Assembly (NCBI RefSeq): GCF_002283555.1
Contig: NZ_MVOI01000003.1
Span: 1,967,578 to 2,031,577 of the forward strand
Length of the DNA stretch: 64,000 nucleotides
DNA from: Rubrivirga sp. SAORIC476
GTDB taxonomy: Bacteria; Bacteroidota; Rhodothermia; Rhodothermales; Rubricoccaceae
Reading direction: 5' to 3'
Positions 1 through 64,000 of this stretch are shown here, piece after piece. A model generated the notes under the pieces. It made no database searches, was not told the DNA's origin, and was given only the letters and a program-made list of their open reading frames with translations. How positions within the stretch are numbered: the stretch's first letter is position 1; every line of letters begins with the position of its first letter. The translations under genes were made by a program, and so were the position numbers.

Positions 1-76
1 GCGCGGCCCCGGCGAGGGTGCGATGGGGCGTCGTGCGTGGAGCGTCGGGTGGTCCCCACGTTCCACGCGCTCCGTC

Positions 77-1672
77 CTAGAAGAAGCCGAGGGCGTCCTT
101 CGAGTACGACACCAGCATGTTCTTGGTCTGCTGGTAGTGCGCGAGCATCATCTTGTGGTTCTCGCGCCCGATGCCGGACTTCTTGTAGCCGCCGAACGCA
201 GCGTGGGCCGGGTAGAGGTGGTAGCAGTTCACCCACACGCGGCCGGACTCGATGGCGCGCGGCACCTGGAAGAGCTGGTGCGCGTCGCGCGTCCAGACCC
301 CGGCTCCGAGGCCGTAGAGCGTGTCGTTGGCGATCTCGATGGCCTCTGCCTCGTCCTTGAACGTGGTCACCGAGACGACCGGCCCGAAGATCTCCTCCTG
401 GAAGACGCGCATCGAGTTGTCGCCGCGGAAGACGGTCGGCTGGATGTAGTAGCCGCCCTCCGGGACGCCCGCCATGCCGTCGCCCGAGGCGCCGTCGCCA
501 CCGACGGCGGTGCCCGTGGCCGTGGCCGTGCCGCCGCCCTCCGCGACGCTCAGGGTCGGTTCGCCGGCCCGGGCGACGTCCCCGCCGGCCAGCACCTGCG
601 CGCCCTCCTCCTTGCCGATCCGGAAGTAGCTCTGGATCTTCTCGTACTGGTCGTTCGACGCCTGCGCGCCGACCATCGTGTCCGAGTCGAGCGGGTTGCC
701 GACGGTGATCGCGTTGACGCGCTCGACGAGGCGCTCGATGAACTTGTCCGCGATGGACTCCTGCACCAGGATGCGGGAGGGGCACGTGCAGACCTCGCCC
801 TGGTTGAGCGCGAACATCGCCGCGCCCTCCAGGCACTTGTCGAAGAAGGCGTCGTCCTCGTCCATCACCGACTCGAAGAACACGTTCGGCGACTTGCCGC
901 CGAGTTCCAGCGTCATCGGGATGAGGTTCTCCGAGGCGTACTGCATGATCAGGCGCCCGGTCGTCGTCTCGCCGGTGAAGGCGATCTTCTTGATGCCGTC
1001 GTGCTGGGCGAGCGGCTTGCCCGCCTCGGGCCCGAAGCCGTGGACGATGTTGATCACGCCGGCCGGGACCACGTCCTTGATCAGGTCCATCCACTCCATG
1101 ATGCTCACCGGCGTCTGCTCGGCGGGCTTGATGACCACGCAGTTGCCCGCCGCCAGCGCGGGGGCCAGCTTCCAGGCCGCCATCAGCAGCGGGAAGTTCC
1201 ACGGGATGATCTGCCCGACGACGCCCAGCGGCTCGTGGAGCTGGATGCTGACGGTCGTCTCGTCGAGTTCCGAGATGCCACCCTCCTGGGCGCGGATGAC
1301 CGACGCGAAGTAGCGGTAGTGGTCCACCACGAGCGGCATGTCGGCCGCGAGCGTCTCGCGGATCGGCTTGCCGTTGTCGACGGTGTCGACCAGCGCGAGG
1401 TGCTCCAGGTTGTCCTCGGTGATCTGCGCGATCTTGAGGAGCATGTTGGCCCGGTCGGTGACCGAGGTGTGCTTCCACGTCTCGTCGAACGCCTTCTGCG
1501 CCGCCGCGACGGCGTTGTCCACGTCGGCGTCGGACGAGCGGGCGACCTGGCAGAAGGTCTGACCGTCGATGGGGGAGGGGTTGTCGAAGTAGCGCCCCTC
1601 GACCGGCTCGACGTACTCGCCGCCGATGAAGTTGAGGTAGCGCTCTTTGAATTGCGGACGGTCGTAAACCAT
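77..1672 (-). CDS. aldehyde dehydrogenase (NAD(P)-dependent, ExaC/acetaldehyde type)
   Basis: This enzyme oxidises an aldehyde (probably acetaldehyde or a short aliphatic aldehyde) to the acid with NAD(P) in the cytoplasm. The 531-aa protein has the family fold from the N-terminal [12 protein letters not shown] to the C-terminal [14 protein letters not shown]. It contains the catalytic general base in [12 protein letters not shown] and the nucleophile in [11 protein letters not shown], where the CTCPSR form is typical of ExaC-like acetaldehyde dehydrogenases. The ATG at 1672 is chosen because upstream in-frame residues are low-complexity and overlap the divergent promoter region. A 30-40 residue insertion rich in Gly/Ala/Thr lies just before the conserved [10 protein letters not shown], making it slightly longer than usual (about 506 aa). 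It is divergent from an AraC regulator that probably controls it. Confidence 0.93.
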
Positions 1673-1830
1673 GGCGAGGGAGGGAGGAGGAGAGGAACAG
1701 AGAGAGGGGCGGCCCGCCGGTCGGGCACAGCCCTTTGCGTCGCCTTCGAATTTCGGGAGCGCTTCCGGGGACTTCTCGGGCTCTCCTCTCGTAAAGTGCC
1801 GGTATCCTGTCAAGCCTGGAGACCGTGCCC

Positions 1831-2760
1831 ATGGAATCGACGTTTTTCGCTCGTCTGGACCGCATCGGCCGCGAGCACGCCCCGACCGACCTCGTCGAGA
1901 ACCGCGTCACGTTCGGCGCCGAGCACGCCGCGTTCTCCGTCTACGACACCGTCCGCCCCGCCGAGCGCGTGCCGCTCGCGGCCGACAACCCGCTCTACTG
2001 CGGCATGGTGACGGGCAAGAAGGTGGTCCACACGGCCGCCGGACTCGCGATCCCATTCCTGCCCCTGGAGTCGCTCGTCGTGCCGACCGGCCAGACCATC
2101 GAGATCGACTTCCCCGGCGCCAGCGACGACGCGCCGACGAAGTGCCTCACCATCGAGATCGACCGCGCCCGCGTGCGCGCCGTCGCCGCCCGCCTCAACG
2201 AGTCCGCGCCGCGAACCAAAGAATCCGGCGACTGGCGCTACGACGACGACGCGGTGTGCCACTTCATGAACACGCCCGGCATCGAGCACACCGTCCGCCA
2301 GCTCGTCGGGCTGTTCGTGGAGGACGCGCCCGACAAGGACCTGCTGATCGACCTCGGGGTGCAGGAGCTGGTGGTGCGGATGCTGCGCGTAGAGGCGCGG
2401 CGGCTGCTGCTGGAGGAGAGCGAGCGGCAGGCGGCGCGGCACGGCCTGGCGGCGGCGGCCGAGGTCGCGAAACGGCGGATGCACGAGCCCCTCCGCGTGG
2501 CCGACCTCGCCGAGGCGGCCTGCATGTCCGAGCCGACCTTCTATCGGGCGTGGCGCAACGAGTTCGGCATCACGCCGGTGGCCTACCTGACCCGCCTCCG
2601 CATCGACCGCGCGAAGCAACTCCTCGCCGACCCCGAGCGGAGCGTGACGGATGTGGCCGCCTCGGTGGGTTTCGGGTCGGTGAGTCACTTCATCCGTGTC
2701 TACCGCGAGCACGTCGGCACGACACCGAAGCAGGACCAACTCGCGCGCCACGCGGCCTGA
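1831..2760 (+). CDS. AraC-family transcriptional regulator (AraC_N type)
   Basis: A 309-aa DNA-binding regulator. The N-terminal half resembles the AraC-type N-terminal sensor domain (PF06719-like; [18 protein letters not shown] region). The C-terminal 100 residues carry the two helix-turn-helix units: [20 protein letters not shown], and the second around [20 protein letters not shown]. The ATG at 1831 is preferred; an in-frame GTG lies two codons upstream. The gene is divergent from the aldehyde dehydrogenase, with about 160 bp between starts. This arrangement is common for AraC regulators of aldehyde or alcohol oxidation, so it probably activates that gene (inference from context). Confidence 0.9.
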
Positions 2761-2818
2761 GTCTGGACGGGCGCGGGTCGGCGTCCGTACCCTCTGGGTT
2801 CCCTCTTTCCCGGATCTC

Positions 2819-3979
2819 GTGTCTCTCTCTCGACCCCTCCGCGCCGGCATGGTCGGCGGCGGCCCCGGCGCCTTCATCGGCGACGTCCACCGCCGCGCGA
2901 TGCGCATGGACGGCCTCGCGACGCTCGTCGCGGGCGTCTTCTCCTCTGACCCCGCCAAGAGCCGCGCGCACGCGGCCACGCTGGGCGTCGAGCGCGCCTA
3001 CGGCTCCTTCGAGGAGATGGCCGAGGCGGAGGCCCAGCGCGAGGACGGCATCGACGTGGTGTCGATCGTGACGCCCAACTGGCTCCACTTCCCGGCGGCG
3101 ATGGCCTTCATCGAGCGTGGCATCCACGTGGTGTGTGACAAGCCGATGACGACGACGCTGGAGGACGCCGAGGCGCTCGTCCGCGCCGTCCACGCGCACG
3201 GTGTCACGTTCGCGCTGACGCACAACTACACAGGCTATCCGATGGTCAAGCAGGCCCGCGCGATGATCGAAGCGGGCGACCTCGGCGACGTCCGCAAGGT
3301 GGTCGCGGAGTACAGCCAGGGCTGGCTCGCGACGCCCGTCGAGCGCGAGGGCAGCAAGCAGGCCGCCTGGCGCACCGATCCCAAGAAGGCGGGCGCGGGC
3401 GCCCTCGGCGACATCGGCAGCCATGCCGAGAACCTCGCCGCCTACGTGACCGGACTCCACCTCGACCGCATGTGCGCCGACGTGCGCACCTTCGTGGAGG
3501 GCCGCGCCGTCGACGACGACGCCAACATCCTGGTCCGCTACGACGGCGGCGCGGGCGGCATCGTCCACTGCTCCCAGATCGCCGCCGGGCGCGAGAACGA
3601 CCTCAGCCTGCGCGTCTCCGGCACCAAGGGCTCGCTGACGTGGAACCAGGAGGAGCCCAACGCGCTCGTCTTCAATCCACTGGAGGGGCAGGAGCGCGTC
3701 TTCCGTCGCGGGCACGACGACCTCTACCCGGCCGCCACGCACGCCAGTCGGCTCCCGCCCGGCCACCCCGAGGCGTTCAACGAGGCGTTCGCCAACGTCT
3801 ACTCGAACGCGCTCCGCACCATCGCCGCCCGGAAGGCGGGGGAGGAGCCCGACCCGCTCGACCTCGACTTCCCGACCGTCGAGGACGGCGCCCGGGGCGT
3901 TCACTTCATCCTGACGGCGCTGGAGAGCGGCCGCCAGGAGGCCTGGGTGGACGCGAGCTACACGCCGCCCACTGCCTGA
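2819..3979 (+). CDS. Gfo/Idh/MocA-family NAD(P)-dependent oxidoreductase
   Basis: A 386-aa oxidoreductase of the glucose-fructose oxidoreductase / inositol dehydrogenase superfamily. The Rossmann glycine motif [18 protein letters not shown] is at the very N terminus. The conserved CDKPMTTT (the EKP-like catalytic loop) and the C-terminal alpha/beta substrate domain follow. A GTG start at 2819 gives [15 protein letters not shown], the usual N terminus for this subfamily; further upstream the frame is not protein-like. It is the first gene of a three-gene run with a HAD phosphatase and a sugar phosphate isomerase-like protein. This suggests oxidation or epimerisation of a sugar or cyclitol, but the substrate cannot be read from sequence. 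Confidence 0.92.
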
Positions 3980-3987
3980 CCCCGCCT

Positions 3988-4017
3988 GCCTCGGTCGCCT
4001 CACGGCTCCACCGAGGC
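3988..4017. repeat. intergenic palindrome, GCCTCGGT/ACCGAGGC arms
   Basis: An 8-bp perfect inverted repeat with a 14-nt loop lies just after the oxidoreductase stop codon. It belongs to a family of similar palindromes in this window and may act as a weak terminator. Confidence 0.6.
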
Positions 4018-4037
4018 GGCGAGCCGCCCGCGCCACG

Positions 4038-4652
4038 ATGCCGCACCCTACGACCGTCGTCTTCGACCTCGGCGCGGTCCTGATCGACTGGGACCCGCGC
4101 TACGCGTACCGCGACCTCGGTGGCACCGAGGCCGAGATCGAGCACTTCCTGGCCCACGTCGCCACGTCGGACTGGAACCGCCAGTTCGACGCCGGGCGGC
4201 CGTTCGCCGACGGCATCGCCGAGCGCAAGGCGCGCTTCCCCGAGCACGCCGACTGGCTCGATGCGTGGTGGAGCCATTGGCCCGACATGCTGGGCGGCCC
4301 CATCCACGGGACCGTCGACAGTCTCCGCGAGCTGCGGGACGCCGGGACGCCGCTCTACGCGATCACCGACTGGTCCGCCGAGACGTTCCCCATCGCCCGC
4401 GAGCGGTTCGACTTCCTGAACTGGTTCGAGGGCATCGTGGTGTCGGGCCAGAAGGGCGTCACCAAGCCTGATCCGGCCATCTACCGGCACCTCACCGCCG
4501 ACTTCGGCGTGGACCCGGCCACGGCGGTGTTCATCGACGACAAGCCCGCCAACGTCGCCGGGGCGGAGGCGCTCGGCTTCACCGGCCTCCACTTCACCGG
4601 CCCCGAGGCGCTTCGCGCCGACCTCATCCGCCTCGGTCTTCTGCCCGGCTGA
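4038..4652 (+). CDS. HAD-superfamily (subfamily IA) hydrolase
   Basis: A 204-aa haloacid dehalogenase-like phosphatase. Motif I is [13 protein letters not shown] with the nucleophilic Asp. A helical cap region with [17 protein letters not shown] follows. Motif III lies in [11 protein letters not shown] and motif IV in [13 protein letters not shown]. These proteins dephosphorylate small metabolites; in this neighbourhood a sugar phosphate is plausible. The length is normal for the family. It sits about 58 bp after the oxidoreductase gene in the same direction, and is probably co-transcribed unless the palindrome between them terminates. Confidence 0.9.
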
Positions 4653-4659
4653 CCCCGCC

Positions 4660-4677
4660 GGTCTCGGCACCGAGGCC
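4660..4677. repeat. intergenic palindrome (GGTCTCGG-CA-CCGAGGCC)
   Basis: An 8-bp stem with one G-T pair and a 2-nt loop directly after the HAD hydrolase gene. It is a member of the CCTCGG/CCGAGG family. Confidence 0.55.
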
Positions 4678-4750
4678 GACCGAGCGGGCGCCCCTGCGGG
4701 CTGACAGGCCGAGACCCCGTATTCCTCCTCCCTCTATTTCTCTCCTCGCC

Positions 4751-5761
4751 ATGTCCCGCCCCGTCACCCTCTTCACCGGCCAGTGGGCCGACATGCCCAT
4801 CGCCGAACTGGCGCCCAAGGCCGCGTCCTGGGGCTACGACGGCCTCGAACTCGCCACCTGGGGCGACCACATGGACATCCACCGCGTGCTCGACGAGGAC
4901 GGCTACGCGGAGTCCCAGACGCAGCTCCTCGCCGACAACGGGCTGAGCCTCTACGCCATCTCGTGCCACCTCGTCGGGCAGGCCGTGGCGGACGCGATGA
5001 TCGACGGCCGCCACAAGGCCATCGTGCCTCCCCACGTCTGGGGCGACGGCGAGCCCGAGGGCGTCCGCCAGCGCGCGGCCGAGGAGGTCATCAAGACGGC
5101 CGAGGCCGCCGCGAAGCTCGGCCTCGACGTGATCACGGGCTTCACCGGCTCGCCCATCTGGCACCTCTTCTACTCGTGGCCGCCGAACCTGCCCGAGGAC
5201 ATCGAGGCAGGCTTCCAGGAGACCGCGCGGCGCTGGACGCCCATCCTCGACCGGATGCAGGAGCTGGGCGTGCGGTTCGCCCTCGAAGTCCACCCCTCCG
5301 AGATCGCCTTCGACGGGCCGAGCTGGGCGCGCGCGCTGGACGCGATGGGCCACCACCCGATGTTCGGCATCAACTTCGACCCGAGCCACTTCGGCTACCA
5401 GAACGCCGACTACGTGCGGTTCATCCGCGACCACGGCGAGCGCATCTTCCACGTCCACATGAAGGACGTCTGGTGGTCCGACGTGCGCACCGAGGCGGGC
5501 ACGCTCGGCGGCCACACCGAGTTCGGCGACCCGCGCCGCTCGTGGGACTTCCGCAGCCTGGGGCGCGGCAAGATCGACTTCGAGGACATCATCCGCGCGC
5601 TCAACGACATCGGCTACACCGGCCCGTTGTCGGTCGAGTGGGAGGACATGAAGATGGACCGCGAGCACGGCGCTGCCGAGGCGGCCGCCTTCGTCAAGCG
5701 CGTCGACTTCCCGCCGTCGGACATCGTCTTCGACCAGCAGTTCTCGAAGGCCTCCGAGTGA
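4751..5761 (+). CDS. sugar phosphate isomerase/epimerase (xylose isomerase-like TIM barrel)
   Basis: A 336-aa AP-endonuclease-2/xylose-isomerase-like TIM barrel. Conserved metal-binding segments are visible: [36 protein letters not shown] and [13 protein letters not shown], matching the Glu/Asp/His/Glu ligand pattern of the family. It probably isomerises or epimerises a keto-sugar or inositol derivative and completes a small pathway with the upstream Gfo/Idh/MocA oxidoreductase, since these two families very often work together. A CGTATTCCTC element 31 bp before the ATG could give it its own promoter. The product class is clear but the substrate is not. Confidence 0.9.
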
Positions 5762-5950
5762 TGGGGAAGGGGGGAGGCCGGACGGGGCCGGGCCTCCCTG
5801 CCAACCCGCATTCCCGCCGCGCTGGAGCACGCATCGCCCTCGGCGCCGTGCTCCCCAGCCGACCCGACGCGGGTAGCCGTGTCGAGTTGTGGGAGTCTGC
5901 AGGGGCCGGTTTTTAGGGGCGCCCTGACCACGGCCTCGCGCGCTCGTCCG

Positions 5951-5959
5951 TAGACTTCG
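5951..5959 (+). promoter_or_regulatory. putative -7 element TAGACTTCG
   Basis: It matches the Bacteroidota-type TAnnTTTG promoter element loosely and lies 33 nt before the HiPIP ATG. The same kind of sequence precedes several other genes here. Confidence 0.4.
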
Positions 5960-5983
5960 CTCCTGTCACTCTCCTCCGTCGTC

Positions 5984-6307
5984 ATGTCCGACTCTGTCTC
6001 CCGTCGTCGTTTTCTCGTCTCTGCCGGTGCCGTCCTGGGCGTCGGGCCCATGCTCGCCGCGTGTGGAGGGGGCGGAGACGTGACGGCGGCCTCCTGTGAG
6101 GGCTACGCCGCGCTCGACGCCGCGGCGCTCCAGCAGCGGGCGAGCCTGGAGTACGTCGACAAGTCGGCCACGCCGGGGCAGCTGTGCTCCAACTGCCGCT
6201 TCTACAACGCGCCCGCCGCCGGGGCCGACTGCGGCGGCTGCCAGCTCTTTCCTGGCCCGGTCGCGCCGGGTGGCTGGTGCAAGTCGTGGGTGGCGATGGC
6301 GGCGTAG
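5984..6307 (+). CDS. high-potential iron-sulfur protein (HiPIP), Tat-exported
   Basis: A 107-aa periplasmic electron carrier. A twin-arginine signal (SRRRFLVSAG) is followed by a hydrophobic stretch ending in LAACGGGG. The mature part has the HiPIP cysteine pattern: C68-X2-C71, then C86 and C99, for one [4Fe-4S] cluster, with the family sequence GGWCKSW near the C terminus. The AAC-G junction could alternatively be read as a lipobox. HiPIPs carry electrons to terminal oxidases or photosynthetic centres; in this group a link to respiration is likely. No partner oxidase gene is adjacent. Confidence 0.9.
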   Translation: MSDSVSRRRFLVSAGAVLGVGPMLAACGGGGDVTAASCEGYAALDAAALQQRASLEYVDKSATPGQLCSNCRFYNAPAAGADCGGCQLFPGPVAPGGWCKSWVAMAA

Positions 6308-6314
6308 TCCCGCC

Positions 6315-6809
6315 TCACCCGCCCGCGGGCAGCGGACCGAATACGCACCGGAAGCGCCGCTCGTCCAGCGGCACCCGCCACACGCCGAAGGCGGGCGCCG
6401 ATCCCGACGCCTCGACCTGTGCGACGCACGTCCCGCCCGGTGGCGGGGCCGCCCCCGGTCGCCAGCCCTCGGGTCGGCGCTCCGTGGCATACGTCGAGCG
6501 CCGGACGCCATCTCGCGAGCGCGTGAAGCGGACCGTGCACGTCGGGAACGTCCGCGGGTCCAGGCCTCCCGCAGAGCGTGGCGCCCGGCTCGAAGCCACC
6601 GGGGCTGCCTGCCACCGGCGGCGCTCCCCGTCGAGGTCGGCGGCCAGCGCGCCGTAGGCCACGCGGACCGGGTGGAACGCCTCCGCCGAGCCCCCGCGGT
6701 CGGGGTGCGTCTGGCGCGCGAGCCGTCGGAAAGCCCGGCGCACGTCCTCCGGACCCGCGTCGTACGGGAGCGAGAGGACACGGAACGGGTCTCGGGCGTC
6801 GGCCAGCAG
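6315..6809 (-). CDS. J-domain (DnaJ-like) protein with no standard start codon before the J domain
   Basis: A short Hsp70 co-chaperone-like protein. The N-terminal J domain reads DPFRVLSLPYDAGPEDVRRA (helix I/II), then FRRLARQTHPDRGG with the essential HPD tripeptide. A roughly 90-residue tail has no recognised domain. The first GTG in frame (6743) would cut helix I-II away. Upstream codons back to the stop at 6864-6866 include no ATG, GTG or TTG, so a CTG at 6809 (or 6806) is the only start that keeps the domain. It converges with the HiPIP gene (7-bp gap) and its reading frame abuts the psd stop. The alternative is a pseudogene or a sequencing error. Confidence 0.65.
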   Translation of the reverse strand: MLADARDPFRVLSLPYDAGPEDVRRAFRRLARQTHPDRGGSAEAFHPVRVAYGALAADLDGERRRWQAAPVASSRAPRSAGGLDPRTFPTCTVRFTRSRDGVRRSTYATERRPEGWRPGAAPPPGGTCVAQVEASGSAPAFGVWRVPLDERRFRCVFGPLPAGG

Positions 6810-6863
6810 ACAGCGGGCGAGTGCTAAAGCCCGGGAACGCGAGAGGTCGGCCCGTGCTCCGGC

Positions 6864-7712
6864 CTACACCCGCGCGTCGCCCGAACCGGGTGTTTCCGCA
6901 TGCCCGATGCGCTGTCCCATCCGCAGCACCGATCCCGCTGCGAGCGTGTCGTCGAGGCGCACGCGCCCCGGCTCGAAGGCCAGCACGACGCTGCTGCCCA
7001 GCAGGAAGCGCCCGATCTCCGCCCCGGCCTCGAACGACTGGTCGTGCTCGGTCACCACCGTCTCGCGGTACGGCGACGCCGGGCCGTCCCAGACGGTCTC
7101 GATGCTCGCCACGATCATCGCGCCCACCATCACGAGCAGCATCCGCCCGGCGTCCGTCTCGAAGGCGCAGACCAGCCGCTCGTTGACCGCGAACAGCCCC
7201 TCCACGCCCGCCTCAGTCGTCGCGTTGACCGAGAAGAGCTTGCCGGGAATGGCCACCGTCCGCACCAGCCGCCCCGCCAGTGGGAGGTGGACGCGGTGGT
7301 AGTCGCTGGGGGAGAGGTAGACGGTCGCGAACGGCCCGCCCTCGAACGCCGGGTCGGCGCAGGCGCCCGCGAGCGCCTCGAACGAGTAGCGGATGCCCTT
7401 CGCCTGCAGCACCTGCCCGTCCTGGACGACGCCGGTCTGGCTGACCACCCCGTCCGCCGGGCTGACGACGGCGCCCGGCGCCGGGTCGATGGGGCGCGCG
7501 TCGGGGCCGAGCGACCGGGTAAAGAAGTCGTTGAACGACCGGTAGTCCGCCAGGTCGGGCCGTTCGGCCTCCGCCATGTCCACGTCGTACGCCCGCGCGA
7601 ACGCGCGGATGAGGGGCCCGCGGACCCAGCCCTCGCTGGCGGCCAGCCGCCCGGCCGCCCGGGAGAGCAGGTGCTGAGGGAGAATCTTCTGGAGGCGGAC
7701 GAACGCGCTCAT
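6864..7712 (-). CDS. psd: phosphatidylserine decarboxylase proenzyme
   Basis: It makes phosphatidylethanolamine by decarboxylating phosphatidylserine at the inner membrane. The 282-aa length and organisation match the E. coli-type PSD-B family (ILPQHLLSRAAGRLAASEG at the N terminus; SPSDYHRVHLPLAG with the catalytic His). The self-cleavage site that yields the pyruvoyl group is FLLGSSVVLAFEPG near residue 240. Here the usual GST is GSS; Ser at the cleavage site is retained, so it should still process. It is transcribed away from the subtilisin gene. No phosphatidylserine synthase is in the window. Confidence 0.93.
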   Translation of the reverse strand: MSAFVRLQKILPQHLLSRAAGRLAASEGWVRGPLIRAFARAYDVDMAEAERPDLADYRSFNDFFTRSLGPDARPIDPAPGAVVSPADGVVSQTGVVQDGQVLQAKGIRYSFEALAGACADPAFEGGPFATVYLSPSDYHRVHLPLAGRLVRTVAIPGKLFSVNATTEAGVEGLFAVNERLVCAFETDAGRMLLVMVGAMIVASIETVWDGPASPYRETVVTEHDQSFEAGAEIGRFLLGSSVVLAFEPGRVRLDDTLAAGSVLRMGQRIGHAETPGSGDARV

Positions 7713-7998
7713 CGGGACGGGGAGAGGGGCGCAGGCAACGGGCCCCGGCGCAGACAGTTCTCTGGGCAGGCTGGAGCCCGTCCTCGGCCATCGGGTCCCC
7801 GAGGTCCCCGGTCCGTCCTCGTCGGTGAGAAACCAAGGCTCACAGGGCGCCGGGTGCGAGAGGGTGGAAGGACATGTGCTCCTCTTTCACTACCATACCG
7901 ATGATCGGAGAGGTTCGCCTCTGCGACAGTCGGGACGTGGGGCGGACCCCGCTCTCTCGATCGGACCTGCTCTGTGTTCTCGTTCTCTCCCTCCGACC

Positions 7999-10827
7999 AT
8001 GGGTCTCCTGAACTGGCTCAAAGGACGCGTCGATCGCGATGCGCGCCACCTCGTCTATGCGCCCATCCCCGCAGCGAGAACGCTCGCCGCGCCCGACCCG
8101 GACCTCCCCATCCGGCCGCGCGAGGACTACGTGCGTCTGTGGCTGACCGAGATGTTCCTGAAGAAGGACCGGGCGTGGTTCAGCGAGTGGCACCCGGCCG
8201 TTCACGCCCTGACGCGGTTCCAGTACGGCGATGGCGAGGTCGAGCTGCCCTACATCGCAGGCCCCCTGAAGCTGCCCGACATGGCCGAGGCCAACGTCGG
8301 CCGGGTGCTCCACCTCAACCACGCGCTGACGCCGCTGGTGCCGTTCAACGGCGGCTCACTAGAAGTCGCCGCGGGCCTGCTGGCCATGAAGGGCCGAAAC
8401 GACATCGCCGTGCTGATCGGCGCGCTGGGACGCTTCGCCGATCTCCTGCAGGTGCCCCAGCTGTCGACCGCCCTCGACGTGGCAGCCCCGCTCGCCAGCG
8501 CCGTCGAGGACCTCCTCGGTGCCACCGACGGCGCCCTCCACCTCGGCCTCCACCAGACGTTCGTCGCGGACGGTGGGGGCGGCGCCAATGGGCTCCGCGC
8601 GGGTTACGTCGCGGTCGTGCTCGCCGACGAGGGCACGCTCGACCCGAGCGAACTCTGGGTCGCCGAGGATCGGCTCCGCCGCGGGCCGTCGGCCGCTCAG
8701 AGCCGCCCGCTCGACGGCTTCACCTACATGCTCTTTCGGATCGAGCGGCGCGAGGAGCGGAGTTCGTGGAGTGGGCTCGCGGCCATCGACAAGCCGTTCC
8801 GGGAGGCCGCGGAGGCGTTCCAGGCGGGCGATCCCGCGCTCGGGCGCACCCGCATGAAGCAGGCCATCTTCGCCGCTGCGGGCTCCCCCGACCTGACCTG
8901 GCCCGACCGCCGCCGCGTCGCGACCCGGCTCCAGGAGGAACTGGCCTACTTCGAGTCTCTGGTCGGCGCCCTCGGCGGAGAGGCCCTGAAGCGGACCTCG
9001 CACGCGTTCGAGGCCGACCTCGCCTCTGAAGAGCGCTCGCTCGACGCCCTCCGCGACGACCACGTGCTTCCGCTCGCGACCGCCCGCGCCCTCGGGCCCG
9101 TCGACCCTGGCCGCCTTCCTCCGGCCGACGGTGCCGAGCCCCCGGCCGGGCTCGCGCCCCTCTTCGAGGCCTTTGCCATCGAGACCGCCGCCCCGACCGA
9201 CCCCGCCGCCGTCGCTGCCCTCGTGGCGCCCGCGCTCGGCCCCGACTGGGTCGCCGAGCCCTACCGCGACGACGGCCGCCACTTCGAGCTGACGCGTCCG
9301 GCCACGCCGCTCGCCGAGGCCGAGGCCTGGGAGCGCACCTACGCCCTCCGCGCGACGCCCGGCGTCGCCTACGCGGAGCCGCTCTTCGTGGTCTCGGTGT
9401 ACGAGGACCCTGAGGCCCTCCAGCCTTCGAGCCCCTTCGAGGCGGCCGAGGGCGAGCGGCCTCACCTCCCGGGCAGCGACGACCCTGACTGGGCCCTCGA
9501 CCAGCTCCGCGTGCGTCAGGCGTGGGCCCTCTTCGACGACGGGACCCCGCCGGGGGCGGGCATCGTGGTGGGGCACCCGGACACCGGCTACCGTCGCCAT
9601 CCGGAGATCGACGCCAACCTCCTCGTCGACCTCGGGTACGACTTCGTCCGGGGCGACCGCGACGCCGAGGACGAACTCGACGACGGGGTCGGTACGAACC
9701 CCAGCCACGGGGTCTCGACGTCGAGCGTCATCATCAGCAAAGACGGCCCCCAGGCCGACTTCGGCGCCGACGACCCGCGTAAGCGCGCCGTCTCCGGCGT
9801 CGCCCCGGGCGCCCGGCTCATCCCCATCCGCACCGCGCGGACGGTCGCCCTGCTGAGTACCCGCCGCCTCGCCCGTGCCATCGAGTACGCCGTGGACCGC
9901 GGCGCCCACGTGATCTCGATCAGCATGGGCGGTGTGCGGTCCCGGCGGCTTCGCGAGGCGGTCCGCTACGCCGAGACGCAGGGAGTGATCGTGTGCGCCG
10001 CGGCGGGCAATCAGGTCCGGATGGTGGTCTGGCCGGCTCGCTACGAGGAGGTCGTGGCGTGCGCGGCGTGCAACGTCGAGCGAGGCCCCTGGGTGGGGTC
10101 GTCACGCGGGCAGACGGTCACAGTGTCGGCGCCCGGCGAGTCGGTGTGGCGGGCCCGCACCGAGCCTGCCCCCGACGGAGTGACCCACGTCGTCGGCCGG
10201 GGATCGGGCACCTCGTATGCGGTGGCGCACGTGGCGGGGCTCGCCTCGCTGTGGCTCTCGTACCACGGGCGCGCGGCGCTCCTGGACCGCTACGGGCCGG
10301 GCCGCCTGCCGGGCGTCTTCCGCCACCTCCTCACGGCGACCGCCGACCCGGCCGCCGACCTCAGCTCGTTGTTCGGCGCCGGGATCGCGAATGCCGAGCG
10401 GCTTCTCACGCAGCCCCTTCCGGCCCCTGCGAGCCCGTTCGAGGCCGCCGAGTCGCTCGACGAGGTCCCCCCCGAGGCCGACCCGATGGCCGAGGCCGCG
10501 GGCTTGTTCGACCTCGCGCCTTCGGCGCCCGCCGGGCCGTTCGAGGCTCAGGCCTCCGACCGCCTCGCGCCCACGCTCGCCGCCCTCCTCGGCGTCGCGC
10601 CCGAGGCGGTCCCGGTCGCGCTGGAGGACGTCGGGGACGAACTCCTCTTCCACCTCATCACGCGGCCCCGCGACTACGACCGCCTCAAGGCAGCCCTCGT
10701 GGCGCCCGCCCCGGCGTCGCCGTTCGAGTCTGACCAGGGGGCAGACCCCCGCGTGGCGCAGGTCCGCGCCGACCTCCGCTCTCCAGCCCGCTCGCCTCGC
10801 CTCCGGGCTCTCCTCACCGCCGACTGA
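7999..10827 (+). CDS. large S8-family (subtilisin-like) serine protease with unknown N-terminal domain
   Basis: A 942-aa protein. The S8 catalytic triad is visible: Asp528 in HPDTGYRRHPEID, His570 in NPSHGVSTSS and Ser739 in GRGSGTSYAVAHVAG, with the oxyanion Asn in AAAGNQ. About 330 N-terminal residues form an unrecognised alpha/beta region with no signal peptide, so it is probably cytoplasmic. A linker contains a short repeat [SG]PFE[AS] at residues 478, 812, 846 and 907, mostly in the C-terminal tail. The ATG at 7999 is chosen because residues upstream lack protein character. It is followed 15 bp later by a broken EAD1-trypsin gene. Two different proteases side by side, one with an effector-associated domain, suggest a conflict or cell-death type module (inference). 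Confidence 0.85.
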   Translation: MGLLNWLKGRVDRDARHLVYAPIPAARTLAAPDPDLPIRPREDYVRLWLTEMFLKKDRAWFSEWHPAVHALTRFQYGDGEVELPYIAGPLKLPDMAEANVGRVLHLNHALTPLVPFNGGSLEVAAGLLAMKGRNDIAVLIGALGRFADLLQVPQLSTALDVAAPLASAVEDLLGATDGALHLGLHQTFVADGGGGANGLRAGYVAVVLADEGTLDPSELWVAEDRLRRGPSAAQSRPLDGFTYMLFRIERREERSSWSGLAAIDKPFREAAEAFQAGDPALGRTRMKQAIFAAAGSPDLTWPDRRRVATRLQEELAYFESLVGALGGEALKRTSHAFEADLASEERSLDALRDDHVLPLATARALGPVDPGRLPPADGAEPPAGLAPLFEAFAIETAAPTDPAAVAALVAPALGPDWVAEPYRDDGRHFELTRPATPLAEAEAWERTYALRATPGVAYAEPLFVVSVYEDPEALQPSSPFEAAEGERPHLPGSDDPDWALDQLRVRQAWALFDDGTPPGAGIVVGHPDTGYRRHPEIDANLLVDLGYDFVRGDRDAEDELDDGVGTNPSHGVSTSSVIISKDGPQADFGADDPRKRAVSGVAPGARLIPIRTARTVALLSTRRLARAIEYAVDRGAHVISISMGGVRSRRLREAVRYAETQGVIVCAAAGNQVRMVVWPARYEEVVACAACNVERGPWVGSSRGQTVTVSAPGESVWRARTEPAPDGVTHVVGRGSGTSYAVAHVAGLASLWLSYHGRAALLDRYGPGRLPGVFRHLLTATADPAADLSSLFGAGIANAERLLTQPLPAPASPFEAAESLDEVPPEADPMAEAAGLFDLAPSAPAGPFEAQASDRLAPTLAALLGVAPEAVPVALEDVGDELLFHLITRPRDYDRLKAALVAPAPASPFESDQGADPRVAQVRADLRSPARSPRLRALLTAD

Positions 10828-10841
10828 CCTCCCGCCCTCCG

Positions 10842-11467
10842 ATGGCCTGCATCGACCTCGCCAACTCCCGATACAACGCGCTGCTCGATGCGCTCGTGGC
10901 CTCGTTCCCGATGCCGGGGACCATGGACGTGTTCCTCCAGACGCGGTCGGGAAGAGCCTCTACACGTACGTCGGCAGTGGGGGCACCCGGCTGATGTACT
11001 TCGAACTGGTCAAGCATGCGCTCGCCGAGTGCTGGGCCGACGAACTCATCCTCGAAGCGCTCAACGAGCGGCCCGACCGCGACGCCTTCCACGCGCTCGC
11101 CCAGTCGCTCGGCCTGACGGCGCTCCCGGCCCCCGCGGCCACCGAGACGCCCGCGACGGGCCTCCAGCGGATCGTCGATTCCACCAACAGCCTCATCGAC
11201 GTGACCGTGTGGCGCCAGAAGCTGATAGCCATCGAGGGGCGCGTCTGCCGCGTGGAGGTGCCCTTCACCGACGGTCGCCGCGTCCGCGGGACCGCCTTCC
11301 TCGTCGGGCCGGATCTCGCGCTCACCAACTACCATGTGATGAGGCCCGTCCTCGACGGCGAGGCCCAGGCGGCAGACGTGACGCTGCGGTTCGACTACCG
11401 GGTGTACGCCGCCGCGCTCGACGACCTGAACCAGGCCCGCCTCGATGACGGGCTCGCACTCGTGTAG
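10842..11467 (+). pseudogene. EAD1-trypsin-like protease remnant (frameshifted, truncated)
   Basis: The reading frame opens at ATG 10842 (ACIDLANSRYNALLDALVAS) and stops at 10994. The continuation (VGKSLYTYVGSGGTRLMYFE) is in the -1 frame from about 10945 and runs to 11467. Joined together they give an effector-associated domain 1 (EAD1) adaptor followed by the start of a trypsin-like fold with the catalytic His segment GTAFLVGPDLALTNYHV. The catalytic Asp and GxSGG Ser parts are missing, because the protein ends about 45 residues after the His. One missing base near 10945 would restore the first part, but the C terminus is still truncated. EAD1 domains pair effectors with NTPase-based conflict systems. 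Confidence 0.7.
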
Positions 11468-11548
11468 CGAGCGCTCGGGCTGCCGACCTCCCGACGGGGT
11501 GCGAAAAATTTCGCATCTCGCGTAACCCCCGGCCGCGGCGTCCGTCCT

Positions 11549-14281
11549 TTGCACAACGCCACCCCCGTCGCCTCTGTGCTCCGTTCGCTCCGCCTCGGCC
11601 TGCTCCTGGCCTGTCTCGCCCCCGCTGCCCTCGCCCAGTCCGCCGCCGCGCCCGCGCTCCGCGTCCTGCCGACCCTCCGGACCCTCCCCCTCGCCGACGC
11701 GCCCGCGCCCCGCATCGACGGCGTCCCCGACGAGCCCGTCTGGGCCACGGCGCCCCGCGCGGGCGACTTCGTGCAGCGCATCCCGGCGCCCGGCGACCCG
11801 GCCACCGAGCGCACCGAGGCGGCCGTCCTCTACGGCGACGACGCGCTCTACGTCGCCTTCTGGTGCTACGTCCGCGACCCCGGCACGCTGGTCGCCCGGC
11901 TGGCCCGCCGCGACGAGTTCGTGGGCTCCGACCGCGTCGCCGTCGCCTTCGACTCGTACGACGACGACCGGACGGCCTTCTACTTCGGCGTCACGGCGGG
12001 CAACGTCGAGCAGGACATTCTGATGTTCAACGACGGCGACGAGGACTCCAGCTGGGACGCCGTCTGGGAGGGCGCCGCGGCGCGGTTCGACGGGCCCGAC
12101 GGCGCCGGCTACACCGTCGAGATGCGGATCCCGTTCTCCCAGCTCCGCTACCGCACCGGCGACGGACCCGAGGTCTGGGGCATCCAGTTCCAGCGCCGCA
12201 TGCCGACGACCGGCGAGGACGTCTTCTGGGCGCCCATCCTGCCCGACGCCAACGGCTTCGTCTCCCAGTTCGGTCGCCTCGACGGCCTCGACGTGCAGCG
12301 CGCGCCGCGCCAGATCGAGATCGTCCCCTACGCCCTCGCCCAGCTCACCCAGGCTCCGGGCGACGCCGCGAACCCCTTCTACGAGGAGAACTCCTTCGGC
12401 CCCAATGTCGGCTTCGACGCGCGCGTGGGCCTGTCCTCCAACCTGACGCTCACGGCCACCGTCAACCCCGACTTCGGGCAGATCGAGGCCGACCCCGCCG
12501 TCGTCAACCTGAGCCAGTTCGAGAACTTCTTCGAGGAGCGGCGGCCGTTCTTCGTCGAGGGCGTCGACATCTTCGAGTACGGCGGCACACGCACCAACAA
12601 CGTCTCCTTCCGGCCGACCTTCTTCTACTCGCGCCGCATCGGCCGCGCGCCTACGCGGCGCCTCGGCGGCGGCGACATCGCCTACGTCGACACGCCGGAC
12701 CAGACGCCCATCGCGACGGCGGCCAAGGTCAGCGGCAAGATCGGCCCGTGGTCGGTCGGCCTCCTGAACGCGGTCACGCTGGAGGAGGAGGCCCGCTACA
12801 TCACCGTCGGCGGCGAGACCCTCCGGACGCCCGTCGAGCCGCTCTCGAACTACCTCGTCGGCCGCGTCCGCCGCGACTTCCGGGGCGGCAACACGGTCGT
12901 CGGCGGCATCGTCACGAACGCCTCCCGGCGGATGGGGGCGGACGGCTTCTTCGACGCCATCACGGCGTCCAGCGCCACGCTCGCCGGGCTCGACTTCGAG
13001 CACCGCTTCGCCGACCGGACGTGGTCCGTCAGCGGCGTCGCCGCGACGAGCGTGGTCAACGGCAGCGAGGCCTTCATCACGCGCCTCCAGCAGGCCCCCC
13101 AGCGCTACTTCCAGCGCGCCGACGCCGACCACCTCTCCGTCGACCCGACCCGGACGAGCCTCGCAGGCGGCCACACCGAGCTGTCCGTCCAGCGCAGCGT
13201 TGAGAACAGCTGGGACGCCTCGCTGACGGCCGCGGCCACCACGCCCGGCTTCGACGTCAACGACCTGGGCTTCCAGAACCGCGCCGACGTGGCGTCGGTC
13301 AACTACTTCGTGGGGCGTCGCCAGTCCGAGGCCGCCCCGCTCCGCCGCTACAGCGTATTCCACTACGGCGGCTACGTCAGCAACTTCGACGGCGACCTGA
13401 TCGGCCACTACTACGGCGGCGGCGCCTACGCGCAGTTCCAGAACCAGTGGTCGCTGAACCTGAACGTGAACGCGACGGGGCCGCAGAAGAACGACCGCCT
13501 CACGCGCGGCGGCCCGATCGCCGCCCGACCGACCGACGCCGGCATCAACGTGAGCCTGTCGACGGACCAGAGCCGGGTCGTCTCCGGCGGGGTCTTCGGG
13601 AGCCTCCGCTCCGAGTTCGCCAACGACTACGACGGCGCCCCGGCCGAGTACGACCGCTACGTCGGCGCCGAGGTGACGGTCCGCCCCAGCAACGCGCTCT
13701 CGATCTCGCTGGAGCCGGAGATGGGCTGGGAGCTCGACAACGACCAGTTCGTCGACCGCATCGCAGACCCCGCCGCCGCGTCCACCTTCGGCACGCGCTA
13801 CGTCTTCGCCGACATCCGCCAGCTGTCGTTCAACCTCGGCCTCCGCGCCGACTGGACGTTCACGCCCGACCTGACGCTCCAGCTCTTCGCCCAGCCGTTC
13901 GTGACCACGGGCCAGTTCGCCAACCTCAAGGAGTTCCGCACGCCCGGCTCGTTCGACTTCGACGTGTACGGCGTCGCGCGCGGCACCGTGGACGAGGTGA
14001 TCGAGGACGGCGCCGTGGTGGCCTTCGACGTGGACCCCGGCGACGGTGGCGCGGCGTTCCGGCTCGACAACCGCGACTTCAACTTCCGCTCGCTGCGCGG
14101 CAACGCCGTCCTGCGCTGGGAGTGGCGCCCGGGCTCGACGCTGTTCGCCGTCTGGCAGCAGCAGCGCACCCAGGAGGCGCGCTACGACGGCTTCGGGATC
14201 GGCGAGGAGATCGGCGAGGTCTTCCGCGCGCCAGTCGAGAACGTGTTCCTCCTCAAGGCGACCTACTGGTTCGGCCTCTGA
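11549..14281 (+). CDS. DUF5916 outer-membrane beta-barrel protein with N-terminal CBM9-like domain
   Basis: A 910-aa (or 901-aa) secreted protein. The signal peptide is LRSLRLGLLLACLAPAALAQ. A CBM9-like sugar-binding domain follows (APRIDGVPDEPVWATAPRA through WGIQFQRRMP), then a long DUF5916 beta-barrel region beginning FGPNVGFDARVGL with ERRPFFVEGVDIFEYG, ending in the aromatic GL typical of outer-membrane strands. The start is either TTG 11549 or GTG 11576; the latter begins directly at the signal peptide. These proteins are common in Bacteroidota and related phyla and are thought to be outer-membrane receptors or transporters of unknown ligand. Confidence 0.88.
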   Translation: MHNATPVASVLRSLRLGLLLACLAPAALAQSAAAPALRVLPTLRTLPLADAPAPRIDGVPDEPVWATAPRAGDFVQRIPAPGDPATERTEAAVLYGDDALYVAFWCYVRDPGTLVARLARRDEFVGSDRVAVAFDSYDDDRTAFYFGVTAGNVEQDILMFNDGDEDSSWDAVWEGAAARFDGPDGAGYTVEMRIPFSQLRYRTGDGPEVWGIQFQRRMPTTGEDVFWAPILPDANGFVSQFGRLDGLDVQRAPRQIEIVPYALAQLTQAPGDAANPFYEENSFGPNVGFDARVGLSSNLTLTATVNPDFGQIEADPAVVNLSQFENFFEERRPFFVEGVDIFEYGGTRTNNVSFRPTFFYSRRIGRAPTRRLGGGDIAYVDTPDQTPIATAAKVSGKIGPWSVGLLNAVTLEEEARYITVGGETLRTPVEPLSNYLVGRVRRDFRGGNTVVGGIVTNASRRMGADGFFDAITASSATLAGLDFEHRFADRTWSVSGVAATSVVNGSEAFITRLQQAPQRYFQRADADHLSVDPTRTSLAGGHTELSVQRSVENSWDASLTAAATTPGFDVNDLGFQNRADVASVNYFVGRRQSEAAPLRRYSVFHYGGYVSNFDGDLIGHYYGGGAYAQFQNQWSLNLNVNATGPQKNDRLTRGGPIAARPTDAGINVSLSTDQSRVVSGGVFGSLRSEFANDYDGAPAEYDRYVGAEVTVRPSNALSISLEPEMGWELDNDQFVDRIADPAAASTFGTRYVFADIRQLSFNLGLRADWTFTPDLTLQLFAQPFVTTGQFANLKEFRTPGSFDFDVYGVARGTVDEVIEDGAVVAFDVDPGDGGAAFRLDNRDFNFRSLRGNAVLRWEWRPGSTLFAVWQQQRTQEARYDGFGIGEEIGEVFRAPVENVFLLKATYWFGL

Positions 14282-14287
14282 CCCGCT

Positions 14288-14307
14288 CCGCCTCGGCACC
14301 GAGGCGG
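14288..14307. repeat. perfect palindrome CCGCCTCGG-CA-CCGAGGCGG
   Basis: A 9-bp perfect stem with a 2-nt loop, 7 bp after the DUF5916 stop. It is the best-preserved copy of the recurring family and may work as a terminator. Confidence 0.65.
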
Positions 14308-14327
14308 GCCGGTGCGTAGTCTCCGGC

Positions 14328-15326
14328 GTGCCCGAGATCCGACTCCAGAACGACGCCGCGGCGAGGGTGGGGACCGCCCGCGTTCGCTGCGGCGACATCC
14401 GGGAGCGGACGCCGGACGACTCCGGCGCTCGGCAGGGTGGCCTCAGCGCTCGCCTCATCCTGCCCGATGGCGACGAGGTGACCGTCTGGCTGCGCTCGCG
14501 CGTCGAGGTCGGCGGGAGGGCCTGGTTCGTCACCGACCTGTCGACCGAGGGCGTGACCCTCTTCGCACCCGACGAAGCCCCCGACGCTCCCTCGCCACGC
14601 CGACGCCCGACCCCGCCTCAGCTGATTGAGGGCGTCGACTGGTCGCGGGTCGGCTTCGCGTCGCTCGTCGCCCGGGCCGCTCGCGGGCTGGAGGTCACCC
14701 GCTTGCAGCGCGACGACCGTTCCCCCGTCGACGGGCTCATCCGCGCGTGGCAGCAACTCGGCGCGTCGCCGGAGCTCCGAGACGGCCTCTCCGACGCCAT
14801 CGGGCACCACGCGAGGTCCGGCGATCTCGGAGCGATCACCCTGACCCTGCGGTTCTTCTCGTCGTGCCCGACGGCCTCCGGGGGCGACGTGTTCGCAGAC
14901 CTCGCCCTGGCCGGTACGGGCCGGGAGGCACCCGACCCACGGTCGGAGAGGGGCGGCACCCTGTACGGCGCCCTCGTGCACGCCGCGTGCGTCTGGCGCT
15001 ACGGAGGCGAGACGCCCCCGGCGGTCGTCGAGGCGGCCTGCGCCGAGGCCCTGAGCGGGGCGAACCGAGACGTCCTCCTGGCCCTCGTCGACCTCGCGCC
15101 CGACTGGTTCGAGACGCACACCGACCGGCTCCTCGCCCTCTACCCGGGCGGCGTCGGCGCGATCTGGAAGTCGCTCGTGGCCCACGGCATGGCGCCCCTC
15201 GCCGCCGTCGACCGCGTGCTCCCCCACGCCGACGACCACGGACGCCGCAGCCTGCGCATCGTGATCCAGTACCGGCGCAGCCTCGACGCCCCAGCGCGCT
15301 CCGCCCTGCTCGCGCGGCTGGGCTGA
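14328..15326 (+). CDS. hypothetical protein
   Basis: A 332-aa protein that I do not recognise. A GTG start at 14328 is the first start after the previous gene and its palindrome. The N-terminal ~85 residues look beta-rich (IRLQNDAAARVGTARVR, LILPDGDEVTVWLRSRVEVG). A Pro/Arg linker follows, then an alpha-helical C-terminal domain (PVDGLIRAWQQLGASPELRD; ALVDLAPDWFETHTDRLLAL). No signal peptide or membrane segment is seen. A TAGTCTCCGG sequence ends one base before the start codon, which would give an almost leaderless mRNA. It lies directly upstream of the phosphorothioation genes but is separated by a palindrome, so membership in that island is uncertain. Confidence 0.7.
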   Translation: MPEIRLQNDAAARVGTARVRCGDIRERTPDDSGARQGGLSARLILPDGDEVTVWLRSRVEVGGRAWFVTDLSTEGVTLFAPDEAPDAPSPRRRPTPPQLIEGVDWSRVGFASLVARAARGLEVTRLQRDDRSPVDGLIRAWQQLGASPELRDGLSDAIGHHARSGDLGAITLTLRFFSSCPTASGGDVFADLALAGTGREAPDPRSERGGTLYGALVHAACVWRYGGETPPAVVEAACAEALSGANRDVLLALVDLAPDWFETHTDRLLALYPGGVGAIWKSLVAHGMAPLAAVDRVLPHADDHGRRSLRIVIQYRRSLDAPARSALLARLG

Positions 15327-15348
15327 GCGCGCGGCGTCGGGCACGTTC

Positions 15349-15400
15349 GCCTCGGTGCCGTCGGGGGTGCCGTCGGGGAGTTCCGGAGCGCGGCCGAGGC
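15349..15400. repeat. inverted repeat GCCTCGG ... CCGAGGC
   Basis: Arms of 7 bp separated by 38 nt between the unknown gene and the DUF4007 gene. It is a looser member of the palindrome family. Confidence 0.4.
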
Positions 15401-15433
15401 GGGGGGACACGCCTCCTGGCGTCCGGCCGCCGG

Positions 15434-15442
15434 TACCTTCGG
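15434..15442 (+). promoter_or_regulatory. putative -7 element TACCTTCGG
   Basis: It ends 2 nt before the ATG of the DUF4007 gene, so transcription would begin at or next to the start codon (leaderless mRNA). It is the same motif as upstream of ruvB. Confidence 0.4.
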
Positions 15443-15444
15443 GC

Positions 15445-16371
15445 ATGCGATACAGTGGTCACGAGTGGTTCCCCTGCCGGTACGCCTGGCTGCCCAAGGC
15501 CGTCCGCGCGCTGGCCGACGATTCGGGCGCGCTGCGCGACACGGAGGGCGCCGTCGAGCGGCTCGGCATCGGCAAGAACATGGTCCGCGCGCTCGTCTTC
15601 TGGGCGACCGCGATGGGCGTCATCGAGGCGACCGACGAGGGCCACGCGGTGACGCCGTTCGGCGAGGCCGTCTTTGGCGACGGCGGCCTCGACCCGTTCC
15701 TGGAGGACATCCGGACGCTGTGGCTGTTGCACTGGCGCGTCGCCACGACCGAGGACCCGCTGTTCGCGTGGGACTTCCTGCTCAACCGCTGGCACCGGCC
15801 CGAGATCGTGCGCAGCGTCGTCCTGCCCGAGTTCATCCGGGAGGCCAACAGCGGCGCGCGGCAGTATTCCGAGACGACCCTAAGGCAGCACTTCGACGTG
15901 TTCATGCAGGTCTACACGCCCGTCGGCCGGACGCGCGCCGGGGCGGGGGAGGACCACCTCGACAGCCCGCTCGTCGAGCTCGGCTTGATCGAGACCGTCG
16001 GCGAGCGGACCGTCGGCGCGAAGCGCGAGCCGGTCTACGCCTTCCGTCGCGAGGCGCGGCCCGAGATCCCGCCCGCCCTGTTCGCCCTATGCCTCGCCGA
16101 CTTCTGGCGGACGCGCGCGCCCTCGGACCGGACGCTGTCGTTCCGCGACGTGGCCATCGCGCCGGGCAGCCCCGGCCAGATCCTCAAGCTCCCCGAGGCG
16201 GACGTTCGCGACCGCCTCGAATCCGTCGCCGCCGACACCGACGGGGTCTTCGGCTACCAGGAGTCGGCCGCGCTCGCGCAGGCCACCCGGCCCGCCTCGA
16301 CCGACGTGACTGACCCCGCCCTCGTCCTCGATCTGCTGCAGCGGGTCTACGCACCCGCCCTCGTCGCGTGA
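15445..16371 (+). CDS. sspB: DUF4007 protein, SspB-like component of DNA phosphorothioation system
   Basis: A 308-aa protein with the DUF4007 signature: MRYSGHEWFPCRYAWLPKAV at the N terminus, then a winged-helix-like part (TEGAVERLGIGKNMVRALVF, WATAMGVIE), and later TLRQHFDVFMQVYTP. From memory, DUF4007 proteins are the SspB/PbeB partners of phosphorothioation systems, where SspB nicks DNA at the modification site; I rely on gene order as much as on the domain. The stop overlaps the GTG of the ATPase gene by 4 bp, so translation is coupled. The order DUF4007 - ATPase - PAPS-reductase is that of sspB-sspC-sspD. No cysteine desulfurase (SspA) gene is in the window. Confidence 0.82.
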   Translation: MRYSGHEWFPCRYAWLPKAVRALADDSGALRDTEGAVERLGIGKNMVRALVFWATAMGVIEATDEGHAVTPFGEAVFGDGGLDPFLEDIRTLWLLHWRVATTEDPLFAWDFLLNRWHRPEIVRSVVLPEFIREANSGARQYSETTLRQHFDVFMQVYTPVGRTRAGAGEDHLDSPLVELGLIETVGERTVGAKREPVYAFRREARPEIPPALFALCLADFWRTRAPSDRTLSFRDVAIAPGSPGQILKLPEADVRDRLESVAADTDGVFGYQESAALAQATRPASTDVTDPALVLDLLQRVYAPALVA

Positions 16372-19300
16372 GCGCCTCCGCCCTCCTCGCCCCGCCCGCC
16401 CGCTTCCTGCGGACCGCCCACCTCGAACGCGACTTCGGCACCGCCGGCGCGCTCGACGGCTACGTCCCCACGCCGCACGTCCGCGACGTGGCCGCTCGGA
16501 TCGGCGCCGGGCTCGGGGCCGACGGAAGCCGCGCGTGGCGCGTGACGGGCGACTACGGGACCGGCAAGTCCTCGTTCGGGCTCGCGCTCGCCCACGTCCT
16601 GTCGGCCGACGGCGACGACCTGCCGGACCTCCGCCAGGCAGTTCGAGGCGCGCTCGACGGAGCGCCCGCGCCCCGCCTGTTGCCCGTCCTGCTGACCGGC
16701 TCGCGCGAGGGGATGGCCCCCGCCCTCGCCGGTGCGCTGACCGCCGCCCGCAGCCGCCTCGGTGTGGCACCGGGCACCCTCGACCTGTTCGACGGGACCG
16801 ACGCCGACGTGCTCGGTCTGCTTCAGGAGACCGTCGACGCGGCGGCCGCGCACGACGCCTGGGACGGCGTGCTGCTCGTGATCGACGAGCTGGGCAAGTT
16901 CCTCGAACACGCCGCGCTCCACCCCGACCGCGTCGACGTCCACCTGCTCCAGCAACTCGCCGAGGCGGCCGACCGCAGCGGCGACGCGCCGCTCGTGGTG
17001 GTCGGGATGCTGCACCAGGGCTTCGGCGCCTACGCCGAGGCACTGACGCGGAGCGCGCAGCAGGAGTGGGAAAAGGTCGCCGGGCGGTTCGCGGAGGTCC
17101 TGTTCGACCAGCCCCTCGAACAGGTCGCCGACCTCGCCGCCCGCGCCCTCGGCACCGACCCGTCCGCCGTCCCCGACGCCACGGCCGACGCGGCGCGCCA
17201 GGCGATGACCGCGGCCGTCGCCCTCGGCTGGTACGGCCCCGGCGCCTCCGCCGACGCGCTTCGGGACACGGCCCCCGCGCTCTACCCGCTCCACCCGACC
17301 GCGCTCCCGGTCCTGGCCCGCGCGACGCGCCTCTACGGCCAGAACGAGCGGTCGCTGTTCAGCTTCCTGCTCTCCGCCGAGCCCGCCGGGCTCCGCGAAG
17401 CCGCCGAGGCGGCCGACCTCGGCACGTTCTTCGGGCTGGACGCGCTCTATGACTACGTGGCGACGGCCTACGGCCACCGCATCGCGGCCCGGAGCGCGCG
17501 GAGCCACTGGTCTGCCATCTCCGCGCTCGTCGAGTCGTTCCCCGGGAGCGCCGACGACCTCGCCGTGCTCAAGGCCGTCGGGTTGCTCAACCTGCTCAAC
17601 ACCGACCGCCTGCTCGCGACGCCCGAGGCGCTGGAGGCGGCCTTCGTCGGCACCGAGGTAGACGTTGCGGGGACGCTCGCGGCGCTCCGGACGCAGGGCG
17701 TCCTGTTCGACCGAGGCGCGCGGGGCGGGTTCAGCCTGTGGCCGCACTCCAGCGTCGACCTGGAGGCTGCGTTCCGATCGGCGCGCGAGGCGCTCGGGCC
17801 GGTCCGCTCGGTCGCCGCCCACCTCGCCGCGACCCTGAGCCCGCCGCCCATCGTCGCCCGGCGGCACTACATCGAGACCGGCACGCTGCGTCACGTCGAG
17901 GTCCGCCCGACGACCGTCGCCGGATTGGCCGATGCCGCGGCCCGACCGAGCGACTCCGACGCCGTCCTGCTCGTCGCCCTGTGCGACACGGAGCAGGAGC
18001 GGACGAAGGCGCTGGCTGCGGCGCGCGAGATCACCGACCCCGCCGTCGTCGTGCTCGTCCCGCGCCCGCTCGCCGGGTTGCGCGACGTGATCGAGGAGGA
18101 GGCCGCGTGGCGCTGGGTGACCACCCACACGCCCGCCCTCGGCACCGACGCCTACGCCGCCGAGGAGGCCTCCCGGCAGGTCGAGGCCGCCGCGACCGCG
18201 CTCGCCCGCCGCCTCGACGACGTGCTCGGCGTGACGACGGGCCGCGGCGCCGTCGGCGCCGACTGGCTCCACCTCGGGGAGCCGGCGAACGTGGCCGGGA
18301 GCCGCGCCGCACTCGCGTTCCTGTCCGACGTGTGCGAGGCCGTCTACCCCGACGCCCCGCGCGTCGCCAACGAACTCATCAACCGGGCCGCGCCTAGCTC
18401 GGCCGCCAAGTCGGCGCGGATCCGACTCGTCGAGGGCGTCCTCGACCGCGCGCACCGGCCGATGCTCGGCCTGTCCGAGACGGCCTTCCCCCCGGAGAAG
18501 GCGATGTACCTCTCCATTCTGCGTGCCGGGCGCCTCCACCGGGAAGTCGACGGGGCGTGGGGCTTCCACCTGCCCACCGAGGCGGACGACCCCGCGCACC
18601 TCCGCCCCGCGCTCCTCCACCTTCGCGACCGGCTCCTGGCCGACGACCTCGCCAAGGTGCCCGTCCTCGACCTGTTCGCCGCGCTCGCCGCGCCGCCGTT
18701 CGGGGTCCGCGAGGGCCTGCTGCACCTGCTGCTGGCCGTATTCGTCCGCATCTACGAGCGCGACGTGGCGCTCTACGAGGACGGGGTTTTCTCGCGCCGC
18801 GCCACGCCCGAGCAGTTCCAGCGGCTCGATAAGGCGCCCGAGCGGTTCGCGCTCCAGTTCTGCGCCGTCGAGGGCGTCCGCGCCGACGTGTTCGGGACGC
18901 TGCTCGACGTCGTCGGTGCCGACGGGCCGACGGGCGGCGACCTCGACGTGCTCGGCGTGGTGACGCCGTTGTGCGTGTTCGCCGCCGAGCTTCCCGAGTA
19001 CGCGCTCCAGACGGCGACCGTCCCGCCCATCGCCCGCGCCGTCCGCGAGACGCTGCTGGACGCGCGCGAGCCCGCGACCCTGCTCTTCGCCGACCTGCCC
19101 GCCGCCTGCGAGGTTTCGCCCGACGATCCGGCCGCGTTCGTCGCCGTCCTGCGCGACGCCCTCGACGCCTTGCGCGCGGCGACGCCCGAACTCCGCGCCC
19201 GCGTCGGCGCCCGTGTCGCCCAGGCGTTCGACCTCGGCGACACGATGGACGAGGCCACCCGCGTCGCCCTCGGGGCCCGCGCCGCCGCCGTCCTCGGGGC

Positions 19301-19745
19301 CGTGCAGGACCGCGACCTCAAGGCCTTCGCCGGCCGCCTCGCGGACGCCGGACTGAGCCTCGACCGCTGGATCGACTCCGTCGCGGCGCTCGTCGCCGCC
19401 AAGCCGCTCGCGCGCTGGACCGACGACGACGAGGCCCGCTTCGGCGCCGACCTCGCCCGCCGCGCCGCGCGCTTCCTGCGCACCGAGGCCGCCGTCTTCG
19501 CCACCCTCGACGGCTCCGGCGACGGCGCCCCGTCCGGCGTCGCCGCCGTCCGCTTCGGCGTCACCGAGGCCGACGGGCGCGAGACGATGCGCGTGCTGGT
19601 CGTCCGCGACGGCGAGGCCGCTCGCCTCGACGCGCTCGTGGACCAGGTCGAGGCCGACTACCGCGGCAAGAGCCGCCTCGAACTGCTCGCCGCCGTCCGC
19701 GCCCTCGGCCGCATTCTATCGGACGACGCCCCCGACGAGACCTAG
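16368..19745 (+). CDS. sspC: large P-loop ATPase, SspC/PbeC-like phosphorothioation protein
   Basis: A 1125-aa ATPase. Walker A GDYGTGKSSFG is at residues 61-71 and Walker B VLLVIDELGKFLE ends at residue 180 (Asp173-Glu174). A sensor-like VVVGMLHQGFGAYAE segment follows. The remaining ~850 residues are mostly helical with no recognised domain. The start is the GTG overlapping the previous stop. In the known Ssp/Pbe systems the third protein is an ATPase that powers DNA modification with the sulfurtransferase; size, position and motifs agree. Alternative: another STAND-like defence ATPase, but the flanking genes make the phosphorothioation role most likely. Confidence 0.8.
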   Translation: MSASALLAPPARFLRTAHLERDFGTAGALDGYVPTPHVRDVAARIGAGLGADGSRAWRVTGDYGTGKSSFGLALAHVLSADGDDLPDLRQAVRGALDGAPAPRLLPVLLTGSREGMAPALAGALTAARSRLGVAPGTLDLFDGTDADVLGLLQETVDAAAAHDAWDGVLLVIDELGKFLEHAALHPDRVDVHLLQQLAEAADRSGDAPLVVVGMLHQGFGAYAEALTRSAQQEWEKVAGRFAEVLFDQPLEQVADLAARALGTDPSAVPDATADAARQAMTAAVALGWYGPGASADALRDTAPALYPLHPTALPVLARATRLYGQNERSLFSFLLSAEPAGLREAAEAADLGTFFGLDALYDYVATAYGHRIAARSARSHWSAISALVESFPGSADDLAVLKAVGLLNLLNTDRLLATPEALEAAFVGTEVDVAGTLAALRTQGVLFDRGARGGFSLWPHSSVDLEAAFRSAREALGPVRSVAAHLAATLSPPPIVARRHYIETGTLRHVEVRPTTVAGLADAAARPSDSDAVLLVALCDTEQERTKALAAAREITDPAVVVLVPRPLAGLRDVIEEEAAWRWVTTHTPALGTDAYAAEEASRQVEAAATALARRLDDVLGVTTGRGAVGADWLHLGEPANVAGSRAALAFLSDVCEAVYPDAPRVANELINRAAPSSAAKSARIRLVEGVLDRAHRPMLGLSETAFPPEKAMYLSILRAGRLHREVDGAWGFHLPTEADDPAHLRPALLHLRDRLLADDLAKVPVLDLFAALAAPPFGVREGLLHLLLAVFVRIYERDVALYEDGVFSRRATPEQFQRLDKAPERFALQFCAVEGVRADVFGTLLDVVGADGPTGGDLDVLGVVTPLCVFAAELPEYALQTATVPPIARAVRETLLDAREPATLLFADLPAACEVSPDDPAAFVAVLRDALDALRAATPELRARVGARVAQAFDLGDTMDEATRVALGARAAAVLGAVQDRDLKAFAGRLADAGLSLDRWIDSVAALVAAKPLARWTDDDEARFGADLARRAARFLRTEAAVFATLDGSGDGAPSGVAAVRFGVTEADGRETMRVLVVRDGEAARLDALVDQVEADYRGKSRLELLAAVRALGRILSDDAPDET

Positions 19746-19829
19746 CCTCTGGCCGGTCCACCGTCGACCTTCCCGTACGGACACACCGCCGGTGTGTCCC
19801 TCCCGACTCCCTCCCCCCGAGGTGGCCCC

Positions 19830-20636
19830 GTGCCTGAGCCCCGCCACATCCTCTCCCTCTCCGGCGGCAAGGACTCCGCCGCGCTGGCCGTGTACCTCCG
19901 CGACCGCGTCCCGGAGATGGAATACGTCTTCCACGACACTGGCCACGAACTGCCCGAGACGTACGACTACCTGGCCCGCTTGGAGGCGTTGCTCGGCCAG
20001 CCCATCATCCGCACGACCGACAACCTCGCCGATCCCTTCGAGCACTGGCTCACCATCTACGGCGGCATGCTGCCGTCCAACCACCGCCGGTGGTGTACCA
20101 AGATGATGAAGCTCAAGCCGTTCGAGGACTACGTCGGCGACGACCCCGTCGTCAACTACGTCGGCCTCCGCGCCGACGAGCGGCTGCGCGAGGGCTACAT
20201 CTCCACCAAGCCCAACATCACCGCCGTCTACCCCTTCCAGGACGACGGGCTCGTCAAGGAAGACATCGTTCAGCTTCTCGAAGAGTCCGGCCTCGGGATG
20301 CCGCCCTATCTCGACTGGGGCCGCTCCCGGTCCGGCTGCTACTTCTGCTTCTACCAGCAGAAGGTCGAGTGGGTGCGCCTCAAAGAGGCCCACCCCGACC
20401 TGTTCGACAAAGCCAAGCGCTACGAGGAGTCGAGTATTCAGAACGGCGAGGCCTTCTACTGGTGCCGCACCGAGCCGCTCTCGGAACTGGAGAAGCCCGA
20501 GCGGATGGCCGAGATCAAGGCCAAGGCCGAGGCCAAGGCCAACGCTCCCCGTCGCGCCACCCGTCTCGTCGAGACCCTGGGCGGCATGGACGTGGCCGAG
20601 GAGGAGCGCGAAGGCTGCCTGATCTGCTTCCTCTAG
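19830..20636 (+). CDS. sspD: PAPS reductase-like sulfurtransferase, SspD/DndC-like
   Basis: A 268-aa ATP-pyrophosphatase that would activate the DNA backbone phosphate and insert sulfur. The PP-loop SGGKDS is at residues 11-16. Conserved cysteines are in RRWCTKMM (C89), SGCYFCFYQQ (C170, C173), YWCRTE (C212) and a C-terminal GCLICFL (C263, C266), consistent with an Fe-S cluster as in DndC. The GTG at 19830 is chosen so that the protein begins just before the first beta strand; another GTG 36 bp upstream is possible. It lies 84 bp after the ATPase gene, probably in the same operon. Confidence 0.87.
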   Translation: MPEPRHILSLSGGKDSAALAVYLRDRVPEMEYVFHDTGHELPETYDYLARLEALLGQPIIRTTDNLADPFEHWLTIYGGMLPSNHRRWCTKMMKLKPFEDYVGDDPVVNYVGLRADERLREGYISTKPNITAVYPFQDDGLVKEDIVQLLEESGLGMPPYLDWGRSRSGCYFCFYQQKVEWVRLKEAHPDLFDKAKRYEESSIQNGEAFYWCRTEPLSELEKPERMAEIKAKAEAKANAPRRATRLVETLGGMDVAEEEREGCLICFL

Positions 20637-20660
20637 CGAATGTCCCCGATGCTCTCTTGT

Positions 20661-20696
20661 TGTCATCCTGAGCGAGCGCAGCGAGTCGAAGGATCT
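20661..20696. repeat. REP-like palindromic repeat (TGTCATCCTGAGCGAGC...)
   Basis: An imperfect palindrome with the sequence GTCATCCTGAGCG then AGCGAGTCGAAGGATC. I recognise it as a short extragenic repeat found in many bacterial genomes. It lies between the sulfurtransferase and HNH genes. Confidence 0.65.
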
Positions 20697-20725
20697 CTAC
20701 CGGGCGCGGCGCTCCAACCCCGCCC

Positions 20726-20741
20726 GCCTCGGTACCGAGGC
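20726..20741. repeat. perfect 16-bp palindrome GCCTCGGTACCGAGGC
   Basis: It sits only 5 bp before the HNH start codon, so in a transcript it would form a hairpin next to the ribosome site. Other copies of this family follow genes, which makes this position unusual. Confidence 0.6.
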
Positions 20742-20746
20742 AGACC

Positions 20747-21661
20747 ATGACGCGCGAACAAGTCCTCGCCCTCTTTGAAAGCATCAAGCGCGGACGGACG
20801 CGTGGTGGAGGCCGAGCGCTGAACAAGCCGCTCCTGCTTCTCCATGCCCTCGCCCGGTTTGCCGATGGCGATGAACGGCTGCGCTTTACGGAGATCGAGG
20901 ACGCCGTCAAGCGATTGCTCATCGACTTCGGGCCGGCAGACGGCCCGTACCACGTCTCTTATCCCTTCTGGCGCCTCCAGAACGACGGCCTCTGGGTCGT
21001 CGAGAATGCGGACGCCGTCGAGGAAAACGCCTCCGGCGACCCCAGGAGCCTCGTCGCCCTCCGTGAACTCGACCCCGTCGGACGCTTCACGGACGAGGTC
21101 GCCGACGCGCTCCGTACGGATCCCAGCCTCGTCGGTGAGCTGATGGATGGGATCCTCGCCGACGAATTTCCCAGCGAGGCCTACGACGACGAGGTCCGGA
21201 CGGCCATCGGCTTCGACCGCGACCCGCCCTCCGATGTGATCCTCACACGACGGCGACGACGTGACCCCACGTTCCGCAAGCGTGTGCTCGATGCCTACGA
21301 ACACCGCTGCGCCGTCTGTGGCTTCAGCGCCATGGTCGGCGACGCTCACATCGGCCTCGACGCCGCCCATGTGAAGTGGCACCAGTACGGCGGGCCAGAT
21401 GAGGTCCCCAACGGACTCGCGCTCTGTGCCCTCCACCACCGCCTTCTCGACCGCGGCGCCTTCACTGTCACCGCATCGGGCTCCCGAGAGCGGGTCGTCG
21501 AGGTGTCTGAGCGGGCGCGCGGTAACGAAGGGTTCCAGCAGTGGATGCTTGCCTACCACGGCCAGCCCCTCTCAGAGCCTGTCCGCACCGAGTACCGCGT
21601 CTCGGAGCCCGCAACCGTGTGGCATCAGAAGCAGGTCTTCAAGGGTCTGCCCCGCACCTAG
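20747..21661 (+). CDS. putative phosphorothioate-DNA-binding HNH endonuclease (SBD-HNH type)
   Basis: A 304-aa nuclease. The N-terminal ~110 residues (LNKPLLLLHALARFADGD, YHVSYPFWRLQNDGLWVVEN) resemble the sulfur-binding-domain half of phosphorothioate-dependent restriction enzymes. The C-terminal half is a Zn-binding HNH: HRCAVCG (C188, C191), LDAAHVKWH (H208) and VPNGLALCALHHRLLDRGAF (N222, C227, H230-H231). This family binds DNA carrying backbone sulfur and cuts nearby. Being next to a phosphorothioation writer, it is probably the restriction or effector arm of the same system, in place of SspE. How self-cleavage is avoided cannot be seen. The HNH assignment is firm; the sulfur-binding assignment is by resemblance. 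Confidence 0.8.
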   Translation: MTREQVLALFESIKRGRTRGGGRALNKPLLLLHALARFADGDERLRFTEIEDAVKRLLIDFGPADGPYHVSYPFWRLQNDGLWVVENADAVEENASGDPRSLVALRELDPVGRFTDEVADALRTDPSLVGELMDGILADEFPSEAYDDEVRTAIGFDRDPPSDVILTRRRRRDPTFRKRVLDAYEHRCAVCGFSAMVGDAHIGLDAAHVKWHQYGGPDEVPNGLALCALHHRLLDRGAFTVTASGSRERVVEVSERARGNEGFQQWMLAYHGQPLSEPVRTEYRVSEPATVWHQKQVFKGLPRT

Positions 21662-21739
21662 CCTCACCTCGACCCCGAGGCGGACCGAGCCGCACCCCGG
21701 CGACCCAGCCCTCGCCGCGCCCGACGATCACCAGCCTGC

Positions 21740-21950
21740 GTCCCGCACGCTGCAGCCTTGGGTGCACGGCCTGGAGCCTCGTTCTCACAGCCTAGAGAGG
21801 CGTTCTCACGTCCTGAAGCACCGTTCTCACGTCCTGAAGCACCGTTCTCACGTCCTAGAGCACCATTCTCACGTCCTGAAGCACCGTTCTCACGGCCTGG
21901 AGCCTCGTTCTCACGCGCTCGAGCGCCACTCTTGCGAGGGAGAGCGGGTC
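21740..21950. repeat. 21-bp tandem repeat array (about 7 good units plus degenerate flanks)
   Basis: Units of exactly 21 bp run from 21781 to 21927. The core unit is GTTCTCACGTCCTGAAGCAC plus C. Units 2 and 3 are identical; units 1, 4, 5, 6 and 7 differ by 1-9 bases. A degenerate unit precedes at 21760-21780 and decayed copies follow to about 21950. The period is divisible by 3, so all frames stay open: one reads as heptads RSHVLKH, another as PFSRPEA. No start context or homology supports translation. It fills most of the 433-bp space between the HNH gene and the next gene. Confidence 0.85.
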
Positions 21951-22027
21951 TCCCACCACCTGGAGCGCCGTCCCGACGCCCACCAGGCCCAGAGACACTG
22001 CACCCGAGACCGACTCGACCAGCTCAA

Positions 22028-22044
22028 AACCTCATTCCGAGGTT
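22028..22044. other. small hairpin AACCTC-attcc-GAGGTT
   Basis: A 6-bp perfect stem after the repeat array. It is followed at 22062-22077 by another stem (GGGTCT-aaga-AGACCC) 17 nt before the next ATG. These could be a terminator and a translation-affecting hairpin, but both are short. Confidence 0.3.
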
Positions 22045-22094
22045 AGATCGCAGGGGAATGCGGGTCTAAGAAGACCCACAAGCCCCCATGTCCC

Positions 22095-22808
22095 ATGACC
22101 GACCTCCAGACCAACCGATACGACATGCACCGGGCCGTCCTCGGCGTCCTGGACACCCACGCTGATGCCTGGACCGCCGTCCCGGCCATGCAGGACCTCC
22201 GCGACCGCCTCGCCGACCTCATCGCTCAGACCCGAAGTGCCGCCCAGGCCCAGACCCGCACCTCCGAGGGCGCGACAGCCGTCAAGGCCGACCTCCGCGA
22301 CGCCGTCGCCGACCGCTCCTGGCGCCTCGCCCAGGCCGTCGCCGCCTGGGCCCGCGCCAACGACCGTCCCGACGTGGTCGCCGCCGTCACGCTCTCCGCC
22401 CGCGAGTTTGCCGCCCTCCGCGACGCGGCCCTCGCCGACTACTCCGAGGTCGTCGTCGCCGAAGCACGCCTCCACCTCCCAACTCCCGAGGCCGACCCCA
22501 CCACCGGCCTCGGCGCCTACGGTGTCACCGCCGCCTTCGTAGACGCCCTCGACGCTCTCGACGACGAGTTCGCCGCCGAACTCTCCAACCCGCGCGAAGC
22601 CATCGTCGCGCGCAGCGGCGCCACCCGCGCCATCGCCGTCGCCACCCGGCAGGCGCAGGCCCTCCTGCGGAGCGAGATGGACCCCACCGTCGCCTTCCTC
22701 GCCCCAGACGCACCCGCCTTCGCCGCCGACTACCGCAACGCCCGCACCATCATCGACCGGGGCCGCGGCCCCGGTGACCCCGGCCCCGACGACCCCGAGA
22801 CGCCGTAG
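22095..22808 (+). CDS. hypothetical all-helical protein next to tandem repeats
   Basis: A 237-aa protein of unknown function. It is predicted almost entirely alpha-helical, rich in Ala/Arg/Asp, with a DLRDRLADLIAQTRSAAQAQ helix and an AVADRSWRLAQAVAAWARAN helix. The low-complexity C terminus has GRGPGDPGPDDPE. No signal peptide, membrane span or catalytic motif is seen. Its N-terminal pattern (R..M...VL.VL..H...W...PAM) recalls a family of helical-bundle hypothetical proteins common in Bacteroidota, often near tandem repeats (from memory, weak). The ATG at 22095 is the start; a hairpin lies just upstream. Confidence 0.75.
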   Translation: MTDLQTNRYDMHRAVLGVLDTHADAWTAVPAMQDLRDRLADLIAQTRSAAQAQTRTSEGATAVKADLRDAVADRSWRLAQAVAAWARANDRPDVVAAVTLSAREFAALRDAALADYSEVVVAEARLHLPTPEADPTTGLGAYGVTAAFVDALDALDDEFAAELSNPREAIVARSGATRAIAVATRQAQALLRSEMDPTVAFLAPDAPAFAADYRNARTIIDRGRGPGDPGPDDPETP

Positions 22809-22842
22809 TCACGCCGGGCCCCGATGAAAGAACGCGACCCCA

Positions 22843-22880
22843 GGGCCCCTTTGCAGCGCGCCGTAGCTGCGGAGGGGCCC
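22843..22880 (+). terminator. 15-bp stem hairpin, possible terminator
   Basis: Arms GGGCCCCTTTGCAGC and GCTGCGGAGGGGCCC pair fully with two G-T pairs over an 8-nt loop. It lies 35 bp after a stop codon. There is no clear T run, so it is either an intrinsic terminator of weak type or an RNA-stabilising hairpin. Confidence 0.5.
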
Positions 22881-23003
22881 GTTCTGTGTCGAGCCTCCGG
22901 CCGCGTCGCGCAGGGGGAGACCAGAGGCGCGAATCCGTCCGGCCCTGGTCATTCCGTCTAGGAGACCTGGGCACCGGGACCCCGCCGCGCTAGACGGGAC
23001 CGA

Positions 23004-23019
23004 TAGAGCCCAAGCCCTA
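23004..23019 (+). promoter_or_regulatory. putative activator site TAGAGCC for the export operon
   Basis: TAGAGCC at 23004-23010 plus an imperfect opposite half (AGCCCTA, 23013-23019). It lies about 100-115 bp upstream of the inferred start of transcription, the same range as the inverted TAGAGCC repeats at two other promoters of this locus. Confidence 0.4.
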
Positions 23020-23092
23020 CCGACTCGCGCCGACGCGCTACCGGCGCGCCCGCCAGACCCCGCTCAGGCCCGCAGAGGCCCCCGCCCACCCG

Positions 23093-23108
23093 AGGCACGA
23101 GCCTTGGA
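23093..23108 (+). promoter_or_regulatory. sigma-54-type promoter AGGCACG-AGCC-TTGGA
   Basis: It matches the -24/-12 consensus TGGCACG-N4-TTGCW in the -24 part and in spacing, with TTGGA in the -12 part. Inferred transcription start is near 23119, 20 bp before the tolC-like ATG. The same form occurs upstream of three precursor units in the locus. Confidence 0.6.
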
Positions 23109-23138
23109 AGGAGGACCATCGCCCCGACCTCCCCCGCG

Positions 23139-24611
23139 ATGTTCGTCCGCCTCCTCGTCCTGCTCGCCCTCGCCGTCTCGGCCCGCGCGTCCGCCCAGGC
23201 GCCCGTGTCCCTCGCCGACGCCCTCGGCGCGGCCCGCCAGCAGAGCCCGGAGGTCGCCCTGGCGGGCGAGGCCATCGCCGGGGAGCGCGCCAACCTCCGC
23301 GCCGCCGCGAGCGCCTTCGACCCCCAGCTCTACGGCAGCGTCGGTGGCGGGCAGGCCGCCACCCCGAACCGCTCCTTCCAGGGCACCACGCCCGTCCTCG
23401 CGACCGCCGGGAGCGGCTACCAGCAGGTCGAGGTCGGCGTGCAGCGCCAGTACCGCTCCGGGCTCGCGCTGACCCCGCTCGTCCAGATGACGCGCACCGC
23501 CGCCGACGGCACCTCGGCCTTGCTCGAAACCACCGCCGGGGTCTCGCTCGCCTACCCGGTCCTCGGCGGGCGGGAGCGCAACACGGCCCTCGCCGCCGAG
23601 GACGCCGCCGGGCAACGCATCTCCGCCGCCCGCGCCGACCTCGACCGCGCCGCCGAGACCGCCGCCGCCGCCGCCGCCGTCGCCTACTGGGACTACGTCG
23701 GCGCGGTCCGCATCCAGGAGGCGCTCCAGGTCGCCGAGGCCCGCGCCGCCCGCCTCCTCGCCGACACCGAGGCCCTGGTCGCCGCCGACGAGCGCCCCGC
23801 CGCCGACCTCGTCGCCCTCCGCGCCGACCTCTCCCGCCGCCGCGCCGCCCGCCTCTCCGCCGACCAGTCCGTCTACGACGCCCGCCAGCGCCTCGGCCTC
23901 GCTATGGGCGGCACCGCCGCCGACGCCGACGCCCTCGGCCCGGCCGCCGACGCCCTTCCCGAGGTGCCTGCGACCGTCGAGGTGGACGAGGCCGCGCTCG
24001 TCGCCCGCGCCCTCGACGCCCGCGCCGACCTCCTCGGCGCCGACCTCCGCGTCCGCGCCCTCGACCGCGAGACCGCCGCCGCCACCGCCGACCTCCGTCC
24101 CTCCGTCGACGTGGTCCTCGACGCCGGCTACACGACGCTCAGCGAGGGCGCCGCGGCGCAGTTCCTCCCTGTCGGCGGCGCCTCGCGTGGCGGTCGCGTC
24201 GGCGTGTCGCTTCGCGTCAACCGGCTCGGCAGCGGCATCACCCGCGCCACCACCGAGCGCCAGCGCGCCACCCGCGAGCGCCTCCGCATCGCCCGCGACG
24301 ACCTCGCCCGCCGCATTCGCGCCGACGTGGCGGGGGCCATCGCCAGCCTCCGCAGCGGCGCCGCCGAGGTGTCCCAGACCCGCGAGGCCGTCGCCCTCTA
24401 CCAGGAGGCCGTCGAGAACGAGCGCCTCCGCCTCCGCCTCGGCATGGGGACGCTCTTCGACGTGCAGATCGTCGAGGAACGCCTCGCCAACGCCCGCACG
24501 TCGGCCGTCCAGGCGGAGGTGCGCTACGCGCAGGCGCTCGTCCGCCTCCACGCCGCCGTCGGCGCCCTCGGCCCCGCCGCCGACCTCTGCACCCTCCCTG
24601 CGGCCCCCTGA
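23139..24611 (+). CDS. TolC-family outer-membrane efflux protein
   Basis: A 490-aa outer-membrane channel. The signal peptide is FVRLLVLLALAVSARASAQA. Two internal repeats of the OEP family follow with long Ala/Arg-rich coiled-coil helices (VALAGEAIAGERANLRAAAS; DDLARRIRADVAGAIASLRS) and a conserved LFDVQIVEERLANARTSAVQ near the C terminus. It heads the operon with the NHLM secretion protein and two ABC exporters, so it should form the outer-membrane exit for the peptides made in this locus. A sigma-54-type promoter lies just upstream. Confidence 0.92.
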   Translation: MFVRLLVLLALAVSARASAQAPVSLADALGAARQQSPEVALAGEAIAGERANLRAAASAFDPQLYGSVGGGQAATPNRSFQGTTPVLATAGSGYQQVEVGVQRQYRSGLALTPLVQMTRTAADGTSALLETTAGVSLAYPVLGGRERNTALAAEDAAGQRISAARADLDRAAETAAAAAAVAYWDYVGAVRIQEALQVAEARAARLLADTEALVAADERPAADLVALRADLSRRRAARLSADQSVYDARQRLGLAMGGTAADADALGPAADALPEVPATVEVDEAALVARALDARADLLGADLRVRALDRETAAATADLRPSVDVVLDAGYTTLSEGAAAQFLPVGGASRGGRVGVSLRVNRLGSGITRATTERQRATRERLRIARDDLARRIRADVAGAIASLRSGAAEVSQTREAVALYQEAVENERLRLRLGMGTLFDVQIVEERLANARTSAVQAEVRYAQALVRLHAAVGALGPAADLCTLPAAP

Positions 24612-24659
24612 CGCCTCGCCCCTGACGGCCCCCGCCTCTCGCTTCTCGCCTCCGTCCCC

Positions 24660-25925
24660 ATGAACGCCAACATCTTTCGCAAGGTCTCGATCGACCGGCT
24701 CTCCTCGCCCGAGCAGCTCGACCAGCTCCTCCGCCTCACCTCCGCGCGGGCATGGATCGGGCTGACGGCCTTCGGCGCCCTCATCGCGGTCGCCCTCGTG
24801 TGGGGCGCCTTCGGGACGCTCCAGACGCGCGTCCACGGCACCGGCGTCCTGATCCGCACCGGGGGCGTGTTCGACGTGTCCACGACCGTTGGCGGCCGCG
24901 TCACCGACGTGTCGGTGCGCCCCGGCACGCACGTCCGCGAGGGCCAGGTCGTCGCCCGCATCGAGCAGGCCGACCTCGCCGACGCCGTCGCCCAGGCCCG
25001 CGACCGCGTCGCGGATCTCCGCCACCAGGAGGCGCAGGCGCTGGCGCTCGCCTCCCAGGAGGCGGGGGCCTCGAACGCGCTCCGCAGCCAGCAGCGCGCC
25101 GCCGCCGCCGTCGAACTGCGCAGCGCCCGCGAGCGGAGCGGCTGGCTCCGCGAGCGGATCGCGTCCCAGCAGGAGCTCCTCGCCCAGGGCCTGGTCACCG
25201 ACCAGACCGTCCAGGCCACCCGCCGCGAGCTCCAGGTGACGCTGGAGCAGATCGAGCGCCTCGAGACCGAGCGCGACGGCGTCGGCGCGCAGGCGCTCAC
25301 CGACCAGAGCCAGCGCGCCCGCGAGGCGACCCAGCTCCGCCTCCAGGTGCTCGCCGCCGAGCGCGACGTGGAGCGGTTGGAGGCCCAGTACGAGCGCGCC
25401 ATCGAGGTCACGGCGCCCTACACGGGCCGCGTGCTGGAGGTCGTCGTCAACGCGGGCGACCTCGTCGGGCCGGGCGCCTCGCTGGCGCGGCTGGACCGCG
25501 AGGGCCGCGACGTGCAGTCGCTGGAGGCCGTCCTCTACGTGCCCGCCCAGGACGGCAAGCGCCTCCGCCCCGGCATGCCGGTCCAGCTGGCCCCCACCAC
25601 CTTCAAGCGCGAGGAGTTCGGCACCGTCCGCGCCCGCGTGACCTCGGTCTCGGACTTCCCCGCCACCCAGGAGGGCATGATGCGGACGCTCGCCAACGCC
25701 AACCTCGTCCAGGCGCTCTCCGGCGGCGCGGCCCCCTACGAGGTCTATGCCAGCCTCGAACTCGACCCCGACACGCCGACCGGCTACGCCTGGTCCTCAT
25801 CCGGCGGACCCGACGCGACGCTCCAGAGCGGCACCGTCGCCGCGGCCACCGTCGCCGTCGAGCAGCAGCGCCCGCTCGCCCTCGTGATCCCTGCGCTCCG
25901 CCGCTGGACCGGCGTCGGCGGCTGA
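24660..25925 (+). CDS. NHLM-type bacteriocin secretion protein (HlyD-like membrane fusion protein)
   Basis: A 421-aa periplasmic adaptor. The N terminus FRKVSIDRLSSPEQLDQLLR is the signature of NHLM bacteriocin secretion proteins. One membrane segment follows (WIGLTAFGALIAVALVWGAF). A lipoyl half-motif region (VSVRPGTHVREGQVVARIEQ), a long coiled coil and the second biotinyl-lipoyl half (TAPYTGRVLEVVVNAGDLVG) come next. It connects the ABC exporters to the TolC-like channel. It lies 48 bp after the tolC-like gene and 44 bp before the ABC transporter gene, in one operon. Confidence 0.92.
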   Translation: MNANIFRKVSIDRLSSPEQLDQLLRLTSARAWIGLTAFGALIAVALVWGAFGTLQTRVHGTGVLIRTGGVFDVSTTVGGRVTDVSVRPGTHVREGQVVARIEQADLADAVAQARDRVADLRHQEAQALALASQEAGASNALRSQQRAAAAVELRSARERSGWLRERIASQQELLAQGLVTDQTVQATRRELQVTLEQIERLETERDGVGAQALTDQSQRAREATQLRLQVLAAERDVERLEAQYERAIEVTAPYTGRVLEVVVNAGDLVGPGASLARLDREGRDVQSLEAVLYVPAQDGKRLRPGMPVQLAPTTFKREEFGTVRARVTSVSDFPATQEGMMRTLANANLVQALSGGAAPYEVYASLELDPDTPTGYAWSSSGGPDATLQSGTVAAATVAVEQQRPLALVIPALRRWTGVGG

Positions 25926-25969
25926 TCCGCTCCGTCACCGCCTCCGACCGCTCCTAGCACTCGCCTCCC

Positions 25970-28291
25970 ATGCGCGCCACCGCCGCTGTCCGTCTCCGCC
26001 CGCGCTCCCGCGACGCCGCCCCGGCGCGCGAGGCCATCGACCGGCTCCGCCGCCGCCTGCCCGGACCCCTCGGCCTGCCCGAGGGCCCGCGCCCCGCCAA
26101 GCGCGTCCGCGTGCCGACCGTGCTCCAGATGGAGGCCGTCGAGTGTGGCGCCGCCGCCCTCGCCAAGGTGCTGGCCTACTTCGGCAAGATCGTCCCGCTG
26201 GAAGAGGTTCGCCAGGCGTGCGGCGTCTCGCGCGACGGCTCCAAGGCCAGCAACGTGCTCAAGGCCGCCCGCGGCTACGGCCTCGTCGCGAAGGGCTACA
26301 AGCGCGAGCCCGAGGCGCTGAAGACGGTCCAGGGGCCCGCCATCCTGCACTGGAACTTCAACCACTTCCTGGTGCTGGAGGGATTCAAGGGCGGCAACGT
26401 CTACCTCAACGACCCGGGCATGGGGCCGCGCGTGGTCACCGAGGCGGAGTTCGACGAGGCGTTCACAGGCGTCGTGCTCACCTTCGAGCCCGGCCCCGAC
26501 TTCGAGCCCGGCGGCCGGAAGCGGACGCTCGCGGCGTCGCTGGGGCCCCGCCTGCGCGGCAGTGAGATGTCGCTGCTCTACGTCATCGTGGCGGGCCTGC
26601 TGCTCGTGGTGCCGGGCCTGGTGGCGGCCATCTTCTCGAAGGTCTTCGTGGACTCGGTCCTGGTCGGTGGCAACATGGACTGGCTGCGGCCGCTCCTGCT
26701 GTTCATGGGCACGACAGCGGCCGTCGCGGCAGGCCTGACGTGGCTCCAGCGCTCGGCGCTGCTGCGGCTGGAGACGAAGCTGGCCGCCTCCACCTCGGGC
26801 CAGTTCTTCTGGCACATCCTGCGGCTGCCGTTCTCGTTCTTCACCCAGCGCTTCGCCGGCGAGATCGGCTCACGCGTGGCGATCAACGACAAGGTGGCGC
26901 GGATCCTCTCGGGCGAGTTGGCGACGACGGCGCTGAGCGTGGTCACGGCCATCTTCTACGCCGCGCTCATGATCCAGTACGACCTGGTCCTGACGCTGGC
27001 GGGCGTGGCCGTCTCTGCGCTCAACCTGTTCGCGCTCAAGGTGGTCTCGCGGCGGCGCAAGGAGGCCAACCAGCGGATGCTCTCCGAGCGGGGCAAGGTG
27101 CTCGGCGCAGCCATGGGCGGGCTCCAGACCATCGAGACGCTCAAGGCGTCGGGGGCCGAGGGCGACTTCTTCGCGCGCTGGGCGGGCTATCACGCCAAGG
27201 CGTCCAACGCGCAGCAGGAACTGGGGCTGTACAGCCAGGTGCTCGCCATCGTGCCGCCGGTGCTGGTGGCGCTCAACACGGCCATCGTGCTCGGCCTCGG
27301 CGCCCTCCGGGTCATGGACGGCGAAATGACGATGGGCATGCTGGTCGCCTTTCAGGCGCTGACGGCCTCGTTCATCGCGCCCGTCAACCAGCTTGTCGGG
27401 CTGGGCGGCACGCTGCAGGAGGTGGAAGGCGACCTCGGCCGCCTCGACGACGTCCTGCGCGCGGCGCCCGAACGCCCGGCCGACCCCGCCGGACACACTA
27501 CCGAGGTGGCCGGGAGCGGTGACGGCACGGCCGTGGGCTTGCCCGCCCCGCCCGTGGTCGTCCGCCCGAAGCTGGACGGGCGGCTGGAGCTGCGTGGCAT
27601 CACGTTCGGCTACAGCCCGCTGGAGGCGCCGCTCATCGAGGGCCTCGACCTGGCGCTCGAGCCCGGCCAGCGGGTCGCGCTCGTCGGCGGCTCGGGCAGC
27701 GGCAAGAGCACCGTCGCAAAGCTGGTCTGTGGTCTCTACCAGCCGTGGTCCGGCGACATCCTCCTCGATGGCGTGCCCCGTGCCCAGGTGCCCGTCGGCG
27801 CGCTCGTCAACTCGTTCGCCTTCGTCGACCAGGACATCTTCCTCTTCGAGGGGACCGTCCACGACAACCTGACGCTGTGGGACACGGCGGTCGAGGACGC
27901 GGCGGTCGTCCGCGCGGCCCGCGACGCCTGCATCCACGATGCCATCGCCGAGCGGCCGGGGGGCTACCACGGCCACGTCGAGGAGGGGGGGCGCAACTTC
28001 TCGGGCGGCCAGCGCCAGCGCGTCGAGATCGCCCGCGCGCTCGTCGGCGACCCCTCGCTGCTCGTCCTCGACGAAGCCACCAGCGCCCTCGACCCGGCCA
28101 CCGAGGCGGTCATCGACGACGCCATCCGACGTCGCGGCTGCACCTGCCTCATCGTCGCTCACCGCCTGAGCACCATCCGCGACTGCGACGAGATCGTGGT
28201 CCTCGACGGTGGCAAGGTGGTCCAGCGCGGCACCCACGACCAGATGGCCGCCTCGGATGGGCCCTACGCCGATCTCATCTCGACCTATTGA
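25970..28291 (+). CDS. NHLM-type ABC exporter with C39 peptidase domain
   Basis: A 773-aa transporter that cleaves double-glycine leaders and exports the core peptides. The N-terminal C39 papain-like domain has its Cys59 in [20 protein letters not shown], His132 in NHFLVLEGF and Asp148 in LNDPG. A transmembrane domain follows ([20 protein letters not shown] onward). The ATPase domain has Walker [10 protein letters not shown] and signature [15 protein letters not shown]. All catalytic residues are present. It is expected to process the five precursors in this locus, whose leaders all end in a GG site. Confidence 0.94.
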
Positions 28292-28318
28292 TGCGCGCCC
28301 AGTGAACTGCCTCGTCAC

Positions 28319-28362
28319 GAGAAGAGAAGGAGGGCACTAGACCGAGGCCCAACTCTCTTCTC
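28319..28362 (+). other. inverted repeat between the two exporter genes
   Basis: Perfect 9-bp arms GAGAAGAGA and TCTCTTCTC separated by 26 nt in the 133-bp gap. It could lower read-through or stabilise mRNA; no T run follows. Confidence 0.35.
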
Positions 28363-28424
28363 CTCCGCATTCCATATGAACGGACGCTGATCCCCACGCC
28401 GTACGCGCCCCGACTCCTCTCCCC

Positions 28425-31241
28425 ATGACTGCCCCGACGCTCTCCGCCCCCTTCTCGCTCACCGGCATCGCCGACGCCACCCGCGTCGCGTCGGGGCATG
28501 TGGACGTGTTCGCCGTGCGGACCGACTCGGCTGGGACGCCCGTCGGCCGCCGCCGTCATGTCTGCCGACGGGCCGCGGGCGAGGCCTTCTTTCCCGTGCC
28601 GAGCGGGCGCATCGCGCTGCTGGCCGTGCCGTCGTCCGGCGCCGAGATGGTGCCCGTCGATCGGATGGTGGTCGACGTGGCGGCGCTCGTGGAGTCCTGG
28701 GTGACGGCCCTCGGCGAGGGCGTGTTTGATGGGACGCCACCCAAGGAGTCGGTGCGGCCGGTGCCGGGTGAGGTGCTGGAGGTCGAGGCGGGGGCGGCGC
28801 TCCGGAGCCGCGACCAGCTCGTGTGGGTCCGGTTCGAAGAGGGCGGGGCGACGCTGGGCGGGCGGCCCGAGCTGTCCACGAACGGCCGCGCCGTGCCCGT
28901 CGGCGCGCGTCCCTGGCTCGTGACCACGGCGCCCACGGTCGCGCACGTCGCCAGCACCGCCGAGCGGCTCGCCGAGGCGGGCCTGGACGCCGACCTGGAC
29001 GCCTTCCACGGCTTGGTCCTCAACGCGCTGGCGGCCGACGAGGACCGGGGCCTGGCGGCCGAGGGCGCCCGTGCCGCACGCCGCGCCGAGGGCGCCCGCG
29101 CGGCCCTCGCCGAGGGATCGAGCCACCTCGCGTCCATCCTCCTGCCCAACGCCGACGCCGTGGAGGCCGAGGCGGCTGACGCCCTGATGACGGCCGCCAT
29201 GCGCGTCGGGCGCGCACTCGGCGTCGAGATCGAGGCGCCGCCGGCGCGCGACCTGGCGGCCCGCCGCGACCGCGTCGGCGAGATCGCGCGGGCGTCGCGG
29301 CTGCGCGTCCGCAAGGTGGTTCTCTCGGGTGACTGGTGGCGCGCCGACGTGGGCCCGGTGCTGGGCATGGCGATGCCCGAGGGCGCCGGTCAGGCGCCGC
29401 GCCCGGTCGCGCTCCTCCGGCGGAAGGGCAAGACGGTCCTGCTCGACGGCGCGGACCAGACCGTCGTGACCGAGGCCGTCGCCGACCGCGTGCACCCGGT
29501 CGCGTTCACGTTCTACCGGCCGTTTCCGGACCGCGCGCTCTCGGCGCTGGACGTGGCGCGGTTCGGGCTGGCGGGCGGGTCCCGCGACCTCGGCGCCATC
29601 CTGGCCGTGGGGCTGGTCGTCGGCCTGCTGGGCCTGCTGACGCCGTACGTCACCGGCGAGCTGTTCCAGACGGCCATCCCCGAGGCCGACCGCGGGCTCC
29701 TGTTCCAGCTGATCGGCGCGCTGGTGGCGTCGGCCCTGGGCACGGCGGCGTTCCACGCCACGCGCGGGCTGGCGCTGCTGCGGCTGGAGAGCCGCATGGA
29801 CGTGACCGTCCAGGCCGCCGTCTGGGACCGGCTGCTCAAGCTGCCGACGGGCTTCTTCCGCCGGTTCACGGCGGGCGAACTGGCCAGCCGCGCGGGCGCC
29901 ATCAGTTCCATCCGCCAACTTCTCTCGGGCGCGACCATCACGTCGCTGCTGAGCGCCGTGTTCTCGGTGACGTACGTCGGGCTGATGCTGTGGTACAGCG
30001 TCACGCTGTCGCTGTGGGCGATCGGCCTGACGGGCATCGCCCTCACCTGTACGCTCGTCGCGTCGTGGGTCCAGTTGCGGCACCAGCGCGAGGTGTCCGA
30101 AGTACAGTCGCGCCTGCAGGGCCGCGTGCTCCAGTTCCTGACCGGCCTCACCAAGCTGCGCGTGGCGGGTGCCGAGGCGAAGGCGTTCTCGCACTGGGCG
30201 CGCGACTTTGGCCGCCAGCGGGCGCTGCAGGTCCGCGCCAAGCGCTCGGCCAACGGGCTGGGCACGTTCAATGCGGCGTTCCCCATCGTGTCGTCGCTGG
30301 TGCTGTTCGCCGTTGTCGCCTCGGGCGACGAAGGGCCGCTGCTGCCCATCGGCACGTTCGTGGCCTTCCATGCCGCCTACGCATCGTTCACGGCGGCCGT
30401 GCTGTCGCTCTCGGGCGCCTTTACGTCCGTGCTGATGGCGATCCCGCTCTACGAGCAGGCCGAGCCCATCCTGACGGCGCTGCCTGAGGTGGACGCCACC
30501 AAGGCCGACCCCGGCGAGCTGACCGGCCGCCTCGGCGTCGAGCACGCCACGTTCCGCTACGACCCCGAGGGCTCGCCGATCCTGCAGGACGTGACCATCC
30601 GCGCTGAGCCAGGCGAGTTCGTGGCGCTGGTCGGGCCGTCGGGGTCGGGCAAGAGCACCGTGCTGCGGCTGCTGCTGGGCTTCGAGACGCCCGAGGCAGG
30701 CGCCGTCCTCTACGACGACCACGACTTGGCCGAGATCGACGTGCAGGCCGTCCGCCGCCAGCTCGGCGTGGTGCTCCAGAGCGGCGGCCTCATGCAGGGC
30801 GACCTGTTCACCAACATCGTCGGCTCTAGCGGCGCCACCCACGACGACGCCTGGGAGGCCGCCCGCATGGCGGGCTTCGACCGCGACGTGCAGAAGATGC
30901 CGATGGGCATGCACACCGTCGTCAGCGAGGGCGGCACCACGCTCTCGGGCGGCCAGCGGCAGCGCCTCATGATCGCCCGCGCCATCGTCGGCAAGCCCCG
31001 CCTCCTCTTCTTCGACGAGGCGACCTCCGCCCTCGACAACCACACCCAGGCGACGGTCTCCCGCAGCCTGGAGGCCCTGGAGGCCACCCGCATCGTCGTC
31101 GCCCACCGGCTCTCGACGATCCAGAACGCCGACCGGATTTACGTGATCGACCGTGGTCGCGTGGTCCAGGAAGGCACATACGACGAGCTGCTCGCGGTGC
31201 CCGGCCTCTTCGCCGACCTCGCCGCCCGCCAGCTCGCCTGA
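28425..31241 (+). CDS. NHLM bacteriocin ABC transporter permease/ATPase
   Basis: A 938-aa second exporter typical of NHLM loci. It has no peptidase Cys. The N-terminal ~370 residues are a cytoplasmic regulatory region (from CNMP-like folding in the family; FAVRTDSAGTPVGRR, PVPSGRIALLAVPSSG). A six-helix permease domain follows (AILAVGLVVGLLGLLTPYVT onward), and the ATPase domain has [13 protein letters not shown] and LSGGQRQRLMIARAI. In NHLM systems it acts with the peptidase-type exporter, possibly as a heterodimer. The order adaptor, peptidase-ABC, ABC is the standard NHLM order. Confidence 0.92.
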   Translation: MTAPTLSAPFSLTGIADATRVASGHVDVFAVRTDSAGTPVGRRRHVCRRAAGEAFFPVPSGRIALLAVPSSGAEMVPVDRMVVDVAALVESWVTALGEGVFDGTPPKESVRPVPGEVLEVEAGAALRSRDQLVWVRFEEGGATLGGRPELSTNGRAVPVGARPWLVTTAPTVAHVASTAERLAEAGLDADLDAFHGLVLNALAADEDRGLAAEGARAARRAEGARAALAEGSSHLASILLPNADAVEAEAADALMTAAMRVGRALGVEIEAPPARDLAARRDRVGEIARASRLRVRKVVLSGDWWRADVGPVLGMAMPEGAGQAPRPVALLRRKGKTVLLDGADQTVVTEAVADRVHPVAFTFYRPFPDRALSALDVARFGLAGGSRDLGAILAVGLVVGLLGLLTPYVTGELFQTAIPEADRGLLFQLIGALVASALGTAAFHATRGLALLRLESRMDVTVQAAVWDRLLKLPTGFFRRFTAGELASRAGAISSIRQLLSGATITSLLSAVFSVTYVGLMLWYSVTLSLWAIGLTGIALTCTLVASWVQLRHQREVSEVQSRLQGRVLQFLTGLTKLRVAGAEAKAFSHWARDFGRQRALQVRAKRSANGLGTFNAAFPIVSSLVLFAVVASGDEGPLLPIGTFVAFHAAYASFTAAVLSLSGAFTSVLMAIPLYEQAEPILTALPEVDATKADPGELTGRLGVEHATFRYDPEGSPILQDVTIRAEPGEFVALVGPSGSGKSTVLRLLLGFETPEAGAVLYDDHDLAEIDVQAVRRQLGVVLQSGGLMQGDLFTNIVGSSGATHDDAWEAARMAGFDRDVQKMPMGMHTVVSEGGTTLSGGQRQRLMIARAIVGKPRLLFFDEATSALDNHTQATVSRSLEALEATRIVVAHRLSTIQNADRIYVIDRGRVVQEGTYDELLAVPGLFADLAARQLA

Positions 31242-31282
31242 CATCGACTCATTTCTCTCCACCATCCACCTCAGAGGAAGCC

Positions 31283-32521
31283 ATGCGTCCCGCACGACTC
31301 TCTTTTCCCGCTAGCGCGGCGGCCCTCCTCGCCCTCGCGCTCTTTACCTCGGCCTGTGGGCCGGACGACCCCGCCACGCTCCGTGCCGAACGGGCGGCCC
31401 AGGCCGAGGGCGACCTCGTGGTCGGCGTCGCCTGGCCCTGGGAGGCGCGGACCGCCGGGCTCTACGCCGAGGGCCTCGACATGGCCGTCGAGGAGGTCAA
31501 CGCCAACGGCGGCGTGCTCGGGCGCCCGCTCCGGCTCGTCCGCGGCGACGACGACGAGTCGGTCGACGGCGGTCGGCTGGTCGCCCAGCGCTTCGCCGAT
31601 GACCCGGACGTGGTCGCCGTCATCGGCCACCTCAACTCGCACGTCACGATCCCGGCGGCTGACATCTACGAGCGCGGCGGCCTGCTGATGCTCACGCCCG
31701 CGTCCACGGCGCCCGAGCTGACGCGCCGCGGACACCGCCGCATCTTCCGCAGCGTCCACGACGACGAGGACGTGGGCCGCCAGATGGTGGCCCTCGCGGC
31801 CGAGAACGGCTGGCGCCGCGTCTACGTGGTCTACGTCCGGACGTCCTATGGCGAGGGGCTCGCGACGGCGTTCGAGGCGGCCGCCACCGACAGCCGCGTC
31901 GCCGTCGTGGGCCGCGCGGCCTACGGTGCCGACGGCTCCGGCCTCGACGCGCTCGTCGGCGATGTCCGCCAGACGCGCGGCGCGCGCGGCGTGGACGCGG
32001 TCTTCCTGGCTGGCGTGCCGCCCGAGGCGGGTTCGGTCATCGCGGCGCTGAGGCGCGGCGGCGTGGGCGCGCCCATCTTCGGCGGCGACGCGCTCGACAC
32101 GGTCGAACTGGTCGAGTCGGCCGAGGGCGCGGCCGAGGGCGTCTACGTGGCGAGCGTGTTCCACCCGGACGACCCGCGCCCCGAGTCGCAGGCCTTCCGC
32201 GTGGCCTTCGAGGCCCGGTACGGGACCGCGCCCGACTCGTGGGCTGCCCGTGGCTACGAGGCCGTCCGTGTGCTCGCGCAGGCCATGGAGGCGGCGGGCT
32301 CGGCCGCGCCGGACGCCGTCGCGGCGGCGCTCCGCGACGGCGGCCAGCTCAGCGGCATCACCGGCCCCTTTGGCTTCGACGACAAGGGGGATGTCGTGGG
32401 CAAGCGCCTCGTGACGGCGGTCATCCGGGGCGGCCAGTTCCAGTACCACAGTACGGGGGACATGGCCGCGACTCACGCCGAGGTTCCGATCCGCTCCACC
32501 AGCACTCCCGCGGGCGACTGA
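31283..32521 (+). CDS. periplasmic substrate-binding lipoprotein (LIV-BP-like, type 1 fold)
   Basis: A 412-aa lipoprotein. The signal ends in the lipobox LFTSACG. The mature protein is a two-lobed periplasmic-binding fold of the branched-chain amino-acid receptor kind: GVAWPWEARTAGLYAEGLDM, VNANGGVLGRPLRLVRGDDD, then AVIGHLNSHVTIPAADIYER. No cognate permease is present, so it is unlikely to serve classical uptake. Its place between the exporter and a precursor gene suggests a sensing or peptide-binding role, perhaps immunity or feedback (inference). Confidence 0.88.
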   Translation: MRPARLSFPASAAALLALALFTSACGPDDPATLRAERAAQAEGDLVVGVAWPWEARTAGLYAEGLDMAVEEVNANGGVLGRPLRLVRGDDDESVDGGRLVAQRFADDPDVVAVIGHLNSHVTIPAADIYERGGLLMLTPASTAPELTRRGHRRIFRSVHDDEDVGRQMVALAAENGWRRVYVVYVRTSYGEGLATAFEAAATDSRVAVVGRAAYGADGSGLDALVGDVRQTRGARGVDAVFLAGVPPEAGSVIAALRRGGVGAPIFGGDALDTVELVESAEGAAEGVYVASVFHPDDPRPESQAFRVAFEARYGTAPDSWAARGYEAVRVLAQAMEAAGSAAPDAVAAALRDGGQLSGITGPFGFDDKGDVVGKRLVTAVIRGGQFQYHSTGDMAATHAEVPIRSTSTPAGD

Positions 32522-32599
32522 CTTCGCCCCCGCCGACCTCTTCCGGCGAGGCGACGAAGAGGACCCCCACCCCGCTTCTTCCCTTATACCTACACGATC

Positions 32600-32794
32600 A
32601 TGAGCAACGACCCCACGAACACCGCCGCCTCCGAGACCGAACTGTCCGACGAGGCCCTCGAGGCCGCCGCGGGTGGCGTCACGGGCGGTGGCGACACCGG
32701 CATCGTCGGCGGCTGCACGGAGCCCGACCTCGGCGGCGGCGCGTCCGGCGGCGGCGGCGACTTCGGCGGTGGCGGCGCCGGAGGTGGCTGGTAG
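32600..32794 (+). CDS. RiPP precursor A: double-glycine leader with Gly-rich core
   Basis: A 64-aa peptide. The leader of about 26 residues ends LSDEALEAAAGG, matching the leader ends of four other peptides in this locus. The core (residues 27-64) is more than half Gly, begins VTGGGDTGIVGGCTEPD and ends GGGAGGGW, with one Cys and very few Ser/Thr. It is therefore a poor lanthionine substrate; a glycine-rich bacteriocin-like or other modified peptide is possible. It lies 78 bp after the binding-protein gene and is followed by a hairpin and an HExxH protein. Confidence 0.82.
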   Translation: MSNDPTNTAASETELSDEALEAAAGGVTGGGDTGIVGGCTEPDLGGGASGGGGDFGGGGAGGGW

Positions 32795-32824
32795 GCCGCC
32801 TGCCCCGCCGTCCCATCGACCCTG

Positions 32825-32853
32825 GCCGGCCCCTGACCTGTTCGGGGGCCGGC
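32825..32853 (+). terminator. hairpin between precursor A and the HExxH gene
   Basis: Perfect 9-bp stem GCCGGCCCC / GGGGCCGGC with an 11-nt loop, followed by TTCGTTC. It is probably a partial terminator that keeps precursor mRNA in excess over downstream mRNA. Confidence 0.55.
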
Positions 32854-32870
32854 TTCGTTCCACTCCCGCC

Positions 32871-33980
32871 ATGATGCTCCCCAGCCCCCCTGCCGACCTC
32901 GCGCACCGGACGGACCGCCTCCGCCGCCTGGGCGCGGCGGAGGCCGACCTCGATACGCTCCTGGCCTACACCGACAGCCCTTTCACCTTCTCCGGCCCGC
33001 AGACCCTCGACGACGAGCCGTTCGTGTCGGCCTGGGAGGGCTACCTCGCCGAGGCCGAGGCAGGCGATGTGTTCGCGGTGCTCCAGCAGGCCATCGTCCA
33101 GCTCCGGTTTCCCGTTCGCGCGGGGATCGGAGACACCGAGGTGTACCGGGCGGCCACCCGTCGGGGAGACCTGGCCGCCCTCGGGCCCGACGGCCTGTTC
33201 GAAGGCGGCCTCCAGCTGGTCGCCCCGGACCGCCTTCGCCTGGAGCTCCAGCCGACCCCGGCGGGCCGGATTCCGGTCCTGACCGCTCCCGTGCGCGAGG
33301 ATTTTGTCGCGCTTCTCCAGGCCCTGACGCGCCGGAACGAGCCCGTTCCCATCCCCGCATCGATGGGGGCGCTCATGGTGAGCGGGTACAACAACTGGGA
33401 CCGCGTTCGGCGATACCGCCGCACGTGGGAGGCCTCCGGCGCGAAGGGCTCCTGGGAAGAGGCGTTCCAGGCCCTGATTCCACATCGAGCGCGGTACCAG
33501 GACCGATTCGTGCTGCTCAGCGAGGGCCCTTACGCGGGCGTCGCCGCCTCCGCCCTCGGCGTTGAGGAGGACGAGTGGATCCAGGTCTCCCACGTCATCC
33601 GGCGCGAGCACGAGTGTGCCCACTACTACACGCGCCGTGTGCTGGGCGCGATGACCTCCAACGCCTTCGAGGAGATGATGGCCGATGCGTATGGGGTGAC
33701 CGTGGCCACCGGGAGATGGCGCCCGGACGCGGTCCGCCGCCTGCTCGGGCTGGCGGACACCGGAGGGCGGCCCCTCGACGGGGGGCGCATCTGGAACTAC
33801 CAGGGCTCCCTCCGTCCAGACGCCTTCGCCGTCGTCGTCCGGCTGGTGGACGAGATCCTCGACGGCCTCGACGTGCCCGCGGAAGCGGGGGCATCGGCCG
33901 AGGCGGCCCACCTGCTCCGGCACCTCGCCGCCGAGTGCTACCCGAGCACCTCCAGCGCTCGCGAGGGTATCCCGCACTGA
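32871..33980 (+). CDS. HExxH-motif protein of RiPP locus (putative metallopeptidase-like)
   Basis: A 369-aa protein with no signal peptide. REHECAHYYTRRVLGAM contains H247-E248-X2-H251. NAFEEMMADAYG (E267/E268, D272) follows at the spacing expected for a third zinc ligand. The N-terminal half has no known domain. I recall similar proteins (possibly DUF7005) near lanthipeptide synthetases, but am not sure of the number. It may trim the core peptide or have lost catalysis and act as a binding protein. Start ATG 32871; a second ATG follows directly. It is the last gene of the forward peptide operon. Confidence 0.75.
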   Translation: MMLPSPPADLAHRTDRLRRLGAAEADLDTLLAYTDSPFTFSGPQTLDDEPFVSAWEGYLAEAEAGDVFAVLQQAIVQLRFPVRAGIGDTEVYRAATRRGDLAALGPDGLFEGGLQLVAPDRLRLELQPTPAGRIPVLTAPVREDFVALLQALTRRNEPVPIPASMGALMVSGYNNWDRVRRYRRTWEASGAKGSWEEAFQALIPHRARYQDRFVLLSEGPYAGVAASALGVEEDEWIQVSHVIRREHECAHYYTRRVLGAMTSNAFEEMMADAYGVTVATGRWRPDAVRRLLGLADTGGRPLDGGRIWNYQGSLRPDAFAVVVRLVDEILDGLDVPAEAGASAEAAHLLRHLAAECYPSTSSAREGIPH

Positions 33981-34029
33981 ACGAGGCGGCCCTGGCCGTA
34001 CCAGGCGCCCGAGGCGGGTAGGGAGAGCC

Positions 34030-34437
34030 TCAGAAGCCGGTCGCGGCCCATGCGATGACGAGGCCGCTGACGAAGGCGGCCAGCGAGGTGATCATCCCCG
34101 TCACCCTGGACCGGACCCACCCGCAGAGGCCGAGGGCGATCAGGAGCGCGTACATCCCCACCACCAGCAGGACCATGAGGGTGCGGCGGGGGACCACGGC
34201 CACCGTCACGTCCGGCGAGAACGAGAGGAGGGTGCCCATGATAGACGCGCACAAGAAGGCCGCCGCCGCGATGGCCGCGCTCGACACGAGCGCCGTGCCC
34301 AGGCCGCGTGGGCCCTCCGCCGTCAGGAGCGAGCTGAGAATCGAAAAGGAGAACCCTCCGAGAACGGCGCTCAGGAAGGCGAGCTGTCCAGCCGCCTCGC
34401 CGAGTTGGGCCAGTTCGTCAGGCAGAACAGGTTGCAT
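34030..34437 (-). CDS. small integral membrane protein (about four helices)
   Basis: A 135-aa membrane protein. Four hydrophobic segments are visible: LAFLSAVLGGFSFSILSSLL, ALVSSAAIAAAAFLCASIMG, LMVLLVVGMYALLIALGLCG and ITSLAAFVSGLVIAWAATG. I do not recognise a family. As the last gene of the LanM operon, behind the S41 peptidase, it is a candidate immunity protein for the peptide product (inference from position and topology only). Confidence 0.7.
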   Translation of the reverse strand: MQPVLPDELAQLGEAAGQLAFLSAVLGGFSFSILSSLLTAEGPRGLGTALVSSAAIAAAAFLCASIMGTLLSFSPDVTVAVVPRRTLMVLLVVGMYALLIALGLCGWVRSRVTGMITSLAAFVSGLVIAWAATGF

Positions 34438-34497
34438 GGAGGGGAGAGGGGACGGGCCCGAGTCTACGGCCCCGGGCAGCTGGAATCTACCGCTGCC

Positions 34498-35538
34498 TCA
34501 CGCGTCGCATTCCGCTTCGACCCATCGAATGGCCGACTCGAGGACCGCGGGGCCCTCCGCGTCCACGTCGGGTGCGATCGGGCCCGCATATCGGCGGCCT
34601 GTCCGGTCCACGAACACACCGGTGGTCACGATCAAGAGTGCGCCATCGTCCAGCCGAACGGTCTGGTTTGCCGTCGGGACGCCGTATGTGGGCGAGCCGA
34701 AGCTCGCCGAGCGCGGGCGCCCCCGGAACGCGACGACGAGGGCCTCCGCCGAACTCGCCGTCAGGCTATCGGTCAGCACGGCCACCGGCGGCGTCCCGTC
34801 GAGGACCACAGGGGACTCGACGGTAAGCTGGGGGGCGGAGAGGGGGAGGATGCCCGCCAGGCGGAGGCGGAGCGAGACCTTTCCTCCGGCGTAGCGCCAC
34901 CCCATGTCCGACGGCCCCGGCACGTCGATTCCTCCGGCCTCGCCCTCACCCACGAGCGGCCCCGTGCCGGCCAGCATGGGCCAGAGATCCCCGCCCTGGT
35001 TCCCGCGGAGGTCGAGGACCCAGCCGCAGGGCTCGTCGTCGGCCAGTTGGGCGAGCGCGCCGTGGATCGCCTCCGCGAGGCCCGACCGCCGCTCGGGGTC
35101 GTCGTAGATGGCCGTGCCCAGGCGGAGGACGGCCACGGAGCCCACGGATCGCCCGTCGACAGGCGGCCCCTGCTCGGCCCGGCTCGCGCTCCGGCCGGCC
35201 GCCACCTGATCCGCCGTCACGAACGCGCTGTGGCCGTCGCCGAGCGCCTCGACGGCGTGGCGGATGGCCGGGTACGTCTCGGCGGGGGAGTCGGCGTTTC
35301 GCGCCAGGTCTGCTACGGCGTCGAGGGCCTCGGCGTTGAGCCTGTCGGCGTGGAGGGCCTCCTCCTGGAGGATCGTCAGGGCCCGAACTAGGTAGGCCTC
35401 GGCCCCGGGGGTGATGTCGCCGAGGTCGCGGGAGCCGAGCGGATGTCTTGGCCCGCAGCCTGCGATCACCGCCAGCAGCGCGACGGTGAGCCAGGCCCGG
35501 CCGATTCGACTAGGACCAGGTGAGGAACGATGGCGCAT
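34498..35538 (-). CDS. S41-family C-terminal-processing peptidase-like lipoprotein
   Basis: A 346-aa protein. The signal ends in the lipobox VIAGCGP. The S41 fold is seen in GWVLDLRGNQGGDLWPMLAG and the nucleophile region AVLTDSLTASSAEALVVAFR, followed by SFGSPTYGVPTANQ. The PDZ domain of typical CtpA proteins is absent. The ATG at 35538 overlaps the LanM stop by 29 bp, so translation is probably coupled. An outer-facing serine peptidase tied to the synthetase could finish leader removal after export or degrade stray peptide. Confidence 0.87.
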   Translation of the reverse strand: MRHRSSPGPSRIGRAWLTVALLAVIAGCGPRHPLGSRDLGDITPGAEAYLVRALTILQEEALHADRLNAEALDAVADLARNADSPAETYPAIRHAVEALGDGHSAFVTADQVAAGRSASRAEQGPPVDGRSVGSVAVLRLGTAIYDDPERRSGLAEAIHGALAQLADDEPCGWVLDLRGNQGGDLWPMLAGTGPLVGEGEAGGIDVPGPSDMGWRYAGGKVSLRLRLAGILPLSAPQLTVESPVVLDGTPPVAVLTDSLTASSAEALVVAFRGRPRSASFGSPTYGVPTANQTVRLDDGALLIVTTGVFVDRTGRRYAGPIAPDVDAEGPAVLESAIRWVEAECDA

Positions 35539-38467
35539 GAGAGGGGGCGTGGAGGCGCAGCAGGACGAGGCCGACACCGGAGAGGCCGGTGTAGAGACCG
35601 GGGTCGAAATATCCGGCGCCGTACTGGGCGACGTACGTTCCGTCGGCCCGGAGAGTCAGCCGCGCGGCCATGCCGCGGGCCGCGTCGGCGAGGGGGCCGT
35701 GGCCGCCGGAAACCTCGAACGCCGCAGCGACCCGCCCGAACGCGCCGCAGCAGGCGTGGTCGCGAGGCTGGTCGGCCAGGTCGAGAAGCCGGGCGGCTGC
35801 CTCGGCCAGCGGCCCGGGGGCCTCGATGTCGGGACCGTCTCCGGAGGAGGCGAGCGCGAGAAGGACGCCTGCCGTCCCGTGGCACCACATGTCGGAGGCA
35901 GGCTCGGGCGCGGCTTCGGAATCGTCCAGCCGGTCCAACCGGATCCACGAGGCGGTCGCCGAATCCATCCGTGACTGGACGTAGCCGATCGCATCGGCGG
36001 CGGCGGCGGTGTGCCGCTCGGTCCCGGCCAGCGCCCCGACACGCCGGAGGGCGTCCGCGATGCCGGCTACCCCGTGGGCGTACCCGATCAGGACGCCCTC
36101 CTCGGCAGAGGGCCATACCGCATGGCCTCGGAGCGAGAGGCGCGCCTGCAGGAGCCGGTCCGCACACCGAACGGCGAGGTCCAGTGCCCGCGCGCTCCCG
36201 GTGAGCTCATGGACACGGCTGAGACACAGGGCCGCGCCCGCCGACCCGGCGATCACGTCCAGGGCCTCGTCGCGGTCGATGGCCTCGGGGTCAAGGTGGT
36301 CGAGGGCGTCGACGGATGCGTCGGACCACGCGGGGTGGTCGAGGAGTCGGCCCGCCTCGGCGAGCGCGTACAGCACCGACGGCAGGCCGGTCGTCCCGCC
36401 GAGGCCGCGCACACGTCCCGCCCGGACCCGTCCCGCGAGGCCGTCGAGGAGCCTGCGCGCCATCCGCTCGGACGCGTCCGAGCCTCGGATCGCCGCGTGT
36501 GCTGCGAGAAACAGGCCGACTCCCGCCACGCCGTCGTGGAGCGACACCCCCGGCGGGGAGACCTCGCACCGGTCCAGGGCGGCCACACGGTCGACGTGGG
36601 GCCAGATCAGTGTCCCATCGGGCTGCTCGAACAGACCCGCTCGGATCTGGGCCGACACCGCGTCGGCCGCGGACCCGAGGTCGGCCGGGCTGGCGGCGGG
36701 CAGCCGGCGCCTGGGGGCGGGAAGGACGGTGGTTCCGTTCGAGCGCCGGGTGAAGAGGGCTGCCCGGATCGAGGCCTGCTGGAAGGCGAGGTCGTCGAGG
36801 GAGAGCGCCTGGATCCGGGCCTGGGTCCGTGCGAGCCCGCTCTCGGCGAAGAAGTGCGGGATGGGGCCCGCCGAGGTCTCGAGGGCCGTGCTGTCTACCG
36901 TCGCCTCGAAGAAGGGGACATCGAGGACATCGAGGGTCGCCTTCTCGTCGTGGACGATGGGGGCCCACGCCTCGCTGCCTTCGGCATGGAGGAGAGGGCG
37001 GAAGAGGAGGTCGAGTTCGAGGTCGCGGAGATCCGGGTCTCGAAGATGTCGGCACGTGAGGGCCTGGCGTGTCAGGGACCCGTAGGTCCGCGTGTGGCGG
37101 AACAGAAACCGCGTCCGGGCGCCATCGAACGCCGAGAGGGGCCCACCCGTCGAGCCCAACTCCTCGCGCCGGTCAGCGAAGAACCGGTAGGCGGCCTCGA
37201 ACCCGGCCATCAGGTCGTCCTCGTAGTCTTCGGGGTGGGCGGGCCCCGAGTGGGCGTGTGGAACGTTCTTCCTCGGGCCGTCGGGTGAGGGACCCGCGTC
37301 GAGCAGCCCCATCTCGCCGCTGAAGCCCCCGGTGTCGATCCGGAGCGACCCGGCGCCTGACCAGTGGGGGAGGAGCGAAGTCGAGACCACCGACTCGGAG
37401 ATGACGGCCGCCGGGGCGGCCGCGCCGAGCGTCGGTGGGTGATGGGCGAGCAGGACTTCGAGATCGATCGGAACCGGACCGTCCGGCCCCGCCACGATGT
37501 TTTCGAAGTGGAAGTCGCGGCCCCCGAGCATGTGGAGGGTGCACAGGAGGGCCCCGGCGCGCTGATAGTACCTGGCCGGGTCGACCGAGCCCTTCGCCTC
37601 GGCGATGAACTCGGCCCACCCGTGGGATCGGCGCCCGACTACTCGGGGAGAGTGGACGACCGGGCCGTTCTCGGCCGCCATCCACGCGGCGAACCGCCCG
37701 AACGCTAGGTCAAGGTCGACCGGGCGCGGTTTGTACACGGCCTTGAACCCGGAGCCGAACGTGGCGATCACGACCGAACGCCCCCGGCGATGCGGGTCGG
37801 AGAGGCCCGTCGAGACATCGACGAGGGGGCCGATGGCGCGGTCTCCCGTCCAGGCCTTCGCCGCCGCCTCGATGGACGACCGGTCTCGGCCGAGCCGACG
37901 CGCAAACTCCACCGTCGACTCGACCCAGTACAGCGCGCGCGTGGGGACGAGGCGAGCCAGGACGGGATAGTCCTCGAACAGGGTGTCGCCCGCGTCGCTC
38001 GCCAGGTCGGCAACGAACCCGGCGTAGACCTCGTCTGCGTTCCCACCCCGGATCGACTTCCGCACCGCGTAGGCCGTCCGAAGCGGATGGGAGGCGAGGG
38101 TGGCCAGTTCCGCTCCCAGCGCGGCCTCGAACCGATGGAGGACGGGGGCAGGCAGGGCGTCCTCCGGGCCGAGCGTGGCTCGGACGCGCTCGGCCGCCGC
38201 AGCGACCCACGGCGCCCAGGCCTCGACGAACGGGGTGCCTCCAGAAGGGACTTTGGCCCTCATGGAGCCCTCCCATCCCGAGGCCAGGCGGCGGGCGTCT
38301 GCCGTGAGCGCGGCGAGGGCGGGGGCGTCTGCACAGGGGGGCGCCGGTCCGGCATCGGTCCCGGAGAGCGCGCGCGGAGGGGCGCCGAGGCGGAGGCGGG
38401 CGTGGATCCGGGTGGAGTCGCCGCGCGCGGCGAGAGCGACCCAGCGGTCGGTGGCGGGGAGGGCCAT
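35510..38467 (-). CDS. lanM: class II lanthipeptide synthetase LanM
   Basis: A 985-aa bifunctional enzyme that dehydrates Ser/Thr and closes lanthionine rings. The N-terminal DUF4135 dehydratase part has DVSTGLSDPHRRGRSVVIAT, GFKAVYKPRPVDLDLAFGRF and GGRDFHFENIV. The C-terminal LanC-like cyclase has GVAGVGLFLAAHAAIRG, GYAHGVAGIADAL, WCHGTAGVLLAL (C862-H863) and HACCGAFGR (C906-C907). The CCG form of the zinc site is like ProcM-type synthetases that accept many substrates. The ATG at 38467 gives MALPATDRW, the natural N terminus. It lies downstream of precursor B, separated by a hairpin. Confidence 0.94.
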   Translation of the reverse strand: MALPATDRWVALAARGDSTRIHARLRLGAPPRALSGTDAGPAPPCADAPALAALTADARRLASGWEGSMRAKVPSGGTPFVEAWAPWVAAAAERVRATLGPEDALPAPVLHRFEAALGAELATLASHPLRTAYAVRKSIRGGNADEVYAGFVADLASDAGDTLFEDYPVLARLVPTRALYWVESTVEFARRLGRDRSSIEAAAKAWTGDRAIGPLVDVSTGLSDPHRRGRSVVIATFGSGFKAVYKPRPVDLDLAFGRFAAWMAAENGPVVHSPRVVGRRSHGWAEFIAEAKGSVDPARYYQRAGALLCTLHMLGGRDFHFENIVAGPDGPVPIDLEVLLAHHPPTLGAAAPAAVISESVVSTSLLPHWSGAGSLRIDTGGFSGEMGLLDAGPSPDGPRKNVPHAHSGPAHPEDYEDDLMAGFEAAYRFFADRREELGSTGGPLSAFDGARTRFLFRHTRTYGSLTRQALTCRHLRDPDLRDLELDLLFRPLLHAEGSEAWAPIVHDEKATLDVLDVPFFEATVDSTALETSAGPIPHFFAESGLARTQARIQALSLDDLAFQQASIRAALFTRRSNGTTVLPAPRRRLPAASPADLGSAADAVSAQIRAGLFEQPDGTLIWPHVDRVAALDRCEVSPPGVSLHDGVAGVGLFLAAHAAIRGSDASERMARRLLDGLAGRVRAGRVRGLGGTTGLPSVLYALAEAGRLLDHPAWSDASVDALDHLDPEAIDRDEALDVIAGSAGAALCLSRVHELTGSARALDLAVRCADRLLQARLSLRGHAVWPSAEEGVLIGYAHGVAGIADALRRVGALAGTERHTAAAADAIGYVQSRMDSATASWIRLDRLDDSEAAPEPASDMWCHGTAGVLLALASSGDGPDIEAPGPLAEAAARLLDLADQPRDHACCGAFGRVAAAFEVSGGHGPLADAARGMAARLTLRADGTYVAQYGAGYFDPGLYTGLSGVGLVLLRLHAPSHAPSFLTWS

Positions 38468-38491
38468 GGAAGGGGGGAGGGGGAATGCGAA

Positions 38492-38524
38492 AGGTGCCCG
38501 CACGGCGCGGGCCGGCGGGCACCT
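38492..38524 (-). terminator. hairpin between precursor B and lanM (attenuator-like)
   Basis: A perfect 10-bp stem AGGTGCCCGC / GCGGGCACCT with a 13-nt loop. On the minus strand it is followed by TTTCGCATT. It probably limits lanM expression relative to its precursor, as is common in RiPP operons. Confidence 0.6.
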
Positions 38525-38549
38525 CATGGGCGTCCTGGAAGGGGTGCCC

Positions 38550-38921
38550 TTACGTCGTCTCGATGCAGACCGCGGCCCAGCTCTTGAAGCAGTCGCAGGT
38601 GAACGTGCAGATCCAGGACTCGGACTCGGCCTGGACGCCGCCCGCGACGGCCTCGAGGTCCGCCTCCGAGAGCTCGGCCTCGGCCGGAGCCTCGTCCGGG
38701 ATCACCACGACGTTCTCGCCGCTCGCGACGCCGAGGTCGGCGCTGACGAACGTGATCGACGGGAGCTGGTCGGCCGGGTAGCCGGCGGAGGCGAACGCCT
38801 CGTGGAGGTCGGCAGCCGGGTCGTTGATGAGGCGTGCCTTCAGGGCGTCGTCGGTCGTGGCGCGGAGGACGAGGCGCTCGATGATGCGGTCGGGGGCCAC
38901 GGTGGGCTTCTGGTTAGCCAT
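38550..38921 (-). CDS. RiPP precursor B: NHLP leader with four-Cys lanthipeptide core
   Basis: A 123-aa precursor. The ~95-residue leader is of the nitrile-hydratase-like type (RIIERLVLRATTDDALKARL, then DLGVASGENVVVIPDEAP) and ends LSEADLEAVAGG. The core of 28 residues begins VQAESESWICTFTCDCFKSW and ends CIETT. It contains four Cys and six Ser/Thr, ideal for lanthionine rings. It is encoded just upstream of lanM in the same operon, so it is the primary substrate. The ATG at 38921 is chosen for its fit to the family leader. Confidence 0.93.
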   Translation of the reverse strand: MANQKPTVAPDRIIERLVLRATTDDALKARLINDPAADLHEAFASAGYPADQLPSITFVSADLGVASGENVVVIPDEAPAEAELSEADLEAVAGGVQAESESWICTFTCDCFKSWAAVCIETT

Positions 38922-39008
38922 TGGAGTCTGTGTTCGGTGTGAAAGGGTGTTTCGGTTTGAGAGACCGTCGAGGCTGCGAAGGCCGCCTCTGGGGTCTGCC
39001 ACGAGAGC

Positions 39009-39024
39009 TCCAAGGGCTGTGCCA
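39009..39024 (-). promoter_or_regulatory. sigma-54-type promoter TGGCACA-GCCC-TTGGA for precursor B-lanM operon
   Basis: Read on the minus strand, the -24 half is a perfect TGGCAC and the -12 half is TTGGA, with canonical spacing. Inferred start of transcription is near 38998, leaving a 77-nt leader before precursor B. Confidence 0.6.
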
Positions 39025-39076
39025 AGAGGCCGTGAAGGGCTTCAGGACCTCCTGTGCCCGTCGGGGGGCCGGAGGG

Positions 39077-39113
39077 TAGAGCCCGGGTTCGGCTTGTCGG
39101 GCCGGAGGCTCTA
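39077..39113 (-). promoter_or_regulatory. inverted TAGAGCC repeat, putative activator site (or terminator)
   Basis: TAGAGCC at 39077-39083 and GGCTCTA at 39107-39113, extended to 8 bp by flanking G/C. It lies 79-115 bp upstream of the inferred transcription start of the precursor B operon. It is also just past the stop codon of the activator gene, so it could double as that gene's terminator. Confidence 0.5.
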
Positions 39114-39125
39114 CTGGCGCGGGCC

Positions 39126-40265
39126 TCAGGCCGCGTTCCGCCGGTACCGCTCAGGCTTGAGGCGGTGGTGGCGGAGGAAGTCCATGAACTTGAGGTACTC
39201 CGCCTCGGGCAGCCCGAAGGCCCGGAGGGCGCGCTTGTAGCTGCCGCCTGCCTCGGAGAGCCCGCGCTCGACGATCTGGCGGACCTCGTCGCGGTTGAGC
39301 TCACGGTCCAGGTACGGATCCCGGACGACGGACCAGAAGGAGCCCTGGCCGCGCGACATCTGGGCGTAGGGGTCGCCGGTGCCGCCCGCGGCCATCGCCA
39401 GCGTGCGCTCGTCGAGTTCGTCGGGATCGGCCCGGAGCTCGGGCTCCACGTCGGCTGCCTCGATGGTGTCGCCGAGGCAGAGGCAGAAGGCCGTGTCGAG
39501 CAGGCCGCGGACTTCGCGGACGTTGCCCGGCCACGGGTAGCCTGTCAGGGCACGCACGGCGGACTCGCCCAGCAGGCGGTCCGCGCCGGCCTGGCGGCAG
39601 AGCTGGGCGAGGTACGCCTCGGCGATCATCCGCCAGTCGTCGCCGCGCTCGCGGAGGGCGGGCACGTGCAGCCGGAGCGGTGCCAGCCGGTAGTACAGGT
39701 CCTCGCGGAACGTGCCGTCGGCCACCATCGCACGCAAGTCGCGGTTGGTGGCCGCCACGACGCGCACGTCGACGCGCCGGGCCGCCGACTCGCCGAGGCG
39801 GACGATCTCGCCCACGCCGATGGCGCGCAGCAGGGCCGCCTGAGCGCGCGGCGTCAGCTCGCCGACTTCGTCGAGGAACAGCACCCCGCCGTCGGCTTCT
39901 TCGAACAGGCCCTTCCGGTCCTCGGTGGCGCCCGTGAACGAGCCCTTCTTGTGGCCGAACAGCTCGGAGATGAGCAGGTTCTCGTCGACGAACTGGGCGC
40001 AGTTGACACCCACGAACGCGCGCCCGGTGCGCGGCGACAGCAGGTACGTGGCGCGGGCGAACAGTTCTTTGCCCACGCCGCTCTCACCCGTGATAAGGAC
40101 GGGGCGGTCGACACGGGCGAACCGGTCCAGCCGGGTCTGGGCGGCGAGGAGGCCGGGCGAGGTCCCGATCATGCGAACGACGCCGGTGCGACCCCAGATG
40201 GCTTCGGACAGAGCCGCGATGCGGGAGGCGAGAGGCGTGAGCCAGGCGGAGGTAGGAGCAGGCAT
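39126..40265 (-). CDS. sigma-54-dependent enhancer-binding activator without receiver domain
   Basis: A 379-aa AAA+ activator of RpoN promoters. A short N-terminal stretch (~50 aa) has no receiver or GAF domain. The AAA+ module begins near GTSPGLLAAQTRLDRFARVD, with Walker A GESGVGKE, sigma-54 contact loop GSFTGAT (GAFTGA variant) and Walker B GVLFLDEVGEL. YPWPGNVREVRGLLDTAF is conserved near the end. The C-terminal Fis-like helix-turn-helix region contains SYKRALRAFGLPEAEYLKFM. Like PspF it may be controlled by a partner rather than by phosphorylation. It sits behind a small secreted peptide and next to four putative sigma-54 units. Confidence 0.92.
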   Translation of the reverse strand: MPAPTSAWLTPLASRIAALSEAIWGRTGVVRMIGTSPGLLAAQTRLDRFARVDRPVLITGESGVGKELFARATYLLSPRTGRAFVGVNCAQFVDENLLISELFGHKKGSFTGATEDRKGLFEEADGGVLFLDEVGELTPRAQAALLRAIGVGEIVRLGESAARRVDVRVVAATNRDLRAMVADGTFREDLYYRLAPLRLHVPALRERGDDWRMIAEAYLAQLCRQAGADRLLGESAVRALTGYPWPGNVREVRGLLDTAFCLCLGDTIEAADVEPELRADPDELDERTLAMAAGGTGDPYAQMSRGQGSFWSVVRDPYLDRELNRDEVRQIVERGLSEAGGSYKRALRAFGLPEAEYLKFMDFLRHHRLKPERYRRNAA

Positions 40266-40294
40266 GGGACCAGAGTGCAGGAGAGAAGCGAGGG

Positions 40295-40459
40295 TTACAG
40301 GCAGACGATATGGCCCATGATGATGATGCACTTCTGGTCGGGGTCGTCGGAGGCGAGGGCGTCCTGGACCTGCGTCGCGGGTCCGGTCTCGGGTGCCGAC
40401 AGAGCTTGGGCCGGGAGGGTCGGGGCGAGGAAGAGGGCGAGGGCAGCGAGGAGGAACAT
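40295..40459 (-). CDS. small secreted peptide upstream of the sigma-54 activator
   Basis: A 54-aa ORF. The N-terminal signal peptide is MFLLAALALFLAPTLPAQAL. The mature part of about 30 residues ends DPDQKCIIIMGHIVCL with two Cys. The ATG at 40459 is preferred over an upstream frame extension. The stop lies 30 bp before the activator start, so they share a transcript. I do not recognise it. It could be a signalling peptide or a regulator partner, or a spurious ORF; its signal sequence and spacing favour a real gene. Confidence 0.55.
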   Translation of the reverse strand: MFLLAALALFLAPTLPAQALSAPETGPATQVQDALASDDPDQKCIIIMGHIVCL

Positions 40460-40748
40460 GGCCAGGGAGGAAGGAGTGGTGCGGGGTGGAGCCACAGTTT
40501 GCGTAGTGGAGCCCACTCTCTACTAGGCACACTCTGACCCTTCGTGGTGGTCGTTCTGCAAAGCTCGCCCGTCGGCTCTGCTACGTGCATGTCTATCAGG
40601 GAGACGAGTCGTGCTCGCAAGGCGACTAGCGGAACTAGTCGATCGGTCTATGGCCGAGGGACGGTCCTGGAAAAGAGACTCGTGAAGTGCGGGGTGGGCC
40701 CCGCTCCCTCGCGTGCGAGAGGCCCGATCTCGCGATGGGTCTCTCCCT
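40460..40748. other. 289-bp intergenic region upstream of the peptide-activator operon
   Basis: A lower-GC region between two minus-strand operons. It holds a perfect 7-bp inverted repeat CGACTAG-cggaa-CTAGTCG at 40623-40641 that could be an operator. No gene was found. Confidence 0.4.
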
Positions 40749-41867
40749 CTATCGCCCGGGCGCCTCCTCCACGGCCTCGGCGCGCGGCACCGAGACCTGC
40801 ACGCGGAAGCCGCCTTCGGAGCGGTTCGCCACGTGGAGCGTCCCGGACACCGCGTCGGCTCGTTCCTGCATGCCGAGCAGCCCGAAGTGGCCGTCGGCGG
40901 CGAGGGCAGAGAAGTCGGTCACGGCGCCGAGGCCGGGGCCGTCGTCCTCGATGATGAGGCAGACCTCGTCGTCCGACAGGTCGAGTTCGAGGCGGAGGGT
41001 CGCCGGAGGCCCGTGCTTGGCCGCGTTGTTCATGGCCTCCTGCGCGATCCGGAACAGTGCGAGGCGGATGGGCTCGGGGAGCTTGAGGCCGTCGGGGGCG
41101 AGGGCGAGGCGGACCTCGATGCCGGGGTGCCGTCGGCGGAACCGGTCGGCATGGGCGGAGAGGGCGGCGGAGAGCCCGAACGGGCCAAGCGCGGGGGGGC
41201 GGAGCGCCTCGGTGATGCGGCGGAGGTCCTCGACGACGGTGTGGGCGTCGTCCTGCGCGCCGCGGACACGCGGCCGAGCGGCAGCGTCGCCGTCGAGCGC
41301 GTCGGCGGCGAGGCCGAGCTGCATGCGAAGCGCGTGGAGGTCCTGGAGCGGGCCGTCGTGGAGTTCGCGCGCCAGCTGTCGGCGTTCGTCCTCGCGGCTC
41401 TCGGCCAGTTGCCGCCTGGCCTCCTGAAGCTGCCGCCGCTTGTCGAGTTCCTTGAGGTAGCGGCGGCGGTAGACGTAGAGAGGCAGTATCGCCACCAGAA
41501 CGACCGCCCCGCCGAGCAGCCCCAGCAGGACGTAGAAGGTGGCGCGCGGGATGTCGATGTTGACGCGCTGGCTCCGCCCCTCGACCGCGTCCTGCACGCG
41601 CGTCTGGATCGACTGCTGGTAGAACTGCGGAATCAGGATGCGCCCGCCGTAGGGGTCCTCAACCTCGATCCAGGTCTTGCCGAGGCTGGTGGAGCCCTCG
41701 GCGCCATCCGCGTCGAGCGCCCGGTAGCGCCACGTGCCCAGGCGCTCGGCCCCCATCACGTAGAAAGAATCCCAGGCGAGGGCCTCGCGGAGGGCCGGGG
41801 GCGTCTGCGCCATCGCTGGCACGGCGACGAGCGAGACAGCGAAGACGAGTCGGGAGAGGCTCAGCAC
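40749..41867 (-). CDS. sensor histidine kinase, NarL/DesK type (HK1)
   Basis: A 372-aa membrane sensor. The signal peptide or first helix is LSLSRLVFAVSLVAVPAMAQ. A ~100-residue extracytoplasmic domain follows, then one membrane helix (FYVLLGLLGGAVVLVAILPL) and a coiled coil. The HisKA_3 phosphoacceptor is RQLARELHDGPLQDLHALRM. The HATPase has IAQEAMNNAAKHGP and IIEDDGPGLG. It is the last gene of an operon with the response regulator and a second related kinase, so both probably feed the same regulator. Confidence 0.92.
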   Translation of the reverse strand: MLSLSRLVFAVSLVAVPAMAQTPPALREALAWDSFYVMGAERLGTWRYRALDADGAEGSTSLGKTWIEVEDPYGGRILIPQFYQQSIQTRVQDAVEGRSQRVNIDIPRATFYVLLGLLGGAVVLVAILPLYVYRRRYLKELDKRRQLQEARRQLAESREDERRQLARELHDGPLQDLHALRMQLGLAADALDGDAAARPRVRGAQDDAHTVVEDLRRITEALRPPALGPFGLSAALSAHADRFRRRHPGIEVRLALAPDGLKLPEPIRLALFRIAQEAMNNAAKHGPPATLRLELDLSDDEVCLIIEDDGPGLGAVTDFSALAADGHFGLLGMQERADAVSGTLHVANRSEGGFRVQVSVPRAEAVEEAPGR

Positions 41868-41888
41868 ACGCGGTGGGGCTCGGCCGCG

Positions 41889-42506
41889 TTACTCGGCGCC
41901 GGGGAACCCGTTCCGCCACGCCCACGCGACGGCCTCGCGCGCCGTCCTGACGCCGATCTTGGCATACGTGTTGGCGAGGTGGTTGCGGACCGTGTTCTCG
42001 GAGATGAACAGTGTCTCGCCAATCTGGGCGTTGGCCTTGCCCTGCGCCAGCAGCGCCAGCACCTCGCACTCGCGCTCCGAGAGCCCAGCGGCCGGGTCGT
42101 CCTTCGACGTCGGCTGGACGAACCAGCGGCCCTCGCCCCGGGCCACGGCTCGAACGGCTTCGATGATGAGCGACGGCGGCTTGTCCTTGGTGAGGTATCC
42201 CGAGGCTCCGTTCTGCAGCAGCCCGCTCACGTACGAGGCGTCGTCGTAGGACGAGAGGGCCAGGACCCGGACCGGCAGCCCCTCATCGCGGACGGTTCGA
42301 GAGACGTCCACGCCGGTCAGGCGGGGCATCTCCATGTCCAGGACCGCCACGTCGAGCCCTCCTGCACGGATGGCGCGGATGGCCTCCTCGCCGTCCGCCG
42401 CCTCGGCCACGACCTCAATGTCGGCCTCGGCGTCGAGCAGTGCGCGGATGCCGCGCCTCCACACCGGATGGTCGTCGGCGATCAGGACGCGGATGGAGAC
42501 GGGCAT
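41889..42506 (-). CDS. NarL/LuxR-family response regulator
   Basis: A 205-aa DNA-binding regulator. The receiver domain has acidic residues in VLIADDHPVWRRG, the phospho-Asp in DVAVLDMEMPRLTG and Lys in GYLTKDK. The C-terminal LuxR helix-turn-helix is LSERECEVLALLAQGKANAQ, then ISENTVRNHLANTYAKIGV. The ATG at 42506 is chosen (MPVSIRVLIADD). It lies between two histidine kinase genes in an operon behind precursor C, suggesting peptide-linked signalling. Confidence 0.93.
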   Translation of the reverse strand: MPVSIRVLIADDHPVWRRGIRALLDAEADIEVVAEAADGEEAIRAIRAGGLDVAVLDMEMPRLTGVDVSRTVRDEGLPVRVLALSSYDDASYVSGLLQNGASGYLTKDKPPSLIIEAVRAVARGEGRWFVQPTSKDDPAAGLSERECEVLALLAQGKANAQIGETLFISENTVRNHLANTYAKIGVRTAREAVAWAWRNGFPGAE

Positions 42507-42531
42507 CGGGGCGTTGGGGTACCGCCAGAGG

Positions 42532-43311
42532 TTACGCCTGATTCGGTCGGGTCGGGAGGGCGGAAATATGCACCACCGTCTCTCCCGGGGCGCTCTGCAC
42601 CGTGAGTGACGCCCCGACCGACTCGGCCTGCATGAGCATTCCGAACACACCGTACCGCCCCGTCTGGGCCAGGGTCGCGATGTCGTCTGGGACCTCCCAC
42701 CCGTTGCCGTCGTCCCGAATAGTGAACTCCACACGCTCCGTGAATGTGCTCAGGCGGATGTCGATGGTGAGCGGAGGGCCGTGCAGGGCGGCATTGCCGA
42801 TGGCCTCCTGTGCGATCCGGAACAGCGCGAGCCGAGTCTCGGCGGGCAGGTCGTCGTCGTCGAGGTCCAGGGAGACGGCGATGGCGGGGTGGTTCGCGCG
42901 GAACCGCTCGACGTGGGCGGTGAGGGCGGCGGCGAGCCCGAACGGGCCGAGCGCGGGGGGGCGCAGGCCCTCGCTGACCGCCCGGAGTTGCTGCACGACG
43001 CCCGAGACATCGGGGGGCGCCACGGGGAGACCGAGGTGGGTCGAGACGCGGGCGTCCATGCCGAGCGCCAGCAGGTCCTGCACGGGCCCGTCGTGAAGGA
43101 CCGCAGCGAGCCGCCGGTGGTCGCGCTCGGCCCGGGCGAGGCTGAGCCGGGCCTGCTGCTCGGCCTGCTGGGCCCGGCGGTCTGCCTCGCGCGCTCGCCG
43201 CGCCGCCCGCGCGCAGACCCAGCCCGCAACTAGAGCCGCGACCAGCCAGGGAAGAAGAGCCACGAGAGGGAGTCCGGCGGCGACCAGGATCGTGAGGAAG
43301 ACACTCGGCAT
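42532..43311 (-). CDS. sensor histidine kinase, NarL/DesK type (HK2), short sensor
   Basis: A 259-aa kinase. One or two N-terminal hydrophobic segments (VFLTILVAAGLPLVALLPWL) are present without a large extracytoplasmic domain. A coiled coil follows, then the HisKA_3 motif RRLAAVLHDGPVQDLLALGM. The HATPase has IAQEAIGNAALHGP and IRDDGNGWEV. It shares the block EGLRPPALGPFGLAAALTAH with HK1, so the two are paralogues from duplication. It is the first signalling gene after precursor C. Confidence 0.9.
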   Translation of the reverse strand: MPSVFLTILVAAGLPLVALLPWLVAALVAGWVCARAARRAREADRRAQQAEQQARLSLARAERDHRRLAAVLHDGPVQDLLALGMDARVSTHLGLPVAPPDVSGVVQQLRAVSEGLRPPALGPFGLAAALTAHVERFRANHPAIAVSLDLDDDDLPAETRLALFRIAQEAIGNAALHGPPLTIDIRLSTFTERVEFTIRDDGNGWEVPDDIATLAQTGRYGVFGMLMQAESVGASLTVQSAPGETVVHISALPTRPNQA

Positions 43312-43380
43312 CGCTTCCTGGTCAACGTCGCACCGTCTGGGGCGCGATCCGCGACGGAGGCCGCAGGCTGAGAGGATGTC

Positions 43381-43731
43381 CTACAACGCCCACGGGTCGG
43401 AGGCCCGCCAGTCGACGGCGTCGATGGCGCGGTCGACGACGGCGACGGCGCGGTCTCGGGCTTCATCCCACCCGCCCGCAACCGCGTCGAGGGCGTCGTC
43501 GCTGAGGACGGGCGCGGGGTGCGGGAGTTCGATGAACGCTTCCCCGTCGAGCCCTTCCAGGGGCGCCTCGCCGGGCTCCACGAAGTACACGGTTCGGCCC
43601 GGGGCGCGGATGCCCCAGTCGGCCAGGACGGTGTGGGCGCGGGCCTTCATCCGACGCCGGAGGGACGGGTCGGTGGCTGCGGCCGAGAGGAGCTCGCGGA
43701 GCGGGCGCTGAGAACTGAAGGCGTTCGACAT
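43381..43731 (-). CDS. RiPP precursor C: NHLP-like leader, Cys-free amphipathic core
   Basis: A 116-aa precursor-like protein. The leader resembles the nitrile-hydratase alpha type (RRRMKARAHTVLADWGIRAP, TVYFVEPGEAPLEG) and ends LSDDALDAVAGG. The 29-residue core starts WDEARDRAVAVVDRAIDAVD and ends SDPWAL. It has no Cys and one Ser, so it cannot carry lanthionine rings; it looks like an amphipathic helix. A sigma-54-type promoter lies 30-45 bp upstream, and the two-component genes follow in the same direction. Confidence 0.85.
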   Translation of the reverse strand: MSNAFSSQRPLRELLSAAATDPSLRRRMKARAHTVLADWGIRAPGRTVYFVEPGEAPLEGLDGEAFIELPHPAPVLSDDALDAVAGGWDEARDRAVAVVDRAIDAVDWRASDPWAL

Positions 43732-43760
43732 CGGGAGGGAGGGAGGGGTGCGAAAGGGGG

Positions 43761-43776
43761 TTCAATCCCCGTGCCG
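43761..43776 (-). promoter_or_regulatory. sigma-54-type promoter CGGCACG-GGGA-TTGAA for precursor C
   Basis: Read on the minus strand it matches GGCACG-N4-TTG with correct spacing; the -12 half ends AA. Inferred transcription start is near 43750, 19 nt before the precursor C ATG. Confidence 0.55.
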
Positions 43777-43817
43777 CGGGGCTAGGAGGGCCCGCGGAGG
43801 GGATGGGGCCGGTCGAG

Positions 43818-43845
43818 TAGAGGGCGCCCTCGGCCGGGTAGGGCT
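43818..43845 (-). promoter_or_regulatory. weak TAGAG/TAGGGCT half-sites upstream of precursor C promoter
   Basis: TAGAGGG (43818-43824) and TAGGGCT (43839-43845) lie about 68-95 bp before the inferred transcription start. They resemble the TAGAGCC sites of the other units but are imperfect. Confidence 0.25.
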
Positions 43846-43889
43846 GTCGCTCTGTCGGGCGGGGGGCGCCGAGAGGCGCGAAATGACGA

Positions 43890-43922
43890 GACGGGCGGCC
43901 GGCGTCATGCAGACCGCCCGTC
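43890..43922 (-). terminator. hairpin after precursor D
   Basis: A perfect 9-bp stem GACGGGCGG / CCGCCCGTC with a 15-nt loop, extendable by an A-T pair. On the minus strand it is followed by TCGTCATTTCGC. It is a likely terminator of the precursor E-D unit. Confidence 0.55.
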
Positions 43923-43945
43923 TTCAGAGCGGAACGGGATCGGGG

Positions 43946-44095
43946 CTAGGCGACCGGGTCGCCGTCGGGGGTCCAGGGGTCGTCGGGGGTCCAGGTCCAG
44001 TCCCCGTCGGCGCCACCGGCGACGTCCTCGAGCTGGCTGTCGTCCAGTTCGTTGGGGTCGAAGGTGTCGGGGGTCTCGTTGTTGGTCGTGCTCAT
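43946..44095 (-). CDS. RiPP precursor D: short leader, Trp/Pro/Asp core
   Basis: A 49-aa peptide. The leader (28 residues) ends LDDSQLEDVAGG. The 21-residue core, reading ADGDWTWTPDDPWTPD and ending GDPVA, contains two WTP repeats (WTWTPDD and PWTPDGD) and no Cys. It is unlike lanthipeptides; an unmodified or otherwise modified Trp-rich acidic peptide is possible. It lies 25 bp after precursor E and is followed by a hairpin. The DDSQLEDVAGG end is a standard double-glycine cleavage site. Confidence 0.82.
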   Translation of the reverse strand: MSTTNNETPDTFDPNELDDSQLEDVAGGADGDWTWTPDDPWTPDGDPVA

Positions 44096-44120
44096 GGGAT
44101 CAGGGGTCGATGTTGGGAGG

Positions 44121-44333
44121 TCAGGCAGACGCGGAGGAGTCCGCGCGCCAGTCCACGAGGAAGTCGGCCGCGGCCCGGTAGACCTCATCCGAGACGAGGC
44201 TCCCCCCGACGACGGCGTCGAGGGCATCCGGGTCGAGGGATACCGAGCCCAGAGCGGTCTCGTGGATCGCGTCGGCGAGCCGACACGCGGTGGTTCGGTA
44301 GCTCTCGGTGGAGCCAGCAGGCTGGGGAGTCAC
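44121..44333 (-). CDS. RiPP precursor E: double-glycine leader, Cys-free core
   Basis: A 70-aa peptide starting at GTG 44333. The leader (44 residues, with one Cys) ends LDPDALDAVVGG. The 26-residue core begins SLVSDEVYRAAADFLVDWRA and ends DSSASA, with no Cys. The GTG overlaps the TGA of a 30-codon upstream ORF (GTGA), so translation may depend on it. It shares a transcript with precursor D, and a sigma-54-type promoter lies upstream. Confidence 0.75.
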   Translation of the reverse strand: MTPQPAGSTESYRTTACRLADAIHETALGSVSLDPDALDAVVGGSLVSDEVYRAAADFLVDWRADSSASA

Positions 44334-44422
44334 GGTCGGGAGAGGGCAGGGGACGGACGAGGCTCGCCGCCCGAGCGTCGCGAGACGGTGGGCAGCAAGC
44401 CCGCTGTGTCCGTGGTCGACAT
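44330..44422 (-). CDS. 30-codon upstream ORF coupled to precursor E
   Basis: ATG at 44422 opens STTDTAGLLPTVSRRSGG and stops in a GTGA overlap with the precursor E start. It begins about 31 nt after the inferred sigma-54 transcription start. It may be a leader peptide that couples translation, or the true N terminus of precursor E separated by a frameshift. No homology was recognised. Confidence 0.35.
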   Translation of the reverse strand: MSTTDTAGLLPTVSRRSGGEPRPSPALSRP

Positions 44423-44463
44423 CGCGGGAGGCGGACCGGCGGGAGCCGGCCCGCCCTCACTTG

Positions 44464-44479
44464 TCCAACGACCGTGCCC
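44464..44479 (-). promoter_or_regulatory. sigma-54-type promoter GGGCACG-GTCG-TTGGA for precursors E-D
   Basis: Read on the minus strand it has GGCACG-N4-TTGGA, the same -12 half as two other promoters of the locus. Inferred transcription start is near 44453. Confidence 0.55.
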
Positions 44480-44530
44480 GCCCGCTCCACCGCCCCTTCA
44501 CCGGTGCCCGGCCCGGTGCCGTGGCGCTCC

Positions 44531-44559
44531 GGCTCTATCTCGTCGCGCGGGCTAGAGCC
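44531..44559 (-). promoter_or_regulatory. inverted TAGAGCC repeat, putative activator site
   Basis: GGCTCTA at 44531-44537 and TAGAGCC at 44553-44559, 7-bp perfect arms. It begins 78 bp upstream of the inferred transcription start, the same distance as the inverted repeat before the precursor B operon (79 bp). Confidence 0.5.
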
Positions 44560-44610
44560 CGGGTGCTAGTGGCCTCGCCTCGGGCCCTCCACGGACGCCC
44601 CGAGGTGGCG

Positions 44611-44991
44611 CTACGCGGCGCGCAGGGTCGTGGCGACGCGGTCGACGCGCTGGTCGGGCGCGATCCAGCGGCCGTCGCCGCCTGCGACGGGGTAGGCGTT
44701 GGGCGTGCCCGGCACCATCGACCGCGACGCGCGCGCGGGCACCTTGCGGTAGCGGACGCCCTGCCACCAGAACAGCGCGCCCGGGGGCAGCAGCACGAAC
44801 GCGACCGCCTGGGGCCGTGCCGGGGGGACCTCCACGCCGCACCGGGCCAGGGCGGCCTCGGCCGAGATCCCCTCCGCGAGCGCGAGCGCGACCGCCATCG
44901 CACGCGGGGCCTCTGCGGCCGCCTCGGGCGCCAGCCGGGCCAGCGCGCGGTCGACGGCCACGCGGACATCGTCGGGGGTGGGGGAGGGCAT
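44611..44991 (-). CDS. hypothetical protein downstream of rpoN
   Basis: A 126-aa protein of unknown function. The helical N-terminal half includes DDVRVAVDRALARLAPEAAA. The beta-rich C-terminal half is VAFVLLPPGALFWWQGVRYR, then VAGGDGRWIAPDQRVDRV. No signal peptide is seen. The ATG at 44991 is chosen; an ATG further up would overlap rpoN more closely. It follows rpoN by 60 bp on the same strand, so it is probably co-transcribed with it, but no link to sigma-54 function is known to me. Confidence 0.7.
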   Translation of the reverse strand: MPSPTPDDVRVAVDRALARLAPEAAAEAPRAMAVALALAEGISAEAALARCGVEVPPARPQAVAFVLLPPGALFWWQGVRYRKVPARASRSMVPGTPNAYPVAGGDGRWIAPDQRVDRVATTLRAA

Positions 44992-45051
44992 GGGGCCTCG
45001 TGCGTAGGGCGTGGGCGTGAGAACGCTCTCCGCCGCACCATGCTCCACGTT

Positions 45052-46548
45052 CTACGCCAGCACGATCTGCCGCCGGAGCCGCGCCACCGGGATGTTGAGC
45101 TGCTCGCGGTACTTCGTCACCGTGCGCCGGGCGATGGGGTAGCCCTCGCCCGCCAGCAGGTCGGCCAGCTTCTGGTCGCTGTGGGGCTTGGTCTTGTCCT
45201 CCTTGCCGACGATCCGCTCCAGGAGCGCCTTGACCTCCTTGTTGGAGACCTCCTCGCCGTCGTCGCCGGTGATGCCCTCGCTGAAGAAGTGCTTCAGCTC
45301 GTAGACGCCGTACTCGGTCTGGACGTACTTGCCGTTGACGACGCGCGACACCGTCGAGATGTCCATCTTGATGATGTCCGCGATGTCCTTCAGGATCATC
45401 GGCTTGAGGTTGCCCTCGCCGTGCTCGAAGAACTCGTGCTGCACCTCCACGATGGCCTCCATCACCTTCAGGAGCGTGTTGCGGCGCTGCTGGATGGAGT
45501 TGATGAACCACCGCGCGGACTCCATGCGGGTCTTGAGGAAGTCCTTCGTCTCGCGCGCCTTCGGGTCGCCCTTGGTCTTCTTGGCCGCGAGGTCGTTCCA
45601 CATGTTCCGGTAGTGCCGGGACACGCGCAGCTCGGGGGCGTTGCGGCCGTTGAGCGAGATGCGGAAGTCCTCGCCGTCGCGCTCGACGGTGAAGTCGGGC
45701 GTGATGTAGTTGGTCTGGACGGCGAAGTCACCCTCGCCGGGCTTCGGGTCGAGGCTGCGGACGAGGTCGAAGGCCTCCTTGAGGTCGTACTCGTCGATGC
45801 CGAGCTTGCGCTGGATGGCATCGAAGTGCTTCATCGTGAACGCCTTGTAGCAGTCCCGGAGCATGTCGATGGCGTTCTCGCGGCCGTCGACCTCGTTGCC
45901 CATCATGTCGAGCTGGACGAGGAGGCACTCGCGGAGGTCGCGTGCGGCGATGCCGACCGGGTCGAGGCGCTGGATCTTGGAGAGCACGCGCTCGACGTCG
46001 GCCTCGGTGAGGACGACGCCGTAGTTGAACATGACATCGTCGAGGATCGACTCGACGGGGCGCCGCAGGTAGCCGTCCTCGTCGATGGAGCCGATGATCT
46101 GGTCGGCGACGAGTTCTTCGGTGTCGGTCAGGTCCAGCAGGCCGACCTGGTCGCGGAGGCCCTCGGCGAGCGACGACATGGCGGCCATGGGGGTCTCGCG
46201 CTCGTCCTCCTCGGCGGAGCGGTCGACCTCGGCCTTGTAGCCGTAGAGGTCGTCGGGGGCGTTGAGGAATTCGTCCCAGTCGAACTCGTCGTCGGAGGAG
46301 TTCTGGGGGTCGTCCGAGGGGAGGTCGTCGTCGCGGTCGTCGTTGGAGCCGTCGTCGGTGGGCTCGTCGGCGTTGTCGAGCTGGAGATCGTCTTCCTCCT
46401 CGCCTTCCTCCAGGAGCGGGTTGGCCTCCATCTCGGCCTTGATGCGCTGTTCGAGCGCGAGCGTGGGCAGTTGCAGCAGCTTGATGTACTGGATCTGCTG
46501 CGGCGAGAGCTTCTGCTGGAGGCTTTGTTTCTGGTGGAGATTGAGCAT
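45052..46548 (-). CDS. rpoN: RNA polymerase sigma-54 factor RpoN
   Basis: A 498-aa alternative sigma factor. Region I is the Gln/Leu-rich QQKLSPQQIQYIKLLQLPTL. The acidic region II (LLEEGEEEDDLQLDN) follows. The core-binding domain is next (YLRRPVESILDDVMFNYGVV, LRECLLVQLDMMGNEVDGRE). The C-terminal DNA-binding part ends with the RpoN box ARRTVTKYREQLNIP. The start at 46548 (MLNLHQKQSLQQ) fits the family. It is encoded next to a sigma-54 activator and four putative sigma-54-type promoters in the peptide locus, though RpoN is usually also used for housekeeping. Confidence 0.96.
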   Translation of the reverse strand: MLNLHQKQSLQQKLSPQQIQYIKLLQLPTLALEQRIKAEMEANPLLEEGEEEDDLQLDNADEPTDDGSNDDRDDDLPSDDPQNSSDDEFDWDEFLNAPDDLYGYKAEVDRSAEEDERETPMAAMSSLAEGLRDQVGLLDLTDTEELVADQIIGSIDEDGYLRRPVESILDDVMFNYGVVLTEADVERVLSKIQRLDPVGIAARDLRECLLVQLDMMGNEVDGRENAIDMLRDCYKAFTMKHFDAIQRKLGIDEYDLKEAFDLVRSLDPKPGEGDFAVQTNYITPDFTVERDGEDFRISLNGRNAPELRVSRHYRNMWNDLAAKKTKGDPKARETKDFLKTRMESARWFINSIQQRRNTLLKVMEAIVEVQHEFFEHGEGNLKPMILKDIADIIKMDISTVSRVVNGKYVQTEYGVYELKHFFSEGITGDDGEEVSNKEVKALLERIVGKEDKTKPHSDQKLADLLAGEGYPIARRTVTKYREQLNIPVARLRRQIVLA

Positions 46549-46595
46549 CGGAGGGACGGGCGACCCGGGGGGTATCGGGGGGACGCGGGGGCCGT

Positions 46596-47237
46596 TTAAG
46601 AGGCGGTGGCGGGGGCCGGGGCGGGGTCTTGCGGGCCGATGCCCACGTCCTCGCGGCGCTGCTGGAGCGTGTCGCGAAAGCGGGCCACCCAGTCGGCGCC
46701 GTACTTGCGGGTGAGGGGGCGATCCAGGAAGTCGGCGAGTTGGACGCCGGTGCGTCGGCCGTGGGGGACGGCGGAGTCGCAGAGCGAGATCCGCTCGTAG
46801 TTGATCACGTCGACGGCGTCGGCGCCCTCGCCGAAGGTCTCGATGCGGACGGGGTAGAGGTGGCACGAGACGGGCTTCTCGAAGCCGATCTTGCCGTCCC
46901 AGAAGGCCTGCTGGAGGGAGCACTTGGCGACGGCCGACTGGGCACCGCCGTCGTAGACCACGAACACGCACTCGCGATTGCGGACCGTGGTGGTGTGGTA
47001 GCCGGAGCGCTCGTCGCCTTCCCAGACGCCCTTGCGGGCGATCTCGGCGCGGGCCTCGGGCCGGAGCTTGTGCTCGACGACCGGGAGGGCGTCCTCGAGG
47101 GCCTGTCGCTCGTCGGCGTCGACGGGGGCGCCGCGGTCGCCGTGGACGCAGCACGCGCCGAAGCAGGAGCCCAGGTGGCACGCGAAGGGCGCGTCGAGGA
47201 GGGCGTCGGAGACGAGAACGTGGTCGACTGCAAACAT
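46596..47237 (-). CDS. DUF3109 family protein
   Basis: A 213-aa cysteine-rich cytoplasmic protein. A Cys cluster is seen in PFACHLGSCFGACCVHGDRG, then CSLQQAFWDG, PVSCHLYPVRI and ISLCDSAVPHG, as in the DUF3109 family, which may bind an Fe-S cluster or zinc. Function is unknown; the family is widespread in Bacteroidota. The ATG at 47237 is preceded by TACGTTGG 5 nt upstream, suggesting a leaderless transcript. It lies 48 bp upstream of rpoN, and could be co-transcribed with it. Confidence 0.88.
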   Translation of the reverse strand: MFAVDHVLVSDALLDAPFACHLGSCFGACCVHGDRGAPVDADERQALEDALPVVEHKLRPEARAEIARKGVWEGDERSGYHTTTVRNRECVFVVYDGGAQSAVAKCSLQQAFWDGKIGFEKPVSCHLYPVRIETFGEGADAVDVINYERISLCDSAVPHGRRTGVQLADFLDRPLTRKYGADWVARFRDTLQQRREDVGIGPQDPAPAPATAS

Positions 47238-47241
47238 GACG

Positions 47242-47249
47242 CCAACGTA
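47242..47249 (-). promoter_or_regulatory. putative -7 element TACGTTGG directly before a start codon
   Basis: Read on the minus strand; a TAnnTTTG-like element whose end is 4 nt from the DUF3109 ATG, implying a leaderless mRNA. Confidence 0.35.
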
Positions 47250-47427
47250 GGGGCTGGCACGGTCTGCGGTCAACGGAAAACGCCGGGGGCAGGCGAATGT
47301 CGGGGCTGGGCCGACACCGGGCCGAGGCAGGGAAGACTGGTGTTCGCACCGACACCGAGAAGGGAGAAATGCGAACGGGGCGGGAGACCGGGGTCCCCCG
47401 CCCCGTGGCGGTGCCTGCGGGGCCGCG

Positions 47428-48000
47428 TCAGCGGGCGAGCGTGATGCGCTGCGTGAAGCGAACCGTGTCGCCGGACGCCGGGCGGATCTCGGCGACGACG
47501 ACGTAGACGCCGTTGGCGAGTGCGTCGGCAGCGAGCGTGAGCGGGTAGGTGCCCGCGTCGCGCGCGCCCTGCGCCAGCCGGGCGACCTCGCGGCCGAGCA
47601 CGTCCACGACGCGGACGTCGACCTCGGCGGCCTGGGCGAGCGTGAGCGGGACCGTCGCCGTCCGGGAGAACGGGTTCGGGAACGCGGCGTCGAGCGCGGT
47701 CTCGGCGGCCGTGGCGGACGCGCGCGTCGGCGCCGCGGCGAGGACCGGCCCGGCGAGGCCGGTGAGGCGGACCGGGCCGCCGTCGGCGACCAGCCGCATC
47801 GGGGCGTCGAGGCGGGCCACGCTGTAGGTCCCGGCGGCGACCCAGACCTCGGCGCCGTCGGCGGCGAGGAGCATCGGTGAGTCGAGCGAGGTGACGCGGA
47901 GCGGGCCGTCGCGGAGTGGCCCGTCGCGGGAGTCGGTGCGGGCGGTCTGCGCAGTGGCGCTGCCGGCGACGAGCGCCAGCAGGAGAAGGAAACGGGTCAT
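47428..48000 (-). CDS. secreted protein with type IX secretion (Por) C-terminal sorting domain
   Basis: A 190-aa exported protein. The signal peptide is TRFLLLLALVAGSATAQT. A ~80-residue repetitive region of short beta repeats follows (TSLDSPMLLAADGAEVWVAA; ARLDAPMRLVADGGPVRLTG). The C-terminal domain begins AFPNPFSRTATVPLTLAQAA and contains VRVVDVLGREVARLAQG and GVYVVVAEIRP, typical of T9SS type-A sorting domains. It would be exported through type IX secretion and attached to the surface. It forms a pair with the upstream gene on the same strand. Confidence 0.88.
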   Translation of the reverse strand: MTRFLLLLALVAGSATAQTARTDSRDGPLRDGPLRVTSLDSPMLLAADGAEVWVAAGTYSVARLDAPMRLVADGGPVRLTGLAGPVLAAAPTRASATAAETALDAAFPNPFSRTATVPLTLAQAAEVDVRVVDVLGREVARLAQGARDAGTYPLTLAADALANGVYVVVAEIRPASGDTVRFTQRITLAR

Positions 48001-48038
48001 GACACGAGGGGGCAGGAGGGACGGGGGGCGACGGCGGC

Positions 48039-49214
48039 TCACTGGAGCGTGACGAGCACGAGCACCAGGCCGGTGCCCTCGTCGAGGGACGTCATGGCCT
48101 TGCCGAGCACGGCGCCCTGGGACTGGGCCGAGTCGGTGACGCGCTGGGCGTGGCCGGGCGTGTCCGAGGTGGTGAGGAGGTCGCCGGGGCGGATGGGCCC
48201 GTTGGAGGCGTCGGCGTAGGCGTAGACGCGACCCGTGAGCGCGACCGGGTGGTCGCCGTCGGCGATGGTGCCGTCCTGGCGAAGGGTGAGGCCGGGGCGG
48301 ATGCCGCCGGCGCCGCTGACGATGCCCGCGACGGTGCGGTCATAGGCACGGTCGGCCACGCGGAGCGCGCCCGGCACGTCGGGGTCGATGGCGACCACCA
48401 TGCCCGGCGCGAGAATGGGCGAGTCGGCGATCATGAAGGGCTCGGCGATGTCGCTGCCACCCCGGAGTTCGAGGGCGTCGCTCCGGATGTCGCCCTGGAC
48501 CGAGAACACGCCGGTGGACGCGGGCGAGCCGTCTTCGGCGAACCGGTCGGAGAAGGAGGTGACGGAGAACTGCGCCACCTGCGTCCGGGTGTTCTGGGCG
48601 TCGACGAAGACGAAGTTGAGGCGGTCGTCGGTGTCATCGCCCCAGGCGATCTCGGCGTCCTTGTTGCCCGCGGTCGTCTCCTTGCCCGGGCTGGCTCGCT
48701 CGACGAGCTGGAAGAGGGCGAAGTCGCTGTCGTCCTGGATGCGGATGCCGTACGGGTTGGTGGCCTCGCCGCCGAACGGGAACGGCGCGACGCCGGTGGC
48801 GACCCACTGGTTGCCGAAGGCGAGGCTGCCGAAGGTGCCGGTCTGGCGCTGCCCGACGACGCCGGTGGAGCGGACGAGGAACTGCGGGTCGAGCGAGCTC
48901 TGGTCGGTCACGACCGCGAAGTCGCCGTCGTTCTGATCCGCGATGAGGTACAGGGAGCCGGGCGCGACGCCGCCCGAGTTGCCCGTGATCGAGAAGCGGA
49001 ACCGGTTGTTCTGGTTGCCGCCGTTGGTGCGGGTGATGGCGAAGGGAGACAGGCCGCCGGTGGTGTTCTTGATGATGTCCACGAGGGCCGTCGGGGCCGC
49101 GTGGTCGCCGACGCGGAGGCCGTCCTCGATGCGGACTTCGTCGAGGAAGGTGACCTGGGCGTGCACGGCGGTCGTCAGAACGAGCGCGAGGGCGAGGGTG
49201 GCAAGGAGACGCAT
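48039..49214 (-). CDS. secreted hypothetical protein
   Basis: A 391-aa protein with a signal peptide (RLLATLALALVLTTAVHAQ). The mature part is beta-rich, and its C-terminal third (SDIAEPFMIADSPILAPGMV, then VAIDPDVPGALRVADRAYDR, TVAGIVSGAGGIRPGLTL) matches a repeated theme seen in large surface proteins of marine bacteria. I recognise this only loosely (phage tail-fibre/adhesin-like) and give no function. There is no T9SS sorting domain. Upstream ATGs exist in the AT-rich leader, but the signal-peptide Met at 49214 is preferred. It is followed by the sorting-domain protein 38 bp later. Confidence 0.75.
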   Translation of the reverse strand: MRLLATLALALVLTTAVHAQVTFLDEVRIEDGLRVGDHAAPTALVDIIKNTTGGLSPFAITRTNGGNQNNRFRFSITGNSGGVAPGSLYLIADQNDGDFAVVTDQSSLDPQFLVRSTGVVGQRQTGTFGSLAFGNQWVATGVAPFPFGGEATNPYGIRIQDDSDFALFQLVERASPGKETTAGNKDAEIAWGDDTDDRLNFVFVDAQNTRTQVAQFSVTSFSDRFAEDGSPASTGVFSVQGDIRSDALELRGGSDIAEPFMIADSPILAPGMVVAIDPDVPGALRVADRAYDRTVAGIVSGAGGIRPGLTLRQDGTIADGDHPVALTGRVYAYADASNGPIRPGDLLTTSDTPGHAQRVTDSAQSQGAVLGKAMTSLDEGTGLVLVLVTLQ

Positions 49215-49626
49215 GAGAAAAGCGGGAGAGGAGGAAGGGGCGCGATGGTGCGCGGGAGAGGGAAAGTCTATTTTTTGACTCATTGTTTCTGTTTCGATCA
49301 TAACAGGATGTTTGTGTCGATCACGTAGGTCACTCGGAGGGGGTGCGGTAGCCGCTGCGTCCTAAGGAGATTCCGTAGCCTCCGAAGTGGGGCTTACGAA
49401 GGCAGGAAGTGGACTTGTCCATTCGCGGTGTTCCGTCGCTGTCAGTCGACCGTGAGGTCCGTTTCTACCGCGGCCCGGCGAACGGTCGCAGCCCGGCACG
49501 CGGTTGTCGGTGCGCCAGCGTCCGGGGTCCTCGGGGCGGGGCCGGTGGTCCCCTTCCGTTCGAAACGATCGCCACGGGTTTCGGTGGACGTCGGGTCCTA
49601 GTTTCCGGTACCCTGCGTCTACCCTA
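49215..49626. other. 412-bp divergent intergenic region
   Basis: It separates the secreted protein (minus) from the ECF sigma factor (plus). It contains an unusually AT-rich patch at about 49265-49325, likely the minus-strand promoter. A TAGTTTCCGG element lies near the ECF gene. No gene or structured RNA was recognised. Confidence 0.5.
49599..49608 (+). promoter_or_regulatory. putative -7 element TAGTTTCCGG for the ECF gene
   Basis: A TAnnTTTG-like element 28 nt before the start codon of the sigma factor, in line with other genes here. A TTTC lies about 20 bp further upstream and could be the -33 part. Confidence 0.35.
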
Positions 49627-50271
49627 ATGCTCTCTTCGGCCTCCTCTGCCCACCACGAGGACCGCGTCGGCGCGGTGACGGCACTCCTCCAGGAGGTCGT
49701 CGCGGGGGAGACGGCGGCCGAGGCGCTCGTGGAGCGGCTGATGCCGGTCGTCTACGAGGAACTCCGCGACATCGCGCGCGCGCAGCGGCGGCGCTACGAC
49801 GTGGGCAGCTTCCAGACGACGGCGCTCGTCCACGAGGCCTACCTCCGGATGGCCGGGCAGGACCTGGTGCCGGATCGCGCCTACGTGTTCGCGTCGGCGG
49901 CGCGGGCGATGCGGAACGTGCTCGTGGACCACGCCCGGCGGCGGCACGCGGCCAAGCGCGGCGGCGAGGCCTCGCCCCTGAGCCTGACCGCGGTCGGGGG
50001 CGTGGCCGACGACTCCGCCGACCTCGACAACTTCGCGGCCCGGCTCATCGACATCGACACGGCGCTCCACGGGCTGGCGGCCCTGGACGAGCGGGCGGCG
50101 CGGGTGATCGAGTGCCGCTACTTCGGCGGGCTCTCGTTCGACGAGACGGCCGCCGCGCTCGACATCAGCGTCGCGACCGCCAAGCGCGACTGGCGTCGCG
50201 CCAAGGCGTGGCTGCACCGGGCCCTGGATGATGGGTCGGACGCCGAGCCGGACCCCACGCGACCGGGCTGA
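49627..50271 (+). CDS. ECF-type RNA polymerase sigma factor (TIGR02999-like)
   Basis: A 214-aa sigma-70 family member of the ECF subtype common in bacteria rich in Ser/Thr kinases. Region 2 is VYEELRDIARAQRRRYDVGS and ALVHEAYLRM. Region 2.4 ends ARRRHAAKRGG. Region 4 is LDERAARVIECRYFGGLSFD with the helix-turn-helix LDISVATAKRDWRRAKAWL. It is followed by a Ser/Thr kinase gene 57 bp later. ECF-kinase pairs of this kind are thought to be controlled by phosphorylation instead of an anti-sigma factor. Confidence 0.94.
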   Translation: MLSSASSAHHEDRVGAVTALLQEVVAGETAAEALVERLMPVVYEELRDIARAQRRRYDVGSFQTTALVHEAYLRMAGQDLVPDRAYVFASAARAMRNVLVDHARRRHAAKRGGEASPLSLTAVGGVADDSADLDNFAARLIDIDTALHGLAALDERAARVIECRYFGGLSFDETAAALDISVATAKRDWRRAKAWLHRALDDGSDAEPDPTRPG

Positions 50272-50327
50272 CACCGCACCGGCTGCGCCGACGGAGGGAA
50301 GGATGATCCCCTCTCCTGGTTCTCTCG

Positions 50328-52424
50328 ATGCGGCCTGACTCTACTGACTGGGCGCGCGTCGGCGACGTGTTCGACGCCGTCGCCGACCTCCCGCCCGACG
50401 CCCGCGCGGACGCGCTCGACCGCCTCTGCCGGTCCGCCGACGGCCACCTGGACACTCACCTTCGGGCCGAGGTCGAGAGCCTGCTCGCGGCGGACACGAC
50501 GGCGGACCTCTTCGGCGAGGGGATGGACACCGACCACGCCGCCGCGCTCGTCTCCGACGCCGCGGTGACGGGCGAGCGGGTCGGGGCGTGGCGCGTCGTG
50601 CGCGAGATCGGACGAGGCGGGATGGGGCGCGTCGACCTCGTGGAGCGGGCCGACGGGGCCTACAGGCAGGCCGCGGCGCTGAAGCGGTTGGGCCTCGTCG
50701 CGGGCGAGCGCGTCCGCCTGTTCGTGCGCGAGCGCCAGATCCTGGCCCGCCTGAAGCACCCCGGCATCGCGCGCCTCCTCGACGGCGGAGTCACGGCGCA
50801 GGGGGTGCCGTACCTCGTCATGGAGTACGTCGAGGGAGAGCCACTCACGGCCTACGCCGACGCCCACGACCTCTCGCTGGATGCGCGGATCGCGCTCTTC
50901 CTCCAGGTCTGCGACGCGGTCGGCTACGCGCACCGGCACCTCGTCGTCCATCGGGACCTGAAGCCGTCGAACGTGTTCGTGACGGAGGAGGGCGACGTGA
51001 AGCTGCTCGACTTCGGCATCGCTCGCCTGCTCGACGAGGCCACCGAGGTGGAGGCGAGCGTCGAGACGGCGCTCCCGATGCTGACGCCCGAGTACGCGGC
51101 GCCGGAGCAGGTCACCGGGGAGCCGATCACGACGGCCACCGACGTGTACGCGCTCGGGGTGTTGCTGTACGAGTTGCTGGCAGGTACGCGGCCCTACGCC
51201 ATCCAACGCGCGACCCTGAGCGGCATCGTGGCGGCGGTACGCGACGCGCAGCCGCCGCTGCCGTCGACGGTCACCCGGGAGGCCCGTCGGCGCGCGCTCC
51301 GTGGCGACCTCGACACGATCGTGATGAAGGCGCTCGCCAAGGACCCGGCCCGGCGGTACGGTGCCGCCGAGGACCTCGGCGCCGACCTCCGGCGCTTCCA
51401 GCGGGGCGACCCGGTGGTGGCGCGCACGCCGACGGTCGGCTACCGCGCGCGGCGCTTCGTGGGGCGCCACCGCGTCGGCGTCGCGACGACCGTGCTGGTG
51501 ACGCTGCTGGCCATCGGCGCGACGGCGTTCTACACGAGCCGCCTGGCCGCCGAGCGCGACCGCGCCGAACGGTCCGCCACGCGCGCCGAGCGGACGGCCG
51601 ACTTCCTGGAGGGCATCTTCGCGGGGTCGGACCCGACGGGCGCCAGCAACCCGGACTCGCTCTCGGCCCGCGAGTTGCTCGATGCCGGGGCCGCGAAGGC
51701 CCGCGCCGACCTCGCCCAGGAGCCGCTCGTGCTCGCGCAGATGCTCGGCACCATCGGCCGTGTCTACCGCGCCGTGGGGCTGTACGACGCCTCCGAGCCC
51801 GCCCTGCGCGACGCGCTCGGCCTGTTCGAAGCGACCGGCGAGGACCCGCTCGGGCACCGCGACGCGCTCCTGGAACTCGCCAACCTCCAGTACCGCAAGG
51901 AGGCGTACCCGCAGGCCGACCGGTTCGCGCGCGAGGCGCTACGGCTGGACTCGCTCTACGCCCGGCCTGGCGAGAGCGAGCGGCTGGCCATCCTCAACAC
52001 CATCGGGCTCATCCTGTCGGACACCGGGGAGCTGGAGGAGGCCGTGCGCGTGATCCGGGAGGTGATCGCGGGGCGCCGCGCCGACGACTCCGAGGAGGCC
52101 CGGGTCGACCTCGGTGTCAACCTCAACAACCTCGGCCTGATCCTGATCGACCTGGAGCGGTTCGACGAGGCGGAACTGATCCTAGACGAGGCCATCGCGC
52201 TCTGCATCGAGACGCGCGGGGCGGACCATCCCTACGTGGCGTTCGCGCTCAACTCGCGCGTCGCCATCCACCAGCACCGGCGTGACTTCGCGCGGGCCGT
52301 GGTCGACCAGGAGCGATCCGTTGCCATCGGCGAGACGGCGCTCGGGCGAGACCATCCGTTCCTCACCTACGCGCGGGCCAACCTGACCGACCTGCTCGCG
52401 ATGCGCGACTCGGTGGGCCGGTAG
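50328..52424 (+). CDS. Ser/Thr protein kinase with membrane segment and TPR-like C terminus
   Basis: A 698-aa kinase. An N-terminal helical ~75-residue region (VGDVFDAVADLPPDARADAL) is seen. The kinase domain follows with GRGGMGRVDLVE, the ATP-binding Lys in AALKRLG, HRDLKPSNVFVT, DFGIARLLD, and PEYAAPEQVTGE in the activation segment. One membrane helix (VATTVLVTLLAIGATAFYTS) leads to an external or periplasmic C terminus of TPR-like helices (DASEPALRDALGLFEATGED). It belongs to the bacterial group that pairs with ECF sigma factors; here it probably controls the upstream one. Confidence 0.93.
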   Translation: MRPDSTDWARVGDVFDAVADLPPDARADALDRLCRSADGHLDTHLRAEVESLLAADTTADLFGEGMDTDHAAALVSDAAVTGERVGAWRVVREIGRGGMGRVDLVERADGAYRQAAALKRLGLVAGERVRLFVRERQILARLKHPGIARLLDGGVTAQGVPYLVMEYVEGEPLTAYADAHDLSLDARIALFLQVCDAVGYAHRHLVVHRDLKPSNVFVTEEGDVKLLDFGIARLLDEATEVEASVETALPMLTPEYAAPEQVTGEPITTATDVYALGVLLYELLAGTRPYAIQRATLSGIVAAVRDAQPPLPSTVTREARRRALRGDLDTIVMKALAKDPARRYGAAEDLGADLRRFQRGDPVVARTPTVGYRARRFVGRHRVGVATTVLVTLLAIGATAFYTSRLAAERDRAERSATRAERTADFLEGIFAGSDPTGASNPDSLSARELLDAGAAKARADLAQEPLVLAQMLGTIGRVYRAVGLYDASEPALRDALGLFEATGEDPLGHRDALLELANLQYRKEAYPQADRFAREALRLDSLYARPGESERLAILNTIGLILSDTGELEEAVRVIREVIAGRRADDSEEARVDLGVNLNNLGLILIDLERFDEAELILDEAIALCIETRGADHPYVAFALNSRVAIHQHRRDFARAVVDQERSVAIGETALGRDHPFLTYARANLTDLLAMRDSVGR

Positions 52425-52490
52425 CGGGCGCGGCCGCCTTCGCGCGGCCGACGATGATCCTCGCGGTCGCCGTTCGACGCACGAACGGAC

Positions 52491-52880
52491 ATGACCCCAC
52501 CCGTCGACTCCGTCCGCTGGGGCGAGATCAAGCGGCTCTTCGATGTTGCCGTCGACCTCGCGCCCGCCGACCGCGAGGCGTTCCTCGCGACCGCCTGCCA
52601 GACCTCCACCGGCGCCCCCGACGTCGCCCTCCGCGACGCCGTCGCCTCGTTGCTCGCGGCCGACGAGGCGACCGAGTCCGGCGCATCGGCCGGGTTCCTC
52701 GGTACCTCGCCTCTGACCGTCCTGTTCGATGGGTGGAGCGACGAGGCTGCCGGGGAGGAGCCATCCGCGAGCGGCGGTCAGGCCCCCGACCCCGGCCGCC
52801 TCGGTCCCGAGGCGGGCTACCGGAGCACCGCCATGCGCCTCGTCAGCGCGCCGTCGGGGGTGGTGAGGCGGTACAGGTAG
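52491..52880 (+). pseudogene. orphan N-terminal fragment of a Ser/Thr kinase
   Basis: A 129-codon ORF starting PPVDSVRWGEIKRLFDVAVD, then DREAFLATACQ and LRDAVASLLAADEAT. This matches the pre-kinase helical segment of the neighbouring 698-aa kinase (W..V..VFD...DL....R.D.L...C), but the kinase domain is missing. The frame then runs into sequence of the convergent GH81 gene and overlaps its last 64 bp. It is probably a remnant of a duplicated kinase gene, though a stand-alone small protein cannot be excluded. Confidence 0.6.
52796..52815. repeat. perfect palindrome CCGCCTCGG-TC-CCGAGGCGG
   Basis: 9-bp arms with a 2-nt loop, ending 1 bp before the GH81 stop codon on the minus strand. It is a family member probably serving as the GH81 terminator. 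Confidence 0.65.
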
Positions 52881-55800
52881 ACCCCGCTCGGCAGAGAGGT
52901 CGTGTCGAACGGGACGGTGTACGTGCCCGGCACGTGCGGTCCGTCGGCGAGGACGGCGACGCGGCGGCCGACGGCGTCGAACACCTCCAGCGCGACCGGC
53001 CCGGCGGTGGGGACTGCGAAGTCGATCCGCGTGGTCGCCGAGACCGGGTTGGGGGCATTCTGGCGGAGGTCGAGGCGGGGCGGCGCCGTGCCGTCCTCCG
53101 CGTTCACCGGGTTCGCCTCGAACTCGATCCAGTTGAGGCTGAAGAGCCAGCCCGTCGCGTCCGAGTCCGAGTCGGCCTCGACGCGCAGGATGTGGACGCC
53201 CGCCTCGATGGGCACGTTGGTGACGGCGAACGGCTGCCAGGACTGCCACCCGCCCGTGCCGGGCACGGCGCGCTCGCCGCTCACGTCTACGTTGTCGACC
53301 AGCAGCCGGAACGTGCCGAAGCCGGGCACCGTGGAGAGGTACGGGGTGATCGTGTAGAGCCCGTCCGCGGGGACCTCGAAGGTGTACTCCAACCACTCGC
53401 CCGCGGTGATCCAGTACACGTCGAACCCGTGCGTGCTGGCGCCCTCGATGTCGACGCCTTCCGACGGCCGGTACGCGAGGCCGATGTTGTTCGCGTCGAC
53501 GTCGTGGTAGGCGATGCCCTCGCCGCCGAGGTCGTAGTCCTCGGCCTCGATGGTGCCCGGCATCATCGGCGGGGTGCCGCCGTAGGGCGTGCCGTTGCCG
53601 AGCACGGTGACCCGGACGCTGTCGCGCGCGGTGAAGCCCTGCGCGTCGGTGACGGCGAGGGAGACCCAGCGCTCGCCGAGGTCGGTGAAGACGACGGTCG
53701 TGTCCGCCTCGGTGCTGGTGCGGCCGTCGCCGAAGTCCCAGGCGAAGGCGAGCGCGTCGTCGTTGGGGTCGAAGCTGCGGCTGCCCTCGAAGGTGACGGT
53801 GAGTGGCGCCTTGCCCGTCGTCGCGCTCGCGCGGAGGAGGGCGACCGGCGCATCGGGGTTCTCGGTGGCCGTGCTCTCCGACCGCAGCTCGCTCGGGGCG
53901 ACGGTCATCGTGTAGCCGTCCGAGAAGGTCACCAGCCGGTCGGCGGCGCCCGCGTTGTAGGCGATGTACGTCAGGTCGTCGCCATCGCGGAAGACGGCGA
54001 AGGTGGGCACGTCGGCCGTGATGCCGGGCTCCACGCGGCCCATCTTCTTGACGGTGTAGAGCCAGTGCATGGTGTGGGCGCGTGACTCGCCGTCGAACGG
54101 CTCGTAACCGGGGTCGGCGAGGTAGGCCGCCAGCGCGCGCGACGGGTCGCTGAGCGCGAGGTACTGCCACAGCACGTCCTTCCAGACCGCAGGCGGACCG
54201 CCGCGCTCGGCCACGATCTCGTCGTAGTTGGCCGTGACGAAGTCCGGGTGGTGGCCGAGGTAGAGCGACCCGCTGGTGACGGGCAGGATGTTGATGCCGT
54301 GGATGAACTCGGGGTCGCCACCGAACCACGTCGAGTGGACGCCCTTGCCGCCCCACACCATCCCGATGGCGACGTGCGGGTAGCTGGCCGGGAAGACGGC
54401 GTCGTCCACGTCGAACCAGTACTGGTCCACCGCGGCCGCCTCGGTGGTGTAGAGGTAGATGCCGAGGTCGCGGATCTCGGTCTGGCCGGTGGCCTCGCCC
54501 CAGAGGACGACCGCCGAGGCGAAGTTCATCGACTCGGAACTGGACTCCTGGTTGTTGCCCTCGGCGAAGTCGCCGTGGCCGGCCGCCCACGAGTGCCCGG
54601 CGTAGGCGTCGTAGGTGCGGAGGAAGGGGAAGCGCTCGTCGTCGCGGTCCCAGTTGTTGGCGTCCTTCACGAGCAGGTTGACCATGCCGCCCCAGGCCTC
54701 CTGCGCGGCCCACGCGGGATCGAAGCGAGCGATGGTGGCGGCGCTCTGGATGGCGTAGCTCGCGTGGAAGTGGTGGTCGTTGATCTGGTTGTCGGCCCCG
54801 AAGCCGGACGGGTAGCCCGTCAGCACGTCCCAGGTGGCGTTGTACGAGTATTCCTGCGCCCCGCCCACCGTGAACCAGTCCTCCAAGCGCGTCTTGAGCA
54901 GCGACAGGAAGTGGTCCCGCTCGGCCGTCGCGCCGAGCTGGTCGGCGATGTGGACGAGGTGGGCGACGCGGCTCATCGCCTTGCCGTTCTCGTAGCTCGG
55001 CCCGGCGGGCAGCGGCTCCTGCGCCGCCTGCTGCACGAGCGCGAGCAGGTCGGCCGGGTTGGCGGCGCCGCGGTCGGGCAGGGCGGGGAGGACGCCCGTG
55101 AAGGGCTGCTCGGTCGAGAAGGAGCCCGCCTCGATGAGCCGCATCTCGCCGCGGGGCGACGCATACGTGAGGCCGGTCGTCGGGACCTCCATGTGGCGCC
55201 ACTGGTGGCGGTACAGCGCCGTCATCGTTTCGTTGACCGTCGTCGGGTCGCTGCCCTTCAGCTCGGTGTCGAGGGTGTACGTGGCGGTGAGTCGCGCGCT
55301 CGGCTCGTCGTACGTCCAGTCGACCCGGCTGTCGGTGACGAAGGCGTAGGCGTGGCGGCGGAACAGCTCCAGCGTCCCGGGCTGGGCGTCGGGCAGGAGG
55401 GCGACGGAGACGGTGCCCTGGCCGTCGAGCGTCGAGACGAGCGGGTTCGTGCCCGTCCACACCGCGCCGGGCGGGGCGAAGACGCCGTAGTGCCGCCCGG
55501 CAACGGTCAGGCCCAGCACGCCGCCGCTGTTGGACCAGATCGTCGGGGTCTGGGCAGGCGTGAGGACGGCCCGGCCGCCGGTCATCTCGAAGAAGACGTA
55601 CGGCAGGCCGTGCCCGAGCGTCGCCTCCATCGTGCGCGGCCCGTCGGTCCAGCGGGCCGTCACCGTCCAGTCGCCGTAGCCGGCGGTCTCGGCGCGGCTG
55701 GCCGCGAGGCCCTCGACGCCGACCGTCAGCTGCGCGGCGAACGGGTAGAGGTAGTCCGCGGCGACGAAGACCGGCTCGGTCGTGGTCCCGATCTGGAGGC

Positions 55801-56116
55801 CTGCCGCAGTCGCCCGCGCGTTGATCGGGTGCGCGTAGAGGATGTTCGAGTACGGGTCGCCGAAGAACGGGTAGGTGAGGCTGCTCCACCAGTCGTTGGA
55901 CTGGACCGGCAGCCCGATGTCGGCTGTGCGCTTCGGGACGGCCGACTGGCCCGCCGCATTCTGAGGGCCGATCTCGCCGGACGGCAGCGTCGTGCTGTAG
56001 CTCCCCAGGCCGACTTGGACGGGCTGAGCCTGGGCCGCGAGGGCGAGGACGCTGACCAGGAGTGTGCAGAGAGGCGCGCGGAGGCGCGCAGCGTGGAGAC
56101 GGGGGCGGAGAGGCAT
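52817..56116 (-). CDS. GH81-family endo-beta-1,3-glucanase, modular, with PKD, CBM6-like and T9SS domains
   Basis: A 1099-aa secreted laminarinase-like enzyme. The signal peptide ends LLVSVLALAAQAQ. The GH81 domain (about residues 30-700) has GFGADNQINDHHFHASYAIQ with the catalytic Asp and FAEGNNQESSSESMN with the catalytic Glu pair. A PKD domain (FEGSRSFDPNDDALAFAWDF, GDGRTST) follows. Then a CBM6-like domain (TIEAEDYDLGGEGIAYHDVD) and a C-terminal sorting domain (NAPNPVSATTRIDFAVP, AVGRRVAVLADG) complete it. It cuts beta-1,3-glucans such as laminarin. The ATG at 56116 starts the signal peptide. Confidence 0.93.
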   Translation of the reverse strand: MPLRPRLHAARLRAPLCTLLVSVLALAAQAQPVQVGLGSYSTTLPSGEIGPQNAAGQSAVPKRTADIGLPVQSNDWWSSLTYPFFGDPYSNILYAHPINARATAAGLQIGTTTEPVFVAADYLYPFAAQLTVGVEGLAASRAETAGYGDWTVTARWTDGPRTMEATLGHGLPYVFFEMTGGRAVLTPAQTPTIWSNSGGVLGLTVAGRHYGVFAPPGAVWTGTNPLVSTLDGQGTVSVALLPDAQPGTLELFRRHAYAFVTDSRVDWTYDEPSARLTATYTLDTELKGSDPTTVNETMTALYRHQWRHMEVPTTGLTYASPRGEMRLIEAGSFSTEQPFTGVLPALPDRGAANPADLLALVQQAAQEPLPAGPSYENGKAMSRVAHLVHIADQLGATAERDHFLSLLKTRLEDWFTVGGAQEYSYNATWDVLTGYPSGFGADNQINDHHFHASYAIQSAATIARFDPAWAAQEAWGGMVNLLVKDANNWDRDDERFPFLRTYDAYAGHSWAAGHGDFAEGNNQESSSESMNFASAVVLWGEATGQTEIRDLGIYLYTTEAAAVDQYWFDVDDAVFPASYPHVAIGMVWGGKGVHSTWFGGDPEFIHGINILPVTSGSLYLGHHPDFVTANYDEIVAERGGPPAVWKDVLWQYLALSDPSRALAAYLADPGYEPFDGESRAHTMHWLYTVKKMGRVEPGITADVPTFAVFRDGDDLTYIAYNAGAADRLVTFSDGYTMTVAPSELRSESTATENPDAPVALLRASATTGKAPLTVTFEGSRSFDPNDDALAFAWDFGDGRTSTEADTTVVFTDLGERWVSLAVTDAQGFTARDSVRVTVLGNGTPYGGTPPMMPGTIEAEDYDLGGEGIAYHDVDANNIGLAYRPSEGVDIEGASTHGFDVYWITAGEWLEYTFEVPADGLYTITPYLSTVPGFGTFRLLVDNVDVSGERAVPGTGGWQSWQPFAVTNVPIEAGVHILRVEADSDSDATGWLFSLNWIEFEANPVNAEDGTAPPRLDLRQNAPNPVSATTRIDFAVPTAGPVALEVFDAVGRRVAVLADGPHVPGTYTVPFDTTSLPSGVYLYRLTTPDGALTRRMAVLR

Positions 56117-56154
56117 CGGCGTGTGGGGAGGAGCGGGGAGCCTCTCGGCATGTG

Positions 56155-56163
56155 CCCAATGTA
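56155..56163 (-). promoter_or_regulatory. putative -7 element TACATTGGG for the GH81 gene
   Basis: Read on the minus strand, a TAnnTTTG-like element 47 nt before the ATG, in a locally AT-richer patch. Confidence 0.4.
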
Positions 56164-56172
56164 GATGAAGTC

Positions 56173-56188
56173 TGAAAAGGCTTTCAGG
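56173..56188. promoter_or_regulatory. small palindrome CTGAAA-AGGC-TTTCAG upstream of the GH81 promoter
   Basis: A 6-bp perfect inverted repeat 10 bp upstream of the -7 element, where it would overlap the -33 region. It could be an operator for a polysaccharide-responsive regulator. Confidence 0.3.
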
Positions 56189-56313
56189 ATTTCTGTTCCC
56201 TCCCCGGGTTCTCGTGGATCGCCCCACCTCGACCTCTCCGTGGGTCGCCCGGTGTCCCCGAGGCGGTGGGGCGCAGGTCCGGAGCCGTGCGGAGACGGAG
56301 CGTGCCCAGAGTG

Positions 56314-57969
56314 TCAGCGCACGATCACGGCCTGCCGCGTGGCGACGGTCCCCGCCGCCTCCAGCCGCACCACGTACACGCCCGCTGCCAGCGCGTCGCC
56401 GTCCAGCGTCGCCCGGTGCCAGCCGGCGGCGACCGGGCCGTCGGCGAGAACGGCGACCTGCCGGCCTCGGGTGTCGAGCACCGTGAGGTGGACCGAGGTC
56501 GCCTCGGGGACTGCGAACGACACCCGCACGCGTCCCGCCGACGGCGTCGGCGCAGGAGGCGAGAGCACGACCTCCGTGACGGCGGCGGGGGCGGAGCGCC
56601 TCTGAGGCGCTGCATGGGACCACGTCGGAGCGGCCGGGCACTCCGAGAGGTCCGGGACGGTGGGTTGCGTGAGCGTGGTGTCGCTGGATGCCCACGGGGG
56701 CGTCAGCGCGGCGAACGCGTACGCCTCCGCCGCCAGCTGACGCTCCAGGCCGGGCACGGCGGGCTGGAGCCAGCGGACCGTCTCGACCGGGTCCGGGCCG
56801 ATCCCGTAGAAGTACATCCGCACGCGCTCCGACGTGATGTGCTCGTGGTACTTCCAGTCCGCGGTCTGCGCGCCGAGCCAGTACCCGTCACCGGCGATCC
56901 GGCGGTACGAGTAGAGGCGGCGGTCGAGGTGCGCCGGGGAAGGCGGCGCTCCGGCGAGGAGTGCGGACTGATCAGCGCCGTCGAGCGGGAGCGTGGGGGG
57001 CGTCGCGCCCGGCGCCAGCGCCAGCACCGTCGGCAGCACGTCGAGGTACCACACCGGGTGCTGGATCGTGCGCGTGCCCCAGGCGGGGTACCACACCACC
57101 GACGGCACCCGGATGGCCCCCTCCCACGTCTGGCCCTTCCGGCCACGGAGCCCGCTGTTGTCGCCGCCGAGCGCCTGAACGGCCCCGTTGTCCGAGAGGA
57201 ACCACACCAGCGTCGGCTCGCTCGACGCGCGCACGACGTCCATGATCTGCCCGATGCCCCGGTCCAGGTTCGTCACCATCGCCGCGTACGTCCGGCGCGG
57301 CTCCGGCAGGTGGTCGTAGAGCGCCAGGTCCGCCGCGGGCGCCTGCAGCGGCGTGTGGGGAGCGGTGAACGGCAGGTAGAGGAACAGCGGCCCGTCGCGT
57401 GGTCGAGACAGGATGTCGACGGCCTCGGCGGCGATGATCTCGGTGGTGTAGCCCTCGGTCACCTCCGGCGTGTAGCCGCGCCACCAGTCGAGGCCCTCGC
57501 TCGTCTGCCGGGTCCAGTACTGGACGCCGCCGCTGACGGCGCCGAGGAACGAGTCGAACCCGTGGGCGCGGGGGTGCTGGTGGCAGGCGTCGCCGAGGTG
57601 CCACTTGCCGACCATGGCGGTCTCGTAGCCGGCGCCCTGGAGGGCCTCGGCGAGGGTCGTCTCGGCCTGGGGCAGGCCGACGGTGTCGGCCATCGTGACG
57701 GGCTCGGCGATGCCCATGCGGAGGCCGTAGCGGCCGGTGAGGAGCCCGGCGCGCGACGGCGAGCAGAGCGGCGACGTGTAGAAGCGGTCCAGCACGATGC
57801 CCTCGGCCGCGAGTTGGTCGAGGTGGGGCGTGGCGATCTCGGCGCCGTTGTAGCCGACGTCGCCGAAGCCGAGGTCGTCGGCCACGATGAGGACCACGTT
57901 GGGCTGCGCTGCGAGCGAGGCCGACGCCAGGAGGACGCCCACGAGGCCGGTCAGGAGGCGGGTCGGCAT
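56314..57969 (-). CDS. sulfatase (formylglycine type) with putative T9SS sorting domain
   Basis: A 551-aa exported sulfatase. The signal peptide ends LLASASLAAQ. The catalytic N-terminal part has VVLIVADDLGFGDVGYNGAE with the metal-binding Asp pair. The formylglycine site is in FYTSPLCSPSRAGLLTGRYG (Cys to be oxidised), followed by MVGKWHLGD and FLSDNG. The C-terminal ~75 residues are a beta domain ending VYVVRLEAAGTVATRQAVIV, resembling a T9SS C-terminal domain. It removes sulfate esters from a glycan and complements the GH81 enzyme in a marine polysaccharide setting. No sulfatase-maturing enzyme is in the window. Confidence 0.92.
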   Translation of the reverse strand: MPTRLLTGLVGVLLASASLAAQPNVVLIVADDLGFGDVGYNGAEIATPHLDQLAAEGIVLDRFYTSPLCSPSRAGLLTGRYGLRMGIAEPVTMADTVGLPQAETTLAEALQGAGYETAMVGKWHLGDACHQHPRAHGFDSFLGAVSGGVQYWTRQTSEGLDWWRGYTPEVTEGYTTEIIAAEAVDILSRPRDGPLFLYLPFTAPHTPLQAPAADLALYDHLPEPRRTYAAMVTNLDRGIGQIMDVVRASSEPTLVWFLSDNGAVQALGGDNSGLRGRKGQTWEGAIRVPSVVWYPAWGTRTIQHPVWYLDVLPTVLALAPGATPPTLPLDGADQSALLAGAPPSPAHLDRRLYSYRRIAGDGYWLGAQTADWKYHEHITSERVRMYFYGIGPDPVETVRWLQPAVPGLERQLAAEAYAFAALTPPWASSDTTLTQPTVPDLSECPAAPTWSHAAPQRRSAPAAVTEVVLSPPAPTPSAGRVRVSFAVPEATSVHLTVLDTRGRQVAVLADGPVAAGWHRATLDGDALAAGVYVVRLEAAGTVATRQAVIVR

Positions 57970-57987
57970 GGCGAGAGGGAAGAGGGG

Positions 57988-57996
57988 CCGAAGCTA
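57988..57996 (-). promoter_or_regulatory. putative -7 element TAGCTTCGG for the sulfatase
   Basis: Read on the minus strand, 27 nt before the ATG. It is the same form as the element before phosphoglucomutase. Confidence 0.45.
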
Positions 57997-58062
57997 CAGG
58001 CGCTCGTCTGCCCCTCCTCAATCCCGAGGCAGAGGGTGACGCGCCTTGTCACCCCCTGCCGG

Positions 58063-58072
58063 TACCTTCTGG
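58063..58072 (+). promoter_or_regulatory. putative -7 element TACCTTCTGG for ruvB
   Basis: 28 nt before the ruvB ATG, inside the longer string GCCGGTACCTTCTGG that also precedes the DUF4007 gene in almost identical form. Confidence 0.45.
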
Positions 58073-58090
58073 AAAACCGACCTCTGATCC

Positions 58091-59143
58091 ATGACCTCCG
58101 CTCCCCGCGACGCCTCCGCGCCGACCTCGGCCCCCGACGCCGATCTCGAGAAGGCCCTCCGGCCCCGCGCCCTCGACGACTTCATCGGCCAGCAGAAGAT
58201 CAAGGAGAACCTGCGTGTGTTCATTACGGCGGCGCTGCAGCGCGGCGAGGCGCTGGACCACGTGATCCTCTCCGGCCCGCCCGGCCTCGGGAAGACGACC
58301 CTGGCGTACATCATCGCCGAGGAGATGGGCTCCGAGGTCAAGAGCACGTCCGGCCCGGCGCTCGACAAGCCCGCCAACATCGCGGGCCTGCTGACGAACC
58401 TCAACGAGGGCGACGTGCTGTTCATCGACGAGATCCACCGGCTGTCGCCGGTCGTGGAGGAGTACCTGTACTCGGCGATGGAGGACTATGCGATCGACAT
58501 CCTGATCGACTCCGGGCCGTCGGCGCGGAGCGTCCGGATCGCGCTGCCGCCGTTCACGTTGATCGGCGCGACGACGCGGAAGGGCCTCCTCACGGCGCCG
58601 CTGCGCGCCCGCTTCGGGGTCGACTTCCGGTACGACTACTACGACGTGGACACGCTCCACAGCATCGTGCTCCGCAGTTCGGGCCTGATGGGCGTCGAGA
58701 TCGACGACGAGGGCGCCTACGAGATCGCGCGCCGCAGCCGCGGCACGCCGCGCATCGCCAACAAGCTCCTCCGCCGGACGCGCGACTTCGCCGAGGTGGA
58801 GACCGATGCAGGGCCGGGCGACGGACGCATCTCCCGCCGCGTGGCGGACCACGCGCTCAACGCGCTCGACGTGGACGAGGCGGGGCTCGACGAGATGGAC
58901 GCCCGCATCCTGCTCGCGCTCATGGAGAAGTTCGACGGCGGGCCGGTGGGCGTGAGCACCATCGCGGTCGCCGTCGGGGAGGACGCCGGGACGGTGGAGG
59001 AGGTCTACGAGCCGTACCTGATCCAGGAGGGCTTCATGGCGCGGACGCCGCGGGGCCGCGTCGCGACCCGACGGGCCTACGACCACTTCGACGTGGCGCC
59101 GCCGCTCAAGCAGTCCGACATCTTCGACGAACTGATCGGCTGA
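58091..59143 (+). CDS. ruvB: Holliday junction branch-migration ATPase RuvB
   Basis: A 350-aa DNA motor that works with RuvA and RuvC in recombinational repair. The N-terminal [20 protein letters not shown] is characteristic. Walker [10 protein letters not shown], Walker [11 protein letters not shown], sensor [18 protein letters not shown] and the C-terminal winged helix ([16 protein letters not shown]) are all present. The length is normal. The upstream sulfatase is divergent, leaving a 121-bp promoter region. ruvA and ruvC are not nearby. Confidence 0.97.
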
Positions 59144-59149
59144 TCCGCT

Positions 59150-59177
59150 CGCCTCGGTCCGGTGGCGGGCCGAGGCG
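59150..59177. repeat. inverted repeat CGCCTCGG ... CCGAGGCG
   Basis: 8-bp arms with a 12-nt loop just after ruvB. It is a member of the recurring palindrome family. Confidence 0.5.
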
Positions 59178-59245
59178 GAGTCGCCGGAAGAGGGGAGGCG
59201 GGGCGCACGGGCGTGGTGTTGCTTGCGGTCCGTCCAGGCCCGGTC

Positions 59246-60139
59246 ATGCGCGCGCTTCTCCTGCTCCTCCTTCCGCTGGCGGTCGCGGCCCAGCCGGTCC
59301 AGCCGTTCACCGAGGCGGCGCGGGAGGGGCGCGACCTGTGTGTCGAGCGTGCCGCCGAGCGCGTGTGCTGGCGGTCGGTGGGGGCGGACGGCGACGGGCG
59401 GATCGAGGTCCGACGAAGCGATGGGGTGGTCGGTTGGGCTACCGAGTCGCTGAGCGCACAGTCCGACCTCCGCGCGTTCCGGGTCCGTCTCGGGGACGGC
59501 GCGGGGCTGGTGGTCGCGCTGCGGACGGCGGTTTCGAACGGGATCGCCGTGGAGACGTGGACGCTGGCCGTCCTCCCGGACGAGGCCTCGGCGCCGACGG
59601 TCCGCTTCGAGGCACGCGACATCGGGGGCGAGGGGGCGCCGTTCGCGACGTGGCGCGGCGAGACGGTTTACTGGGCCACCGACTGGCAGGACGCTGAGGA
59701 CCCGAGCGGGCGCCGGGGGAGAGGCTTCTACTTCGTCGGGCGCCCATTCACCCTCGGCCATGACGGGCTCGTCCCTGTCACGAGCCTGCCGATCCGCTCG
59801 CGTCGGATGCTCTACGACTTCCGCCAGGAGCGCGGCGGGCCGGTCGCGTGGCTGGCGGACCGTCGGGCCGAGACGCGCCGACAGGACCCGTTCTGGGGCG
59901 GTCGGCCGGAGGGGGTGCCCGGCGAGGTCGTCGCGGTAGGGGAGGGGGATGCCTACGCCTACTCGCTCACGGTGCGCCTCGGGCGGGCGTCGCGGACGGT
60001 CACCGTTGGCGGGCTCGACGGTGTCCGGCTGGGGGATGGGGCCACGGGGCGGCTCTTCCCGGCGGTCTACCGCCCGGCGGACCTCGTCGGGCAGCGCGTG
60101 CGCGTGGCCGAGGATCCGCGCGTGCTGTGGCTCGACTGA
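59246..60139 (+). CDS. secreted hypothetical protein
   Basis: A 297-aa protein with a signal peptide (RALLLLLLPLAVAAQP). The mature part is beta-rich with alternating Arg/Trp/Gly (GAPFATWRGETVYWATDWQD, RGFYFVGRPFTLGHDGLVPV). I recognise no family. Two Cys (LCVERAAERVCW) may form a disulfide. The ATG at 59246 is preferred because it starts the signal peptide; longer frames upstream are not protein-like. It lies between ruvB and convergent pgm. Confidence 0.7.
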   Translation: MRALLLLLLPLAVAAQPVQPFTEAAREGRDLCVERAAERVCWRSVGADGDGRIEVRRSDGVVGWATESLSAQSDLRAFRVRLGDGAGLVVALRTAVSNGIAVETWTLAVLPDEASAPTVRFEARDIGGEGAPFATWRGETVYWATDWQDAEDPSGRRGRGFYFVGRPFTLGHDGLVPVTSLPIRSRRMLYDFRQERGGPVAWLADRRAETRRQDPFWGGRPEGVPGEVVAVGEGDAYAYSLTVRLGRASRTVTVGGLDGVRLGDGATGRLFPAVYRPADLVGQRVRVAEDPRVLWLD

Positions 60140-60147
60140 CGGCTCCG

Positions 60148-60169
60148 CCCGCTTCGGTACCGAGGCGGG
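60148..60169. terminator. palindrome between convergent genes (CCCGCTTCGG-TA-CCGAGGCGGG)
   Basis: A 10-bp stem with one G-T pair and a 2-nt loop in the 31-bp gap between two convergent genes, so a bidirectional terminator is likely. It belongs to the palindrome family. Confidence 0.6.
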
Positions 60170-60170
60170 G

Positions 60171-61823
<1,653 letters not shown>

Positions 61824-61841
61824 CGGGCGAGGGGAGGGGTG

Positions 61842-61851
61842 CCGAAGTCTA
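61842..61851 (-). promoter_or_regulatory. putative -7 element TAGACTTCGG for pgm
   Basis: Read on the minus strand, 28 nt before the ATG. It is identical in form to the HiPIP promoter element. Confidence 0.45.
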
Positions 61852-61918
61852 CACCGAGGCGGGGAGGGGCGGCGAGGTCGGGTCGGTGTGTGATCGCGAG
61901 CGGGCTCCGTGAGTCGCG

Positions 61919-64000
61919 CTAGAACGGCACGGCGGCCTGGATGCGGTAGGTGACATCCACGTCGTCGAAGGGCAGCGTTCCGTTCCAGACCTCATCGAGG
62001 CGGGAGGCGGGGATCGCGAGGCCGAGCGCGTGGCGGAACTCGAAGCCCCCGAGCGAGACGAGGTTGGCCACCTCGGCACCCACGCCGACGCGGCGCGCGG
62101 CGTTGTCGAAGTCGGCCCCCGTCCAGACCAGCCCGGCGTCGGCGAAGAGGGACGGGGCGACGGGGCCGAAGCGGGCCAGCCCGAGGACGGTCGTCTGGAG
62201 GTCGAACAGGATCGGCATCCGCAGCTCGGCAGAGCCGAACAGCGCCCGCGTGCCGACGGCGTAGCTGCGGTAGCCGCGCACGCGCTCGGCGTCGCCCAGC
62301 GTCAGCGCGCCCACCAGCGGGACCTGCAGGTCGATGTCGTCGTAGCGCGCCAGACCGACGTAGTCCTGGGCCAGCGTCTCGCCGACGAGCGCCGTCGCGC
62401 GGCCCTTCAGGTAGAGGCGCGTCTGGCCCAGGCCGACCGGCTGGACGTGGTAGCCGAGCACGTCGGGCCGGAGGAACGTGTCGCCGCCGAGCGCGGGGAC
62501 GCCCGCCGTGACGCGCGCCCGCAGGCCGGTGCCGTCGAGCGGCGTGAGGCCGTTCCACCGGTACGGACGCTGAAACTTATAGGCGGCGCCGACCTGCACG
62601 TCGAACCGCGTGCCCGCCTCGGGGACGCCGAGGCCGGTCGTCTCGACGTCGTCGAAGCGGTCGAGGGCGAGAGGGCTCGCGTAGGCGTAGCGGACCCGGG
62701 CGCCGAGCAGCGTGGTCGTGTACGGCCGGTCGATCACGTCCACCGGGAGCGTCGCCGAGACGTCGCCGCCGGTCAGGTCCTCCACGAGCAGGTCCGAGCC
62801 GTAGACGCTCGCGGGCGACGGGAAGCGGTACAGGTCGAGCGCCAGCGTCGGCGCGAACTGCTGGTTGACGTACGACAGGACGAGGAACGACTTGTCGATG
62901 GGCCGGGTGACGGAGACGCCCGCGAGCACCGCCAGCTGGTGCTTGCCGAGCGGTTCGAGAAAGAGCGAGTTGGCGAATGCGCCCCAGTCGTCGTCGGCCG
63001 TGAACAGCTCGCCGTCCTCGCCGGGGTCGCCGTAGGGCAGCGCGATCGTGACGGCGTGCGTGAGGTTCGCCAGCGAGTTGTAGGCGCGCCGCTCGCGGAT
63101 GAGCGACGGGTCGGGCGCGATGGCGTCCGGGACGGTGAGCTCCGGTCGGTGCGTGGTCCAGGCGGCATAGGCCGGGGGCACCCTCACCGTGTCGGTCACG
63201 ACGGTCGGCCGCCGCCGGGCGTCGACGACGAAGACGCGGTCGCGGCGCTTGGTCTCGCTCGACACGAGCACCAGCCGGCCGGCCGGGTGCAGGCTGTCCG
63301 GCGGCAGCCAGTCGTGGACGGTGGCGCCGTCGTACAGGAAGGTGACGCGGGTGTCGGGCGGCGTCGCAGCCCCGAGCACGCCGCCCATGAGGACGCGAGC
63401 CGGGGCGCTCGCGCGGAGCGAGTCCATGAAGGCGGCCCTCTCTGGTGTGACCTCCGGCGTCACGGGGTGCCCCGTCCGCGCCACGAACGCGTTGGGCGCT
63501 CGGTCGCGCAGCGACGTGAAGGCCAGCGAGTCGCCCGCGGCATTCCAGACGGGGAGGCGGTCGTCGCGCTCGGTGCGGGGGGTGTCCGGGTCGGTGCCGA
63601 GGCGGACCACCTCACCGGTCGCCAGGTCGACGGTGGCGAGGTCCCTCACTCCCTCGGCGTCGAACAGGGAAAGCGCGATGCGAGCGCCATCGGGGGACCA
63701 GCGCGCCGTCGGGATCTGCACGTCGCCGGTGAAGGCGGTCAGCGGGCGCTCCCGCATCGTCTCCAGGTCCAACTCGAACAGGTTGGCCGTCGGGCCGTCG
63801 ACGCCGACGAAGGCGAGGCGGCGGCCGTCGGGCGCGAACGTGGGGGAGACGGCGCGGCGGTCGGTGGTCAGCCTCCGCATCCCGCCGCCGGTCGAGCGGA
63901 CGAGGTAGAGGTCGTTGAGCAGCGAGCCGTTTGCCCCACGGCGCGTCCGCGCGAAGGCGATCTGCGTGCCGTCGGGGCTCCACGAGATCGGCCCCGTGAT
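61919..64000 (-). CDS. outer-membrane protein with beta-propeller (PD40) and beta-barrel domains, partial
   Basis: The gene continues past the right edge; at least 690 codons are visible. The N-terminal visible part has TolB-like propeller repeats ([50 protein letters not shown]). The C-terminal ~350 residues form a BamA/TamA-like outer-membrane barrel ([33 protein letters not shown]) ending in Phe, the usual outer-membrane sorting residue. In related proteins an N-terminal peptidase-MA-like domain is sometimes present, which would lie outside the window. The function is not certain. Confidence 0.8.

What the first reader, a model, noticed from the sequence alone, without database searches (positions are those of the whole stretch)
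38550..38921. Predicted new lanthipeptide: NHLP leader with a 28-residue four-Cys core
The core has Cys in WICTFTCDCF and in VCIET near the end, with Ser/Thr before and between them, and sits next to a CCG-type (ProcM-like) LanM. Up to four (methyl)lanthionine rings are possible. The core is rich in Trp/Phe and not similar to lanthipeptides known to me.
Basis: partly seen in the sequence, partly recalled or inferred. Interest (0 to 1): 0.65.

Follow-up and report, generated by a model that had tools for sequence, protein, structure and literature searches.

The report
Lanthipeptide precursor beside its LanM synthetase
A bacterium of the Bacteroidota phylum carries a gene for a short four-cysteine peptide next to a complete enzyme that should tie it into rings and a pump that should cut and export it; the peptide is new, but it belongs to a well-known kind of natural product.

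Summary
Complement 38550-38921 is a real coding frame (GC3 0.96) for a 123-aa precursor: an NHLP-like leader ending in Gly-Gly and a 28-residue core, VQAESESWICTFTCDCFKSWAAVCIETT (4 Cys, 7 Ser/Thr). A full-length LanM lies 82 bp downstream on the same strand. All nine dehydration residues mapped from CylM are conserved, and the three zinc ligands are Cys/Cys/Cys (CCG type, ProcM-like). An NHLM exporter with a C39 peptidase (plus HlyD and outer-membrane protein) is encoded 7-15 kb away. The leader scores below the TIGR03793 cut-off (27 vs 50.9 bits), yet matches a solved NHLP leader. No relative of the precursor was found. LanM is in only 2 of 114 genomes of the order; the same two, of 40 checked, hold the exporter. 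The cluster is an island beside rpoN, absent from congeners. Shared sigma-54-like elements precede the precursor, the exporter operon and two of those peptides, and a sigma-54 activator gene adjoins. Verdict: a credible new class II lanthipeptide, a new member of a known kind; dehydration, rings and function are untested.

The parts
38550..38921 (-). lanthipeptide precursor (LanA), 123 aa; leader 1-95 ending AGG; core 96-123 with 4 Cys and 7 Ser/Thr
35510..38467 (-). class II lanthipeptide synthetase LanM, 985 aa (alternative start 38527 lies at the hairpin); CylM-equivalent residues D224 H226 K246 D318 H320 N323 D335 R453 T459; zinc ligands C862, C906, C907 (CCG type)
38491..38525 (-). strong RNA hairpin between precursor and LanM genes (whole 85-nt spacer -40.8 kcal/mol, z -5.3); no T-run terminator, possible attenuator or mRNA stabiliser
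39009..39024 (-). sigma-54-like element TGGCACAGCCCTTGGA, 88 nt before the precursor ATG
39126..40532 (-). sigma-54-dependent activator (AAA+ Sigma54_activat domain, GSFTGA loop), directly upstream of the precursor
23093..23108 (+). sigma-54-like element AGGCACGAGCCTTGGA, 31 nt before the exporter operon
23139..24611 (+). outer-membrane efflux protein (TolC-like)
   Evidence: PF02321
24660..25925 (+). HlyD-type membrane fusion protein
   Evidence: PF13437
25970..28291 (+). NHLM exporter subunit 1 with C39 Gly-Gly peptidase (ECGAAA Cys, HFLVL His, NDP Asp)
   Evidence: TIGR03796, 1096 bits, over cut-off; motifs read from sequence
28425..31241 (+). NHLM exporter subunit 2 (permease/ATPase)
   Evidence: TIGR03797, 916 bits, over cut-off
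31283..32521 (+). periplasmic amino-acid-binding-protein-like; also follows the exporter in G030 (64% identity)
32600..32794 (+). second Gly-Gly peptide, Gly-rich core with 1 Cys
32871..33980 (+). DUF7005 protein with HECAH motif (zincin-like), a recurrent neighbour of NHLM exporters
34498..35577 (-). S41-type peptidase, overlaps the end of lanM
   Evidence: PF03572
43381..43731 (-). NHLP/Nif11-like Gly-Gly peptide, core WDEARDRAVAVVDRAIDAVDWRASDPWAL without Cys
43761..43776 (-). sigma-54-like element CGGCACGGGGATTGAA, 30 nt before gene 43381-43731
43946..44095 (-). short Gly-Gly peptide, core ADGDWTWTPDDPWTPDGDPVA without Cys
44121..44333 (-). short Gly-Gly peptide, core SLVSDEVYRAAADFLVDWRADSSASA without Cys (GTG start)
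44464..44479 (-). sigma-54-like element GGGCACGGTCGTTGGA, 131 nt before gene 44121-44333

Best explanation
A class II (LanM-type) lanthipeptide system. Inferred steps: the cytoplasmic LanM binds the leader, phosphorylates and eliminates Ser/Thr in the core (7 candidates) to Dha/Dhb, and its Cys3-zinc cyclase domain adds the four Cys thiols to them, giving up to four (methyl)lanthionine rings. The C39 peptidase domain of the NHLM exporter cuts after Gly-Gly, and ABC1/ABC2, HlyD and the outer-membrane protein release the roughly 28-residue product. Transcription of the precursor-lanM unit and of the exporter operon is probably switched on together by the neighbouring sigma-54 activator. Shown by sequence: all genes, active-site residues, Gly-Gly site, gene order, and the shared upstream element. 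Not shown: dehydration, ring pattern, cleavage, activity.
For: Coding precursor with Gly-Gly NHLP-like leader and 4-Cys core. Complete adjacent LanM, same strand, 82 bp downstream, with all nine CylM dehydration residues reported as important (PMC4550811) conserved and a Cys3 zinc site. NHLM exporter with C39 peptidase plus HlyD and OEP. LanM found in 2 of 114 genomes of the order; of 40 relatives searched for the exporter, the same two hold it above cut-off. NHLP next to LanM and the NHLM exporter are established associations (PMC2887384; PMC7268733), and an independent Bacteroidales contig shows the same trio (L109).
Against: The precursor is below the NHLP family cut-off and has no homologue found anywhere searched, so conservation of its Cys and Ser/Thr could not be tested. 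LanM is only about 26-34% identical to any relative found. Exporter and LanM lie on opposite strands 4 kb apart, so the exporter could serve other peptides. No immunity gene was recognised.
Confidence: 0.86

Rival explanations
1. LanM's main substrates are the Cys-free Gly-Gly peptides of the island (dehydrated only), and the four-Cys peptide is exported unmodified or as a disulfide peptide.
For: At least three neighbouring Gly-Gly peptides have Cys-free cores. The only other LanM of the order (G030) has lost all three zinc ligands and sits beside a Cys-free Gly-Gly peptide; another cluster of the phylum (G309) pairs a cyclase-free LanM dehydratase with mostly Cys-free NHLP peptides.
Against: The window's LanM keeps all zinc ligands, which a dehydratase-only role would not need, and the only peptide directly beside it carries four Cys. 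The Cys-free cores here have few Ser/Thr and lie 5-9 kb away.
Confidence: 0.07
2. Promiscuous ProcM-like system: one LanM modifies several precursors, the four-Cys peptide being one of many.
For: CCG zinc site as in ProcM, which the literature links to promiscuity (PMC10783134, PMC12328550); several Gly-Gly peptides nearby.
Against: No second Cys-rich NHLP precursor was found in the genome: only weak sub-threshold hits to the Cys-free peptides of the same island.
Confidence: 0.1
3. Degraded or silent cluster; the precursor is no longer expressed.
For: Present in one species only, absent from congeners.
Against: All frames intact, codon bias normal, active sites conserved, upstream elements present.
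Confidence: 0.05

Closest known systems
NHLP-leader class II lanthipeptides with NHLM exporter (Haft et al. 2010, PMC2887384; families II 2, 13, 17, 25, 29 in PMC7268733)
   Same: Long NHLP leader ending Gly-Gly, LanM neighbour, three-part NHLM transport cluster with C39 peptidase
   Different: Leader divergent (27 vs 50.9 bits); core unrelated to any core found here; found in a Bacteroidota member where LanM is rare; sigma-54-like elements and an activator gene in the cluster
ProcM/prochlorosins (CCG-type LanM)
   Same: Cys-Cys-Cys zinc site in the cyclase domain; Gly-Gly leaders; Cys-bearing core
   Different: Precursor leader is NHLP-like, not Nif11; one Cys-rich precursor instead of dozens; exporter and modifying enzyme in one island
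NHLP/LanM/NHLM cluster on an uncultured Bacteroidales contig (L109, CAJAUM010000003.1)
   Same: NHLP leaders, LanM, NHLM ABC1 and HlyD; one core GQFTGFSFCHTCGCDSFTRECE also has C-x2-C-x-C-x6-C
   Different: LanM 28% identical; core similarity not above shuffled cores (P 0.44)

Membership tests
Class II lanthipeptide system | LanM with DUF4135 dehydratase and LanC-like cyclase domains | tested here: met
   PF13575 285 bits, PF05147 120 bits, TIGR03897 554 bits over cut-off
Class II lanthipeptide system | Catalytic residues for phosphorylation/elimination and zinc ligands | tested here: met
   Residues aligned to CylM/LicM2 and LanM relatives (residue list from PMC4550811)
Class II lanthipeptide system | Precursor with leader and a core containing Cys and Ser/Thr next to LanM | tested here: met
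Class II lanthipeptide system | (Methyl)lanthionine in the product | not testable with these tools
   needs mass spectrometry
NHLP precursor family (TIGR03793) | Score above the curated cut-off of 50.9 bits | tested here: not met
   27 bits, E 3e-6, aligned over model 5-77 of 77; described as NHLP-like only
NHLP precursor family (TIGR03793) | Architecture: nitrile-hydratase-related leader of about 80-95 aa ending Gly-Gly, with NHLM exporter in the cluster | tested here: met
   Match to solved NHLP leader 8tb1 over 15-96, E 0.0026; TIGR03796 and TIGR03797 over cut-off
CCG-type (ProcM-like) LanM | Three Cys zinc ligands (WC...CC) | tested here: met
   C862, C906, C907
CCG-type (ProcM-like) LanM | Broad substrate tolerance | not testable with these tools
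   requires enzyme assays
Sigma-54 promoter | GG at -24 and GC at -12 (TGGCAC-N5-TTGCW) | tested here: inconclusive
   GGCAC kept in all four elements, but -12 reads TTGGA or TTGAA rather than TTGCW

The most novel reading that the evidence does not exclude
The island is a sigma-54-type-controlled multi-peptide secretion unit: one activator turns on the NHLM exporter, a LanM-cyclised four-Cys peptide and several Cys-free NHLP-type peptides through a shared NGGCAC-N5-TTGRA element, with DUF7005 as a conserved zincin-like processing partner, so that a lanthipeptide is released together with unmodified or dehydrated-only companions.
Probability: 0.35. Interest if true: 0.55.

Novelty: new member of a known kind. 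Interest (0 to 1): 0.36.

Why it matters
It adds a predicted class II lanthipeptide with an unrelated Trp/Phe-rich four-Cys core from a phylum from which, per PMC7268733 (2020), only the pinensins had been isolated, and where LanM is rare. The gene set is complete and small enough for direct expression. The shared upstream element with a local sigma-54 activator gives a testable handle on how such clusters are switched on, and the related cyclase-dead LanM and the DUF7005 neighbours point to a wider NHLP export theme in Bacteroidota.

Tried and rejected
Relatives of the precursor: none by tblastn in genome contigs, in 60 relatives (two weak hits, one read (L006) and not a precursor; the other (L005) lies in a 407-aa frame and was not followed) or plasmids. 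Core similarity to 16 other LanM-associated cores: not clearly above shuffles (best P 0.013 in 16 tests); an apparent C-x-C resemblance to L109 was dropped (P 0.44). Sigma-70 promoter and intrinsic terminator near the precursor: none. Rfam: nothing in 31200-45000. LanM in phages: one unannotated Enterococcus phage fragment only. No structure prediction was run: CylM/LicM2 already cover LanM, and a single-sequence DUF7005 model was judged unlikely to be reliable.

Full report
Observation. Complement 38550-38921 encodes 123 residues, ATG start, with the codon-position GC pattern of a real gene in this 72% GC window (0.66/0.48/0.96). The leader ends ELSEADLEAVAGG and the core is VQAESESWICTFTCDCFKSWAAVCIETT: 28 residues, four Cys, seven Ser/Thr. 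The leader aligns to the NHLP model TIGR03793 over nearly its whole length at E 3e-6 but at 27 bits, below the curated 50.9, and to the solved NHLP leader 8tb1 (E 0.0026). It is therefore a divergent NHLP-like leader. Four Cys in 28 residues is unlikely in this proteome (about 1e-5 per stretch), though one neighbouring protein stretch reaches five.

The synthetase. LanM (35510-38467, 985 aa from the second ATG) is complete. The ATG at 38527 lies at the foot of a strong hairpin of the intergenic RNA (85-nt spacer -40.8 kcal/mol, z -5.3), so the later start is more plausible. Aligned to CylM and LicM2 and to three other LanMs, it keeps the residues that PMC4550811 tested in CylM: D252, H254, K274, D347, H349, N352, D364, R506 and T512 correspond to D224, H226, K246, D318, H320, N323, D335, R453 and T459. 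The zinc ligands are C862, C906 and C907, the CCG type that the literature ties to ProcM.

Export. A TolC-like protein, a HlyD protein, NHLM ABC1 with C39 peptidase and NHLM ABC2 form one run of + strand genes at 23139-31241. The peptidase keeps Cys, His and Asp motifs (read from sequence). The likely path is therefore modification by LanM, cutting after Gly-Gly, and release through this exporter. This is inferred from established class II lanthipeptide biology and was not measured.

Distribution. No relative of the precursor was found in one genome per 84,980 species (pattern scan that reaches close relatives only), in 60 relatives or in plasmids. LanM is in 2 of 114 genomes of the order, the window's own and G030; the NHLM exporter passes its cut-off in the same two of 40. 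The phylum is inferred as Bacteroidota because G402, listed as same phylum, has the contig length of the Mucilaginibacter rigui record. In two congeners rpoN is 87-90% identical, but no window gene tested between 11.5 and 44.3 kb is found in the 17-20 kb fetched beyond rpoN. The cluster is thus an accessory island whose right edge lies between 44.3 and 44.6 kb. The left edge was not determined.

Other peptides of the island. At least four further Gly-Gly peptides occur at 32600-32794, 43381-43731, 43946-44095 and 44121-44333. Their cores have one or no Cys, so they cannot form multiple lanthionines as the named peptide can. Comparable Cys-poor NHLP sets lie next to or near NHLM exporters in G139 and G309.

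Regulation. A sigma-54 activator gene (39126-40532) lies just upstream of the precursor, and rpoN itself within 45052-47355. Scanning with a sigma-54 consensus (weights from memory), the best upstream score among 43 gene starts belongs to the precursor; second and third are the exporter operon and peptide 43381-43731, and fifth is peptide 44121-44333. All four read NGGCAC[AG]-N4-TTG[GA]A. This pattern occurs four times in the window against 0.05 in shuffles, but it was derived from those sites, so that number is circular. Genome-wide the looser GGCAC-N5-TTGNW gives 22 sites (control 16), four of them here. The canonical GC at -12 is replaced in all four, so the element may be an unusual sigma-54 promoter or another kind of site; I rate sigma-54-type control as likely but unproven.

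Accessory genes. DUF7005 (32871-33980) carries HECAH, a zincin-like motif. Of 13 DUF7005 loci found in 12 genomes of the phylum sample (own included), 10 have an NHLM ABC1 and/or ABC2 homologue on the fetched stretch, several of the others being cut by contig ends, and G340, without one, has Nif11-type peptides nearby. No paper in the library names DUF7005. A processing role is a guess.

Comparison and novelty. NHLP precursors with LanM, and the NHLM transporter trio, were described by Haft et al. (PMC2887384), and several class II families use NHLP leaders (PMC7268733). The system is a new member of that kind with an unrelated core. I could not test conservation of the core, chemistry or activity. 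Interest is modest: predicted lanthipeptides with new cores are common, while the island's apparent co-regulation and companion peptides add some.

Noticed in passing
L040:9762-12248 (-) and 9280-9489 (-) (genome G030): LanM whose zinc ligands are all lost (WGYG instead of WCHG, ATG instead of CCG) next to a Cys-free, Thr/Pro-rich Gly-Gly peptide: a natural dehydratase-only LanM system candidate.
   Followed up: partly
L152:4937-6889 (-), 280-2502 (-), 6915-12435 (-) (genome G309): NHLP cluster with a LanM dehydratase domain lacking any cyclase, a stand-alone Lant_dehydr_N (LanB-type) protein and about eight mostly Cys-free NHLP peptides, about 20 kb from an NHLM exporter and DUF7005.
   Followed up: partly
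window 32871-33980 (+) and L151, L154, L155, L157-L160, L162, L163: DUF7005 (PF22541, HExxH) is a recurrent neighbour of NHLM exporters and Nif11/NHLP peptides in this phylum; no literature found.
   Followed up: partly
window 23093, 39009, 43761, 44464: Four sigma-54-like elements with an unusual -12 (TTGGA/TTGAA) before RiPP genes, with a sigma-54 activator gene and rpoN in the same window.
   Followed up: partly
window 38491-38525 (-): Very stable GC hairpin without T-run between precursor and lanM genes, possibly setting the precursor/enzyme ratio.
   Followed up: no
L011 (G000:C3:1733628-1734614): A second LanC-like protein with a separate upstream kinase-like protein elsewhere in the genome, resembling a split class III/IV synthetase.
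   Followed up: no
window 40295-40516 (-): Small ORF with a signal-peptide-like start and a short DQKCIIIMGHIVCL tail, overlapping the start of the activator gene's longest frame; unexplained.
   Followed up: no
L156:3-1420 (genome G155): Three NHLP-type peptides with repeated Ser/Thr/Cys-rich cores (GSCxSTASTC...KCG) near a LanM-like hit.
   Followed up: no
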